Assembly: GCA_964036195.1 (NCBI GenBank)
Contig: OZ038459.1
Location: forward strand, 1,795,206 to 1,859,205
Length of the DNA: 64,000 bases
Source of the DNA: Sphaerolaimus hirsutus
Lineage: Eukaryota; Nematoda; Chromadorea; Monhysterida; Sphaerolaimidae
Direction of reading: 5' to 3'
Below, piece after piece: positions 1-64,000 of the stretch. The stretch's first letter is position 1; the number at the start of each line of letters is the position of its first letter. Below the pieces are notes generated by a model. The model made no database searches. It saw only the letters and a program-made list of their open reading frames with translations, and was not told the DNA's origin. Position numbers and translations under genes: made by a program.

Positions 1-82
1 CAGGGCATTTTACATGACTTTAGACACTTTTGCATGACACTTGACATTTTCCAGGGCACTTTACAGGGTCCGGGAGTAGCAC
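1..82 (-). mobile_element. Introner, 5' half, cut by the window edge
   Basis: Directly after the OATP exon ending SALYL, the minus strand reads GTGCTACTCCCGGACCCTG and then the characteristic TGTAAAGTGCC, TGACA and CATGTAAAATGCCCTG blocks of this element. The exon ends CCTG, so this copy should resemble the GT-TG case. The other half lies outside the window. Confidence 0.75.
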
Positions 83-3000
83 CAGGTACAGGGCGGACTC
101 GTCCTCGGACACGTGGTTGTCGATGTACGTGGTGCCCAGCGTGAAGATCGGGCTGCCACCGATGCCCAGCAAAACTTGCCCCACCATCTGACGGGAAAGG
201 GGCGGAGTTTGTGAGGGCAGTTGGAAAGGGTTTTGATTGGTCGGGTGTTTTGGATTGGCTTGTTACATGCTCCAGAGATTGAAATTGTTGGTCGTTAGAT
301 ATTATGTGAGGCACAAGAATTGCATGGTTTTATATATAGTTCACTGACCGCATGATTTATACTAAAATCTATCACAACTTCAAATATCTGAGAGAAAAAC
401 CCCAAAAAATTCATAAATGCATTGCTCTCGCTATTGGCGAATTTGGTGCATGATTTTACCGTGACAATGGCGCTACGCACACTGAAGCCGAAATATTCGG
501 CATACGCACGTTTTTGACAAATGCCGAATTAAATGCTGAATAGAAAAAAACTTGCTGAACTCAAATCGTCCGTACTCTTGAAAATTAGGCGGTTTGTCAA
601 TTCAGCATGTATTTCAGCATTCAAAAGATGCGTACACTTTTTCATGCGGAAACATTCAGCAATAGGATAAAATCTCAAATGCTGAAATGCAAAGATAAAC
701 GAGGATTGGTTTTTGAGATCTCGGGATCGGATCAGGATTGACCTTTTGGTATCGGGATCAGGATTGGTTTTTGAGATTTCGGGATCGGGATTGACCTTTC
801 AGGATCGGGATTGGCATTTTTCGGGATCGGTAATGGCATTTTTGAAAACATTCTAATATACACGTTTTTTGCCAATGTTTTCACAAAACAGGCTCAAAAA
901 CACGTCTGGATGCCAGAAAAGAGGCATAAAGTGGACATTGGTTAAAATTTATTAATGCAAAAAGGGCATTTAATGAGGTTGACCAAATTTTCTGGGATCG
1001 GGATCGGGATTGTATAAATTTTTTTGGGATCGGGATTGTGATTTTGAAAGTTTCTGGATCGGGATCGGGATTGGCTTTTGAGATTTCGGGATCGGGATCA
1101 GGATTGAGGTTTCAGGATCGGGATCGGGACCACCAAATCCCGAAATGTTTTGGGATCGGGATCGGGATTCCGTTTCAACCCTAGTGCCAACCCTATCCAA
1201 TATACATAATCACTATTGTCTATTGACTGAAGTTGATGCTGTACAGAGAATGTAACTAATTATATCTTGTCATAAAGTTGACATAAAAAATTGTCATCAA
1301 TTATATCTTGTCACACACACTAGTCAGGGGTAGGAAAGGGGGGGTTCCCCCCCCCCAAATCGCCCAGCTATCTATCTATTCCAGAGGCCGCTCAGCTATC
1401 TATCTATCCCAGAGGCAAAATTTTGGGCTACTATCCCCTAAACCCCTCCCCCCAATCGGCCAGCTATCTACCTATCTGGAGCGATTTTTGGGAAACTATA
1501 CCCTAATTTTCGCTCAAAATCGCTATTTTCATACCTATATATAGATTTTCACCTCCAAAATCACTAGTTCGTGCATCTAACTGCCTATTTTGAGCTATTT
1601 TTAGTACTATATGTCCTTATATACCCATTTTTAGCCATTTTTCACCTACTTTCAGCAATTTTTCTCCTTTTCCTCCCTTCTATGCCTATATATTGAGCCC
1701 CCGCAAACCCCCCCCCCCCAGAAAAATTTTCAGCTATCTATCCCTCCGGAGGAGTGATTTGCTATCTATCCAACACCCAGGAGGGCCGAAAACTAGAATA
1801 CCCCTGACACTAGTTGACATCAAAAATTGTGTCAACTAAATTTTGGATAATTATTGGTTTTACTTGGCAGCAGGGTTGGCAAAATCTCAGGAAAAAAAAT
1901 CAAATACAATTTTTATACAATTTTACTACAATTTTAGTAAAAAGAATTTCACAAAAACTAATCCTGGTCACAAAGAATAAAAAATAAAAATAAAATAATA
2001 AAAAAATAAAAATAAAATGGAAAATTGAAGAAAAAATAAAAATAAAATATATTTTATTTACAATTTTACTGCAGTTTCAGTAAAAATAAATTTACTAAAA
2101 CCAACCCTGCTTGGCAGACGCTACAGTGTATGCACAACTTCATGTGTGCAGTGGCAAAAAGGATGAAAATTGGGGTTAAGGGTGACTTCTAGTGAAAATT
2201 ATGGTCATCGTGTTCAAAAATACTTACTTTTACATTTTCCCATGGAAATAAAAGTAAAAAATTCTACTATACGTTTTCTGCACTCAGGAGTGACTAAAAA
2301 TGAATATTTTACATTAACTTTGAAAACATTGATTACTTTCAACAATCTGGTTTGCAGGCATGCTTAGGGTGACAAATTTCCGTTTCCGTTTTCTGCAGGC
2401 AAATTTTTTCCATTTTCCATTCCGTTTTCCGGTAATTGAATTAATTTTTCCGTTTTCCGTTCCATTTTCCGACTACAAAATTTTTTTCCATTTCCGTTCC
2501 TGTTTTTCTGGCTAATTATCCCTTTTCTGGCTAAATTTTCAGTTTTTCTGCCTTTTTCCGGCTGAATTTTCAGTTTTTCCGGCTGAATTTTCAGTTTTTC
2601 CGCCTTTTTTTCGTTTTCAGGCTCAATTTTCAGTTTTTCAGCCTCATATTCCCCTTTTCTGGCTCAAGTGTCTGTTTTCTGCTTCAGCCAAACTGGTAAA
2701 CATGCATGCAGGTTTTCAATTATGTGACTTTTTCCATTTTCCATCAAAATTTCAGCAATTTTTAGCATTTCCAGGAAATTTCCACAATTTTTTTTGTTTT
2801 CTGGCAAAATTTCATTTTTCCATTTCCAGTTTTCCAGCCTTGTTTTCCTTGTTGCTGAAATTTTATTTCCGTTTTCTGGCAAGTGCAAAAAAATTTCCGT
2901 TTCCATTTTCCATAACAAAATTTTTTTGACACCCTAGGCACGCGCTGTTCCAATGTTTATCATTACTATTCGCTCATGTATAGGGTTCAAACGGGATCCC

Positions 3001-6000
3001 GATCCCGGATCCCGTGAAATTCCGGGATTTACCAGTCCCGATCCCGATCCTGAAACCCCAATCCTGATCCCGATCCCGAAATCTCAAAAATACCAATCCC
3101 AATCCCGACAGTTTTCAAATCCCGATCCCGATCCCGAGAAACTCCCAAGTCCGGGATCCCGATCCCGGAAAAATTAGTGGAAATTATAAAAAGTGAAATA
3201 ATGACGTTTTTGCATGCAAAAAAGTGGATGCAAACCCCCAGCGTCAATTTTATGCCACTTTTCTGGCATCCAACAGTGTTTTGAGACCTTTATGAACAAC
3301 TGTGAATGCCAGAAAAATGGCCAAAATTTCTATCCCTAGAACCCAATCCCGATCCCAGAAAAATGCCTATCCCAATCCCGATCCCGTGACCCCAATCCCG
3401 ATCCCGAAATCTCAAATTACCAATCCCGATCCCGATCCCGAAATCTCAAAAAGTGAATCCCGATCCCGATCCTGATCCCGAAAAGTCAATCCCGTTTGAA
3501 CCCTACTCATGTACACACATTGCCCAAATTCCCAAAATGGTTTGTACGTTTTTTCTGTTTACACACTGTTGAACTGTGCTGAACTACAATATCTCAAGAA
3601 TGAGCAGTTTTTAAAAAAAATTTATGGTCTTAATTTTTGAAGATCATGTTCATACATGTTCATAAAAAATGTTTCATGAAGATGTATGAAAAACTAGATG
3701 AGATCTGGATCATTTCACAGCAGTAGATTTTCTGCCAATTGCTGAACTGGTTTGCTGAAATGAAAGTGTCCGGATACAATTTTTTCACAAGATGCTGAAA
3801 TGTTAAATTCAGCATATGACCAAAAATGCTGGAAAATCATCTAAATCCGTCCGAATTTGTCCGAATTCGTACGGTTGCTGAATGTCTGGACCCAAAAATG
3901 CTGGTCTAAAACCGTCCGAACAGCATTTTTTTAGTTCGGATTCGGCAGATGAAAACGTGCGTATGCCGAATATTTCGGCTTCAGTGTGCGTAGCGCCATT
4001 ATTTGAATACCTTTCAGTCGAATCAGCATAAACATGTAAATATGTATATTGGCTATGTGCTTTTTATTCAACACACAACACAAATGGCACTTAGCAGGAA
4101 ATACACAACACAAGTATGTATTTAGCATAGGCCCCCACACACGCTAGTTGACATCGACACCAAATGTCAACTGGTTCCGTTCCTAATTCAAAGATTGAGT
4201 TTGAACGTCGTTCGTCCACTCGTCAGCAAGCTTTAAAATTGGGATCGGCACCAGTTGACATTTGGTGTCTATGTCAACTAGCGTGTGTGGGCCCATAAAG
4301 GCATCATAAAAAAACTAAATCCAGAAAAAACTCACGAGTATGGCAACGAAAGACGAGGGGTTGTACCTGGTTGTGCTTGCATCACACGGAGCCAATGGCT
4401 CAAGATTCGAGGTAACATTGAGCTGTAATGGACCCAGGTTCTGCGAAAAATGTACGCGGATTTAAGATATGATGAAAATGATAATAGTTTAGAAGTGACC
4501 GGCTTAGAACTCTTTTTGAAACTCCGTTTTTTTCTAAAAAAGCACATCACAATCACGACACTTTTATTGTCACTTATGGGTGCCAATTCCGCAAAAAAAG
4601 TTAAAAAAAAAAACAATTTCGAAGTGAGAAGTAATAAGAAACTGTTGACTTTTTACCCCTCACTTCGAAATATTTGTTCTCCACTTGCGCAATAGGCGCC
4701 CGGTAACACCACGGATAGTCCCAAGTTCTGTCAAGTGTCAAATGTCATTTTAAATGTCAATCAAAACGAAAAAGATTTTATTACTGAACTTTGCATGACA
4801 ATGAACACTTCACGTTACATTTGTCATGACAATTGACACTTTCCATGACATCTGACGCTTTGGCTTCACTTTACACTTTACAGAGTCTGGGTGGGACTGC
4901 TACCAGGCAACTACAGCCCAGTCACGTCACTACATAGGTAAACCTAAATACAAAACCCGACACACCTTTATACAAATATCTGGCATCGTGCCAGGTACAT
5001 CAGACAACCGTCCCCTGACAAAGGCCAGGGTCTCGTTCAACGGTGGCGGGTTCGAAATGAAGTGCGGCAAGGACCAGGGGGCAATCCCAGACCCTGTAAA
5101 AAGCCCTGTAAAATGTCAAATGTCATGCAAAGTGTCAAAAGTCATGTAAAATGCCCTGCAAAATGGCAAACGTACGTTTGCCATTTTACCGGGTATTTTA
5201 CACGACTTTTGACACTTTGCGTGACATTTGACATTCTACAGTGGGCTCTTTACTAGGTGCGGGACTGGCACCAGGTGAAGGCGCCGGTCATCAAGAGCAG
5301 CGAGCCGACGCCGACGAAGTGCGGGATGTGGCCGCGCGACCCGTAGTACGACACGAACAGCACACTGAGCAGGCTGCCGAATTCGTACGACGAGATTATC
5401 AGGCCGGACACTTTCGAGCGGATCTCGAACCTGTGGGCGGAAATATTTGGGCATGGGCATTTTTTTGTAGAAAAAAACCCAAGCATCGAAACTATGTTTA
5501 ATTTTTTTAATAAGAATTTTTTGAGATTTCGGGATTGCGATCGGGATTGGCATGTTTTCGAGATTTTGATCGGGATTTTGGAAACGTTTCTTGGTACATG
5601 GGTTTTTTACCGATTATTCACCCAAAAAAAGTCTAAAAAGAGTTGGATGCCAGAGGAGTGGCATAAAATGCAAACTGGACTGATGGAGGTTTCCGTTTAG
5701 TTATTAGTGCAAAAAAGTCATTTGTTAAACATTTGACAAAAAAATTCGGGATCGGGATCATGGTAAAATTTCATAGATCGGGAATGGGATTTCAAAAATC
5801 TCGGGATCGGGATTGCTATTTCTAGATTTCAGGATCGGGACTTCAATTCAGGATCGGGACTTCATTTCAGGATCGGGATTTCAGGATCGGGAATTGCGAC
5901 CCCCCCAAAAAGCGGACCTCTTCTCAATAGTAGTGAGCACGCTGGTGATGTAGCCGGTCTGCAGGGCGCCGTGCACCAGAATCAAGTAGCAAATGGCTGC

Positions 6001-8132
6001 GCAGAACCACTTGATGCTGTTCCACGCGTGGTGGTTCCTGATGCGGTAGCTGACCGCCGACGGCACCGACGCCCAGCTGCGCTCGCCCAACTGCAGAGAC
6101 GTGTTCTGCGGGGGGGGGGGGGGGTTGGGGGGTGTCATACAAAATTTTGAGGGGTACGGAAACGGAAAAAATTGTCGCACTCGCCGGAAAAAGCAAAGGA
6201 ATAATTTTTTGCACATGTCGGGAAAACGGCAAAATTACTGCCGGGAATACGGAAAAAAATTGCGCGGAAATGGAAAAACTAGCAACGATGTTTGCTGGAA
6301 ACGGAAAAATTTGAGAAATTTTTCTGCGGAATTGGAATAAATTGCTGAAAATTCGCATAATTGAAAAACCTGCATGTAGGTTAACCACTTTAGCTTAAAC
6401 ATAAAAGAGAAAGTTGAGCCGGAAAATGGAAAATGAAGCAAAAAAAATCACAGAAAACCGGAAGTGGAAATGAGTTTGAATAGCAGAAAAATTGCTGGAA
6501 AACGGACTAATTTTGCGGTCTTTAATAGGAAACGGACAAAATTGCCTTCGGAAAAGGAAAGTTTACCCCCGACTGGAAGGTGAATTGGTCACTTTGAATT
6601 GAGTTGCCGGTTCAGACGGCAGAAGTTACGGTACGGTACGCACAATGGGTGAACGGTACGGTAAAGGTTCGCAATTTCGCGGTCCGTACCGCTACCCCAT
6701 GGAAAGTTTCACCCTCCAACTCAGGCACACCTGCAACAAACTGCCAGCGTTGGCTTTCTGCACCGGCGTACTGCCAGACTCCAAACTGGTCTCCAAGCGC
6801 GCGTCCGGCCTCCTGTTCGAGTTGGAGCTGTCTCCGCACACTCCGCTGCTATTTGACATTTGAGGAGAGCTCTGGAGTGGAAATGGATTTTAAATGGGAG
6901 AATTGGGATTGTGGCGAATTGTGAATTTTTACCCTCCCCCATAAATTGGGTTTTGCAGGAAGGTAGCCTACTATTAATAGCGCTAGAAAATGTCGATAAC
7001 ATCTTTTTAATTCCATGTCTTTGGCCGACAGCAATAAAAAATATTGATTTTGTTCTCCATTAGATTGAGACATCGATGACTACAAGCGATAAGAAAAGTG
7101 TTATTTAGGTGGTAAGTCAAGTTATAAATGGTAAGTCAAGTGATAAGCAAATACACTTAAAGTATACACTCATTTACAAATCAACTTGTCACTTGATGGA
7201 CCACTTTCCAACTTAACTTACCCCTCATAACCCTAATAATATTTACTCCTTCTCTCTTTCTCTGTTACTTACTCACTAGCAGAATTGTCCCATCTAGCCA
7301 ATAAAACCTCAAAAAGCACATAAGCTCCGCCCATAAACTGACCACATCTGGATCATATGTGGAATTGAGCGATGGGGGTGACAACATGGGACCCTCCGAA
7401 GGCACGGGGGTGCTGGATAGCGCACCTGAAAAATGGTTAATTTCAACGATTTTATGACGGTTATTAGGTTAATTTAAACGATTTTATGACGAATGTACCT
7501 CCGCAGAATCTCCAGGACTTTAAACCTTAGCTCAGATAAATATTTAGTAAGTCCCCCCAGATGGCTGAAAAACCTTTTTGGGAGCCTCAAATTCTAAAAA
7601 ATTGCTACAGATAGATTACATAGTTGGGGGGATTTGGGGAATCAAGGATAGTAGGCAAAATTTTGGCCACGGGAAAGATAGACACCAGAAGCGTTTGCAG
7701 GAGAGCACACCCCCAAAACTCAACAAACGCAACGACTCCCAGCAAACACACCCGCAAATCACCCACTCACCATGCTTCAACACGGCTTTCAACAAACCCG
7801 GGTCGCCGCTTTCCGCGTTGTGTTGGCGAGCTGCCAAAAGCGACGCGTCACTAGCCAATGACGACCTGCTCGAGCTGGGGGCAGTCCCAGACCCTGTAAA
7901 ATGCCCTGTAAAATGCAAAATGTCATGCAAAGTGTCAAAAGTCATGTAAAATGCCCGGTACTATGGCAAACGTGTTTGCCATTTTACCGGGCATTTTACA
8001 TGACTTTTGACACTTTGCATGACATTTTACATTTTACAGGGCATTTTACAGGGTCTGGGACTGGCACCTGGGCACGCTCACTGGCAAGCTGCCGCCCGGC
8101 GCCGCTGGTACGACTTTCTTGGGTGGATCCAT
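83..8132 (-). CDS. SLCO: Organic anion transporter (SLCO/OATP family), 5' part of gene
   Basis: This is a multi-pass plasma-membrane carrier of the OATP branch of the MFS, which moves organic anions. Exons read on the minus strand: 8132-8068 (ATG, MDPPKK), 7874-7771, 7425-7386 (3' edge uncertain), 6848-6731, 6105-5918, 5430-5272, 5074-4966, 4440-4367, 187-83. All junction phases fit except across 4366-188, where one exon is still missing. The first four exons give a Ser-rich cytoplasmic tail of about 109 residues, long for the family. Exon 5 carries TM1 and ends TTIEKR; exon 6 carries TM2-3 (FEIRSKVSGLIISSYEFG); exon 7 starts SLPHF; exon 8 has a loop with NVTS; the last exon reads VLLGIGGSPIFTLGTTYID. 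The TTIE[KR]RFEI, LPHF and GIG..P..TLG.TYID motifs are typical of OATPs. The gene continues beyond base 1. Three of its introns are, or begin as, inverted-repeat elements. Confidence 0.88.
188..1324. repeat. OATP intron: GGGATCGGGATT repeat blocks and diverged DNA
   Basis: Irregular GGGATCGGGATT units fill about 715-860 and 985-1186. The second block ends CGTTTCAACCCTA, like the end of the element at 2981-3505, so these are old copies of that family. From 480 to 690 there are short inverted pieces (AAATGCTGAA, CGTACGCAC) that recur at 3720-4010. One OATP exon must lie between 188 and 4366; I could not identify it. Confidence 0.55.
1325..1806. mobile_element. hAT-like MITE, CAGGGGT family, TSD ACACTAGT
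   Basis: The ends are CAGGGGTAGG and GAATACCCCTG, flanked on both sides by ACACTAGT (1317-1324 and 1807-1814). The YARNG terminus and 8-bp TSD are hallmarks of hAT elements. The interior has polyG/polyC tracts and AGCTATCTATC motifs. It is inserted into an older element whose ends read TGTCACACACACTAGT and ACTAGTTGACATC. Confidence 0.88.
1871..2109. mobile_element. hAT-like MITE, CAGGGTTGGC family, TSD CTTGGCAG
   Basis: The terminal inverted repeat is CAGGGTTGGC/ACCAACCCTG, and perfect 8-bp duplications CTTGGCAG lie at 1863-1870 and 2110-2117. The interior is AT-rich AAATAAAAATAAAAT repeats. A relative lies at 43457-43724. Confidence 0.88.
2365..2936. mobile_element. hAT-like MITE with TTTTCCGTT units
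   Basis: Ends are TAGGGTGACAAATTTCCG and TTTTTTTGACACCCTA. Flanks GGCATGCT and GGCACGCG agree at six of eight bases, so this is an older insertion. The interior is almost wholly TTTCCGTTTTC/CAGTTTTTC variants. The 50577-50861 element has the same ends and motif. Confidence 0.75.
2981..3505. mobile_element. hAT-like MITE with GGGATC/GATCCC units, TSD CTCATGTA
   Basis: Ends TAGGGTTCAAACGGGAT and ATCCCGTTTGAACCCTA form a perfect inverted repeat, with CTCATGTA at 2973-2980 and 3506-3513. Both halves consist of CCCGATCCCGAT units around a non-repetitive centre near 3180-3340. Confidence 0.92.
3506..4134. repeat. Diverged palindromic repeat in OATP intron
   Basis: Short inverted pieces are present (GCTGAAATG, TTCAGCAT, CCGTCCGAA and the CGTGCGTATGCCGAATATTTCGG block). 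They recur in opposite orientation at 480-690, including ATTTCGGCTTCAGTGTGCG at both sites, so they are copies of one dispersed element. No coding signal was seen. Confidence 0.45.
4135..4292. mobile_element. Palindromic MITE, CACACACGCTAGTTGACAT family
   Basis: The two ends (CCACACACGCTAGTTGACAT and its complement) pair almost perfectly over about 40 bp, and ACCAAATGTCAACTGG repeats inside. Relatives lie at 8513-8741, 9012-9215 and 29124-29376, and one surrounds the element at 1325-1806. I did not settle the target duplication. Confidence 0.75.
4715..4905. mobile_element. Degenerate introner-family copy inside an OATP intron
   Basis: The right end (CAGAGTCTGGGTGGGACTGC) and left end (AGTCCCAAGTTCTG) match the inverted repeat of the OATP introners with several substitutions, and the interior has the same TGACA-rich blocks. 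It lies inside the ordinary GT-AG intron 4441-4965 and is not itself an intron. The intron also holds an imperfect hairpin at 4619-4673 built from GAAGTGAGAAGT. Confidence 0.6.
5075..5271 (-). mobile_element. Introner: OATP intron with GT-TG ends
   Basis: This is the same family as 7875-8067: 197 nt, starting GTGCCAGTCCCGCACC and ending GGGTCTGGGATTGCCCCCTG on the minus strand. CCTGGT is present at both edges. Protein continuity (GAFTW then SLPHF, the conserved OATP TM3 end) requires excision at one of the equivalent positions inside this duplication, and none gives GT-AG. The closest choice is GT-TG. The nearest upstream AGs (ACAG before GGTCTGG) put the downstream exon in the wrong frame. 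Confidence 0.82.
5519..5900. repeat. Degenerate GGGATCGGGATT repeat in OATP intron
   Basis: Irregular CGGGATCGGGATT units in one orientation, with a diverged centre like that of 2981-3505. The block ends 18 bp from the TM1 exon boundary. It has no clear terminal repeat, so it is an old copy. Confidence 0.6.
6106..6730. repeat. OATP intron holding two old MITE remnants
   Basis: A polyG tract is followed at about 6128-6560 by GGAAAACGGAAAAA units, the motif of the 2365 and 50577 elements, with recognisable GTGTCA near the left end. Then 6625-6700 has GGTACGGTA units like the CGGTAAA element at 13421. No target duplications survive. Confidence 0.55.
6849..7385. repeat. OATP intron with an AAGTGATAAG inverted repeat
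   Basis: At 7107-7215, GGTAAGTCAAGTGATAAG pairs loosely with CTTGTCACTTGATGGACCAC. This is the same core vocabulary (AAGTGA, CAAGTG) as the introners at 37709 and 41973 and the minisatellite at 48240. A small intron, 7426-7770, follows with no recognisable content. Confidence 0.45.
7875..8067 (-). mobile_element. Introner: OATP intron 1 is an inverted-repeat element (GT-AG)
   Basis: The whole 193-nt intron is one near-perfect palindrome. It starts GTGCCAGTCCCAGACCCTG on the minus strand, ends with the complement (CAGGGTCTGGGACTGCCCCCAG), and has its hinge near 7975. Exon 1 ends CCCAG before the donor and the intron ends CCCAG, so the 3' splice AG lies in the duplicated target CCAG while the 5' GT is the first dinucleotide of the element. 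Removal joins VPVSVPS to SRSSLAS in frame. Confidence 0.88.
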
Positions 8133-9502
8133 TCGATAGATTTGTGAAGATGGTATAGATTTTGTTGCTATCTATTTTGATGTCTATGTCTATGAATTGG
8201 CATAGCGATGTGCTTGAAGGCGATAGATAATAGATTTTGTTGATAGGTCGATTAGTAGAATTTTTAGGTTGTCTGCGTAGGTAAGGGTGTCTTGTTTTTT
8301 TGTGGTATTTCGATTACGGTTTGGTATTTGGTATACCGGGGGGTATTATGAGGGGGCGCTAATTCAAGGGTGCCTAATCGGCGAGATACGGTAATTGGCC
8401 TGATTTTATAAGAAAATAACCTGGGAAATGCTAATGACATACATATTAATACAGCACGTCGACCCACGCTATTTGCAGACAATCTGAAAGACACATGTGT
8501 TCACGGGAATGGGCCCCCACACACTGGATGTCAACTGAATTCGTGTCAACTAAATGTCAACTGAATTTAAGTGATACTGTGATTTCAACTTATCTATCTG
8601 ATAGAGCATAGTTAATTTTACATCATGACACTTCATTTTCATTGTTCCTGTTAAGTGTGATGCTTTTTACAAACTTCGTGTTTTATTCAATTGACACTGA
8701 GTTGACGCGAATTTGCGATGTCAACTAGTGTGTGTGGGCCCAATATATCCGTAGCGATACCCAGACACACGCCCACAATGGCAGAATGAAAAACGCATTT
8801 ACATCTCGATTAAGTTACAGAAACGGAATAGACACATGGCCATGATGAAGGCACGCGATTGCAAGGAAGTTCGATCATAGAAAAAAACAGCTCCTTTATT
8901 TTATGTATTGATTAAAGTTGACGTTGTGCATGGACTTTTCGTCGCAGCTGCAGCGAGTACCGACGCAATTCAAATGACACGCACATAAATGGGGTCACAA
9001 ATTACACACGTGGACCACACGCGCTAGTTGACATCTTGAATTCATGTCAACTGAATGTCAACTGAATAACGCAAAAATTGTGGCATCATACTTTACAGAA
9101 ACAATAACAATTGAGTGTCACAATAAAAAACTACCCATGCTCTATTTATCACATAGGAAAATTGAAATCAAATAATTTACCAAAATTTAGTTGACACACA
9201 TTTTGATGTCAATTAGTCCAAGGTGTAGAGAAATGAGGCCACAACCTTTTGAAGTCGATATAAGTCAAATATTTTGGGGAAAAATTGCACTTAAAAATTT
9301 CATTCTTTGCGAGCAATGCAAGTCTAATGGGCTTAGAAAAAGGGGCAAGTGCAAGTGTCGTTTAATTAGAAAAACGATGAAAATATAGAACCAATTAAGA
9401 TACCATTTTCGCCCTTCACTCAATTTTCGACATCTTGCCCTATCGACTATTAGAAATAGACCCAACCTCCAAAAAAATGTCGATAAAAAGATAGATCTCG
9501 TC
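8133..9502. repeat. OATP upstream region with two CACACACTAGTTGACA MITEs
   Basis: Immediately upstream of the OATP start codon are GATAGATTTTGTTG repeats (8140-8260). A palindromic element spans 8513-8741 (GGGCCCCCACACACTGGATG ... ACTAGTGTGTGTGGGCCC) and a more diverged one about 9012-9215. No promoter element can be assigned with confidence. Confidence 0.6.
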
Positions 9503-9830
9503 CAGGGGTTTTGTAGATTTGGACTCCCGCGGGGGTCATATAGATAGCAAATCGCTCTTCCGGAGGGATAGATAGCTGAAACAAATTTTGGGAGGGGGTC
9601 GGGGGGTTGGGGGGGGTTCAATATATAGGTTTTTCCGAGGTATAGAAGGAAGAAAATGGAAACAAATCGCTAAAAGTACGAGAAAAACAGCTAAAAGTAC
9701 AAAAAATAGCTGAAAATAGGCAATACGGAACATAAATTAGAATTTTGAATGTGAAAAACTAGAAAAATGTACGAAAATTAGCGATTTTGGTCGAAAATTG
9801 GGGCAAAATTTCTTTATAATCGCTCCAGAT

Positions 9831-10484
9831 TAGGGTTGGAAAAAAAACTCCAGATTAGGGTTTTTTTAACTCGATGTTTTTTTTAAAAAAAACGTTTTTT
9901 TGAAAAGCTCCCAGATATGACCTTGTGTCAACATATATAGGTATATCAGACAGTGGCAATACTCTGTGATGTTTTATATGACCATATAATGTCTGTGGAG
10001 CCATGGGATAGCATTATAAGTGGTGATTTGTGTCAAAAATATCCATTTTTCATCGACATATCGTTCGTATATCGCCTTATAGTTGAATGTTTGTGACTTC
10101 AGGGAAAGTTTGGCACGGAATAGTGATCAAACAAGGTTATAAAAGGAGGTTGTTACTTTGGGAGTGAAGTTACACACTGTGGAGGTACATGGAAGCACAT
10201 CACCTCAACATTATATACTACAGCAACATATGACGGCTTAATAACCCATGGTAGCACATAGAAATGGATACTTTGATACTAAAAATGCCACAAAACCAAT
10301 GAAAACAACCACCAATGTCAATTTGTGCGTGAAATTGCGCGCTTGCGCGCAAAAATTTTGCAAAATACCTAGTGCTTAGTACTAAAAATTTTGGCCGATG
10401 TTTTTAAAAAAAAAAAACATTTTGGACGTCATGTTTTTTGTTTTTTTTTAAACAAACGTTTTAAAAAAACATCGGCCAACCCTA
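9831..10484. mobile_element. hAT-like MITE, TAGGGTTGGAAAAA family, TSD CTCCAGAT
   Basis: Ends TAGGGTTGGAAAA and CATCGGCCAACCCTA with perfect CTCCAGAT duplications at 9823-9830 and 10485-10492. The interior has mirrored AAAAACGTTTTTT blocks next to each end and a unique centre (AGCTCCCAGATATGACC to GTGCTTAGTAC). Confidence 0.92.
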
Positions 10485-10561
10485 CTCCAGATAGATAGAT
10501 AGCTGGCCGATTTGGGGGGGGGAGGTTAGGGGATAGTAGCCCAAAATTTTGCCTCCGGGAT

Positions 10562-12053
10562 TAGGGTTGGAAAAAAAACGTATTTTTTTTAACTCGATGT
10601 TTTTTAAAAAAAACAACGTTTTTTTAAACGTTGTTTAAAAAAAAAAACGTTTTTTTAAATAAAAAACGTTTTTTTTAAAAAGCTCCCAGATATGACCTTG
10701 TGTCAACATATATCGGTATATCAGACAGTGGCAATACCCTGTGATGTTATACATGACCATATAATGTATGTGGAGCCATGGGATAGCATTATAAGAGGTG
10801 ATTTGTGTCAAAAATATCCATTTTTCGTCGACATATTGTTTGTATATCGCCTTATAGTCGAATGTTCGTGACTTCAGGTAAAGTTTGGCACAGGATAGTG
10901 ATCAAACAAGGTTATAAAACGAGGTTGTTACTTTGGGAGTGAAGTTACACACTGTGGAGGTACATGGAAGCACATTACCTCAATATTATATATTACAGCA
11001 ACATATGACGGCTTATTAACCCATGGTTAGGGTTGGAAAAAAAAACGTTTTTTTTTAACTCGATGTTTTTTTTTTAAAAAAAAACGTTTTTTTTTAAAAA
11101 AAAAACGTTTTTTTTTAATAAAAAACGTTTTTTTTTTAAAAGCTCCCAGATATGACCTTGTGTCAACATATATAGGTATATCAGACAGTGGCAATACTCT
11201 GTGATGTTATATATGACCATATAATGTCTGTGGAGCCATGGGATAGCATTATAAGTGGTGATTTGTGTCAAAAATATCCATTTTTCGTCAACATATCGTT
11301 CATATATCGCCTTATAGTCAAATGTTCGTGACTTCAGGTAAAGTTTGGCACGGAATAGTGATCAAACAAGGTTATAAAACGAGGTTGTTACTTTGGGAGT
11401 GAAGTTACACACTGTGGAGGTACATGGAAGCACATTACCTCAATATTATATACTACAGCAACATATGACGGCTTATTAACCCATGGTAGCACATTACCTC
11501 AATATTATATACTACAGCAACATATGACGGCTTATTAACCCATGGTAGCACATAGAAATGGATACTTTGATACTAAAAATGCCACAAAACCAATTAAAAC
11601 AACCACCAATGTCAATTTGTGTGTGAAATTGCGCGCTTGCGCGCAAAAATTTTGCAAAATACCTAGTGCTTAGTACTAAAAATTTCGGTCGATGTTTTTT
11701 TTAAAAAAAAAACATTTCGGACGTCATGTTTTTTTTTAAAAAAAAACGTTTTTTTTTAATAAAAAACGTTTTAAAAAAAACATCGGCCAACCCTACCCAT
11801 GGTAGCATATATAAATGGATACTTTGATACAAAAATGCCACAATACCAATGAAAACAACCACCAATGTCAATTTGTGTGTGAAATTGCGCGCTTGCGCGC
11901 AAAAATTTTGCAAAATACCTAGTGCTTAGTACGAAAAATTTCGGTTGATGTTTTTTTTAAATAAAAAAAACATTTCGGACGTCATGTTTTTTTTATAAAA
12001 AAAAAGTTTTTTTTTAATAAAAAACGTTTTAAAAAAAACATCGGCCAACCCTA
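10562..12053. mobile_element. hAT-like MITE of the same family with a copy inside it, TSD TCCGGGAT
   Basis: TCCGGGAT occurs at 10554-10561 and 12054-12061. The body is about 725 bp of the same sequence as 9831-10484, interrupted by 11028-11794. Confidence 0.92.
11028..11794. mobile_element. Innermost copy of the same hAT-like family, TSD CCCATGGT
   Basis: Ends TAGGGTTGGAAAA and GGCCAACCCTA, with CCCATGGT at 11020-11027 and 11795-11802. The target lies within the centre of the host copy. An internal stretch of about 50 bp containing ACATTACCTCAATATTATA is duplicated near 11434-11540. Confidence 0.92.
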
Positions 12054-12256
12054 TCCGGGATAGATAGATAGATAGCTGAGCGGTCTCTCGGATAGCTGGC
12101 GGATTTGGGGGGGGGGGGGGTAACCCCCCCCCCTACTTAACCCCTGTATCTCGTCAAAGCAGTATGTACATAAATAAAAGCAAAAACAGTTGGGGACACC
12201 CCCGACCCGCTTATCAAAGCGCCAAAAAAACCCGTTTGTGTCCGAACGCGGCTGAG

Positions 12257-12400
12257 CCAAGACGACCACTAGATTGTCGATGCGACAGTCTGTCAAGGCG
12301 GCGGCGCGGCCGCATCTATCCGCACGCCGCAAACACCTCGTCTCGGACTCGCCTTCGCGTAGGGCCAATGATGTCGGACGCATGCGATCTAGCTGCAGCT
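12257..12400 (+). CDS. Possible GC-rich exon, unrecognised
   Basis: This is the only GC-rich island between the OATP gene and 37 kb. An open frame after CCAAG encodes TTRLSMRQSVKAAARPHLSA and continues RRKHLVSDSPSRRAND to a stop after a polyG tract. Base composition matches the confirmed exons. No flanking exon was found, and the minus strand also offers an open frame (CRIDNLVVVLAQPRSDTNG with a GT after it), so neither the strand nor its status as a gene is certain. Confidence 0.25.
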
Positions 12401-12404
12401 GGGG

Positions 12405-12535
12405 GGGTGGGTAGGGGTGGGAAGAGCGCCAGGGTTTTGGCGCCGGGCCATGGCGCTTTTTGGCGCCAAACAGGGCGCCAAGCGCCTATGGCGCCAGGGC
12501 GTTTTAGCTTTTCCATCGCTAGTTTTAGGTCTCGA
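12405..12535. mobile_element. TGGCGCC-type MITE remnant
   Basis: Dense GGCGCCAGGG / TGGCGCC units followed by TTTTCCATCGCTAG, the right end of the TAGTGATGGAAAA family (intact at 45718-46004). The left end is degenerate. Confidence 0.55.
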
Positions 12536-12680
12536 GCAAGACAAAATGTAGAAATGTCCGGTCTGGAGTCTGGACGTCTCGTCTCGGTGTTTTGAAGAAA
12601 AAACCCACAGGTCGTTGAAAAAACAACGTTTTTTTCCATCCATAGTCTCGAGTATAGTCTCAATGTTTAGCTCAATAAAG

Positions 12681-12886
12681 TATAGCCTGCGCACACTAGT
12701 TTTCACACGAAATTTCGAAAATTCACAAATCAGCTTAGAACGCATTTGAGTTTTCTACAATGAGGTGGCCGTCAACTACAGTTGACGGAGATTAAAAATG
12801 ACTCATTGTGGAAAACTCAAACACGTTTAAAGCCCATTTATGATTTTTCGAAATTTCGTGTGAAAACTAGTGTGCGCAGGGCCAAT
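12681..12886. mobile_element. Palindromic MITE, GCGCACACTAGTTTTCACACG ends
   Basis: The left end CTGCGCACACTAGTTTTCAC and its complement at the right pair over about 60 bp including GAAATTTCGAAAA. A short loop near 12770 contains CAACTACAGTTG. The ACACTAGT core resembles the GGGCCCACACACTAG family. Confidence 0.75.
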
Positions 12887-13420
12887 AAAATGTCAATCTT
12901 CCTGAGTTCAGTCACGGTCTTCACGACACTGAAATAGTTCCGGTTTCGGTCTGGAAAAGTTGGTATCGTTTGAACTCCTAGTCTGAAGCTGAATTAATGC
13001 GTGATGATAACCGTCACTTGAGTAGATATTTACTCTGTGCACATGAAGATATTTACTTACGAAAGAAAAACAATAATGTATAAAATATTGATTAACAGCA
13101 ATATAAAATCTGATATTCTATGCACTATTGTGCATTCTAAAACATTAAGTCTAAAATCACAATTCTTACTTAAAAAATACATACGCATTCTTCAATACCA
13201 TCCCGTAACACTGAATATTTTGCTAAAATAGTGAAGCGTCCCCCCAGCTTCCATGAATCCTCTATTTTCATTTCTACACTAGTTGCAAATGCATTTATAC
13301 GCACTGCAATTATATGGGCAATTTATTATATCTCAAGTGCGCACGTTGTGTTTGCGCATGAACAACTTAGTGCCATATAAGCCGTGATATCCGGGGGTCA
13401 CATGATGATAGTGTCACGGA
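12887..13420. other. No recognisable gene
   Basis: AT-rich unique-looking sequence; no splice-compatible coding run or intact repeat end was seen. Confidence 0.5.
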
Positions 13421-13605
13421 TAGGGTGGCAGACGATACGGCCTTGTGGTAAACCGTACGGTAAATTTTCGATAGTGCGGTAAACGGTACGGTAAATCTTC
13501 AATTTTGCGGTAAACGGTACGGTACGGCAAATCTGAAAAGTGAGATACGCAGTACGGTACGGTAAATTTTCAAAAAAATGCGGTAAGGTAAATTCTTCCA
13601 CCCTA
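13421..13605. mobile_element. hAT-like MITE with CGGTAAA units, TSD GTCACGGA/GTCACGCA
   Basis: Ends TAGGGTGGCAGACG and CTTCCACCCTA; the 8-bp flanks differ at one base. The interior is GGTAAACGGTACGGTAAAT units. Confidence 0.85.
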
Positions 13606-14134
13606 GTCACGCAATCCAGCAGAATACTTCTATTCAGTGGTTCTGTATGGGCGGTTGGGGGTGTAGGATATTTTTGTATGGTAAAGAATTCTCGGCTAAA
13701 TGATGCTAAATGATCAGTGCCTTTTTTGCCAGTGTTGTGTACGCACTTTTCTAATTGTACAGATCTCTTTTGCACATTCAAAATATTCGATATTGTGCAG
13801 CGGCCGGCAAAACAAAAAAAAACCCTCACACATTTGCAAACCAAAACAAAGCCAGGTCACATCCACGTCAACTAAAACACATAAACACAACTCAACCATC
13901 CACTAAGTACAGAAAAACGGGCTATGTATTCGTACACATGCACAGCGGGCATTCTCAGCGGATACGCGAGCTGTGAACTAAGCGAAATGGGCCGCCGCGG
14001 GCATGGAAAGTGTACCCATGGGATGATAATAAATCAAATCAGCCGACGTGCCGGCCAGCCAGGAATTTCACTGCGAGGCCAGATCACTTAGCATGCTAGT
14101 CATTTGGTATGCTGCCAAAAAGCTCACTTTGAAT

Positions 14135-14564
14135 CAGGTACGTATCCAGGATTTTTGAGCGGGGGGGGCTGCTTGTTGACGGGACCCGGCGAGCGGGGGC
14201 CCCCCCCTTAAAATTTTGCCTGCTGAGTGACGGAATAGCACCGTGGCGCTGGCGCCATTCATAGGAGCCATGCCATGGCGTCTTTGGCACTGGCGCCAAT
14301 GCCAGAAACCACTGTATATGTAAATATGTCAATACACGTACATATACGCTGACGGGCACATTTTTTACAGAAATTTTAGGGATTTGTGCCTATGGGGACC
14401 GATTCACTGAAAAGTATATGTTTGAGGGGGTGAATGCGCGCTTGCGTGCAAAATTTTTGCACAAAACATGAAAAATGTATAGAAAAAGTCGCATTTTCTG
14501 GATTTTTAGGTCTCACCCCGGGAACGGGGGGGGCCCCCCCCCCGCCCCCCTGGATACGTCCTTG
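14135..14564. mobile_element. hAT-like MITE, GTACGTATCCAGG family, TSD CTTTGAAT/CTTAGAAT
   Basis: Ends CAGGTACGTATCCAGG and CCTGGATACGTCCTTG; 8-bp flanks with one mismatch. Next to the ends are polyG/polyC tracts and a TGGCGCTGGCGCC segment, then GCGCGCTTGCG. The partner copy at 60919-61353 shares all of these. Confidence 0.82.
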
Positions 14565-15709
14565 CTTAGAATGCTGTAAGGCATCGCTTGACATGACAAC
14601 TAGCTACACGTTGGATGCCACCATTAAATCATCTCGTGCTTGCTCGTCAAATGCGACACTTAGATGGATTTCATGAGCATTAGAAGTGCATTGAATTTGT
14701 TAAATATTTTTTAAGCATTTTCTTGCCACTTGCCATGTGTTTTTTTAAACTTTTTTTACTTCTCAATTCACTTCTCATTTTACTTCTCAATTCAATTCTA
14801 GCACAGTAGCACTTGAAATGAGGCACTACAGCATACAAACTGTGCATTTCCTCGTCATACTAAGTGACTAGCATACTAAATGATGCACCTTTTCTCTATC
14901 GCTCGAGACTGCGAAGCGACGCGTCGGCGGCCAGATTTTTGTTATTGAGTGGGCTTGTAAATGAAGAGCCTTTGAGCAGCTTTTTACCTATATTGAACAA
15001 GTTTAATGTCCGTCTCTAAGTATGTGATGATTAAATAATACAACATTGGTGGGTATACTGTAGACATCAGCGGGCTCGAATGGGGGTTGGGGGTTATCCC
15101 AAACCGCCCTGCCATCAGGGGTCTCCCGGGATAGATAGATAGTTGGAAAAAATGTGGGGGGTTGCAGGGGTTCGATATGGCTTTTTAGGGTGTAGAACGA
15201 TGAAAAAGGAGAAAAATCGTGAAAGGGCCGCTCAGCTATCAAAATATCTATCCCGGAAGTAAATTTTCTGGCTACTATCCAATGAACCCCCCTTAAATCG
15301 CCCACCTATATAGCTATCTGCAGTAATTTTACCCTTATTTTCATTCAAAATGACTAATATTCATACCGTTTTATAGATTTTCACCTTCAAAATACTATTC
15401 CCTATTTTCAGACATTTTTTGCACTATACGTGCCTTTATAACCAGTTTAAGTTATTTTTACCTGTTTATAGCGCTTTTTATTCCCTTTTCTTCCTTAGAA
15501 ATGAACGCGGGTAGAAATGCTACACCACCAAATTTGCTGCAAAATTCATGGAAAAAAAACACAGAAACTCAAGTACTCAACGAGTTTCTGTATTCTAAAT
15601 GTTTTTCCATCACCGGCACACGGGCATACAGACACTCACAGAGCTACAGCGGTCACATCTAAAAGTTGACACGCGAGCAGTGAGCCAGATATTTACATGT
15701 ACCGTAAAT
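14565..15709. repeat. Diverged DNA with an old CAGGGGT-family copy
   Basis: A degenerate relative of the 16540 element covers about 15050-15500 (GATAGATAGATAGTTGG, polyG tracts, GCCCACCTATATAGC). At 14745-14830, ACTTCTCAATTCACTTCTC repeats recall the introner core. No gene seen. Confidence 0.45.
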
Positions 15710-16166
15710 CCTCGAATAAGTTCCCCTCAAATAACCCCCCCTCTGATCGATGCCGCAAATGCCGAAGCGTGTAACGATAAACTCATAAGAATGTTTTTCC
15801 TACGGTGGCGACGTATTTATGCTGAATGCATAATATGTAGCATCCACAACGCTGAATCCACGGTAGCGGCACCAGAAAGAGTGCAAAATTGCACTTGCAT
15901 CAGGCGGGAATCGAACCCGCACCTCTCATATAGAACACGAGTGCCCTAACCACTAGACTACAGAGGCGGCTGGGCTCTTCACTATTAGGGGCTGACATGC
16001 TGCGTCTGCCATACCCTTAACAGTATGCAGTTTTATGCTTATTTTATGCTTACTTTTATACTTTTATATTTTCCAGAATATTCTGACGAAAAAATAACTC
16101 TTCCTCTCGAATAAGTCCCCCGACGAAAAATGACTCCACTGGGGACTTATTCGAGGATTTACGGTA
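15710..16166. mobile_element. TA-flanked MITE, CCGTAAATCCTCGAATAAG ends
   Basis: Left TACCGTAAATCCTCG and right CGAGGATTTACGGTA form an exact inverted repeat inside a TA dinucleotide, the target typical of Tc1/mariner-type elements. The interior holds a tRNA-derived segment at 15874-15990. Confidence 0.85.
15874..16030 (-). repeat. tRNA-derived repeat (SINE-like), copy 1
   Basis: On the minus strand an A box (TAGTCTAGTGGTTAGG) and B box (GGTTCGATTCC) are spaced as in a tRNA, with an anticodon arm CTCGT-GTTCTAT-ATGAG. The seven bases before the D arm (GCCTCTG) do not pair with those after the T arm (CTGATGC), so this is not a functional tRNA. The same sequence plus flanks recurs at 51956-52046 and 52817-52890. 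Confidence 0.7.
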
Positions 16167-16539
16167 TGTACGTATTTGCGCCATGACACGGAACTCGCAG
16201 GACATTCATGGATTACGCACACCACGTGCGCCCGCACGCCCTAATGACTTTCTGAATGTTTGCATGAATAATCCACAAGCTGATGATACAATACAGCTGG
16301 GGAAAAAGTTTAGTGTGTAATGAATATCAAGCTATCTAGAAGAATAACATAAATTGTATTTTTTTTTAAAGCAAGCGTGCTGAGGGCATTTTCACTGATG
16401 GCAAAAAAATGCCACGAAAATTGAATTTGCACCAAGAAACCATTCTCTCTGGGGATAATGCTTGATAATTTGTTCACAGTTTCCAACTGTGAACAGCAAT
16501 GATATGATATATTTTTTAAAATATTTTAATGAAACAAAT

Positions 16540-17067
16540 CAGGGGTCTCGAATGGGGGGGGTTGGGGGGGGGGGTTACCCCCCCCCCAAACCGCCCAGCT
16601 ATCTATCTATCCCAGAGGCCGCTCAGCTATCTATCTATCCCGGAGGCAAAATTTTGGGCTACTACCCCCTAAACCCCCCCCCCCAAATCGCCCAGCTATC
16701 TACCTATCTGGAGCGATTTTTCAGAAACTATACCCTAATTTTCGCTCAAAATCGCTATTTTTCAAACCTATATATAGATTTTCACCTCCAAAATCACTGG
16801 TTCATGCGTCTAACTGCCTATTTTCAGCTATTTTAAGTACTATATGCTCTTGTATACCCATTTTGAGCTATTTTACACCTACTTTTAGCGATTTTTCTCC
16901 CTTTTCTTCCTTCTATGCCCCGAAAAAGCCTATATATCGAACCACCACAACCCCCCCCAAACCCCCCCCAACCCCCCCCCAGAAAATTTTTCAGCTATCT
17001 ATCCCTCCGGAGGAGCGATTTGCTATCTATCCAACCACTCGGAGAGTCAAAATTCAAGATACCCCTG
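16540..17067. mobile_element. hAT-like MITE, CAGGGGTCTC family
   Basis: Ends CAGGGGTCTCGAATGG and CAAGATACCCCTG; flanks AAACAAAT/CAACAAAT (one mismatch). It is about 95% identical by eye to 24969-25494 over its full length. Polymeric C tracts create spurious proline-rich frames. Confidence 0.9.
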
Positions 17068-17900
17068 CAACAAATGAAGTGCGCCAGCCAAGCTGCATCT
17101 AATTAATTACCTAAAAACAGAAAAGTTACTCAACAAACGCATCACTCATAAAAATCCTAATTTCTCTTCTGCTAAGAATTACTCCATTTCTCCAACACAG
17201 AAAACCATAAAGTAGGCAAATAAACTTGACAATTCAAGGCACTTTTTATACAGAAGCTCTTCAAGTTTCAGTGACACTTCAGTTTTAACTGAACGACTAT
17301 GAATTCAAACATCCTTGAAGTCAAATTCCAGTGTTGAATGTTTATGTTTCACAGACAACAGCTGGTGAAAAACACAAAGATTTGGACAGATTTGCCAATA
17401 GGTCCTGGGTTATATCAAGGCTATAGCTGAAAAATTGAAATTTTTGATAAGAAAAGATCAATTTAAAGGAATAAATCCATTTTTAATTGTATTTTTCTAT
17501 TAAAATCAGATTTTTTCAAAATCGTCCAAAATATCATAAACAATTTGAAGCTTTTACACTAAAAATGCCTCAAAACCGATTACCAAACAACCACCAATGT
17601 CAATGTGTATGTGAAATTGCGCGCTTGTGTGCAACTAGCAGGTTTCTCTCCGACCTTCGGTCGGGTTTTGTGGTTCTCTACAATTAATACCATTGGAGAA
17701 AATATGATACTTTAGTTAAGTTTGCCCACATGCTAGGCATGTGTTTTGAAATGCGGTATGTAATCTACCAACAATAACAAGACCAATACCAAAGATGCAA
17801 TGTTTTGGAATGGATTTTTGTAAACTTCTGTAAAATGGTTGGGCATGAAACTCGGTAGTAAAATGTAGACAGTTTGCGATTTGGTATGATGGTGTGCAGT
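17068..17900. other. No gene; inverted edge of the following array
   Basis: AT-rich. At 17636-17685, GCAGGTTTCTCTCCGACC and GGGTTTTGTGGTTCTCTAC are the complement of a segment repeated inside each 537-bp unit downstream (GTAGAGAACCACAAAACCC to TCCTGC), so the array probably belongs to a larger inverted-repeat element. Confidence 0.5.
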
Positions 17901-20090
17901 GTGCATTCTGTGTGGTATAGGTTTTGTGATATGATAGTGTGGTTTTTGCAAGGTGTCAAACTTTGTTGTAATCTTCAATTGGTTACATTTGTGCTTTGCT
18001 GTTCTTTTTGTGTTTGTAAATCCTTGTGGTATAAATTGTAGAGAACCACAAAACCCAACTGAAAGTTGGACAGAATCCTGCTATAGGTACCCACTACTCA
18101 GAGGCTTGCAAAAACTGACACCCCAATGGGGACCCCCCTCCAAATGGCACCCCCTGGGGAACCTCCCAAAAGTGGCACCCCCTGGGAACCGCCCAAAAAT
18201 GGGACCTCCTAGGGCCCCACAAATATGGCACCCCCTGAGGACCACCAGAAAATGGCACCCCTTAGGGACCCCCCAAAAATGGCACCCCCTTGGGACCCCA
18301 TAAAAATAGCACCCCCTGGGGACCCCCCAAACATGGCACCCCCTAGGAACCCCCACAAAAATGGCACCCCCTGGGGACCCACCCAAAGTTGGCTCCCCCT
18401 GGGGACTCTCCAAAAATGGCACCCCCCTGGGGACCCTGTGCATTCTGTGTGGTATAGGTTTTGTGATATGATAGTGTGGTTTTTGCAAGGTGTCAAACTT
18501 TGTTGTAATCTTCAATTGGTTACATTTGTGCTTTGCTGTTCTTTTTGTGTTTGTAAATCCTTGTGGTATAAATTGTAGAGAACCACAAAACCCAACTGAA
18601 GGTTGGAGAGAATCCTGCTATAGGTACCCACTACTCAGAGGCTTGCAAAAACTGACACCCCAGTGGGGACCCCCCTCCAAATGGCACCCCCTGGGGAACC
18701 TCCCAAAAGTGGCACCCCCTGGGAACCGCCCAAAAATGGGACCCCCTAGGGCCCCACAAATATGGCACCCCCTGAGGACCACCAGAAAATGGCACCCCTT
18801 AGGGACCCCCCAAAAATGGCACCCCCTTGGGACCCCATAAAAATAGCACCCCCTGGGGACCCCCCAAACATGGCACCCCCTAGGAACCCCCACAAAAATG
18901 GCACCCCCTGGGGACCCACCCAAAGTTGGCTCCCCCTGGGGACTCTCCAAAAATGGCACCCCCCTGGGGACCCTGTGCATTCTGTGTGGTATAGGTTTTG
19001 TGATATGATAGTGTGGTTTTTGCAAGGTGTCAAACTTTGTTGTAATCTTCAATTGGTTACATTTGTGCTTTGCTGTTTTTTTTGTGTTTGTAAATCCTTG
19101 TGGTATAAATTGTAGAGAACCACAAAACCCAACTGAAGGTTGGAAGGAATCCTGCTATAGGTACCCACTACTCAGAGGCTTGCAAAAACTGACCCCCCAA
19201 TGGGGACCCCCCTCCAAATGGCACCCCCTGGGGAACCTCCCAAAAGTGGCACCCCCTGGGAACCGCCCAAAAATGGGACCCCCTAGGGCCCCACAAATAT
19301 GGCACCCCCTGAGGACCACCAAAAAATGGCACCCCTTAGGGACCCCCCAAAAATGGCACCCCTTAGGGACCCCCCAAAAATAGCACCCCTGGGGACCCCC
19401 CAAACATGGCACCCCCTAGGAACCCCCACAAAAATGGCACCCCCTGGGGACCCACCCAAAGTTGGCTCCCCCTGGGGACTCTACAAAACCCAACTGAAGG
19501 TTGGAGAGAATCCTGCTTTAGGTACCCACTTCTCAGAGGCTTGCAAAAACTGACACCCCAATGGAGACCCCCCTCCAAATGGCACCCCCTGGGGAACCCC
19601 CCAAAGGTGGCACCCCCTGGGAACCGCCCAAAAATGGGACCCCCTAGGGCCCCACAAATATGGCACCCCCTGAGGACCACCAGAAAATGGCACCCCTTAG
19701 GGACCCCCCAAAAATGGCACCCCCTTGGGACCCCCCAAAAATAGCACCCCCTGGGGACCCCCCAAACATGGCACCCCCTAGGAACCCCCACAAAAATGGC
19801 ACCCCCTGGGGACCCACCCAAAGTTGGCTCCCCCTGGGGACTCTCCAAAAATGGCACCCCCCTGGGGACCCCTCTCAAAATGGCACCCCATATGGACCCC
19901 CCCCCGCAAAAAAAAATATAGCACCCCCCTGAGGACCACCAAAAAATGGCACCCCTGGGGACCACCCAAAAAATGGCATCCCATGTGGACCCCCTTTAAA
20001 TGGCACCCCCATATGTACCTCCAGAAAATGGCACCCCCTGGAGACCCCCCAAAAATGGCACCCCATGGGGACCCCCTCTAAATCCTGTAA
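17901..20090. repeat. Two-level tandem array: CCCAAAAATGGCACCCC minisatellite in 537-bp units
   Basis: GTGCATTCTGTGTGGTATAG recurs at 17901, 18438 and 18975, exactly 537 bp apart. Each unit has about 220 bp of unique sequence plus about 320 bp of roughly 30-bp minisatellite copies (TGGCACCCCCTGGGGACCCC). A fourth, shortened unit begins near 19490. Copies are nearly identical, so the expansion is recent. Long open frames here (up to 200 codons) are artefacts of the repeat. Confidence 0.93.
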
Positions 20091-23000
20091 ACACAGCCCC
20101 TAGTTTGGAAACTCCTGTAAACTCAGCCCCTAATTTGGAAAATGGTATGAATATTTCAAAAAATCACTATCATCAATCCACAAATGCATCAATTCACAAT
20201 TTTCAATTTTTTAGCCCCAGGGGTTAGACTTAAAAAGTTATGGTAATGTAGAGTAGAAATGGAGTGCACATCTCAAATCAGTGCAATAAAAAACCCACAA
20301 ATGCATCATTTCACAAATTGAAAGTTTTTGTGCCCAGGGGTTCATTATCAGGGTTTTAGTAATGTGGTGTCAAAATGGAGTGCATATTTGAAATCGCTAC
20401 AATCAGAAACCCACAAACACATCATTTTATGATTTGAAAATTTTTGGCCCTGGGGGTTCATTTTCAGGGTTATGGTAATGTAGTGTCAAAATGAAGTGCA
20501 TATTTCAAATCAAGGCAATCAAAAAGCCACAAATGCATCATTTCACAATTTCTAATTTATTAGCCCCATGGGTTCAATTTAAGGCTTACAGTAATGTAGA
20601 GTTGAAATTGAGTCATTTCAAATCAGTGCAATTAGAAACCTGCAAAATGCATCATTTCACAATAAGAAATTTTTGGGTCTAGGGGTTCAATTTCAGGGTT
20701 TTAGTAATGTAGTGTCAAAATGGAGTGCATATTTGAAATCGCTACAATCAGAAACCCACAAATGCATCATTTTATGATTTGAAAGTTTTTGGCTTAGGGG
20801 GTTTATTTTTATGGTTATGGTGATGTAGTGTGAAAATGAAGTGCATATTTCAAATGAGTGAAATCAGAAACCTGAAAATTTATGATTTCACAAATTGAAA
20901 GTTTTTGGCTCCAGAGGTTCATTTTCAGGGTTATGGTTATGTAGTTTTCAGGGTTATGTAGTGTCAAAATGGATTGCATATTTCAAATCAGTGCAATTAG
21001 AAACCCACATCAAATCATTTCACAATTTCTAATTTTTTAAGCCCTGGGCATATTTGAAATTGCTACACTCAGAAACCCACAAATCCATCATTTTATGGTT
21101 TGAAAGTTTTTGGCCCAGGGGGTTCATTTTTAGGGTTATGGTAATGTAGTGTCAAAATGAAGTGCATATTTCAAATGAGTGCTTTCAGAAACCCGAAAAT
21201 GCATCATTTCTCAAATTGAAAGTATTTGGCCCCATGGGTTCATTTTTAGGGTTATGGTAATGTAGTGTCAAAATGGAGTGCATATATCAAATTGGTGCAA
21301 TCAGAGACCCAAATTTGAAATCAGTGCAATCAGAAACCCAAAAATGAATGATTTCACAAATTGAAAGTTTTTGGCTCCAGAGCTTCATTTTCAGGGTTAT
21401 GGTTATGTAGTTTTCAGGGTTATGTAGTGTCAAAACAGAGTGCATATTTCAAATCAGTGCAATTAGAAACCCACATTGAATCATTTCACAATTTCTAATT
21501 TTTTAAGCCCTGGGCATATTTGAAATCGCTACACTCAGAAACCCACAAATCCATCATTTTATGGTTTGAAAGTTTTTGGCCCAGGGGGTTCATTTTAGGG
21601 TTATGGTAATGTAGTGTCAAAATGAAGTGCATATTTCAAATGAGTGCTATCAGAAACCCAAAAATGCATCATTTCTCAAATTGAAAGTATTTGGCCCCAT
21701 GGGTTCATTTTTAGGGTTATGGTAATGTAGTGTCAAAATGGAGTGCATATATCAAATTGGTGCAATCAGAGACCCAAATTTGAAATCAGTGCAATCAGAA
21801 ACCCAAAAATGAATGATTTCACAAATTGAAAGTTTTTGGCTCCAGAGGTTCATTTTCAGGGTTATGGTTATGTAGTTTTCAGGGTTATGTAGTGTCAAAA
21901 CAGAGTGCATATTTCAAATCAGTGCAATTAGAAACCCACATTGAATCATTTCACAATTTCTAATTTTTTAAGCCCTGGGCATATTTGAAATCGCTACACT
22001 CAGAAACCCACAAATCCATCATTTTATGGTTTGAAAGTTTTTGGCCCAGGGGGTTCATTTTAGGGTTATGGTTATGTAGTGTCAAAATGAAGTGCATATT
22101 TCAAATGAGTGCAATCAGAAACCCGAAAATGCATCATTTCTCAAATTGAAAGTATTTGGCCCCATGGGTTCATTTTTAGGGTTATGGTAATGTAGTGTCA
22201 AAATGGAGTGCATATATCAAATTGGTGCAATCAGAGACCCAAATTTGAAATCAGTGCAATCAGAAACCCAAAAATGAATGATTTCACAAATTGAAAGTTT
22301 TTGGCTCCAGAGGTTCATTTTCAGGGTTATGGTTATGTAGTTTTCAGGGTTATGTAGTGTCAAAACAGAGTGCATATTTCAAATCAGTGCAATTAGAAAC
22401 CCACATTGAATCATTTCACAATTTCTAATTTTTTAAGCCCTGGGCATATTTGAAATCGCTACACTCAGAAACCCACAAATCCATCATTTTATGGTTTGAA
22501 AGTTTTTGGCCCAGGGGGTTCATTTTAGGGTTATGGTTATGTAGTGTCAAAATGAAGTGCATATTTCAAATGAGTGCAATCAGAAACCCGAAAATGCATC
22601 ATTTCGCAAATTGAAAGTATTTAACCCCATGGGTCCATTTTGAGGGTTATGGTAATGTAGTGTCAAAATGGAGTGCATGTATCAAATCAGTGCAATCAGA
22701 AACCCAAATTTGAAATCAGTGCAATCAGAAACCCAAAAATGCATCATTTCACAAATTGAAAGTTTTTGGCCCCAGTGGTTCATTTTCAGGGTTATGGTAA
22801 TGTAGTGTCAAAATGAAGTGCATATTTCAAATGAGTGCAATCAGAAACCCAAAAATGCATCATTTCTCAAATTGAAAGTATTTGGCCCCATGGGTTCATT
22901 TTTAGGGTTATGGTAATGTAGTGTCAAAATGGAGTGCATATATCAAATTGGTGCAATCAGAGACCCAAATTTGAAATCAGTGCAATCAGAAACCCAAAAA

Positions 23001-23930
23001 TGAATGATTTCACAAATTGAAAGTTTTTGGCTCCAGAGGTTCATTTTCAGGGTTATGGTTATGTAGTTTTCAGGGTTATGTAGTGTCAAAACAGAGTGCA
23101 TATTTCAAATCAGTGCAATTAGAAACCCACATTGAATCATTTCACAATTTCTAATTTTTTAAGCCCTGGGCATATTTGAAATCGCTACACTCAGAAACCC
23201 ACAAATCCATCATTTTATGGTTTGAAAGTTTTTGGCCCAGGGGGTTCATTTTAGGGTTATGGTTATGTAGTGTCAAAATGAAGTGCATATTTCAAATGAG
23301 TGCAATCAGAAACCCGAAAATGCATCATTTCGCAAATTGAAAGTATTTAACCCCATGGGTCCATTTTGAGGGTTATGGTAATGTAGTGTCAAAATGGAGT
23401 GCATGTATCAAATCAGTGCAATCAGAAACCCAAATTTGAAATCAGTGCAATCAGAAACCCAAAAATGCATCATTTCACAAATTGAAAGTTTTTGGCCCCA
23501 GTGGTTCATTTTCAGGGTTATGGTAATGTAGTGTCAAAATGAAGTGCATATTTCAAATGAGTGCAATCAGAAACCCAAAAATGCATCATTTCTCAAATTG
23601 AAAGTATTTGGCCCCATGGGTTCATTAACGGGTTATGGTAATGTAGTGTCAATGGAGTGCATATATCAAATCAGTGCAATCAGAAACCTAAATTTGAAAT
23701 CAGTTCAATCAGAAACGCAAAATTGCATCATTTCACAAATTGAAAGTTTTTGGCCCCAGTGGTTCATTTTCAGGGTTATGGTAATGTAGTGTCAAAATGG
23801 AGTGCATTATATATCAAATCAGTGTAATTAGAAACCCACAATGCATCATTTCACAATTTGAAAGTTTTGGCCCCGGGGGCCTCACTTAAGGATTATGGTA
23901 ATGTTATTGTTAACTCCCATAAACTCAGCC
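20091..23930. repeat. Satellite of about 118-bp monomers with 465-bp higher-order period
   Basis: Monomers contain TGTAGTGTCAAAATGGAGTG, CAATCAGAAACCCA and GCATCATTTCACAAATTG. The variant TCAGAGACCC lies at 21301, 21766 and 22231 (465 bp apart) and again at 22957. A related variant lies at 22696 and 23421. The period is therefore 465 bp with a phase break between 22.7 and 23.0 kb. Confidence 0.92.
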
Positions 23931-24968
23931 CCTAATTTGGCAAACACCCATCAACTCAACTCCCATAAACTCGGCCTCTAATTTGTGAACTTGTGTCAAC
24001 AGCCCCTTATTTTTAAACTTCTGTCAACTCAACCCTAATTTATAAACACCCATCAACTCAACCCTGAATTGTAAACTCAGCCCCTAAAAACTCAAGTCAA
24101 CCCCCTATACATGTGCAATTGCATTCTTGGGAAGCAACTTTGCCATCTACTAACCCTGTTTGTCAAGATTGTGGATCGTGTTTGTAAAGGGCATTTGTAC
24201 TAATAAATAGTGACTGCATTGTGTGCAAAAACACACACGAATTGGGCACAATGATGCCTGTGATTGTGTGTCCTATCTTTTACATTAGGCATACCTAGCA
24301 CGCAATTCTTTCACAATTGTATATGTGTGCAATAAAATCCAAAATACCCTAAATATGTCTACCAGAGATTTTGCTTTTTTTCTTCCAAAAAATTATTTCC
24401 CACCTGTGATTTTTTTTAAATAAGAATTTTTAAGTATTAATTGAAAAAATCAAAAGTGCCATCCCTAGATGAAAACAAGTGCAATAGAAAACAGGGGGTT
24501 GCAGAGGGGGCAGATATTTGCAGGAAATGCATTTTACAAGTCTGGTTGAACAGACAGAAATTCTGGAATGTGAAGGAAATTAAACGTGTTAAATGACACT
24601 TAAGACCTCACTTTTGCATAAACAGTTTTCAAGGTTTGTTATGACAGACAGAAAAAAAGACAAAACGGGATGGGTGGAAGTACATATAGCATTTCCTACC
24701 AACACATGTTACCAGGTAAAAACATTATGTCTGCATTTTCAAATGTCTAAAAAGATGCACTTTCCAATAGCTCCACCGACATGTGTGAACCGAAAAGTTC
24801 AGGGTAATACTTATGTTGTTTTTGCAGCAAATTGTGATAGAATTTGAACTCATACATAAATACATACATATGAATTTGAAAAAAAATGAAAAAATATCTA
24901 TAAAAATTTTGACTTGCCATTCAAACTCACACACAATTCGCAAACAGACGCCAGAATTCACTATAAAA
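23931..24968. repeat. AACTCAGCCCCTAATTTG degenerate repeats, then unique DNA
   Basis: About 23900-24100 repeats CCCATAAACTCAGCCCCTAATTTG, also present at 20095-20145 on the other side of the satellite, so it brackets the array. From 24110 to 24968 no gene was recognised. Confidence 0.6.
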
Positions 24969-25494
24969 CAGGGGTCTCGAATGGGGGGGGGGTTGGGGGG
25001 GGGGTTACCCCCCCCCCAAACCGCCCAGCTATCTATCTATCCCGGAGGCCGCTCAGCTATCTATCTATCCCGGAGGCAAAATTTTGGGCTACTATCCCCT
25101 AAACCCCCCCCCAAATCGCTCAGCTATCTACCTATCTGGAGCGATTTTTCAGAAACTATACCCCAATTTTCGCTCAAAATCGCTATTTTTCATACCTATA
25201 TATAGATTTTCACCTCCAAAATCACTGGTTCATGCGTCTAACTGCCTATTTTCAGCTATTTTAAGTACTATATGCTCTTGTATACCCATTTTGAGCTGTT
25301 TTACACCTACTTTTAGCGATTTTTCTCCCTTTTCTTCCTTCTATGCCCCGAAAAAGCCTATATATCGAACCACCACAACCCCCCCCCAAACCCCCCCCAA
25401 CCCCCCCAGAAAATTTTTCAGCTATCTATCCCTCCGGAGGAGCGATTTGCTATCTATCCAACCACTCGGAGGGTCAAAATTCAAGATACCCCTG
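24969..25494. mobile_element. hAT-like MITE, CAGGGGTCTC family, TSD CTATAAAA
   Basis: Perfect 8-bp duplications CTATAAAA at 24961-24968 and 25495-25502; ends CAGGGGTCTCGAATGG and CAAGATACCCCTG. This is the youngest-looking member of the family in the window. Confidence 0.94.
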
Positions 25495-25502
25495 CTATAA
25501 AA

Positions 25503-26121
25503 TATCGCAGGACTTAGTAATAATGGAAATCACCCGCGCACATAAAACAACACAAAAATAACTGAGGTAAAAATAATTAGCTTGTAATAATCATCTTGTT
25601 TTTAGGGCCTCAAAAATAATTGTAAAATATGATTAGCTCTTGGGCGTTTCCACGGATAAATCTGGGAACAAGTTTCAACAGTAAATACCATAACTTGGTA
25701 ATCTGTCAACATATCTGTCATTTGGGGGGGGGGTTGTAAACTGGTGGCACATTTAAATGAGAAATCAGGTACCTCATTTTTCATAACAATCTCACAGCGA
25801 AACGTGCAGCCCAATATGGCTGCCATTTGTTGTGGGGGTGCCCACAACATTTGCCTACATAAATGCCAAGTGGCACCCCATGGCACCCCCCTGTTCTGCT
25901 GCTACAGATAAATGAAAAAATTTTGCCAATTTTTTCCTGGAAAATATAAATGAGAATTTTCAAAAAACCACACAAAATATGGCTGCGGTAAAGTGTGCAG
26001 CCTTTTTTTGGTGTGCTGACAACACAAGTGATGAATACACTTGTGTTGGTGCTTTTTCAAAAAATAAAAATTCCTTGTGGCTTGCCCAAAGCCATCGTTT
26101 GACCCACTTGTAAGTAGGGGG
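25503..26121. other. No recognisable gene
   Basis: Contains TGGCACCCC pieces near 25860-25890 like the array at 17.9 kb. Open frames here are short and lack splice context. Confidence 0.4.
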
Positions 26122-26834
26122 TAGGGTTGGGACGATATGACTTTTCGATATCGATATTCGATATTCCATATTTTTTTCTGAAACTCGATATTCGATATCG
26201 ATACGATATGGACCCTCGATATTCGATATCGATATTCGATATGAAAATATGCTCGATATTCGATATCGATATTTCGATATTTTCGATATTTCGATATTTT
26301 GTCTTTCGTAAAGCAAGGCATATCTTGAGTGGGATATTGTATTTCCATTTGGTCACAAACATGTTTAATCATATTTATTCTTACTGAAGAGTAGATTGTA
26401 CAAATTTACATAAAATTAACATAAAATCACCCCACAACCTAAAATTTGATGGATGTGGTAAAGAAAATGCACTATGGCGCCAGCACCATGGCAAATACTC
26501 TGACGTGGACATTTGTGAGTGCATTTGCACAATATTAGAGGTGGTTGCAACTGCTAAATGGAAATATATGTCATCTGACGACAACGTGCACACATGAGCA
26601 CAGAATTTTTGAAAATTGCCTTAAAAATCACGTTCTAAAAGTGCAATTCCTGGCATTTTTTAAGTGAGGCCATGGAAGGGAAGAATATCGAAAAATATCG
26701 AAAAAATGCTCGATATTCGATATCGATATTCGATATTTTTTCAAAATTTTCGATATCGATATTCGATATTCGATATGAAAAAATAGTCGATATCCGATAT
26801 TCGATATTCGATACGATATATCGCCCCAACCCTA
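26122..26834. mobile_element. hAT-like MITE with CGATAT units, TSD GTAGGGGG
   Basis: Ends TAGGGTTGGGACGATAT and ATATCGCCCCAACCCTA; GTAGGGGG at 26114-26121 and 26835-26842. Each arm is built of TTCGATATCGATATTCGATA units, around a unique centre of about 350 bp (26310-26680). Isoleucine/serine/arginine-rich frames here are not genes. Confidence 0.93.
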
Positions 26835-26842
26835 GTAGGGGG

Positions 26843-28012
26843 TATATTTTGACCCCCAGCCCACTCCCCCACACAAAAATTACCCCCAATATACAGACAT
26901 GTGCCACAAAGCCATGTCAACAATGATTTTAAACTTTGTGATTACCTAAATTGTGGTTGTAATAAAAAAACTGTGATTTTTGATTTTCTGGACATGACCT
27001 CTTTATTTGTCTGGGCCAGTCACACTAGATACAGGGCACATTGCCCATCGGCCCCTATAGGTTTTTATCAGATAATTAGTGCCCACATTGAATGGGCACA
27101 AGTATTGTGTGATTTGCATCATGACACTGCAGGCGCTGGACGCGCTGTCACGTGAGTGCCCTCTTTACACGGGGCTGTTTTTATCATTTGCTATAAAAAA
27201 TACATAAGTGCAAAAACGGCCCAGGAGCAGCCATATGTTGCCCCTGACACTGAGCGAGCCAATTCTGGCCCCCATGTGCTCCATAAATAGCTTGGGATAG
27301 TGGATTGTCCACTTTTTCTAACCTATGTTTTTCTCCAAAAAATTTTTTTATTTGATCAACAATGCCATCATCATGTGGGGCTTCTGGGGTTTCTGAGGGG
27401 GTAGAAAAGTTGCACGTACTTACACTCTACCAATGTCAAAAAACTTTTTTGTCTAATGTCTAGAAAAAAACTTATTAAAAATATAAATTTCATCGGGAAC
27501 AAAAAATTTGTATGGAATTCTCATTTATATTTTCCAGAATAAAATGATTAAAAAATTATTTTCTGCACCAAGGGTGGCCTGAGGGGGGTGCCCCATATGG
27601 TATATATAGTGAACACTTGGGGTCACCCTCACACAAGATGACAGCCAGACAGCTTGCATGTGGGATCTGTAAAATACAATAAAGTGATTTTCTCATTTAT
27701 ATTTTCCACCAGTTTAACATATTGAATTACATTTATCTGTACTATCAAATATCGTTCATATTTGATATTCAAAATACTGAAATAAATATATTGATCATAT
27801 TTCAATCGTGCTTCCCCTTTAAGAGTTCGAAAAACATTTATTTACACGGTATTATGGACAGCTTCCAAAGCACTGATGTGTGCAAACTGAAGAGAAACTG
27901 TTTTTGTTTGCTGTCTGTATCTGGGGACGATTACCATACACCTGAAGCATAAACATTTATAGAGTGATGTCTGGATAGCGCTTACTACAAGATGACCCAA
28001 ACACATAATTGA
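26843..28012. other. No recognisable gene
   Basis: AT-rich sequence with a few short open frames and no consistent splice pattern. It may be part of a larger unrecognised element. Confidence 0.4.
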
Positions 28013-28572
28013 GGCGTCTAATTCTAAAAGTCGACAAGTCCAAATCGCGTAAAGTGAGTAAATCGCATTTTAAGCTTCAAACCCAATCCCAAGCCCGTGG
28101 TGCGTGTCCAATTTGGCTCTCTCATGCTTTCCATTAAGTTCCATATGTTGACAATAAAGTCAGCCCGTAATCTCAACGTATATGTGAAAAATGGGGTGTC
28201 TATAAAATTCCATTCGGTCAGAGCAAAACTGTTTTTGGGAGAGAAATGGACTTGTCGCCTTCTTGTACGCGAGAACATTTTTGTTCCCGCCCGCGTTGGT
28301 CCTGTCTTATGGAAATTGTATGGACTTGTCAACTTTTAGCAATCGGTGCCCATAGGTGACTTGTCACATTTCTTGCGTTTTTCCCCATAAAAAAGTATAC
28401 GGAGGATGGACTTGTCGACTTTTAGCCCAAAACTCAGTGGACTTGTCGACTTCTTGCCCAATTTTTTTTGCATTTTTCCCAAAAAATGTCAAATTTGGCA
28501 CTATGCCATACGGGCATGTGAGGTCAAAACAAATATGGAAAATGATGAAAAATGTGTGGAAGTAGCCCCAGA

Positions 28573-29495
28573 TAGGGTTAGCAGTTGATTTTTTTAAACA
28601 GATTTATACAATCTGATTTTTTTTAATCAAAGGGTGGAAACTTGGATTTTAATTACAAAAATCAAAAGGCAAAATTTCTGGTAGACTTGCACTAGGTATT
28701 TTGCATTTTTTTGCGCGCAAGGGCGCAATTTCTCATACATGTTACCATTTGTGGTGTTTTCATGGGTTTTGGGGCATTTTTAGTGTAAAATCTTCCGTTT
28801 ATTCATGTTACCATGTAATAATAAGCCATGATATGCTAGTGTAGTATATAATATCAAACCAATGTGCTCCCACATACTTCTACAGTGTGTAACATCACTC
28901 TCAATGTATTAGCCTTCTCTTACAACCTTATTTAAGCACTATTCCATGCTGAACTTCACTTGAATGTTTGACAAATGGCAATATACGTGATAAGTCAACG
29001 TAAAATGGATGTTTTTGAAAGAAATCACTGCTTATAATGCTATTCCATGACTCCACAGTCATGATATGACCACAATAGACATAACAATACATTGTCTGAC
29101 ACTTTACATATATTTTTTCTCTATGGCCCCACACACGCTAGTTGACGCCAAAATTAGCATCAACTCAGAGTCAACTGGTCAAAAATTCAATTGACTCTGA
29201 GCCATTTACAATATGTATCCAAAAAATCCCCTTCTTTCATTCTACATCAATCGACATCTCAATATTTCTTAATCAACACAGGTAAAAAATTAAAAATAGT
29301 TATACTTAAAACAGTTGACTCTGAGTTGACTCAATCGACTTCTAAAAAGTAGCGTCAACCACCGTGTGGAGCGCCTATACCCCCATTTTGGGCGATTTTA
29401 AAAAAAAATCTGATTTTAATTTAAAAAAATCAATTAAAAAAAAAAAATTTTTTTAAAATCAAGGCATTTAAAAAAGAAGATTTTTTCCAACCCTA
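28573..29495. mobile_element. hAT-like MITE nested in the 28013 element, TSD GCCCCAGA
   Basis: Ends TAGGGTTAGCAG and TTTTCCAACCCTA with GCCCCAGA at 28565-28572 and 29496-29503. Arms have mirrored AAAAAATCTGATTTT stretches. Its centre (GCACTAGGTATTTTGC and TGCGCGCAAG) resembles the 9831 family. It is itself hit by 29124-29376. Confidence 0.92.
29124..29376. mobile_element. Palindromic MITE, CACACACGCTAGTTGACG
   Basis: GGCCCCACACACGCTAGTTG pairs with the diverged right end AGCGTCAACCACCGTGTGG. The internal AACTCAGAGTCAACTG is mirrored at 29310-29330. It is the third level of nesting at this site. Confidence 0.7.
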
Positions 29496-29632
29496 GCCCC
29501 AGATGACGTTTTCGGGCCTAACTCGAAATTTTCATATTTTGGACTTGTCGACTTTTAGAATTGGACGCCACAATTGTTTTTGCTATAAAAATTGCACCTG
29601 TGAGAAGATGCCATAATTGGATAATAAAAAAA

Positions 29633-29994
29633 TACCGTATTACCTCACCCCCTCAAAATAAGTTGGTGAAACAATAAACCCCCTTCGAAATACACTTCCG
29701 GAATGATGTACATCAGGTATGCAATGTACATGACGTATTTATTACTGCGAATTTGCATTGCAGCTACACATAGACTGGTTTGTGTAACTATCTACGTTTT
29801 TATGTCCAACAAATACATCCCGTTTGGACACATTTATTACCTGTTTTGGGTACGCAAATGCCTCCTATTTACTAAGATCCTTACGAACATTTCTGACGAA
29901 AATAAATTTCCACCTCGAAAAAGCCCCCCCCCCCCCTTCAAATTTTGCTGGCGAAATAAGAAACCCTATGGGGGCATTACGAGGTAGTACGGTA
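29633..29994. mobile_element. TA-flanked CCGTA MITE
   Basis: TACCGTATTACCTCACCCCC at the left pairs with GGCATTACGAGGTAGTACGG at the right inside TA; a polyC block is present near 29925. Confidence 0.75.
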
Positions 29995-31353
29995 AATAAT
30001 CGCATAAAATGACATAAATAACAATTTGAGCCCTGAGTTCCCCAAGCCAAGCTAAAGTGGATTCATACGCTGAATTTAAGTAGAACAGGACAAAATGAAT
30101 TTTGGCAAAATTTGCAATATTTATTAAAACCCGAGTGATTGTAAATGTACCACTCAAGTACACCTTCAAATAAAAGTTTTCGCAGCTAACAGCTCACACA
30201 AAACAGAAAGGAAACACCTTCAAACACGCGCAGTATGACAGAAACAAAAACACAACTTGCCAGAATTTGAAATCGTCCCCTGGCTAATAAATCGACCAAA
30301 AACGACGACTACAAACCGCCCATCCTTGACATTCGCACAGCGAACGTTTCCCACGTTGAATGATTTAAACTGCCCCCTGCGAAAGTACAGCGGAGATTAG
30401 AAGAGCGGAAAACAGCGATAAACGGAGGCCATAAGGTCAAAATTGCGGCACACCTGACCGAAGAAAAACAGTCGTTCAAAATGTCCGGAATGTGTCCGAC
30501 TGTTTAAATACATCGTTCTATGCCAGTTGCTTAGGGTAAAAGAAGGCTTTTAGTTTTTGAGTTTATAACCTGTCTTGAATTTTTCCGTTTATCGTTAATT
30601 TGGTGAAGTTACTCCTTTTTGGAACTTGAAATTTGTTCAATCAGAAGTTTGAATTACGGAATTTGGACGAATGTGTACTTAACCACGAGAAAACCGGAGT
30701 TACCACTTATGTTAAGTTGGCAGCGAGCCAAAAACATCGAAATCTCTACCAATATGAATAAAATTAGTTATAAATAAGTATATAACGTGTAGATAGACGA
30801 AAAACGATAATAAAGGCGAAAATTGGCGATATGGAGCAAATTTTGTCGTTTTATACATAATTTTGAGCACTCACTCTCGTTCGTAAAATACGCAACTGGT
30901 TACTTGAACGTGGGCCAACTACACATTTATGACCCGATCCAAGAAAAATAAACAAATCGGATTAACATACGCATTGCTGAAAAATATTCTTTGTCGCTTT
31001 CCACTTCCGCAATGCACGCCCGTTTATTTCAACCGAGTTTCAAACGTGTGGAACGTTAGAAAAGTGTGTTTTTCACCTACGTGCCTACAATAAAATAAAC
31101 ACAGACAGACGGATTAATTACGTTTTTTGCAACACTCAACCAAATAATTCTGGAAAATATTTCAATGTTGAAAATTTGAAAATATTTGATGATCGGCATC
31201 CAAACCCATACAATAGTGCCACTTTCGTATGTGGAGAAGTGTCATTGTACGTAAAAAATACGTTGTAAATCTAGTGGCAAGTAAACTTTTCATTGAAAAT
31301 ATTTCTCACCTACAACTGTTTCCGGCCTACCAAACTAAACTTTACATTCCAAA
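29995..31353. other. No gene recognised; segment shared with 59.35-59.64 kb
   Basis: About 30660-30960 resembles 59350-59640 in the same orientation, best over CACTCTCGTTCGTAAAA and CGTGGGCCAACT. At 59 kb the segment ends about 100 bp before a predicted start codon. Here no exon follows. Confidence 0.5.
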
Positions 31354-31807
31354 TACGGTATTTATTCTATTAGAGCGGCATACTTCCAATAGAAGGGCAC
31401 CTCAAATAGAATCAAATCAAATCTGTGTCTTTTTTCACTTACGAAAAAATAGAACGGGAGCATCGAATACAACGGCGGGTAGAAATTATTTTGGCAAAGT
31501 GCCAAACCACAGAAATATGCCAAAAAATGAATGGTAAGAATTGTCAAAGTGTTAAAAACTACCATTGAGAAATGTTTTGTTTTCATATTTTGTTTTGTTT
31601 CATGTTAAAATGTCGCTCAACCTTCACTGAAAGGTAAACGTAAAATCGAAAAATAATGTCCTAATAAAAATAGTGTGAAAATTTTTTGTGAAAAATTGGC
31701 GAAAGTATAGAACGACTTCAATAGCAATGCAGCTCCAATAGAAGAGCCCGTGTAAGAGTTGACGAAAAAATAGAGCGGCGCTCTTTTTATTGGAAGAAAT
31801 ACGGTAT
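31354..31807. mobile_element. CCGTATTT-ended MITE with TTCCAATAGAAG motifs
   Basis: Left ACGGTATTTATTCTATTAG and right TTGGAAGAAATACGGTA form a loose inverted repeat. TTCCAATAGAAGGGC recurs in mirrored form near 31728 (AGCTCCAATAGAAGAGCC). Confidence 0.6.
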
Positions 31808-32887
31808 TTCAAAATTCCCTCAAACTTTTATATTCCCTCAAAATCTAATCCAAATTTTTCCTTCATGCAAATTTCACGCGTTTGTGCAGCACAGACAAAC
31901 AAGTAGCTTCCATAATCGCGTTACGCCAGTATACAAACACAGCTATTTATCTATATACTGATCGGACTACACGCTATACACTGGATATTACCGTATTTTG
32001 ATGAATAAAGTCACGTGAAAAATTATATACCCAATTCACCCTCAGATGGGGCAATGTCAAAAGTAATAAAAAATTCACTTTAAATTCAGATGGGATATGG
32101 TAGATTCCACTCAGAAGTGTGCATTATACATTCGACTGGCGGCTTGAATCTACTCTTCCACATATTCATTCTCGTGTGTGCGTATTTGCCCGCGGCAGCG
32201 GGCGTTAGCGGTGGAATGGCGCTGGCAATGTGACGCCATTTTTTAAGGCGCCATTTTGTCTTTGGCAGCACTTGCACACATTTTTGTCTGTTTACATGCC
32301 TCCTTTCTCATTTCAGTGATTGTGCCAATGGTGATTTCTCCTTTTTAAAAGCGCCAAAGGCGCAATTGCGGCGTTCCAAAAAATGGCGCCAGACGCCATT
32401 AAAAAGGCGCGCTGGGCGCCACGTAATAACTCCGCCAATGCCAATGGCGCCATCGCTTAGCACCAATGGTCTCCCAAAATGGCGCCAGCGTCGTGGCAGG
32501 CGCCATTCCATCGCCAGCGTCGTGGCAGGCGCCATTCCATCGCCAGCGTCGTGGCAGGCGCCATTCCATCGCCAGCGCCATTTGTACAGGGTTGCATGCA
32601 TCATGTTATGCGCCCAGCTCGGTTATATTGCCATCATTCATGCCATCATATTGGAGCATATGCGTTTGATACACCATAGTCCCTCCCTCTATAGCTCACA
32701 TCAGTTTGTGGTGCTGCTCACATCAGTTTACTGCCAGTAAACTAGCATTTTAGTCAACTCATAAAAAAATTTGAATGGCATTTGAATTTACTGGATTTGA
32801 TTATGCTGACGATGACGTCCTGATGAAGTGTTTCCTTCAGAAAAATGCACAGCATGCTATCCGCGAGGTATAGGTTAAAAAAATAGG
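31808..32887. repeat. TGGCGCC-type repeat with a 29-bp tandem triplication
   Basis: Around 32160-32600, GGCGCCATT/AATGGCGCC units mark an old TAGTGATGG-family element. At 32486-32572 a 29-bp unit (GCCAGCGTCGTGGCAGGCG then CCATTCCATC) is repeated three times. The remainder shows nothing recognisable. Confidence 0.65.
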
Positions 32888-33332
32888 TACCGTATTGCCT
32901 CGAAATACCCCCCGGGGGGTGATTGTTTCAGAGTGAGAATTTTGAGGGCGGTTAAACGAGGGGGGTATTTCGAGGGGGGGGCTTATTATTTCGCCAGAAG
33001 TTTTTTGAAATTATAGTACTAAATTGTCGTCTGTAACGTACGCAGAAGTAGAAAAATGCAACAATAACCACTATATATAAGAGTCTGTTGACCTATATAA
33101 GAATGTAGCACTGTTCTAACGTAACAATTCATTGTTTTTAACATGTGTTTTGCATGGCCCGAATCACAAACCGCAGTTTTGTCATGTACGTTCTCTGTAA
33201 ACTCAATTTGGGTGAGGTATTTCGAGGGGAGGGGGGGGGGCTAATAAATTCATAGTGGTCATTTTTTTTTTTGGGGGGGGGTATTTCGAGGGGGGGGTAT
33301 TTCGAGGGGGGGTATTTCGAGAAAATACGGTA
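32888..33332. mobile_element. TA-flanked CCGTATT MITE (CCTCGAAATACCCCCC)
   Basis: TACCGTATTGCCTCGAAATA at the left and TATTTCGAGAAAATACGGTA at the right. The interior includes GCACTGTTCTAACGTAACA and TGTACGTTCTCTGTAAACTC, shared with 35376, 54625, 57970 and 62583. A short TATTTCGAGGGGGG triplication lies near 33280-33318. Confidence 0.88.
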
Positions 33333-34122
33333 TATGGTTTTTTCCTTTCTGAATCACAGAAATAAAGCTAAAACGACACGGATCTGCCCGTGGAATTGAG
33401 TTTCGATGTGTACTTGGCAAGTCAATTTCCTTTACCACACATCTCATGGTAATTTTACTTGAGCATCATTTTCTATGCCTCAGAGCGGGGCTGCAGCTAG
33501 CATAGGGTGATTTTGAGAATCTATAATTAATAATATAGTAATGTTATTTAATAATATTATATTACTATAATATTATTAATAAATCCTAGAAAATCTCTTT
33601 AGATAAAAATCAAATTATTAAACTATAAAAAATTATATCTACCTAATTATAAACTCAAAGATGGGATTGATATAAATAAGTATAATTCAGATTTTTTCTG
33701 ATATTTTTAAATCTCAGAAGATCTCTCAAAAAGTATATATAATTAAAGTATTCTGGAAAAATATAAATATAGAAAAACCTTATATTTTGACATTTTCTGT
33801 AATTTTCTGTAAACTTTTTCCAGATATCTTGACAATGCTACCTGAAGCACCGCGGTCCATATTTTACATGCAGGTGCTTTGAGTGATTGACACAGCGTGC
33901 GCAGTAGTTAAATAAATTATATCTGAATCGATCCATATTCATCCGTTTTTGTTTTCACAAAACCTGTCCTCTTTTAAGTGACATGCAATAACTTGAGTTT
34001 GACAATTACCTCACATGCGTTTTTGCATTGCGCTGTTGTTTTTTAATAGCTTTTTTTCAATTAGTCCCATTATTAATTGCACTGATTGAAGTGAAGTTCC
34101 ATTTAAGTACAAGTCAATGAGT
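33333..34122. other. No gene; AT-rich palindromic patch
   Basis: At 33530-33585 TAATAATATTATATTAC can fold on itself. Nothing else recognised. Confidence 0.4.
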
Positions 34123-34569
34123 TACCGTATTACCTCTAATATAAGGTATACCTTATATTGTTTTCGTCAGATTTTTAGAGCCAAAAGTTATACCTTGTAT
34201 TAGAGGGTACCTTATATTAGAGGGTACTTTCAATTTTTTTTGCCAGATTTTCGTCTGGTAAACAATTCAAAGTTCCTCTTCGAGTGAATAGTGCCGCCGT
34301 AAACTGACACACTTTTCAGCGGCGGAACTCGATGAAGAGTCATCGCAGTGCTCTTCAGCACCATTTTCATCATTTTCCGCCATGTTTGCAACTATTTGTA
34401 TTATTTTGCGTGTTTTGGCACGCAGCCAGCTGTGCCTTATTAAAGGTATGCCTTATATTAGAGGGTACCTTATATTTATTTCGACGCATTCAAAATAGCC
34501 AAAAGTTATACCTTATATTAGAGGGTACCTTATATTAGAGGGATGCCTTATATTGGAGGTAATACGGTA
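34123..34569. mobile_element. TA-flanked CCGTATTACCTC MITE with TTATATTAGAGGGTACC units
   Basis: TACCGTATTACCTCTAATAT pairs with ATATTGGAGGTAATACGGTA. ATACCTTATATTAGAGGGTA repeats several times beside both ends. Confidence 0.88.
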
Positions 34570-35375
34570 AATATCTGGGCGCAGCTGATATACTTTAATA
34601 CATTTCAGCGCTTCCGTGTTGCAACCTTTGCTCATAAGTGATTTAATGAGCACCATAGTGTCAGACTTTTTGAATCACACAAAACATTGTTCCCAAATCC
34701 CTCACATGGGGGTGTTATTCAAGCTGAGAACTATTGATCAAATAAGAAGGGTATTTATGCACTGCACTGCGCTCTTATACACGACTACGCCTTTATAAAA
34801 CTAGCGCTGTGGCACTGTGCGCAGGGTTGCGAATTTCAAAACTTTCGGGTTCGGGTATCGGGTCCAAAAAAGTTCAGGTCGGGTATCGATTCCAAAAATT
34901 AATCGGGTTCGGGTTCGGTTAGTAGAGTCGGGTTCAGTTATCGGGTTTCGGTTCCACAAAATGTGCGGGTACCGGGTTCGGGTCGGGTTCCCAACACAAA
35001 GTGCCTCTACTGAACACTTGATGCATGCTGCATAATGTACATGCATGCATGCATCAAAGCTGGTGTGAGAGCATGTCCAGATATGGCAAACAACTTGGAA
35101 TTTAATGGATGCATGCACTTGCATGGAGAGAGTTCGTGCTGGCTTATATCACTCAGATCAGTACGTAAATAAGTTGTATTGGATACGTTCACTCAAGTGT
35201 ACGTTCTAAGTGGGTGTAGCTAAATTATGCATGGCATTTTGGCGTCTTCAAAGTTAACAGAATATTCTGCTAAACAGATTAGTTGCAATAAATATTTACA
35301 TGTTCTTGCAGACATATTTACCTAATATTGTATTGTAAATATTATGTGATGTCAATTTACATCGTTTTTTATATA
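34570..35375. repeat. Old CAGGGTTG element with GGGTTCGGGT units, then unique DNA
   Basis: From CAGGGTTGCGAATTTC at 34823 to GGTTCCCAAC near 34995, GGTTCGGGTATCGGG units form a short element without a surviving duplication. ATGCATGCATGCATC lies near 35040. No gene. Confidence 0.5.
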
Positions 35376-35814
35376 TACCGTATTTCCTCGAAATACCCCC
35401 CCCCCTCGTTTGACCCCCCCCCCCTCTCGAGACCACTATGAAACAATCACCCCCCCTCGAAATACCCCCCCCAAATTGAGTGTAAAGGGAACGTACATGA
35501 CAATAACTGTAGTTTGTGTTCGGTGTACTGCAGAACACACGTTAAAACAATGTCGGTGTCACGTTAGAACAGTGTACATACCATCTACATACTAATATTA
35601 GTCTACAGAACCTTATAAATGGCGGTTTTTGTTGCATTTTTCGACGTCTGCGTACGTTTCAGACGGCTATTTCGTACTTGGTTTTCAAAATTTTTATTGT
35701 GAAATAATAACCCCCCCCCTCGAAATACCCCCCCCCCCCCTCGTTTGACCCCCCCCACTCTCGGACCACTATGAAACAATCACCCCCCGGGGGGTATTTC
35801 GAGGAAATACGGTA
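35376..35814. mobile_element. TA-flanked CCGTATTTCCTCG MITE, young copy
   Basis: Exact terminal pairing (CCGTATTTCCTCGAAATACC / complement). The segment from TGTAAAGGGAACGTACATG to the ACTAATATTAGTCTACAG block is nearly identical to the complement of 62583-62984, including an open frame that translates the same in both. Confidence 0.92.
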
Positions 35815-37553
35815 TCTAGTTAGCCTACCTTTTCATATCCATATTGTTCTAGGTGAATTTTTGCCAAAAAAGGGTTTTTAAGTCTTTTTTGACTGCAGAA
35901 ATGCAGTGAAAAAATCTGCATTTTTGCTCAGTAGGAAAAAGGAGACTTGTTTCTGTTTGCTGCTAAATACATAAATACATGTAGGTAAGTCTACATTTGT
36001 TCGAGTAATCGTTGCCAGTCAACACAAAACGAGCTAAAAATGGTCACGTGTAAAATTTTTAACATTGAAAGCTCATGTTTCGAGAAACATTATATACTCC
36101 TGTTACTTAACACCCTGCACGCGTGGTTCCCGCTGGAAGTGTGCCAACGATGGTTAGCGCGTGCGAGTTTCATAAAAAGAGGAGAAAATTGATTGTTGTT
36201 ATAATGTTATTCATTAACATATTCACATCGATGAATTTTTTTCATCTTTTTACGGAAATCGCATGACTTAACAATCATTGGCACGCTTCCAACACGTGAC
36301 ATAAATCAGTGCGACGGCAGAGTATCATGTACGCCGAGTATACAAAGTTGTCAAATTCAAATTTTTCGATTCGTTTCTATCCTACCTATAAAGCTTTTGT
36401 TCTGCCAAAATTTTATCGCTTTTTAAATTGGTAGCCCTTTGAATTTGCTTGAATCTCAACTTTTATGAATGCATTTTATGACCTTAAAGTGTGTGTTTCC
36501 AAAGTTTGGATGTATTTTCAAATTATTGTTTGCCATCATACGCTGAAATGTGTCAGCTGCAGCGCAGCGCAGATGAAAATGCCTTCTATGTAATGCATTT
36601 CGTTGAGAAGAATGAAACGAGTTCATATTGATTTTGAGTCATGTTCCATGTGACAAATTTCCTGCCTCAGCGGATTTCTTGTGCATGAAAAATGGTATTT
36701 TTCCCATGTTCATCCAACCATTTCATATCGTTTGGAAGATTTGATGTCTTTGTTATTTTTCAAATCTTCTCTCCCGTTGAAGTTTTATATCAAAATTATC
36801 CGAGATCAAAAACCTTTCAACTTTCACAATTCACCTATTTTACACACTTTTTATCTCCACTAAAACATCAAAATCACATCCTCTAATACAAGCTCAAGCA
36901 AAGCACCTAAAATAACCATCGCTCATCCACATTTAGTCTTTATCTAAGGCAGTAAGGGCCCCCGGTGTGCGTGGGTAATTTTGTTTCGGTCGGTGCCACG
37001 GCACTGCGTTTCTGTGCGGCGCGACGCATCGGGGCAGAGTTGTTAAAAGTATTTTTGACACTTTTTTGAACAATATGTTAATGTAAAGTGTTTATTTTTC
37101 CGCTCACTCCACACTGAGTACAGAAAACGTAAATTTTTTTTGTGATTTTTACTCGTGAGTAAACGAGTTTCCCCGGGAATCGTAAAAGTGAGTATTTTTG
37201 GGTAATTTTGCACCCATTTTCACTCCAAATGATCAATTTTCATATATTTTTGTTCATTTTCAGCTTTTTGGCTATTTTTTCATATTTTTTCTCTTTTTTC
37301 ACCCTTTTCTCCCTTTCATAAATACGTTTTAACAACTGTGCTGCAGTGATTGGTCGCTTACGGCTGCGCACGCAAATGTGCGTCCATGGAATGGTGTGGC
37401 GCTAGGAAAGTCACACGCTTTGCTGTGGACTATTTATTTATCATTCAACATTTTCACTTTTTCTTTTAGTGTCAACACCAAAAGTATTTAGTATGAGAAT
37501 GGGGAATTTTATGTTCAATTTATAATTTGTCGATTTACAGAGTCACTCGCGCC
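35815..37553. repeat. Upstream of the signal-peptide gene: dispersed inverted repeat and hAT-like remnant
   Basis: About 36110-36345 (ACGCGTGGTTCCC to CATGTACGCCGAGTATAC) is the complement of 53577-53826. At 37033-37340, GGCAGAGTTGTTAAAAGTA and CGTTTTAACAACTGTG mark an old CAGAGTTGTTAAA element. The TTTACAG at 37535-37541 may be a splice or trans-splice acceptor just before the next gene. Confidence 0.55.
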
Positions 37554-38733
37554 ATGCGATTAAAAAACTACAGTGCACAAAATCTGCTTTTTATTTCTCT
37601 ATCATTCACCATTTCTTCACTTTGTGCATCAACTGAGAAAAGTGATGATCAACCAGACAATAATTCAGCATTGAAAATCAGCTCAGCAGAAATCGACCAA
37701 GTGGCCCGGTGCCAGTTCCGCAAATTGAGAAGTGAGAAGTAGAATGGCAAATGCGAAGTGAATTGAAAGGAAAATTGGCAAAAGCGACGTGAAATGGCAA
37801 GTAAATTGGCAAAAGCGAAGAAAAAAATAAAATGTAATTTTCCTTCACTTTCGCTTTTACTTCTCACTTCTCATTTCACTTCGCATTTGCCATTTCACTT
37901 GTCACTTCTCAATTTGCGGAACTGGCCCCAGGGCTTTAGCCACTGCAGTGAAACCGGATCAAAGGGGAAATCTTACATTGGTCCTGAATGCGTTAACTGA
38001 GGCAGTGGAAGAAGGCAACAATAGGTATCATTATGATACTGGGAAAGTGTAAGTTAGGGAACTTTATTGATGGAAGTTTGTGTACTTTTATTCCTAAGGC
38101 TGTAGTGATGAAAAAGTGCCACAGTGCTGCCGGTGACTGGTACTAGAACCAGGGCAAAAATTCTTATGACACATTTTGTGTATGACAAAAAAGTTGTGTT
38201 GACACTTTCTATTTATATCACTGTAAAAGGGGGTAAAGTCACAAATTTCAGACGAGCTTTCAAATACTCGATGAACTGTTAACATGTACAATTTTCCATT
38301 TCCATTTTCAATTTTCCAAAACACAATTGGTCATGGTTTGAGACTCAATTTTTGCTGACAGGACTTGCTGGCTCAACTAGAGAATTTTGGAAGTCATAAC
38401 TTAAGTTTAACAAAAAAGAAGTCTTGATACATGTTCCTGCCCCTAATGGAACCCCCTGCTTCAAACTAAATTCCACATAAGAACTATACACATTGCAGAA
38501 AAACAGACAACCAAAGTGACCTAGCTCAGCTGGCACTGATTCTACGGCGTGTGGGCACAATCCTGCAGTCTGCTGCCAATATGTCAGATTTGGCAGCCAG
38601 CCAATGGCAAGATGAATTTGAGAAGCTCAGCAGAAGGATGGAGGATGGTGAAGGCTTCACAAATTTGGCTGTTTGTTACTTTCCTGACATTCTTGTGACA
38701 GGTGCTTTTGTGCTGATGACATTTTTGAGATGA
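37554..38733 (+). CDS. Small protein with signal peptide and C-terminal hydrophobic segment, unrecognised
   Basis: Three exons (37554-37708, 37932-38024, 38499-38733 with stop) join in frame to 160 residues. The N-terminus (MRLKNYSAQNLLFISLSFTI then SSLCAS) looks like a cleaved signal peptide. The middle is hydrophilic and probably helical, with NLT, NQS and NMS sequons (AEIDQVARALATAV, LAQLALILRRVGTILQSAAN, DEFEKLSRRMEDGEGF). The end, CYFPDILVTGAFVLMTFLR, could be a membrane anchor or a hydrophobic tail. The start was chosen because an acceptor-like TTTACAG lies 12 bp upstream. Intron 1 is a 223-nt introner; intron 2 is an ordinary GT-AG. The gene ends about 150 bp from the end of the convergent SLC18B1-like gene. 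I recognise no family. Confidence 0.72.
37709..37931 (+). mobile_element. Introner: intron 1 of the signal-peptide gene (GT-AG)
   Basis: The intron is a complete imperfect palindrome, starting GTGCCAGTTCCGCAAATTGA and ending with the complement up to GGAACTGGCCCCAG. Exon sides read GGCCCG before and GGCTTT after, and excision joins QVAR to ALATAV. Inner motifs AAGTGAGAAGT, GGCAAATGCGAAGTG and AAAAGCGAAG are mirrored. Confidence 0.88.
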
Positions 38734-38881
38734 GGCTGTATTTTTACTGAAATTTTTTTTATGTTGTTATCTTTAATGATTGACATCACACATTCTCTAA
38801 TAATGTTGTTTGCTGGATATGCAGTAATTGCCATTATACAGAATCCTGTCTTGAATCTCTGCTTTCCATATGCACTGTTTT

Positions 38882-41800
38882 TTATTTATTAAGCTGCATT
38901 TTTGCATTGGATAGACCTTTTTTCACATGTGCTCCTTTGATACATTTCCACTTTTTCTCAAAAAAGCAGTAAACAGAATGCACTGATAGTAATGTGGCCT
39001 GTAAATTTTCAATGTTGCTTTCAATGAATTTTTCATTAAAAATTTGTATTTACATCAAAATTACTCACCGAAACTGCCACAATGAAAGAGACCAGTAAAA
39101 TGAGTGTGTTGAAATTTGAGATCCCGACAATGTGTCCTCCAATGGTGGGACCCACAAATCCTCTGTAATTAAACAATTGGTCAACTGAACTGTGGAAATT
39201 GGTGATGGGGTTTTACTTGCTTGAATAATTCCCATAGGGAGTTATTATTTCATCAGACTTTTTGAGGGGGGAACTATTCGAGGGGGATTATACAAGGAAA
39301 CGAGGAAATCGTCTTACTCGGGGGAATTTATTCAAGCAAATATTGTATATAATGGTTGCTGACGAGCTATACTTACCCTATTGAGTAACAAATCTGACAC
39401 AACGCAGAAACACAGCAATATGTACTCAGTCCTCCACTGTAGCCGTTTTCCCTGCAGTTCAAAATCAGTTGAATTTTAAGCAGAGGCACAAGTAACACCC
39501 TCACAAATATAAAAAAACTGATAAAAACTCACTTGGCATTGTCATAAATGATGGAATACGTGGGTAGAAAGTATGCGGCTAACATGGCACTGGTCAGAGA
39601 TTGCGCTACAACGACCATACTGAATGGATAGGGGTCGATTGAATCGACCAGTTTGCTTGGGCCGACGAAATTTAATAGGATAGCTGAACACGTGCCACCT
39701 GCGCGGTTTATGTTTTTTACGCGGTTTAGATAATCCTACCTGCGCGGTTTAGATAATCCTACCCTTATTGATCAAGGCTGTGATTGTGAATGCAGAGTTA
39801 TTGAAGAGTATTTTTGGCAAACATAAACGTTAATACTTTCCAAGTTGTGAGTATTTAAACTAAAACGTAAGGTACTTTCAAAATACCTAGGAAAGCTTAC
39901 AATCAAATGTCCAACAAGTGCCTCATATGAGCAGGGCTTCTAAAAAGAGCATTGTTTTGGCAATTTGGCAAACACTGCCCCAATAATTTCCATTAGGGTG
40001 ACAAATTTCCGTTTTCCGTTTCAGTTTTCTGCAGGCAAAATTTTTCCGTCACCACCATTTTCTAGCCGCTCATTTTTTTCCGTTTTTCCCGCTCATTTTC
40101 CTGTCCACGTGGAATTGGCACCTATCCACTCACCGAGACACATGATAAACATTGCGCTGTCATATTGATCAACTAGGAAACCCCAAAATCCTGCGGCCAG
40201 GCTGTAGGAAAGCTCGCTAGCGACAAAAACCAGGCTCACCGAAAAGTGTGTCTGGTTGAACTGAAAAAAATTTCATAAAGGTTTTTTGACTTTGGATAAA
40301 ATACTTATATTTACATTGAAAATAGTCAACAAATAAATAGAAGTACCGTATTTGCTTGAATAATTTTCCCTTGACACGGGGACGAGAACTCACGTTTTTT
40401 TGCAAGTGGTCAGTCAGAAATGGCTCATAATAATTCATAGCAATAGAGCAGACAATTAAATTCACGGATAGCAGAAACACTGAGGGTATGGTAAACAGAT
40501 CCCAAGCATTCTGGCCATACTTCAAGCGACTTTTTTCTGCAAAAAAGTTGGGTATACCAATGCATTTTTTAAGTAATATTTAGTCAGTTATTATTACTTT
40601 TTAGTAATCAATAATCAAACAATTGACAGAGCCAACCTTTCTTTCCAAATGACATTGGCAAAATGCCATAGGCAGCAAAAGCGGACACAACTAGTAGACC
40701 ACCAAACACAGAAAACACAAGGGAATAGTTGATTGATATCAGCGCACCGGCGACAAGCGGTCCAATTATCATGCCAACACTCTCGGCTATCTCCATACTC
40801 GCCTGAGGGAATTCCACTTCTGGGACCACTTCCTCAAGTGGTAAAGTGACAAGTGAAGTGGCACTTGGTGAGCCACCTTGTTGTAAGTGACAACTGACAA
40901 GTGACTAAATTTGCACTTTGGTAAATGAAGTGAACTACCGTATTTACTCGATTAATTCCCCCCACTTGAATAATTACCCCCCTCGAATAGTTCCCCCCTG
41001 TTAGACGATTGAGGAAAAAATAATTCCCCACTTGAATAATTCCCCCATCCCAATGATAGAACACAGATATCCTTCAAAAACGATCGACGAAGTCAACCAA
41101 ACAAACGATCTGTGTCTGGTTTGATCCATAGACTTCATATGTTGCACATCCGATGAGCAAAGATGCAATGGAATGTACACTAGCACTAGCGACAAGGACA
41201 AAATGTGTATGTATGTGATAGATACCTGTTTGAAAATTGTGACAGAATAATAATTCCCCCACTTGAATGATTCCCCCTCGAATAGTTCCCCCTATTAATA
41301 TCTGACGAAAAAATAATTCCCCTGGGGAATTATTCGAGTAAATACGGTATTCACCAATAAACTCACTAGTCGTTTTTCTTGCCACCTATGACTCGACCAC
41401 TTTTCTTGTCACTTGTCCACTCGCGGAATCGATTCCTAAGTCGGATAATCTTGCAAAACACAACAAAACGAAGCATATAGCTCACAAAAACGGTGGAAAA
41501 TCGTGCGGGGAATTGCTGCGCGGCCAGCGTCCAGCCGGCAGCGATTACTGCCGCGCTGCCGGCGTCGCATAATTTGGGGGTGGCTTTTTAGGGGGTGGGG
41601 GGGGGGGTGTTCTGCCGCTATAAATCCATGTTAAATTTACGTTTTCATCATATGAAATATGTATTTTCAACAACAATGACTGGAAAATTCAAAAACACTT
41701 TTCGAATTTGCGAATTCAAGAGAAAAAAAATGTTTTTTAGGTGTTTTTTCTGAGGGGTGAAATAAACATTCGAAAAGTCCATAAAAATTGGAAAACCTTT

Positions 41801-43320
41801 TCTACCTTTCGAATTTTTGTTTGCCACCTTTAATAGGAACACGAAAACGGTCAACAAACGTCCCCCCCCCCTACCCCCAAAACGGCACCCCCAAATTGTG
41901 CCATGGCCGCCGGCAGCCATAACGACGCGCCCCGCGATGCACACGGTGACGAATAGAACTGGGTCGGCGTCGCTGGGGCCATTCCGCAAATGGACGACGT
42001 GGTGGTAAAGTGGTAAGTGATGAGTAAAGTTGTATGTGGTGAGTCAAGTGATAAGTGGTACCTAAGTGAAGCTCAAGTGGGAAGCAGAGTTGTTAAAGTA
42101 CCGAACTTTTTCATAGTAAACATAGGTAAATCTGAAGTATTTTATGAGGTAAAATAGAATTTTTTACTTAATTTTTTAACAGTACTCGAGTATACGTATT
42201 TTTAGAGTGGGTAAACGAAAGTAAGTTTTAACGACGACGGTGTATGGATAGCGAGTGAGTACTTTCATTGAGGAATTTGCTCGTCGCTTATGCATACTTG
42301 AATTGTCTTTTTACTTACACATTTAATTTTATCTGTCACATGTCACTTTTCCTGCCACTTGTCAACTTGCGGAATTGGCACCTGGGTACGATCTCATCCG
42401 CCAGCCTATATTTTAACACCGGTATCAAAAAATTTATTGACGCGACACGGTATGCTTTGACTGAGAATGATGTATCCTGATTATTAGTGCTATACGGTAA
42501 ATATGTTATTAGGATATAAAGTATGGAAAACAAACCCGAAAAGTATTGTACCGATTCCATGAATGAAAGCGCCAAACAAGTATACGATTTTTGCACCAAT
42601 GCGTGGAATCTGCGGGGATAAGTAAATATATGACTGCAGATCCTTTATAAACTCCCATAAATACATATTTACATAAACACATTTACACAGGTAAATGCAA
42701 AACTACCCGAACAAACCAAGAAAGCATATACTGGAGCTAGTCCGATCATGAGAAGGTCGTAAATGCCGAAAATTAATCCAGTTTGAGTGTTTGTTAGGTG
42801 ACGAGGCTCGGCCTGCAAAATGAAAATGTCAAAAATCCACTAATCAACTGCATACAGCCGTGAAGCGTGTGGCAGCGGTTTTGTGAAGACACTGCCAGTG
42901 GCAGGCAGTCTGCCACACACTTCACTAGATTTGAGGTGAAGTGTCTTCCACACGCTTCACCTATCATCATGCAGGGCGAAATTCGTCAAGCGCACTTCAC
43001 GAAGCATCGTTGCACACTTTGCATTGTTCACGACACACCGTGAAGAGTCCGGAGGCGCAGTGTAGTGTCTTCATGCCGACACTGCACATGTCACGAAGAC
43101 ACTTCACGACACTTCAGGCCTCACTCTTCATTAGCGAGTTTATGAAAGCGGGGTCAATTCGAGTTACTACGGTACTCACCCCCACCAAACAACCACAAAA
43201 AAAACAGGACAAAAACGGACCACCGAATCGAAAATGGGTCCGATGGCGGCGCACCCGGCCGCAGTGGATACGTTCACCAACCAAAGCACAGCGAGCAAAA
43301 GCCAGTGTGTCCTGGACAGG
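38882..43320 (-). CDS. SLC18B1: MFS transporter, SLC18B1-like (vesicular polyamine/amine type), 5' end missing
   Basis: Thirteen exons read on the minus strand: 43320-43224, 42812-42717, 42609-42536, 42405-42382, 41972-41910, 41558-41486, 40802-40637, 40536-40394, 40260-40134, 39698-39533, 39451-39377, 39162-39069 and 38998-38882. All phases match, giving 437 residues from TM1 to the stop (human SLC18B1 is about 456), so only a short N-terminus is missing. Diagnostic stretches: SRTHWLLLAVLWLVNV (TM1), TQTGLIFGIYDLLM, IGAKIVYLFGAF, GMIIGPLVAGALI (TM5 G-x-x-x-GP-x-x-GG-like antiporter motif), ELSYSLAAGFWGFLVD, GGLSTYCCVSAL and GGFVGPTIGGHI. Family members are proton-coupled amine carriers of vesicles. 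One exon is only 24 nt. Two introns are whole inverted-repeat elements. AATAAA overlaps the stop region. The substrate cannot be read from the sequence. Confidence 0.85.
39699..40133. repeat. SLC18B1-like intron with TTTTCCG element remnant and GCGCGGTTTA duplication
   Basis: TTAGGGTGACAAATTTCCG at 39993 is the left end of the 2365/50577 family; GGTGCCAATTCCACGTGGAC (minus strand near 40123) resembles an introner end but is not at the splice site. A 23-bp unit starting CCTGCGCGGTTTAGATAA is duplicated at 39717-39765. Confidence 0.55.
40803..41485 (-). mobile_element. SLC18B1-like intron with a degraded introner and nested TA element
   Basis: The intron uses ordinary GTGAGC and CAG ends. Inside, GGAATCGATTCCGCGAGTGG and ACAAGTGACAAG (minus strand) at 41395-41430 pair with the CACTTGTCACTTTACCACTTG region at 40835-40860, an old relative of the 41973 element. 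A CCGTATTTACTCGAATAATTCC element with exact inverted ends sits at 40936-41349 inside TA. Confidence 0.7.
41559..41909 (-). mobile_element. Inverted-repeat intron with no GT-AG ends, SLC18B1-like TM4
   Basis: GCCGGC occurs at 41909-41914 and 41558-41563. Removing the 351 nt between equivalent points gives RVVMAAGSAAVIAAGW, which aligns without gaps to TM4 of SLC18B1 proteins. None of the seven equivalent cut positions has GT or AG. The inner ends pair (GGCACAATTTGGGGGTGCC against CGCATAATTTGGGGGTGGC, read inward), followed by polyG/polyC tracts. A canonical alternative (donor C|GTTTTGG, acceptor AAAAG|CC) also keeps the frame but would insert about 17 repeat-derived residues into the helix. 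Confidence 0.7.
41973..42381 (-). mobile_element. Introner: SLC18B1-like intron after the 24-nt exon (GT-AG)
   Basis: The 409-nt intron starts GTGCCAATTCCGCAAGTTGA on the minus strand and ends GCGGAATGGCCCCAG. The exon before ends CCCAG, so CCAG is duplicated and supplies the 3' AG. The junction restores DEIVPSDADPVLFV. Inside, GGCAGAGTTGTTAAAGTAC (plus strand, from 42085) to TTTTAACGACGACGG is a later CAGAGTTGTTAAA insertion. Confidence 0.87.
42382..42405 (-). other. 24-nt micro-exon of the SLC18B1-like gene
   Basis: It encodes LADEIVP plus split codons. The acceptor is AAAATATAG and the donor is the first base of the introner. Both phases match their neighbours (FG before, SDADPV after), and the residues fill the short loop between TM3 and TM4. 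Confidence 0.8.
42813..43223. repeat. SLC18B1-like intron rich in GTGAAGTGTCTTC palindromes
   Basis: GTGAAGTGTCTTC, GAAGACACTTCACGA and AGCGTGTGGCAG recur in both orientations from 42858 to 43122, consistent with a decayed foldback element. Confidence 0.5.
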
Positions 43321-43456
43321 CTGAGCACCCATTTTAGGTACCAGGGATGATGGCAGACACAAATTCGAAAATTAGAATGTGATATTGAATTTTCTTTGAA
43401 TTTTTGGTGTTATTAGAGATTTTATTTCATTTTTTTTAACTTGTGACGTTACAACC

Positions 43457-43724
43457 AGGGTTGGCATAGTCTCAGGAAAAATAAAAAAAAAATAAAAATA
43501 AAATAGAAAATTGAAGAATAATATAAAATAAAATGAAACTTAAATAAAATATAATTTTTATACAATTTTACTACACTTTTAGTAAAAATAATTTTACTGA
43601 AACGAATCCTGGCCACGAACTAAAATAAAAATGAAATAAAAATAAAATGGAAAATTGAAGAATAAAAAAATAAAATACAATTTTACTACAAATTTAGTAA
43701 AAAGAATTTTACTAAACCAACCCT
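43457..43724. mobile_element. CAGGGTTGGC-family MITE, old copy
   Basis: Ends CAGGGTTGGCATAG and AACCAACCCTG with AAAATAAAAATAAAAT interior, as at 1871. Flanks GTTACAAC/CTTACTAC agree at six of eight. Confidence 0.7.
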
Positions 43725-43936
43725 GCTTACTACTTAAAACAAAAATCGATGAAATTTTCCAGAAAAATTTGATAATTTGAAGTTGGAAGTGTTTCCAGAC
43801 TCTTTTGTAATTGAAAAACGAAAACACTATTTTGGATGGGAAAAAAACGAAATTAAGAACATGAAAACACTATTTTGGAGGAAAAAACGAAATTCAAAAA
43901 TTCATATCAGAAAAAAACACTTAAAAATTTAGACAC

Positions 43937-46357
43937 TTCTTCTAGGATGTTGCCATCGTCAAATACGAGATGGTAGTAGACGTGCTCGTCGAGCTGCTCG
44001 AGCTGGAGGAGGATTTTTCGCTGGCTGTTCGAAGAATGACGAATGCTGAATTCACGCCTGAAAGTGGTGATTGGCACAGTTGTTAAAATACCGGTATTTT
44101 TGGAAAGTGTAAGTGTAAACTGTAAATACACTTTCCAAATTTTGAGTATGGATACCAAAAGTGTAAGGTATTTTAAAAATACCTAGGAAAAGTGTAAGTG
44201 TAAAATTTTTTTTAGAAAGAGCTCTCACTGTTGAGCATTAGAAAACACCGCTGTTCTCACCTTTAGATCAATTTATTTATCATTTTCATGCATTATTTCA
44301 CATTTTACGGCCTTTTATGAAACATTTCAGACTGTAACAAATACTGTAGTGGTATAAAGTTCCCTAATAATGACACTTTTTCAGTGTTGATATTTTACTG
44401 ATTGAGCAATGCGATACACACTGTTTAAATGCAAGAATGGACATGCAGCAAATGTCAATGCAAAAGTTGACTTTGTGTCCAGCTGGTGAATTTCCATTGA
44501 TCTTGTCCTTTTTACAAAAGTATGATGAAACTGTAGAATACCATGAGTACTGATCAAAGGTTGTAGATCAAAGGCTAGTTTGTACATTTGCCATATTTTC
44601 TACATTCAATGCATTTTTTGTACATTACCCTATTTTATGCTTTCTCAAAAGCATAAAACAGGGCCATCTGAAAGAAAGAAAAATACACTTTCTGTACCCG
44701 GGTATTTTGCCCAGGAAAGTGTAAAAAAAGTGTATGGGTATTTTATGAAAGTGTAAGTGTAAATATAAATACCTATTTACCCGGGTATTTCGGGTAAGTG
44801 TAATCACACTTTCGCAACTCTGGTGATTGGGTGTTTTTCTGATCGGATTGAACGCTGTACGGAGAGTGTTACCGTATTCTGGTGAGTAGCGTCTCGTTGA
44901 AAGTTCGAACACAAGATTCTCTGATCTGTGGCGCAATCTAGGAAAGAAAATTCTTTAGGTCTTTTTATTTAGATGTAGTCCAAACGACGCCTATTTTCCA
45001 TGGCGCCAGCGCCATTATCTCGGCGCCCCTACCATCACCACACCAACCTCCATCCCCCCCGGCGTGACTGCCCAGTGCCCCAGTGGCCCTTTGGAACCGC
45101 CGCATCAAGTCGCCGTGCGACCGGCCGTACTGGCGGCAGGCGGCGCGCACGGCCGCCCGCGACGGGAACGCCAAGCCGGCGGAGGGCGCCAGAGTCGTTC
45201 AAAGTACTGCACTTTTTTAAAGTACACGTAAACGTAAAGTATTTTACTTTTACTCACCAATGAGTGCAGAAAACGTAAGGTATTTTTTCAAATACTTTTA
45301 CACTGCATAAAACATGAGTAAAATACTTTTTTTCAAGGAAAACGTAAAAACGACATTTTTTTGGGGGAAAACGTAAAAATGTGTATTTTTCTCATAGAAA
45401 ACGTAAGTGATTTTTTTTTCAATTTTTACTCTGGTATACATCAAAGATGTGTTTTTCTCCTGATAAGCATTTCTCGAGTAAACGTAAATACGTTTTGACA
45501 ACTATGGAAGGCGCCAAGTGCGGCTCGAGGGGCGCGCGGCGCCGCTGCGGTGAGAGGATTTGGGAAATGTGTGTTTTGAGTTGTTGAGTTCTTTAAAGTG
45601 TTTGATTGGTTTCCTTCCACCGCGAGAAAAGACCCGAGGCGAACCGATTTGATTGGCGCACCGATACCGGTCCATTACGGTACGCTAGAAGAATTTCCGG
45701 TAAACCTGCATTATAACTAGTGATGGAAAAGTGCCATGGCGCTAGCACCAAAGCAAAAAGCGCCATGGCGCTTCTGGCGCTCGGCGCTATTTTGCTGTGG
45801 CGCGATTGGCGCTCGGCGCCGCGCTCATGAAAAGCACCATGGCGCTTTTGGCGCTTGTCGCTATTTTTCTGCTGCGCCAGGAACAAAACGTCTGGCGCTG
45901 ACGCTTGTCGTCATTTTGCTCTGGCGCCATTGACGCTTGGCGCTGGGGCTCGGAAAAGCGTCATGGCGCTTGGCGCCAAAGTTCTGGCGCTTTTTCCATC
46001 ATTAATTATAACTCACAGATGAGCGTTCAACGGCGTTCAATGCGACCACGGCGTCACGCGCGGCGGCGGCGGCGTGAAGATCAAACGCAACGTCATTCGG
46101 TGATGGTTTGAATCGCACCGGCAGGCAAAATGTCGCCGCGTTCGCTTTTTTAACCTTGCTGGTGTAAGAATCTGAGAAAAAGTTTTTTTCAGAATCTGAG
46201 ACCAATACAAACAGTTTTGGACGCGAATAACATTCTCACTTCGAATAAAATCCGTCGAATTTCCGGTCGCGTGCAGCACATTGCCAGCGTCGCGTAGCTC
46301 GGCCACGGCGCACAATTCGCCCAGCGCGCGTTTTTTCGGCGAGATCAAACTGAACAT
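43937..46357 (-). CDS. Unrecognised gene, 5' exons
   Basis: Minus-strand exons: 46357-46232 (ATG, MFSLISPKKRALGELCAVAE), 46154-46017 (ATFCLPVRFKPSPNDVAFDL), 45544-45507 (RRRAPLEPHLAPS), a GC-rich exon from 45189 whose end is unclear (AFPSRAAVRAACRQYGRSHG), 44937-44873 (IAPQIRESCVRTFNETLLTR) and 44057-43937 (REFSIRHSSNSQRKILLQLE, then DEHVYYHLVFDDGNILEE). Phases agree at 46231/46154, 46016/45544 and 44872/44057. The junction at 45190-45506 is an element with 8-bp duplications whose precise removal keeps the frame; the link to 44937 is unresolved. The protein looks soluble and partly helical with no membrane segment. It could be a separate gene or, less likely, join the transporter downstream. 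Its first two exons have a decayed copy at 54.1 kb, which supports their reality. Confidence 0.55.
44075..44822. mobile_element. hAT-like MITE, CAGAGTTGTTAAA family, TSD GTGATTGG
   Basis: Ends CACAGTTGTTAAAATACC and CTTTCGCAACTCTG with perfect GTGATTGG at 44067-44074 and 44823-44830. Arms carry AAAGTGTAAGTGTAAA units. It lies in an intron of the unrecognised gene, 18 bp from the exon at 44057. Confidence 0.92.
45190..45506 (-). mobile_element. hAT-like MITE inserted in a coding exon, possibly spliced out
   Basis: Ends CAGAGTCGTTCAAAGTAC and CGTTTTGACAACTATG; duplications GAGGGCGC (182-189) and GAAGGCGC (507-514) of the 45 kb lines differ at one base. Precise loss of element plus one duplication (325 nt) joins HLAPS to AGLAFPS in frame. 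No GT-AG pair does this: the nearest acceptor (GTGCAG) is followed by an in-frame TGA. Either this is a non-canonical intron or the gene is broken here. Confidence 0.75.
45718..46004. mobile_element. hAT-like MITE with TGGCGC units, TSD ATTATAAC
   Basis: Ends TAGTGATGGAAAAGTGCC and CTTTTTCCATCATTA with perfect ATTATAAC at 45710-45717 and 46005-46012. The interior is GCGCCATGGCGCT / TGGCGCTTGGCG units. It lies in the intron between exons 2 and 3 of the unrecognised gene. Confidence 0.93.
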
Positions 46358-47799
46358 TAAAATTGGGCACTGAAATTTTCACGTTTTAAAAAAGATGCCT
46401 AGGTAGTTTTTTTAAAAAAACCTTAAAAAGTGTGGCGTGCCACAATGGTCCGAGGAATGAGATTGAGAAAGATCGGTGTCACTCTGTGTTGCATCATCTG
46501 GCAACTTATCACCTTCCGGGGTCATTTTTTGGATAAAACTCTTAAATACTAGTTGTTTTTTTCAAAGTTTGCTTGCTTTAGCTTGCTTTTCTTCTACTCC
46601 GAAGTTGCATTGTGAAAGTTCATGTTAATGTTTCATGTCCACAAGATGTTTTACATTTTCAACCGATTTTTGGGAAGCACACTTCCCAGCTCATTTTTGG
46701 AAGGATTTAAGAACAGCATTTGATTTGATTTTTTACACTATGTGAACAAAAATTCGGGAAATTCCCGCGCTTTTGATCTGTTCATAAAACTGTTGATTTT
46801 CGGTGCACTTTGGTTGGAATGTTTCCCAATGCCTCAGTTTCAGTGTATTTTAACAGAATGTATTTTCCCATTTGAGTTCAACACTACATCACTTTTATTA
46901 CTTTCATTAAAGGGTATAACTTTCACCTTTTTACTTTTACTATTCTACTTTACTTCTCTTCACTAGTGATGTTAAAGGCACCGGGAAAAATGGCACCGCA
47001 CCGCACCGGCACCTTTGCCAACGCATGAAAAGGGCACCTGGCACCCTGGGGCACCGGCCAGAAAATGGCACCGCACCGCACCGGCACCGGTGCCTTTTGG
47101 AAAAAATGGCACCGGCACCGAAGGGCACCGGCGGGTTGCCGGTGCTAGCACCGAAAGGCACCGCACCGGGCTGGAATTTCTGAAGTAAATATCGGGCAGT
47201 TTCTCAGTGGTCTCACCTTTGGAAGTGCATATTTCCATGAATTTTCAACCGATTTTGATGGTTGAGCACTTAAAATGATCAGAATGATGTGGCAATCACT
47301 TTTATGAAGCAATTACAATGATTACAAATGAAAGATAAAATATTTGATTCACTGCAATGTCCATAGCCACTATTGTCTACTGATCAGAGTCATTGCTGTA
47401 CAGAGAATGGAACTATCTCTGTCATAAACTGACAACAAATTTTGAACAAACAAGTAAGATAAATATAAAATATAAAAATGATTTAAAATTCAACAAAATT
47501 TCAGATTCCCTCATCAGATCACGTATCGGGTATAATGGATTTCACAGTAGGTATCGGGTGGGCGCGCCAGCGCCATCCCTCGCTGCCGAGGGAGGGCGCA
47601 AGCGACCCACCCATAATATGGTCAGACACACCAAAATGCGGAAATCGCAAATTTAAAATCGCAATAACTTCGGAACGCAATGCGCTAGCGCAGAACCGAC
47701 TGCACCATTAAAAAGCCCGTGTCGAAAAGTACCACCATGCAAATTTTCAGATCCAACGGTTGAGTTCGGAGGAAGTTATTACGCATTTTTTTTTTAAGT

Positions 47800-47806
47800 A
47801 GTGTTC

Positions 47807-47843
<37 letters not shown>
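47800..47843. repeat. (GTT)n microsatellite
   Basis: About 13 GTT units interrupted by CTT at both ends. The poly-Thr and poly-Leu frames over it are artefacts. Confidence 0.95.
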
Positions 47844-47844
<1 letters not shown>

Positions 47845-48239
47845 CTTGTTCTCCCGAAAATCTTCAAACTGCAATAACTTCCTTGAAACACGACCGATTT
47901 TCATGGTTGATGGCTCATTTGAAAGAGAATATGATGCCATTTCTTATTTTCGGAATTTTTTTTCACAGGCTCCGCCCACTTTGGTACGGTATCTGTTTGA
48001 AATTTTCAAACCTCAATAAATTTAAAATTTGAATACAAATAGGGCAATAACAAAAATTTGTTGATGTGTGCCATGACTAGAGCTTTCAAATGAGCCAATT
48101 TTTGGCAATTTTGGTACAGATTTACAAAAGTTATTCAAGTTTGCTTATTTTGTGTAAAATGCGCAAACATGCCTGAACTACTGCTTCATGTGATACTGAG
48201 CATGTGACCTTGCATGCTGATTACTATCAGGTCATAAAT

Positions 48240-49400
48240 GTCTAGTGGTTGATGTCAAGTCAAATGTCAAGTTATAAATGTCAAGTCAAATGTCAAGTGA
48301 TAAATGTCAAGTGATAGATGTCTAGTGATAAAATATTAAGTGATAAAATATCAAGTCAAATATCAAGTGATAAATGTCAAGTGGTAGATTTCAAGTGAAA
48401 TGTCAAGTTATAATTGTCAAGTGATAAATTTCAAGTGAAATGTCAATTGATAAATGTCAAGTGATAGATAGTTATAAAATATCAAGTGATAAAGTATCAA
48501 GTCAAATTTCAAGTGATAACTTTCAAGTCAAATGTCAACTGATAAATTTCAATTGAAATGTCAAGTTTAATGTCAAGTGATAAATGTCATGTCAAATGTC
48601 AAGTCAAATGTTAAGTGATAAATTTCAAGTGAAATGTAATGTCAAATGTCATGTAAAATGTCAAGTGACACATCTCAAGTCAAATGTCAAGTGACAAATT
48701 TCAAGTGAAATGTCAAGTTTAATGTCAACTCATAAATGTCAAGTCAAATATCAAGTCATATGTCAAGTCAAATTTCAAGTGATAAATGTCAAGTCAAATT
48801 TCAAGTGAGAGATGTCAAGTCAAATGTAAAGTTTAATGTCAAGTGATCAAATATCAAGTCAAATGTCAAGTTTTAAATGTCAAGTCTAAAGTCAAGTCAA
48901 GTCAAATGTCAAGTGATAAATGTCAAGGTGAATATACAGTGATAACTTTCAATTGAAATGTCAAGTCAAATGCCAAGTGATAAATTTCAAGTGAAATGTC
49001 AAGTAATAAATTTCAAGTGAAATGTCAAGTCAAATGTCAAGTCAAATGTCAAGTGACATGTCAAGCTTACTGTCAAGTGATAAATGTCATGTCAAATGTC
49101 AAGTTTAATGTCAAGTGATAAATTTCAAGTGAAATGTCAAGTTTAATGTCAAGTGATAATGTCATGTCAAATGTCAAGTAATATGTCAAGTAACAATTTT
49201 CAGGTGATACCTGTCAAGTTGTTTATGTCAAGTGAAAACTATCAGGTGAAAAAATGGCAAGCAGTTCATGTCAAGTCATAAATATCAAGTGATGCCATTC
49301 AGTCATAAATGTCAAGTGGTTTATGTCAAGTTATTGTCAAGTGGGTAATTTCAAGCCATAAATGTCAAGTGATAACTTTCAGGTTCTAAATGTCAGGTTG
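48240..49400. repeat. TCAAGTGATAAATG minisatellite, about 1.15 kb
   Basis: Variable units of 10-14 bp (ATGTCAAGT plus CAA, GATAA or TTA) run almost without a break. The vocabulary (AAGTGATAA, CAAGTGACA) is that of the arms of the introners at 37709 and 41973. No reading frame is preserved. Confidence 0.93.
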
Positions 49401-49529
49401 AAAATCTTTTGAATCTTAGTATTTGGCTTCTTCTTGACTATAGATTGTATTGCTCACTGCCACATTTGGCATTTGCTTGATTTGCAATAACTTATAAACT
49501 TTTGGGCCTGTGGCCCTCAAAAAGAAGTA

Positions 49530-50026
49530 TATCTGATAAAAAATGGCTAAAGCCAACAAAAAGTGGACACTGCACCTAACCATGTGTATGCTTTTGAATG
49601 CACAAAAGTAATATATCATATACCATGCCATTTTCTGATTGAGCTATCAAAAGATGTATATCAAAGGAAATGTACACAAATGCTAATAATATAGGCTATC
49701 AACACAGCAAACTGCATCACAAGAAACAATTTCATCAAACTTTTGCATGGCAGCGTGAGCTGTGTCAAAGTGCTGCAAACATTAAAGATACAAAAAGCTC
49801 ACGCTGCCATGCAAAGTTTGGTGAAATTGTTTCTTGTGATGCAGTTTGCTGTGTTGATAGCCTATATTATTAGCATTTGTGTACATTTCCCTTGATATAC
49901 ATCTTTTGATAGCTCAATCAGAAAATGGCATGGTATATGATATATTACTTTTGTGCATTCAAAAGCATACACATGGTTAGGTGCAGTGTCCACTTTTTGT
50001 TGGCTTTAGCCATTTTTTATCAGATA
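49530..50026. repeat. Large near-perfect palindrome, about 230-bp arms
   Basis: Left arm 49530-49761 (TATCTGATAAAAAATGGC to GGCAGCGTGAGCT) and right arm 49796-50026 are reverse complements with only a few differences. The loop of 34 bp contains AAAGTGCTGCAAACATT. Confidence 0.95.
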
Positions 50027-50576
50027 TTTATTTGATGGGAGGTTTACAAAATAGGCAAAAACGGTTGGGTAAATATATCGCTGTTTTTTGAAATATGAAT
50101 AAGCACATACTATGGACAAAATTGCACAGCACATGAAGCCTTGGCCGGTGCCTTTCCCGGTGCCTTTTACTTTGGCCCTGGTGCTAGCACCTTTGGCACC
50201 GCCAAAAAAATAGCACCGCACCGCACCGGCACCGGTGCTATTCTGAAAAAAATGGCACCGGCACCGGCATGGCACCCCTGAAGATTGCAATGGCACCGCA
50301 CCAGCACCGGTGCTGGTGCCCTTCGGTGCCCAGCACCGGGGCACCGGTGCCCCGGTGCCTTTACATCACTACTCTTCACTTTCCTTCACTAATCTTCACT
50401 TTTGTTCCATTTTTCTTAAAAAAATTACACTTACACTTTTTTACACTTTCCTTGGTATTTTAAAAATACCTTACACTTTTGGTATCCATACTTAAAATTT
50501 GGAAAGTGTATTTACACTTACACTTACACTTTCCAAAAATACCAGTATTTTAACAACTCTGCGGTATAGTCCTAAC

Positions 50577-50861
50577 TAGGGTGTCAACAAAATTTTTTTG
50601 CAGAAAACGGAAACGGAAAAATTTTTGCACTTGCCGGAAAACAGAAACGGAAAAATATTTGCACTTGCCGGAAACCGGAACGGAAAACGGAAAAAACTTT
50701 GCCCACAGAAAGCGGAAAACGGAAAGAATTTAGCCTGCGGAAAAGCGGAAACGGGAAAAATTTTGCACATGCCGGAAAACGGAAACGGAAATTTTTTTGC
50801 ACTTGCCGGAAAACGGAAAAAAATTACCTGCGGAAAACGGAAACAGAAATTTGACACCCTA
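50577..50861. mobile_element. hAT-like MITE with GGAAAACGG units, TSD GTCCTAAC
   Basis: Ends TAGGGTGTCAACAAAA and AAATTTGACACCCTA; GTCCTAAC at 50569-50576 and 50862-50869 is perfect. Units GCCGGAAAACGGAAAC lie in one orientation throughout, unlike the mirrored relatives. Confidence 0.93.
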
Positions 50862-52045
50862 GTCCTAACTTAACTCAGTCAGTTTTCACGTGTATTCTGC
50901 ATTATTATGCACATGAACTGTAGTTTTTGAGGGTGAGTTATTTTTTTAGAGTGCCGATTCTGAGGGGAGTACTTCGAGGGTGGTGGAATTTCGAGAGGGG
51001 TATTTCGAGGGAATACGGTATATTTTTTCCAGGTTTTTCTAGTGAGATTGAATTATATTTTCTTTTGAGAGGTTCCAGGTTTCTAGCTGCGATACACTGC
51101 AACTTTCGCTTATCAGTTTGCGAAAAATATTTCGCTTATGATTAGGTCCCACGTGCCCCTTTTCGAGTCATGAGAGAGGTGGCGCTGCGCCATTTTCCCC
51201 ATTGTCTTTAACCAGTTATGGAAAAGGCACCGGGAAATATGGCACCGCACCGCACTGGTACCGGTGCCATTACTCAGAAAGGGCACCCGGCACCTTGGGC
51301 ACCGGCCAAAAAATGGCACCGAAACGCACCGGCACTGGTGCCCTTCGGTGCTCAGCACCGGGTCACCGGTTCCCCGGATTTGGATACTGATTAAATATGT
51401 TTTTGTTACCTCCAAAAATGTACTTGTATCATTTATAATGATCAGTTTACAGTTAACGTTTAAGTATATCATACTTTTTCAACGTAATTATTTGTTCATG
51501 ATGATAAATCACTATATATTTATTTTGACAAACATCCCTGAAGTTACTGTATTACTAATGTAAATGGTAGTTATTATAATATTTTAACTTAACCTTTTTT
51601 AATTTTTACCACAAATTTTATGGCTACAGTAAATTACACAGCTGTGACAAAACACAATTTTCAGATAAGTAATCTCCAATTAATAAATTCCCCTGTTAAT
51701 CAAGTTAGGCAAATAAATCCCCCTTGAATAGCTTGCTCCCTAGAGTCATACAATATAACTAAAATAACTCCCTGGAGATCCCTCATTGGTTATGCTACAA
51801 TGTGAAATATGCCCCATTGTAATGGTTCATTGAATGTTTGCCACAAATGTCACCGCGTACACTAGATTACTAATGAAAATCTTACACTAGTTTTAAAAAT
51901 TAAGAAAACTCATAAATCATCCTTGAGTGGTATTTCAGTTTTCTTGAATGAGTTATTGAAAGAGTGCAAAATTGCACTTGCCACAGGCGGAAATCGAACT
52001 CGCACATCTAGTATAAAACACAGGCGCCCTAACCGCTGGACCACA
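50862..52045. repeat. Mixed repeats: CCGTA remnant, GGCACC remnant, tRNA-derived segment
   Basis: At 50975-51020 GGGGTATTTCGAGGGAATACGG is one end of a CCGTA element. At 51216-51376 GGCACCG units form a short element (TTATGGAAAAGGCACCGG). From 51956 a tRNA-derived repeat (B box complement GGAAATCGAACTC) runs into the insertion at 52046. No gene. Confidence 0.6.
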
Positions 52046-52816
52046 CAGAGTTGTTAAAATACCGGTATTTTTGGAAAGCGTAAGCGTAAATACACTTTCC
52101 AAATTTTGAGTATGGATACTGTAAGCGTAAGGTATTTTTAAAATACCTAGGAAAGCGTAAAAAATAGCGTAAGCGTAAAAATTTTTTTTCAAAGGGCTCT
52201 TGCTAGCTGTAGAGCATCGGAAAACGCCCTTGCTTTCACCTTTAGATGATATTAGATGGCTTATCAGATGTATGAACGTGGAGGGATGCATGAGGAAGTG
52301 GTGTAAAAGTGCCCTGGCAATGCACCTGGCGCCAGCGCCAACAAAAAGTGTCATGGTGCTTCTGGCACATGGCGCCATTTTTCTGGCACCATTGGCAATG
52401 GCATTCGAAAAAGCGTCATGGCGGAATCGCGCCATGGCGGAATCGCTCCATGGCTACCTATGATCGAAACCGCAGGCGAAGCCACTTTTTTGTCAATTTG
52501 AAATTTAGCTAAGGGTATTTTGGGTTGTCCTGCAGTAGCCACTAGTGTTATGACATTGTTTATAACTTTGTGCATACAGTTGCAATGCTCCGAACGGATG
52601 TTATTGTGTGATTTCACAGTTATTTTGTCTTATGTGTTCTGGTTCACTTAACTGCTGTGTGAAAAAATTTTTTACGCTTTTAGTACCCAGGTATTTTGGC
52701 CAGGAAAGCGTAATAAAGCGTACGGGTATTTTATGAAAGCGTAAGCGTAAGCGTAAGTATAAATACCCATTTACCCGGGTATTTCGGGTAAGCGTAAATA
52801 CGCTTTCGCAACTCTG
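52046..52816. mobile_element. hAT-like MITE, CAGAGTTGTTAAA family, TSD GGACCACA, inside a tRNA-derived repeat
   Basis: Ends CAGAGTTGTTAAAATACC and CTTTCGCAACTCTG; GGACCACA at 52038-52045 and 52817-52824 is perfect. The target is the D-arm region of the tRNA-derived repeat. Inside, 52290-52460 is a TGGCGCC-type segment. Confidence 0.93.
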
Positions 52817-54124
52817 GGACCACATGCTCTAGTCACTATTAGGGCGTGTATGCTGCGGTGTCAATGCCCTCAACATTACTCCCTGTCAATTCTTTGACAA
52901 ACATATGATTCCAGTAAACTTAATTATTCAAAGATGATTTATAAGTTTACTAACTGTCTAGTCAGTAATTAGTAAATTAGTATACTCGGATGACATTACG
53001 CCGTACATTTTTCCGGAGGAAACACTCCAGCATGACGTCATACTCGAGTAACAGTCGAAACAGTCAGCGTTCGCGCAAATCTTTAATTTTTTTTGTGGGG
53101 TTCATAAGTTGTCGGTTGGCCGTCTGCCAGATGAAGACATAAATTATATCTAAATATTTTTAGAGTATCATGTCTGCCGAGTAAGTATAATTAGTTACTC
53201 ATTTTTGGTTAACTGGCGGTAACTAGTGTGTGCAGGTGCAGCACCTTTGTAAATAGTAAGTTCAATTTACTAATGACTACAACATCGATGGTGCGTGTAT
53301 TTTTGTCACATTGTCATGTGTCACATGTCGATATGTCACATTTATGTATTCATTATTCTGCAAATAAATCGCAGAATAATTCTTTTGTCGCTGGCGCTAT
53401 TGCCGATTGGCGCCATTACTGTCTGGCGCCATTGGCGCTTGGCGCCGAGATCCAGAAAAGCGCCACGGCGCTTTAGGCGCTTGGCGGCATTTTTCTACTG
53501 CCCTTTGCCCTAGGCTATATATATACAGGCCTCTTCAGACATAGAATAGTGGGAAAACCTTAAAAATAGGCAAAATGGGTATACTCGGCGTACATGATAC
53601 TCTGCCCTCGCACTGATTTATGTCTCGTGTTGGAAGTGTGCCAATGATTATATAATCATGCGATTTCCGTAAAAAGATGAAAAAAATTCATCGATGTGAA
53701 TATGTTGATGAATAACATTATAACAACAATAAATTTTGTCATCTTTTTATGAAACTCGCATGCGTAAACCATGGTTGGCACACACCCAGTGGGAACCACG
53801 CGTGCAAGGTGTAAAGTAACCGGAGTTTATATTAAAAATATATAGAGAAAAATAACTGAAAATGGGCAAAAAAAGCTCATGAACTAGTGAATTTGAGGGT
53901 GAAAAAGGTATGAAAATTAATAATTTGAAAGAAAATTGTGGAAAACTTATCAAAAATATTCACTTTTTTCTTTTCTGAAGAAAAAGTGCATTTACTCATG
54001 AGTAAAAGTAAAAAAGTTAAATTTATCTTTTTAGTACTCAGGAAGTGAGTAAAAAATACCTCACATTTACATATAGGTACTTTGAAATTTTATGTTACTT
54101 TAACAACTCCAGACAAAACGGTCG
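52817..54124. repeat. Dispersed repeats, no gene
   Basis: Right part of the tRNA-derived repeat to about 52890; TGGCGC units at 53385-53512; 53577-53826 is the complement of 36110-36345; 53960-54112 ends TACTTTAACAACTCC like a CAGAGTTGTTAAA terminus. Confidence 0.6.
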
Positions 54125-54329
54125 CTGCGCAACGCGATATTAGCAATGTTCTGCTCACGATCGGAAATTGACAAATTTTATTTGAAGTGGAACAAAATTG
54201 TGTCAAATGTGTTTGTCAAATGTTGTGTCAAATTTTGTAAAAATGCTCGTCGTTGTCGCAAGATAATCGTTTCTCAGATTCTTACACCAGCAAAGTTGAC
54301 AACAAACATTTTGAAAGCTGGTGCGATTA
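54125..54329 (+). pseudogene. Decayed copy of exons 1-2 of the 46-kb gene
   Basis: Several blocks match the minus strand of 46.1-46.3 kb: GCAATGTTCTGCTCACGATC against GCAATGTGCTGCACGCGACC, then CGGAAATT, GATTTTATT-like, the intron end TCTCAGATTCTTACACCAGC (identical) and ACATTTTG with GGTGCGATT. It has indels, including a lost base after CGGAAATT, and the intron is still present, so it is a DNA-level duplicate and not a retrocopy. Confidence 0.75.
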
Positions 54330-54624
54330 CCTTATATCACGCATACTCCAAACTTTCACATGTAATTATCTTCAAATCAATTGACATCAGATGGAAACAT
54401 TCAGGAGAGTACCCTTTATTATTCGCTCTAACTGCTTATAATTAGTAGCATTTGAGGTGTTTATGATGATACTTCAAATAAAATGCAAATTGAATGCTTT
54501 CTACCCATTAATGTATTTCCTATAATAACTAGAAGCTACTGGAAGTATCTATATTGTGTATACTATGGGTAAGGCACTCCAAAGATTTAATTGCACTCAT
54601 CTCCAAATCGATAGGCACCTTGAG

Positions 54625-55064
54625 ATACCGTATTTCCTCGAAATACCCCCCTCCCCCAGTGGTGATTGTTTCATAGTGGAATTTTTGAGGGGGGGGGGGA
54701 GGGGGTAAACGAATGGGGTATTTCGAGAGGGGCTTATTTTTTCGCCAGAATTTTTTTGAATTCCCTTGTTGTTTGTAACGTCACGGTCAAAGACGTAGAA
54801 AAATGCAAAAATAACTGCCATGCATAAGAGTCTATACACTTTTAGGTATATAGGTAAGTATTTATGTAAAGGTAAACTCTGTTCTAATGTACATAACACA
54901 ATTATCGTTCTTAACGTGTGTTCTGCATTGCCCGGTTCTCTTTACACTCAATTTGGGGGTATTTCAAGAGGGGGCCTATAAATTCATAGTGGCCATTTTG
55001 GGGGGGGGGGGGGTCGGAGGGGAGGGGGGGTTCAAAGGGGAGGGTATTTTGAGGAAATACGGTA
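54625..55064. mobile_element. TA-flanked CCGTATTTCCTCG MITE
   Basis: TACCGTATTTCCTCGAAATA at the left and TTTTGAGGAAATACGGTA at the right; same interior blocks as 32888 and 35376 but more diverged. Confidence 0.85.
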
Positions 55065-56022
55065 GATTGACACTAGATGGGCAAATTGAGAAGCCCATCC
55101 GTCTTTAATTTTAATAATTAATAATAATAATCCTATCATAACTCGAATCTACTGGAAGTTTGGTGTGCCGTGGTCACGTTGCGATGACCAAACAGTATCT
55201 ATCGTGGGATGAAATCGATTATATCCCGCAAACACAAATCCCATCATGGAACAAAATACCCTGACAGAAAAAACCCCTAAAATGACAGAAAACAATAATA
55301 TATAGTAATTATGAAAACAACAAAAAGACTAAAAAAGACATTTGACAAACAGTTTCCAACACGTGAATTCAGTCCCACCAGCGGGATCAGGTCCCGCTAG
55401 TGCAGTAAATTCAAATTGCACTTATCCCAATATCTATAGGCATCAGACACTCTGAGAAGCACATCCTTCAATAGGTAGTTCCAGATTATCTGTAGTTGTT
55501 TTCAATGATACATTAAATTTGCATGCAATTGATGAATGCTCTTTGCAAATAAATGTATTTACACATCCTTCATATCTAACTAACTAAATAGAAACTGCTG
55601 GAAGTTTAGTGTGTGTAGTCTTGATACTCATATATAGGCACTCCAAACTTCCAATTGCAATTAAGTAAGAAAGTATTTAAATTTGCAAAAGAAAGGTATT
55701 TGCAAATAAATGTTTTTACACATCCTTCCTATCTAACTAACTAGAAACTGCTGGAAGGTTAGTGTGTGTAGTCTTGATACTCATATATAGGCACTCCAAC
55801 CTTCCAATTGCAATTAAGTAAGAAAGTGAACAATCGGTGCCAAACCTGACCATATATATGTTATTATTACTTAGGTATATAGAAGCAGTTCTGTTCTCAG
55901 CATGCAATCCCTAAATTTACCCTTTTTATTGAAAATGCAGTGACAAATTCCTGACCTTGACCACTTTGCAGAAAAAATCTTCAGCACTATACCACTCTCT
56001 ATATTTATTTCTGCATGTTAGA
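55065..56022. repeat. Upstream of the receptor: tandem duplication of about 150 bp
   Basis: AACTAACTAGAAACTGCTGGA followed by TTAGTGTGTGTAGTCTTGAT and CACTCCAA..TTCCAATTGC occurs at about 55545-55675 and 55700-55828. More diverged versions (CTACTGGAAGT.., GGCACTCCAAAG) lie at 54520-54600 and 55135-55175. It may hold receptor promoter sequence. No motif was identified. Confidence 0.75.
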
Positions 56023-58013
56023 ATGGAAGGCTCTGCTGTACTCACAAGTACATCATATTTTGAAACTACCTCCACTGCTAACTACATAAAACCTAAATCA
56101 GATCAATTACTTGAACTGTTTTTGGGAGCTGCCTCATCTTTTCTACTGTATTTCACATGCTTTCTGTATGTGTATGTGACCATAGTTCTAGTGGTTTACA
56201 GAAAGAATACATTCAATTCCAGCTTTTTTCATATTTCCATTACCAATGCATTTGCTGACCTGTTCTATGCTGTGTTGGTGAACAAATTCACCCTGATTTG
56301 TTCTACTGCCACAATAGTTGGTTAACTTTTTATTTTTTAAATTATCCAGCATAATGATATTTATTCACAATCATGCAGAAATGGAATTTCATTGTGTACT
56401 TCATTGCCAGTATATTCACATATTCATCAATGTTGGGAATCATGTTGCTAGGATTAAATAGAATCACAGCTTTGATGACAACCAAGTACAAAAATGTGAG
56501 TTCAGTTTTAATTTCTATAATCATCATTCATTGCATAACTATTTCAATTCTTCATAGATCTGGTCATCACACACCACTGCATGTGCCATCACATGCCAAT
56601 GGATAATATCTGTGCTCATATCACTGCCATATGTTGCTCCAGGAAGACTGGTAGGTGGGAGATAAATTGCTTTTGGAATTTCCAAATGGAAGGGGAAAAA
56701 TGAATAAATAAACACTAAAGATCACTTTTCACTCAGCTTTATGTGGCAGAAAATGGCATGATGGCAAGTGACAATCAGAAACTTTACCTTGGCTTGATAC
56801 TGTACAGTGACATATCCTATGCCATATTTTGTGTCATAATTAGTTCTGTAAACATTGCAGCCATACTTGCGGGATATTCTAGAAGCAAGAAGTTGATGAA
56901 AGGTTTGTTACGCTTACTCATTTTTATCTTTATCAGTGTGATATCAGTGATTTATGGTAGTGATGATAAGAATGTTAGCACCAGAATGTCACAAAATGAA
57001 ATGAGCATTTAATTTATAATAATCCATGAGTCCAAGAGTGAGTAAATCCAAATGAAGTCCAAGAGTCCATGACCATGAGTCCAAGAGTCCATGACCATAA
57101 GTTCATGAGTCCATGAGTCCATGACCATGAGTCCAAACTGAGGTGTATACTCTTCTCATTGAGACTTTTGATATAAATTACCATAAATCATTTGATCATT
57201 GATGCAAATTGCACATAGAAATTACTAGACATACCTAGAAATTGCTTTTCAACTGATCATAAAGTTCTACATTCCAGTTGTCTCCGAGCACAGCAGTCAT
57301 GTTCTAAAAAAAGCCAGAATGAACAATATCAAGCTACTGTCCATTGGATGTGCCCTGTGCTTTTTTCTGTGTATCTCTGTTGTGACCAGGTCAGCTATTA
57401 TTAGAATTTCTATTTTGTTGATTAAATATATAGTTCTGCTTTACCATTTGAATGGCTTAATTATAAAAACATTCAAAGATGGATTTTGAGTATATTTGAT
57501 AAAATGGGGAGAAAAGTTGATGGGAAAATGATGAGAAAGAGTGATTTCACAAAACAGAATTTTTAATTGATTGTAAATAAGTAGTTTCAGGGACATATTT
57601 ATACAAGTATACATAACTATGGTATAGGTACTCAGCAAACATTGTGCTCAACACATGAAAAACACTTTTCATTCACTCACAGATTCTCCATTCGCTATTT
57701 CTCACTATTGCCACAATTCCGGGCTATGTGGATCTTTACAATATGCCTGTGGTATGTCAGCATGTATGCCTATGTGCTCGCCAATCCATGGCTCTTACTT
57801 CTGCTTTGTAATGATGTGCGCAAAAAGTGCAAGCAATTGCCTTGCGATTGTGTTGAAATATTGGTTGAGAACTTTGGTTCACTGTTCTACTCGCGCCATC
57901 AAAGTTCCAGCATTTCAGTGATCAACTTCAGTGATAACAAAGAGCAAGTATTTGTCAGAAATTTATGTGTACCGTACTTCACCCCACACCTCCAAATGGA
58001 CACTATGAATTGA
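56023..58013 (+). CDS. Seven-helix chemoreceptor-like GPCR (nematode Srg/Srv-type resemblance)
   Basis: Six exons, 56023-56316, 56379-56495, 56558-56650, 56737-56902, 57278-57389 and 57683-58013, join in phase to 370 residues, all with GT-AG ends. Order: an outer N-terminus (MEGSAVLTSTSYFETT), TM1-2 (FFHISITNAFADLFYAVLV), TM3 ending GLNRITALMTTKYKN, W after the loop and TM4 (ACAITCQWIISVLISLPYV), TM5 (YAIFCVIISSVNIAAILAGY), TM6 after KKARMNNIKLL, and TM7 with NPWLLLLLCNDVRKK. N-R-x-T-A in place of DRY and a final NPW..LLL..VR resemble nematode serpentine receptors of the Srg group, which act in ciliated sensory neurons. This is recognition by motif only. The last 15 residues and the stop come from a CCGTA-type MITE. 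Intron 4 holds a minisatellite. Confidence 0.85.
57024..57137. repeat. CATGAGTCCAAGAGTC minisatellite in receptor intron 4
   Basis: About seven degenerate units of CCATGAGTCCAAGAGT / CCATGACCATGAGT lie in tandem within intron 56903-57277. Confidence 0.88.
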
Positions 58014-58330
58014 AAAAACCCTCGATATACCCCCCTAATTCAGTATATAGAGAACGTAGATGACAAAAGCTCCGGTAAATGTAGAACACACGTGAAAAAC
58101 AATGCTGTGTTATGTTAGAACAGGGTTTATACCGTCTACGTATATTAGTTTTTATGAGTCTACGTATATGAGTCTTATAAATAGCGGTTTTTGTTGCATT
58201 TTTCGATTTCTGTGTACGTTACAAACAACGATTGAGTACTGTCATTTCAAAAAATTTCTGGCGAAATAAAAACACCCCCCCCCACCGTTTAACTCCCGCT
58301 CAAAATTTCCACTCTGAAAAAATTGCTTCA
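57970..58330. mobile_element. CCGTA-type MITE that supplies the receptor's C-terminus and stop
   Basis: TACCGTACTTCACCCC begins inside the last exon. TGGACACTATGAATTG matches the same element at 61924 (GGGCACTATGAATTTG), and the interior TGTTAGAACAGGGTTTATA block matches 32888, 35376 and 62583. The right end is degenerate. AATAAA follows at 58379. Confidence 0.8.
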
Positions 58331-59725
58331 CAAATTATGTTGTTGTTGTTATTGTGTTTTTTCTATTCAGACAGTCTAAATAAACCAGTATATCAATACT
58401 CAATAGTACAGTATGGAAACACATGCCATATGTTTAATTAATCTTGAATTATGATTGTATAGTACAGGCTTTTCTTGCTGGTAACTTATTTTTTCTAAGC
58501 ACTCCAAAGCGACACCAATAATTTTGAGGGAGAATATTATCATTTGATTAAAGATGAAAGAATTAAAGATTTAATGAATAAGTGGTTTGTTGGGTCGAAC
58601 AAATACAACACACAACCGAAAAAACCTTCCCTGAAACTATGCTTGTAACGAAAGTCAAATAAACCATTAAACCCTACCTATTTAGCCATATACATAAAAA
58701 ACACACACCAAAAGCACAATTAGCCATATAAAATGTCAATGTATAGAATTAGATTCAGAGGTTCCCGCTTGTGAAAAACTCTCAAAATCATATTAGGAGA
58801 TTATGGTAATGGGAGATTACTTATCTTTTATTCGGAAGATTATGGTATTTTTTATTAAAAGGGGTTACAGTAATTTAGTTGTAGGTACAGTTTTCAGATC
58901 AGAAAAATATAATTTCAAACAAAATTAGCTTGTCAACGATTTTTCGGAATTATACACATAATTATGTACAGAATACACATATTACACAGAAAACTTTTGA
59001 ATGGCTTCACTGCTCAAAATGGATCGAGCCACGTATGAGGACTTGGCTTGCTGCCAAGTTCTCGTGCTTAAGATGGCCGCAGAATGCAATTAAGCGACCA
59101 GAAATGGCCGCTAATAGTTGGAAATGGAAATATCCTGCACACTAGTTCACACACGTGTGTCAACTGGTCGCATCTACGAAAGCGTTCAACGGAGCATCTA
59201 CGAAACGTGCAGGCCGTCAAGGAATGGGCAGTGTATTTGCTCGCATGTTCATGCTGTTTCATCGTCACAATCGTGTCTTATGTTCACAAAATCTGGTGTA
59301 GCCAAATAATCCCCTCAAAATGATAGCAGGCAAGAATCAGTTAATTTCGGAGATACCCGGAGATGTGAGGTTGGCAGCCGGTCAAAATTTTCGAAATCGT
59401 TATAAATATAAACATACTATGATAAAAATACCTAGCTAAAATAGGTATATAACCATAAATATAATCGAAAATGTGATTATGAAAGTGACAATTGGCAAAA
59501 TTGAGCAAATTTAAGCGATTTTGAGCTAATTTTGAGTTTTCACTCTCGTTCGTAAAACACGCGACCGTTAACTTGGGCGTGGGCCAACTTCACATGTCCC
59601 GCTTAATTTGTATACAATAGTATCCAAAACTGTACATTTACCAGAAAAAGAAGTTGTGAAATCATGCGTTTAGTAGCGTCAAGTAAACAAATGTAAAATA
59701 ACTAATATTGAACCTTTTGTAAATA
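58331..59725. other. No gene; shared segment before the next gene
   Basis: 58331-59340 shows no consistent coding. 59350-59640 is related to 30660-30960 and stands about 90 bp upstream of a predicted start codon, so it may include promoter or leader sequence, or simply be a dispersed repeat. Confidence 0.45.
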
Positions 59726-60652
59726 ATGTCACTGCGACAAAACGATACTAATACTAGATCTAATACGAAAAAGCCTCCGAGTGCCGTTGAACTGGATAAA
59801 GAAAGTGAACATGTTCCGCAAACGAATCCTACCTTTAAAATTACCGATCCAGAAAAATCAACACTTTCCATGGGCTATGAAGGCGATCGAGGGTCTCGAG
59901 TGAGTTTTTTGTGTGTTTTTTTGGCTGCAAAAAGTTGATCTAGTTTTTTTTTGGTTCAGTTTTGCAGCGCCACAATGCTTTTCTTTCCGTTTTTGCTTGC
60001 ATAAGAAGTCAATAATATTCGAGAAAAATTATTCTCAAAACGTTACTAAAATAGGCGCAAGGAATAATAATCTTTGTAATTCACGATCAAATCAAATCAA
60101 TGAAATGGTACGAGCATTTAATCACTGTTCGGCTTCGACAACATGATTCTGCACACTTTCAACTTGAAATGGTCGGTGTTTTTAACTGTTTTTTAAAGAC
60201 CAGTATCGAAACCGTTTTTTTTAAAGCAGCTGAAATTTTCACGCGCAATTTCACAGTTTCCCAATTAACGTTGGGGGTTGTTTTAATTTTATTGTATTTT
60301 ATTGACAAACCATTTCTGCTAAATTTTCGTCAGTCAACTGGTGTGTATTTATATTTATTTTAGTTTAAAAAACGTTTAAAAATTTTTTTCTACTGACAGG
60401 GGAAGTGCTAAAACACAGAAAAATTTAATTGTGTGTAAACTGTCCACCAGTAGTCCCAGGTCGTGAATAATTTACTGTAGTTTTGAATTTTCTCTAAGGC
60501 CAATTAAAACCGCGACAGGCATCCCGTCGAGCGTGTTCATCTACGGCGTCATCGGCGAGCGGTCGGAGTCGTTCGAGTCAGTCGAACGCGTCCAATGAGT
60601 TCAGCGTGAGCGGCTCCGCCTACAACGAGACCGGATTTTGCGACGATAAACG
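59726..60652 (+). CDS. Unrecognised Ser/Arg-rich gene, 5' exons
   Basis: Exon 59726-59899 starts MSLRQNDTNTRSNTKKPPSA and ends SRG-like before GTGAGT (phase 0). A GC-rich exon 60499-60652 encodes QLKPRQASRRACSSTASSAS, then GRSRSSQSNASNEFS and SAYNETGFCDDK before GTGCG. That reading needs one leading base, so an intermediate exon or a different acceptor must exist between them. The protein looks hydrophilic and disordered at its N-terminus, like many cytoplasmic tails. No downstream exon was found. The frame of the second exon was chosen because it stays open to the donor; the other two hit stops. Confidence 0.5.
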
Positions 60653-60918
60653 TGCGTTTGGGTTGTTGGTTTTTAACAAGTTTCGTGTGCAATTTTACAT
60701 GTTTTTAGAATAAAGATGTGAAAATGTCGTGTATTTAAAATATCCTGTAAAATTTTCATTCATTTTTGGAATTTTTGACAAACTGTCCCTCCGATCCCAA
60801 TCACGCGTCATATAAGAGCCAGTTCAGACACCTCTGTTTTTGTTGCATATATTGAGTTGAAATTTTGCCAGCTGGGTTGAGGCGATCGATTTTAATTTCA
60901 TAAAATTTTCTCACGTCC

Positions 60919-61353
60919 AAGGCCGTATCCAGGGGGGGGGCGGGGGCGGGCTGCAGCCCCCCCTTCCCGGGGTGAGACCTAAGAAATCCCAGGAAATGCA
61001 ACTTTTCCTTCACATTTTTCAATGTTTGTGAAAAAAAATTTGCGCGCGAGCGCGCATTCACCCCTTAAACATAAAATTATCAGTGGATCGGTCCCTGTAG
61101 GCACAAATCCCTGAAATTGATCTCAAAGTAGTGCCTGTCGCTGTATATGTGCATGTATTTACATACATATTTAGTGATTGCTGGCACTGGCGCCAGCGCC
61201 AATGACGCCATGGCGTGGCGCCTACGAATGGCGCCAGCACCATGGCGCCATTCCGTTACTGTGTAGGCGAAATTTTAGGGGGGCCCGCTCGCCGGGTTCC
61301 GTAAACAAGCAGCCCCCCCCCCGCTCAAAAATCCTGGATACGTACGTCCCTGC
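60919..61353. mobile_element. hAT-like MITE, CGTATCCAGG family, TSD TCACGTCC
   Basis: TCACGTCC lies at 60911-60918 and 61354-61361. Ends AAGGCCGTATCCAGG and CCTGGATACGTACGTCCCTGC; polyG/C tracts, GCGCGCGAGCGCGC and TGGCGCCAGCGCC as at 14135-14564. Confidence 0.88.
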
Positions 61354-61847
61354 TCACGTCCACCGCAAAATTATGCAGAAAATTGTATAATTACGGCCAG
61401 GCCAGTAACAAGGGGTCTCCAAGATTTTGTACCTCGCGGGGGCTGGATAGCTAGCGAATCTCTTCTCCGGAGGGATAGATGGCTGAAAATTTTCTCGGGT
61501 GCTCAAGGGTGTAAAAAATATTGCCTTTTTAAGGTATATAAAGCAGAAAGGGAGGGGTAGGTTAAAAATGAATATATAAGCATGTATATAGCCAAAACCA
61601 GCGATTTTGAATTTGAAAAACTATGAAGTACGGAAGTTAGCCATTTTGAGCGAAAATTGGGGCAGAATTTCTCAAAAATCACTCTGGATAGCTGAGCGAT
61701 TTAGGGGGGGGGGGGGGTGCTCAGGGGGTAGTAGCCAAAAATTTTGTCTCGGGGTAGATGGATAGCTGAGCGCCATCCGGGAAATAATAAAGACTTGTCA
61801 CAATTTAAAAAGTCCATCTAAATCTAAGCCCATTTTTACACTGGGGG
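61354..61847. repeat. Diverged CAGGGGTCTC-family copy
   Basis: AAGGGGTCTCCAAGATTTTG near 61410 to CCATCCGGGAAATAA near 61790, in the orientation opposite to 16540. No duplication survives. Confidence 0.6.
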
Positions 61848-62501
61848 CAGGGGTCTCCTAGGGGGGGCTGCCCCCCATATCCTCCAGCTATCTACCGTAT
61901 TTCCTTGAAATACCCCCCTCAAAATGGGCACTATGAATTTGTGGTTTGGGAAATGCATAACAGACGTTCAAAACACTTACTATGTTACGTTAGAATTGTT
62001 TATACCATCTACATCCATATATGAGGCTGTAAAAACTTGTAATTGGTGGTTATTGTTGCATTTTTCACGTTTTTCTCTCAAAATTTTCACTCTGAAAAAA
62101 TACCCCCCCCCCCGGGGGGTAATTCGAGGAAATACGGTATTCATCCAGGAGGCAATTTTTTGGCTATCTATGCCCCAAATCGGCCAGCTATCTGCCTATC
62201 TGGAGCGAATTATGAGAAATTTCGACCCAATTTTCGATCAAAAACGCTAATTTTCGTAACTTTTATAGTTTTTCACCTTCAAAATCGCGGCTTTCGTGTA
62301 TACACATCTTATATACCGATTTTTAGCCTATTTTAGCTACTTTTAACCTGTTTTTAGCGATTTTTTTCCTTTCTGCCTTCTATGCATTGAAAAAGCCTAT
62401 ATATTTTGTCGCGCGAGCGCCGCCCAAGCCCCCCCTGCCCCCTGAAAATATTTCAGCTATCTACCCAGCCCCGGCGATGGCCAAAATCTTGGAGACCCCT
62501 G
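61848..62501. mobile_element. CAGGGGTCTC-family MITE with nested CCGTA element, TSD ACTGGGGG
   Basis: Ends CAGGGGTCTCC and GGAGACCCCTG, perfect ACTGGGGG at 61840-61847 and 62502-62509. A TA-flanked CCGTATTTCCTTGAAATACC element occupies 61893-62139. Confidence 0.92.
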
Positions 62502-62582
62502 ACTGGGGGTGTGATGTCAACAAAGTATACATTATTACTAATTCTATATATTTCGCATTTTATAAAAATAGCCTCTTTCACA

Positions 62583-62984
62583 TACCGTATTTCCTCGAAA
62601 TACCCCCCGGGGGGTGATTGTTTCATAGTGGTCCCGAGAGGGGGGTGGTTATTATTTCACAATTCAATTTTCGAAAACCAAGTACGAAATTGTCGTCTGA
62701 AACGTACGCAGACGTCGAAAAATGCAACAAAAACCGCCATTTATAAGGTTCTGTAGACTAATATTAGTATGTAGATGGTATGTACACTGTTCTAACGTGA
62801 CACCGACATTGTTTTAACGTGTGTTCTGCAGTACACAGAACACAAACTACAGTTATTGTCATGTACGTTCCCTTTACACTCAATTTGGGGGGGGGGGTAT
62901 TTCGAGGGGGGGGTGATTGTTTCATAGTGGTCCCGAGAGGGGGGGTCAAACGAGGGGGGGGGGGTATTTCGAGGAAATACGGTA
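62583..62984. mobile_element. TA-flanked CCGTATTTCCTCG MITE, young copy
   Basis: Exact terminal inverted repeat; nearly identical to the complement of 35376-35814. The central ACTAATATTAGT-containing segment is shared. Confidence 0.92.
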
Positions 62985-63100
62985 GATAGATAACTGGCCG
63001 ATGTAGGGGGGGGGGCAGCCCCCCCCCCCCCTTGGAGAACCCTGCAGTAACACTTTGAATCAACTTTTTTGTGCTACATTCTTTTTATTCACCGATAATA

Positions 63101-63671
63101 CAGGGGTGGGCATTTTCAGTTACCGCTGGAAAAACGCGATAGCTTGAGCTACGGTTGAGCTATCACAGTGAAATTTTAACACAATAGAGTAGACTTCATA
63201 GGACACCTATTCTGAAGTTTGCAACCCAAACGGCCACATTTTGGGTGAGTTGTGGAACACACAGTTTTTAGTGTAATTTTGTGACATGACCCCCCTTATC
63301 TCGGGACTGCGGGACTGTTTGAGAAAAAAAAGAATTTTGTCGTAGCCCCAACCCCAAACCACAACATATTTACTCAAAGGGCATCAAAATCAGTCAATGT
63401 ACGACAGAATGGGACGACACCAAAGACCGGTGACCCCCCCCCCCCCCTCAAATGCCACCCTCGATTTATCCTATCGGTGACACCAAGTCACAAAATTACA
63501 CTAAAAACTGTGTGTTCCACAACTCACCCAAAATGTGGTCGTTTGGATTGCAAACTTCAGAATAGGTGTCCTATGGAGTCTACTCTATTGTGTTAAAATT
63601 TCACTGTGATAGCTCAACCGTAGCTCAAGCTATCGCGTTTTTCCAGCGGTAACTGAAAATGCCCACCCCTG
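63101..63671. mobile_element. Long-armed palindromic element, 185-bp arms
   Basis: CAGGGGTGGGCATTTTCAG at 63101 pairs with CTGAAAATGCCCACCCCTG ending 63671. Arms 63101-63285 and 63487-63671 differ at a handful of bases. The element is flanked by TA on both sides and has no coding capacity. Confidence 0.93.
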
Positions 63672-64000
63672 TACGTACAAGGCGCGCAATAAAGTGGTTT
63701 TATGCTGACTCTATCGCGACTCAAATCATGTCAGATTTTAAATAGAATTAATAAGCGAATGTCGTGCGTGAGCGTGGCGCACGCTGTACTGTCAAATTTA
63801 TGCTTGTAAGTAAATATCTTAGTAGATCAAACCCACTCTCGATGCGTTGCTATGACAATAATATTCACATTTACATCTATTAATCAAATGTCACTTCAAA
63901 TTCACTGTGATTTCACACTGAGTTACTGACAGCAATTACGGCGGTGCGTTTTTGTATGTACTTAATATATATGAATATATACCGTATATCCTTGAAATAC
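63672..64000. other. No gene; CCGTA element begins at the window edge
   Basis: AT-rich sequence, then TACCGTATATCCTTGAAATA from 63980, the left end of another CCGTA-type element. Confidence 0.6.

Follow-up and report, generated by a model that had tools for sequence, protein, structure and literature searches.

The window, that is, the whole stretch of 64,000 nucleotides analyzed here, contains members of a repeated family of hairpin elements that are probably introners. For copies that lack GT-AG at the border, exact removal between the flanking direct repeats is likewise probable. It is accepted that introners give rise to new introns. The original prediction had interpreted the elements as introners, and the interpretation was upheld as the best fit: inverted-repeat tips were shared among the copies, thousands of tips were present in the genome, direct repeats lay at the borders, and exact removal restored the protein. 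The anatomy of the elements, their direct repeats, their genome-wide repetition, and the restored frames and domains were all read directly in the DNA.

The element family and its abundance

The tip GTGCCA(A/G)T(C/T)CC, claimed for four complete copies, was confirmed at 7875–8067, 5075–5271, 41973–42381 and 37709–37931. The terminal inverted repeats ascribed to these elements were borne out by the complementarity of the arms and by hairpin folding. A further copy, said to be cut by the window edge, was also found (positions 1–82, minus strand). It started at position 82 with a divergent tip, GTGCTACTCCC, preceded by CTG, directly after an exon of an OATP gene (187–83) that scored 40.0 bits.

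The window contained 11 matches to the tip (11 bases, at most one mismatch), six of them exact, where 3.59 were expected; a count of 11 was reached in one of 100 shuffles. When the genome was searched with the tip, 12,041 exact occurrences of GTGCCARTYCC (6,033 + 6,008) were found in 348,482,957 bases, versus 254 (136 + 118) for the reversed pattern; these are numbers of tips, not of whole elements. An origin of the tips as chance repeats was rejected on the basis of the window shuffles and of the genome-wide count relative to the reversed pattern. Two subtypes were distinguished with patterns of our choosing. They had the first bases in common and then continued with AGACCCTGTAAA or with GCAARTTG. 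The longer subtype tip gave no match in viral and genome contig collections, from which this genome's own records were possibly excluded.

Three of the four complete copies formed hairpins over almost their whole length, and 41973–42381 was paired chiefly near the ends. The folding energies, each compared with 60 mononucleotide shuffles, were −128.5 versus −46.6 kcal/mol for 5075, −157.8 versus −42.9 kcal/mol for 7875, −109.6 versus −45.5 kcal/mol for 37709, and only −82.8 versus −65.2 kcal/mol for 41973. The outermost base pair was +3/−6 in 41973 and 37709, +5/−8 in 5075 and 7875, and +1/−4 in 41558–41908, a hairpin of a second family (see below).

Members of the family were also seen inside ordinary introns. 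A short diverged copy with both tips recognizable (4580–4697, plus strand) lay within an ordinary OATP intron (4965–4441), and an exact tip for which no partner was found (40111–40121, minus strand) lay within the ordinary intron 40133–39684. A decayed copy was discerned by eye in intron 41485–40803.

Borders and target repeats

Fourteen exact tips were compared at their borders, six from the window and eight from contig C1. The C1 sample consisted of unselected tips in loci of 3 kb (L001 to L008), two pairs of which overlapped. On the gene strand, the usual form was CNG/GTGCCARTYCC ... GGRAYTGSCCC/CNG (slashes mark the borders). The trinucleotide before the tip was CAG in five cases, CTG in five, CCG in two, and TGG and TAG in one each.

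Among the 13 distinct items examined (tip 40121 was left out), visual inspection resolved the far end of 8, and six of these had an identical trinucleotide on both sides. The five unreadable far ends were counted against the introner reading, as were the different trinucleotides on the two sides of L008 (CTG/CAG) and 37709 (CCG/CAG). Direct repeats at the exact borders were CCTGGT (5075), CCCAG (7875 and 41973), GCCGGC (41558), CCAGG (L001) and CCAG (L007). Duplication of a three-base CNG target would be the simplest reading of these repeats in what is a small sample.

The intron boundaries had been predicted to coincide with the tips of the inverted repeats. This held for the 5' side, where the GT is part of the tip; the 3' splice site would lie in the duplicated target, outside the inverted repeat. 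With CAG as the target, the intron would begin with the element's GT and end with the AG that the target duplication provides, as at 7875, 41973, 37709 and L001.

Probable exact removal in the OATP gene

The OATP (SLCO-type) gene was read in part by homology and frame (83–8132, minus strand). The join between 4366 and 188 was out of frame, and exons are therefore missing between these positions in the model. In the first coding exon read, the element at 7875–8067 (minus strand), flanked by CCCAG, was read as a GT-AG intron. The support for this copy was an open frame, and its insertion spot lies in no conserved domain.

The element at 5075–5271 (minus strand) was read as an intron within the OATP domain. 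Its target was CTG, and its ends did not provide GT-AG. Exact removal gave an alignment to solved OATPs that was free of gaps across the join, and scored 67.0 bits, versus 50.5 and 51.1 bits for the two GT-AG alternatives scored and 54.3–58.9 bits for the three GC-AG alternatives scored. Nine in-frame GT-AG solutions were found up to 90 nt (two of them within the first range), each deleting at least 18 residues; their presence was counted against exact removal. The same mRNA would be produced by cutting at any of the end pairs CC-CC, CT-CC, TG-CC, GG-CT, GT-TG, TG-GG and GC-GT.

Two hairpin families in the SLC18B1-like gene

The SLC18B1-like gene (39069–42609, minus strand) was assembled from ten exons encoding 330 residues with no stop, and matched solved SLC18B1 with an E value of 1.6e-27. 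The element at 41973–42381 (minus strand), with the CCCAG repeat, was read as one of its GT-AG introns. This reading depends on a 24-nt microexon (42405–42382), which was preferred over a 36-residue exon (42489–42382) because it raised the score from 46.4 to 50.2 bits; the longer exon was dropped.

A second hairpin family, with the tip GGCCATGGCACAATTTGGGGG, was represented by another intron of this gene (41558–41908, minus strand). It was flanked by the repeat GCCGGC, with no GT-AG at the repeat. Exact removal scored 46.4 bits, versus 37.5 bits (six extra residues) and 35.8 bits (five extra residues) for the 2 of 13 in-frame GT-AG solutions that were scored. The mildest of the 13 adds five residues, and the availability of these solutions was counted against exact removal. 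The arms of this hairpin were 78% complementary, and this divergence indicated that the insertion is old; the exons flanking it were conserved.

The remaining complete copy (37709–37931, plus strand) was read as a GT-AG intron. The gene that it interrupts has a start resembling a signal peptide. The element was preceded by CCG and followed by CAG, and the evidence at this copy was again an open frame. A 167-residue model of the gene, used as a query without one valine at the second junction, had no significant relative among 253 candidates. Pfam gave nothing useful for the SLC18B1-like model and three other gene models.

Nine complete ordinary introns, seven in the SLC18B1-like gene and two in the OATP gene, were all GT-AG, and four of the nine donors were exactly GTGAGT or GTAAGT. 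This survey is biased, the borders having been picked with GT-AG in mind and then checked by frame and homology; the OATP join 4366/188 was left out of the count.

Elements outside the window

Two of the eight unselected C1 tips interrupted a recognizable domain. At L001 (1328–1511), the element was read as a GT-AG intron in a MULE transposase-like gene, with CCAGG as the repeat. After joining, a MULE domain match ran through the junction, equally long in the protein (residues 4–62) and in the profile (27–85). Its score of 24.9 bits was below the curated 27.6, which was counted against the introner reading.

At L007, the element lay in the reverse orientation to a granulin gene, and the exact borders had no GT-AG (GG-AG or a shift thereof). 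Exact removal scored 50.9 bits to human granulin A, without a gap across the join. Among 13 in-frame GT-AG alternatives, the mildest drops two residues, including a conserved cysteine, and scored 39.6 bits. The existence of these alternatives and the near-equal Pfam scores of the two L007 granulin models (43.4 versus 43.6) were counted against exact removal.

At L002, a 273-nt open frame lay upstream of the tip. The analyses run gave no evidence of a gene at five of the eight C1 tips (both at L003, both at L005, and L008). These tips, together with tip 40121 and copy 4580 inside ordinary introns, indicated that the family is not restricted to positions at which it makes introns. With regard to the length of the open frame, 6 of the 14 tips reached the 90% level of random positions, the frame at L007 being on the wrong strand. 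For about half of the 14 tips, the surrounding sequence lacked a long open frame, and this was counted against the introner reading. When L001 to L008 were scanned strictly for complete elements, a single 68-nt pair came up, twice, and the element at L001 was not picked up.

The flanks, when joined, were open at all four complete copies in the window, and the domains restored by exact removal were those of OATP, SLC18B1, MULE (L001) and granulin (L007). The protein continuity originally described at each copy was borne out by a conserved protein at 5075, and at 41973 if the microexon is accepted, and by an open frame at 7875 and 37709. Three hairpin introns, namely 5075, 41558–41908 and L007, seem unfit for GT-AG. 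At these three, exact removal exceeded the scored GT-AG alternatives by 9 to 16 bits.

Proposed mechanism and alternative explanations

We propose that the elements are short non-autonomous DNA transposons with inverted repeats (MITE-like), which would make introns by inserting into exons. A short target site that includes C(A/T)G would be duplicated upon insertion, leaving the element with a copy of the target on each side. The GT would be supplied by the tip, and the exon-side CAG and the 3' AG by the duplicated CAG, such that splicing would recreate the sequence present before the insertion. With a CTG target, or with the element reversed, there would be no GT-AG at the border, and the RNA would most likely still be removed exactly between the repeats. 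The ordinary spliceosome would act, using GT and AG where they are present, and other ends would be tolerated wherever base pairing of the hairpin keeps the two borders close to each other. Splicing of the elements, the machinery involved and their transposition are what we infer from the features described above.

It is unlikely that the introners work through GT-AG alone, the other copies being disrupting insertions (recent or heterozygous) or being spliced at nearby canonical sites with a changed protein. Four copies do fit GT-AG (7875, 41973, 37709 and L001), and in-frame GT-AG alternatives are available for 5075, 41558 and L007; the GT of 5075, for example, could be spliced to an AG that lies 60 nt further downstream in the exon, with a loss of 20 residues. 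However, the alternatives sacrifice conserved residues as well as the 9 to 16 bits, and 41558, though old by its diverged arms, still lies between conserved exons.

Removal guided by the hairpin alone, with no spliceosome, as suggested for euglenid nonconventional introns, would accommodate the borders that have no GT-AG. The pairing that starts from +3/−6 or +5/−8 would hold the borders together, at offsets near the euglenid ones. On the other hand, introns of that kind would have no use for the GT with which most copies start or the AG with which several end, and the hairpin of 41973 is weak. We regard this explanation as highly improbable. It is scarcely credible that the elements are ordinary MITEs lying by chance in introns that already existed. 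Tip 40121, copy 4580–4697 and the decayed copy do lie inside ordinary introns, and 41973 is a separate intron only with the microexon; against this, conserved exons adjoin the direct repeat on both sides at 5075, L001 and L007.

A more general rule may be put forward tentatively. In a genome whose ordinary introns are GT-AG, hairpin transposons might form introns that are bordered by the duplicated target and the hairpin, in either orientation and with GT/AG optional, and landing in a coding exon might therefore nearly always be silent. The two unrelated families at 41973–42381 and 41558–41908 would both do so in one gene.

Relation to known introns

Introners with terminal inverted repeats and target site duplications have been described in diverse eukaryotes, where one splice site is carried by the element and the other is co-opted from the target (Gozashti et al. 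2022, PMC9860276). The present family resembles them in its repeated introns and inverted repeats, in its putative target duplications, and in that one splice site would be carried and the other co-opted. By their description, the families in that survey are GY-AG, whereas some copies here seem to have no GY-AG. Among animals, that survey reported introners from just two groups.

In the dinoflagellate Amoebophrya, introner elements are described as inverted-repeat hairpins that mostly lack GT-AG and whose borders are spanned by direct repeats of 3–5 nt (PMC7789003). Hairpins, direct repeats at the borders and copies without GT-AG are likewise found here. More than 60% of all Amoebophrya introns are reported to have no GT-AG, in contrast to the nine complete ordinary introns of the window.

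In the larvacean Fritillaria borealis, GT-AG is reported for 5% of introns, and the most frequent ends are AG/AC and AG/AT, with YAY (PMC13326754). Likenesses to the present case are the host, which judging from its genes is apparently an animal here too, a short motif at both borders, and an introner origin that was considered by the authors of that report; its AG/AC and AG/AT ends with YAY were not seen here. A Fritillaria-like genome was rejected on the grounds that the nine complete ordinary introns, found by seeking GT-AG borders, were GT-AG.

The nonconventional introns of euglenids are characterized by pairing of +4,5,6 with −8,7,6, with no conserved borders in the account given, and a MITE origin has been proposed for them (PMC6221363). 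Near-end pairing would join the borders here as well, at offsets that are close to the euglenid ones and not identical. Unlike them, the present family has a GT tip, a CNG target and four copies ending in AG.

TG was described as an alternative 3' splice site in 36 human genes (PMC2374985), and GT...TG is one possible cut of 5075. The sites in that report are alternative ones, whereas at 5075 TG would be the main site and would come from the target duplication.

The apparent excision of some elements without GT...AG bears on the origin of new introns. The thousands of tips of this family in an apparent animal genome, at CAG and CTG targets and in both orientations, would make it possible to separate the shares of GT, AG and RNA structure in the birth of introns.

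Other features of the window

Other inverted-repeat elements, with arms 89–99% complementary and unrelated tips, were located outside the exons read (49529–50027, 63099–63673, 12686–12880 and 4134–4291). A repeated block at 17636–19157 contained tandem 534-nt open frames on the minus strand (18084–18617 and 18621–19154) and matching inverted repeats. CCCCC-rich repeats of the type ACCGTATTT...AATTCCCCC were present in opposite orientations at 32881–35821 and around 40937–41350. Pfam searches of 139 open frames of the window identified OATP in two and four other families in one each. A tRNA gene (15896–15967, minus strand) was the sole Rfam match at the gathering score in the window.
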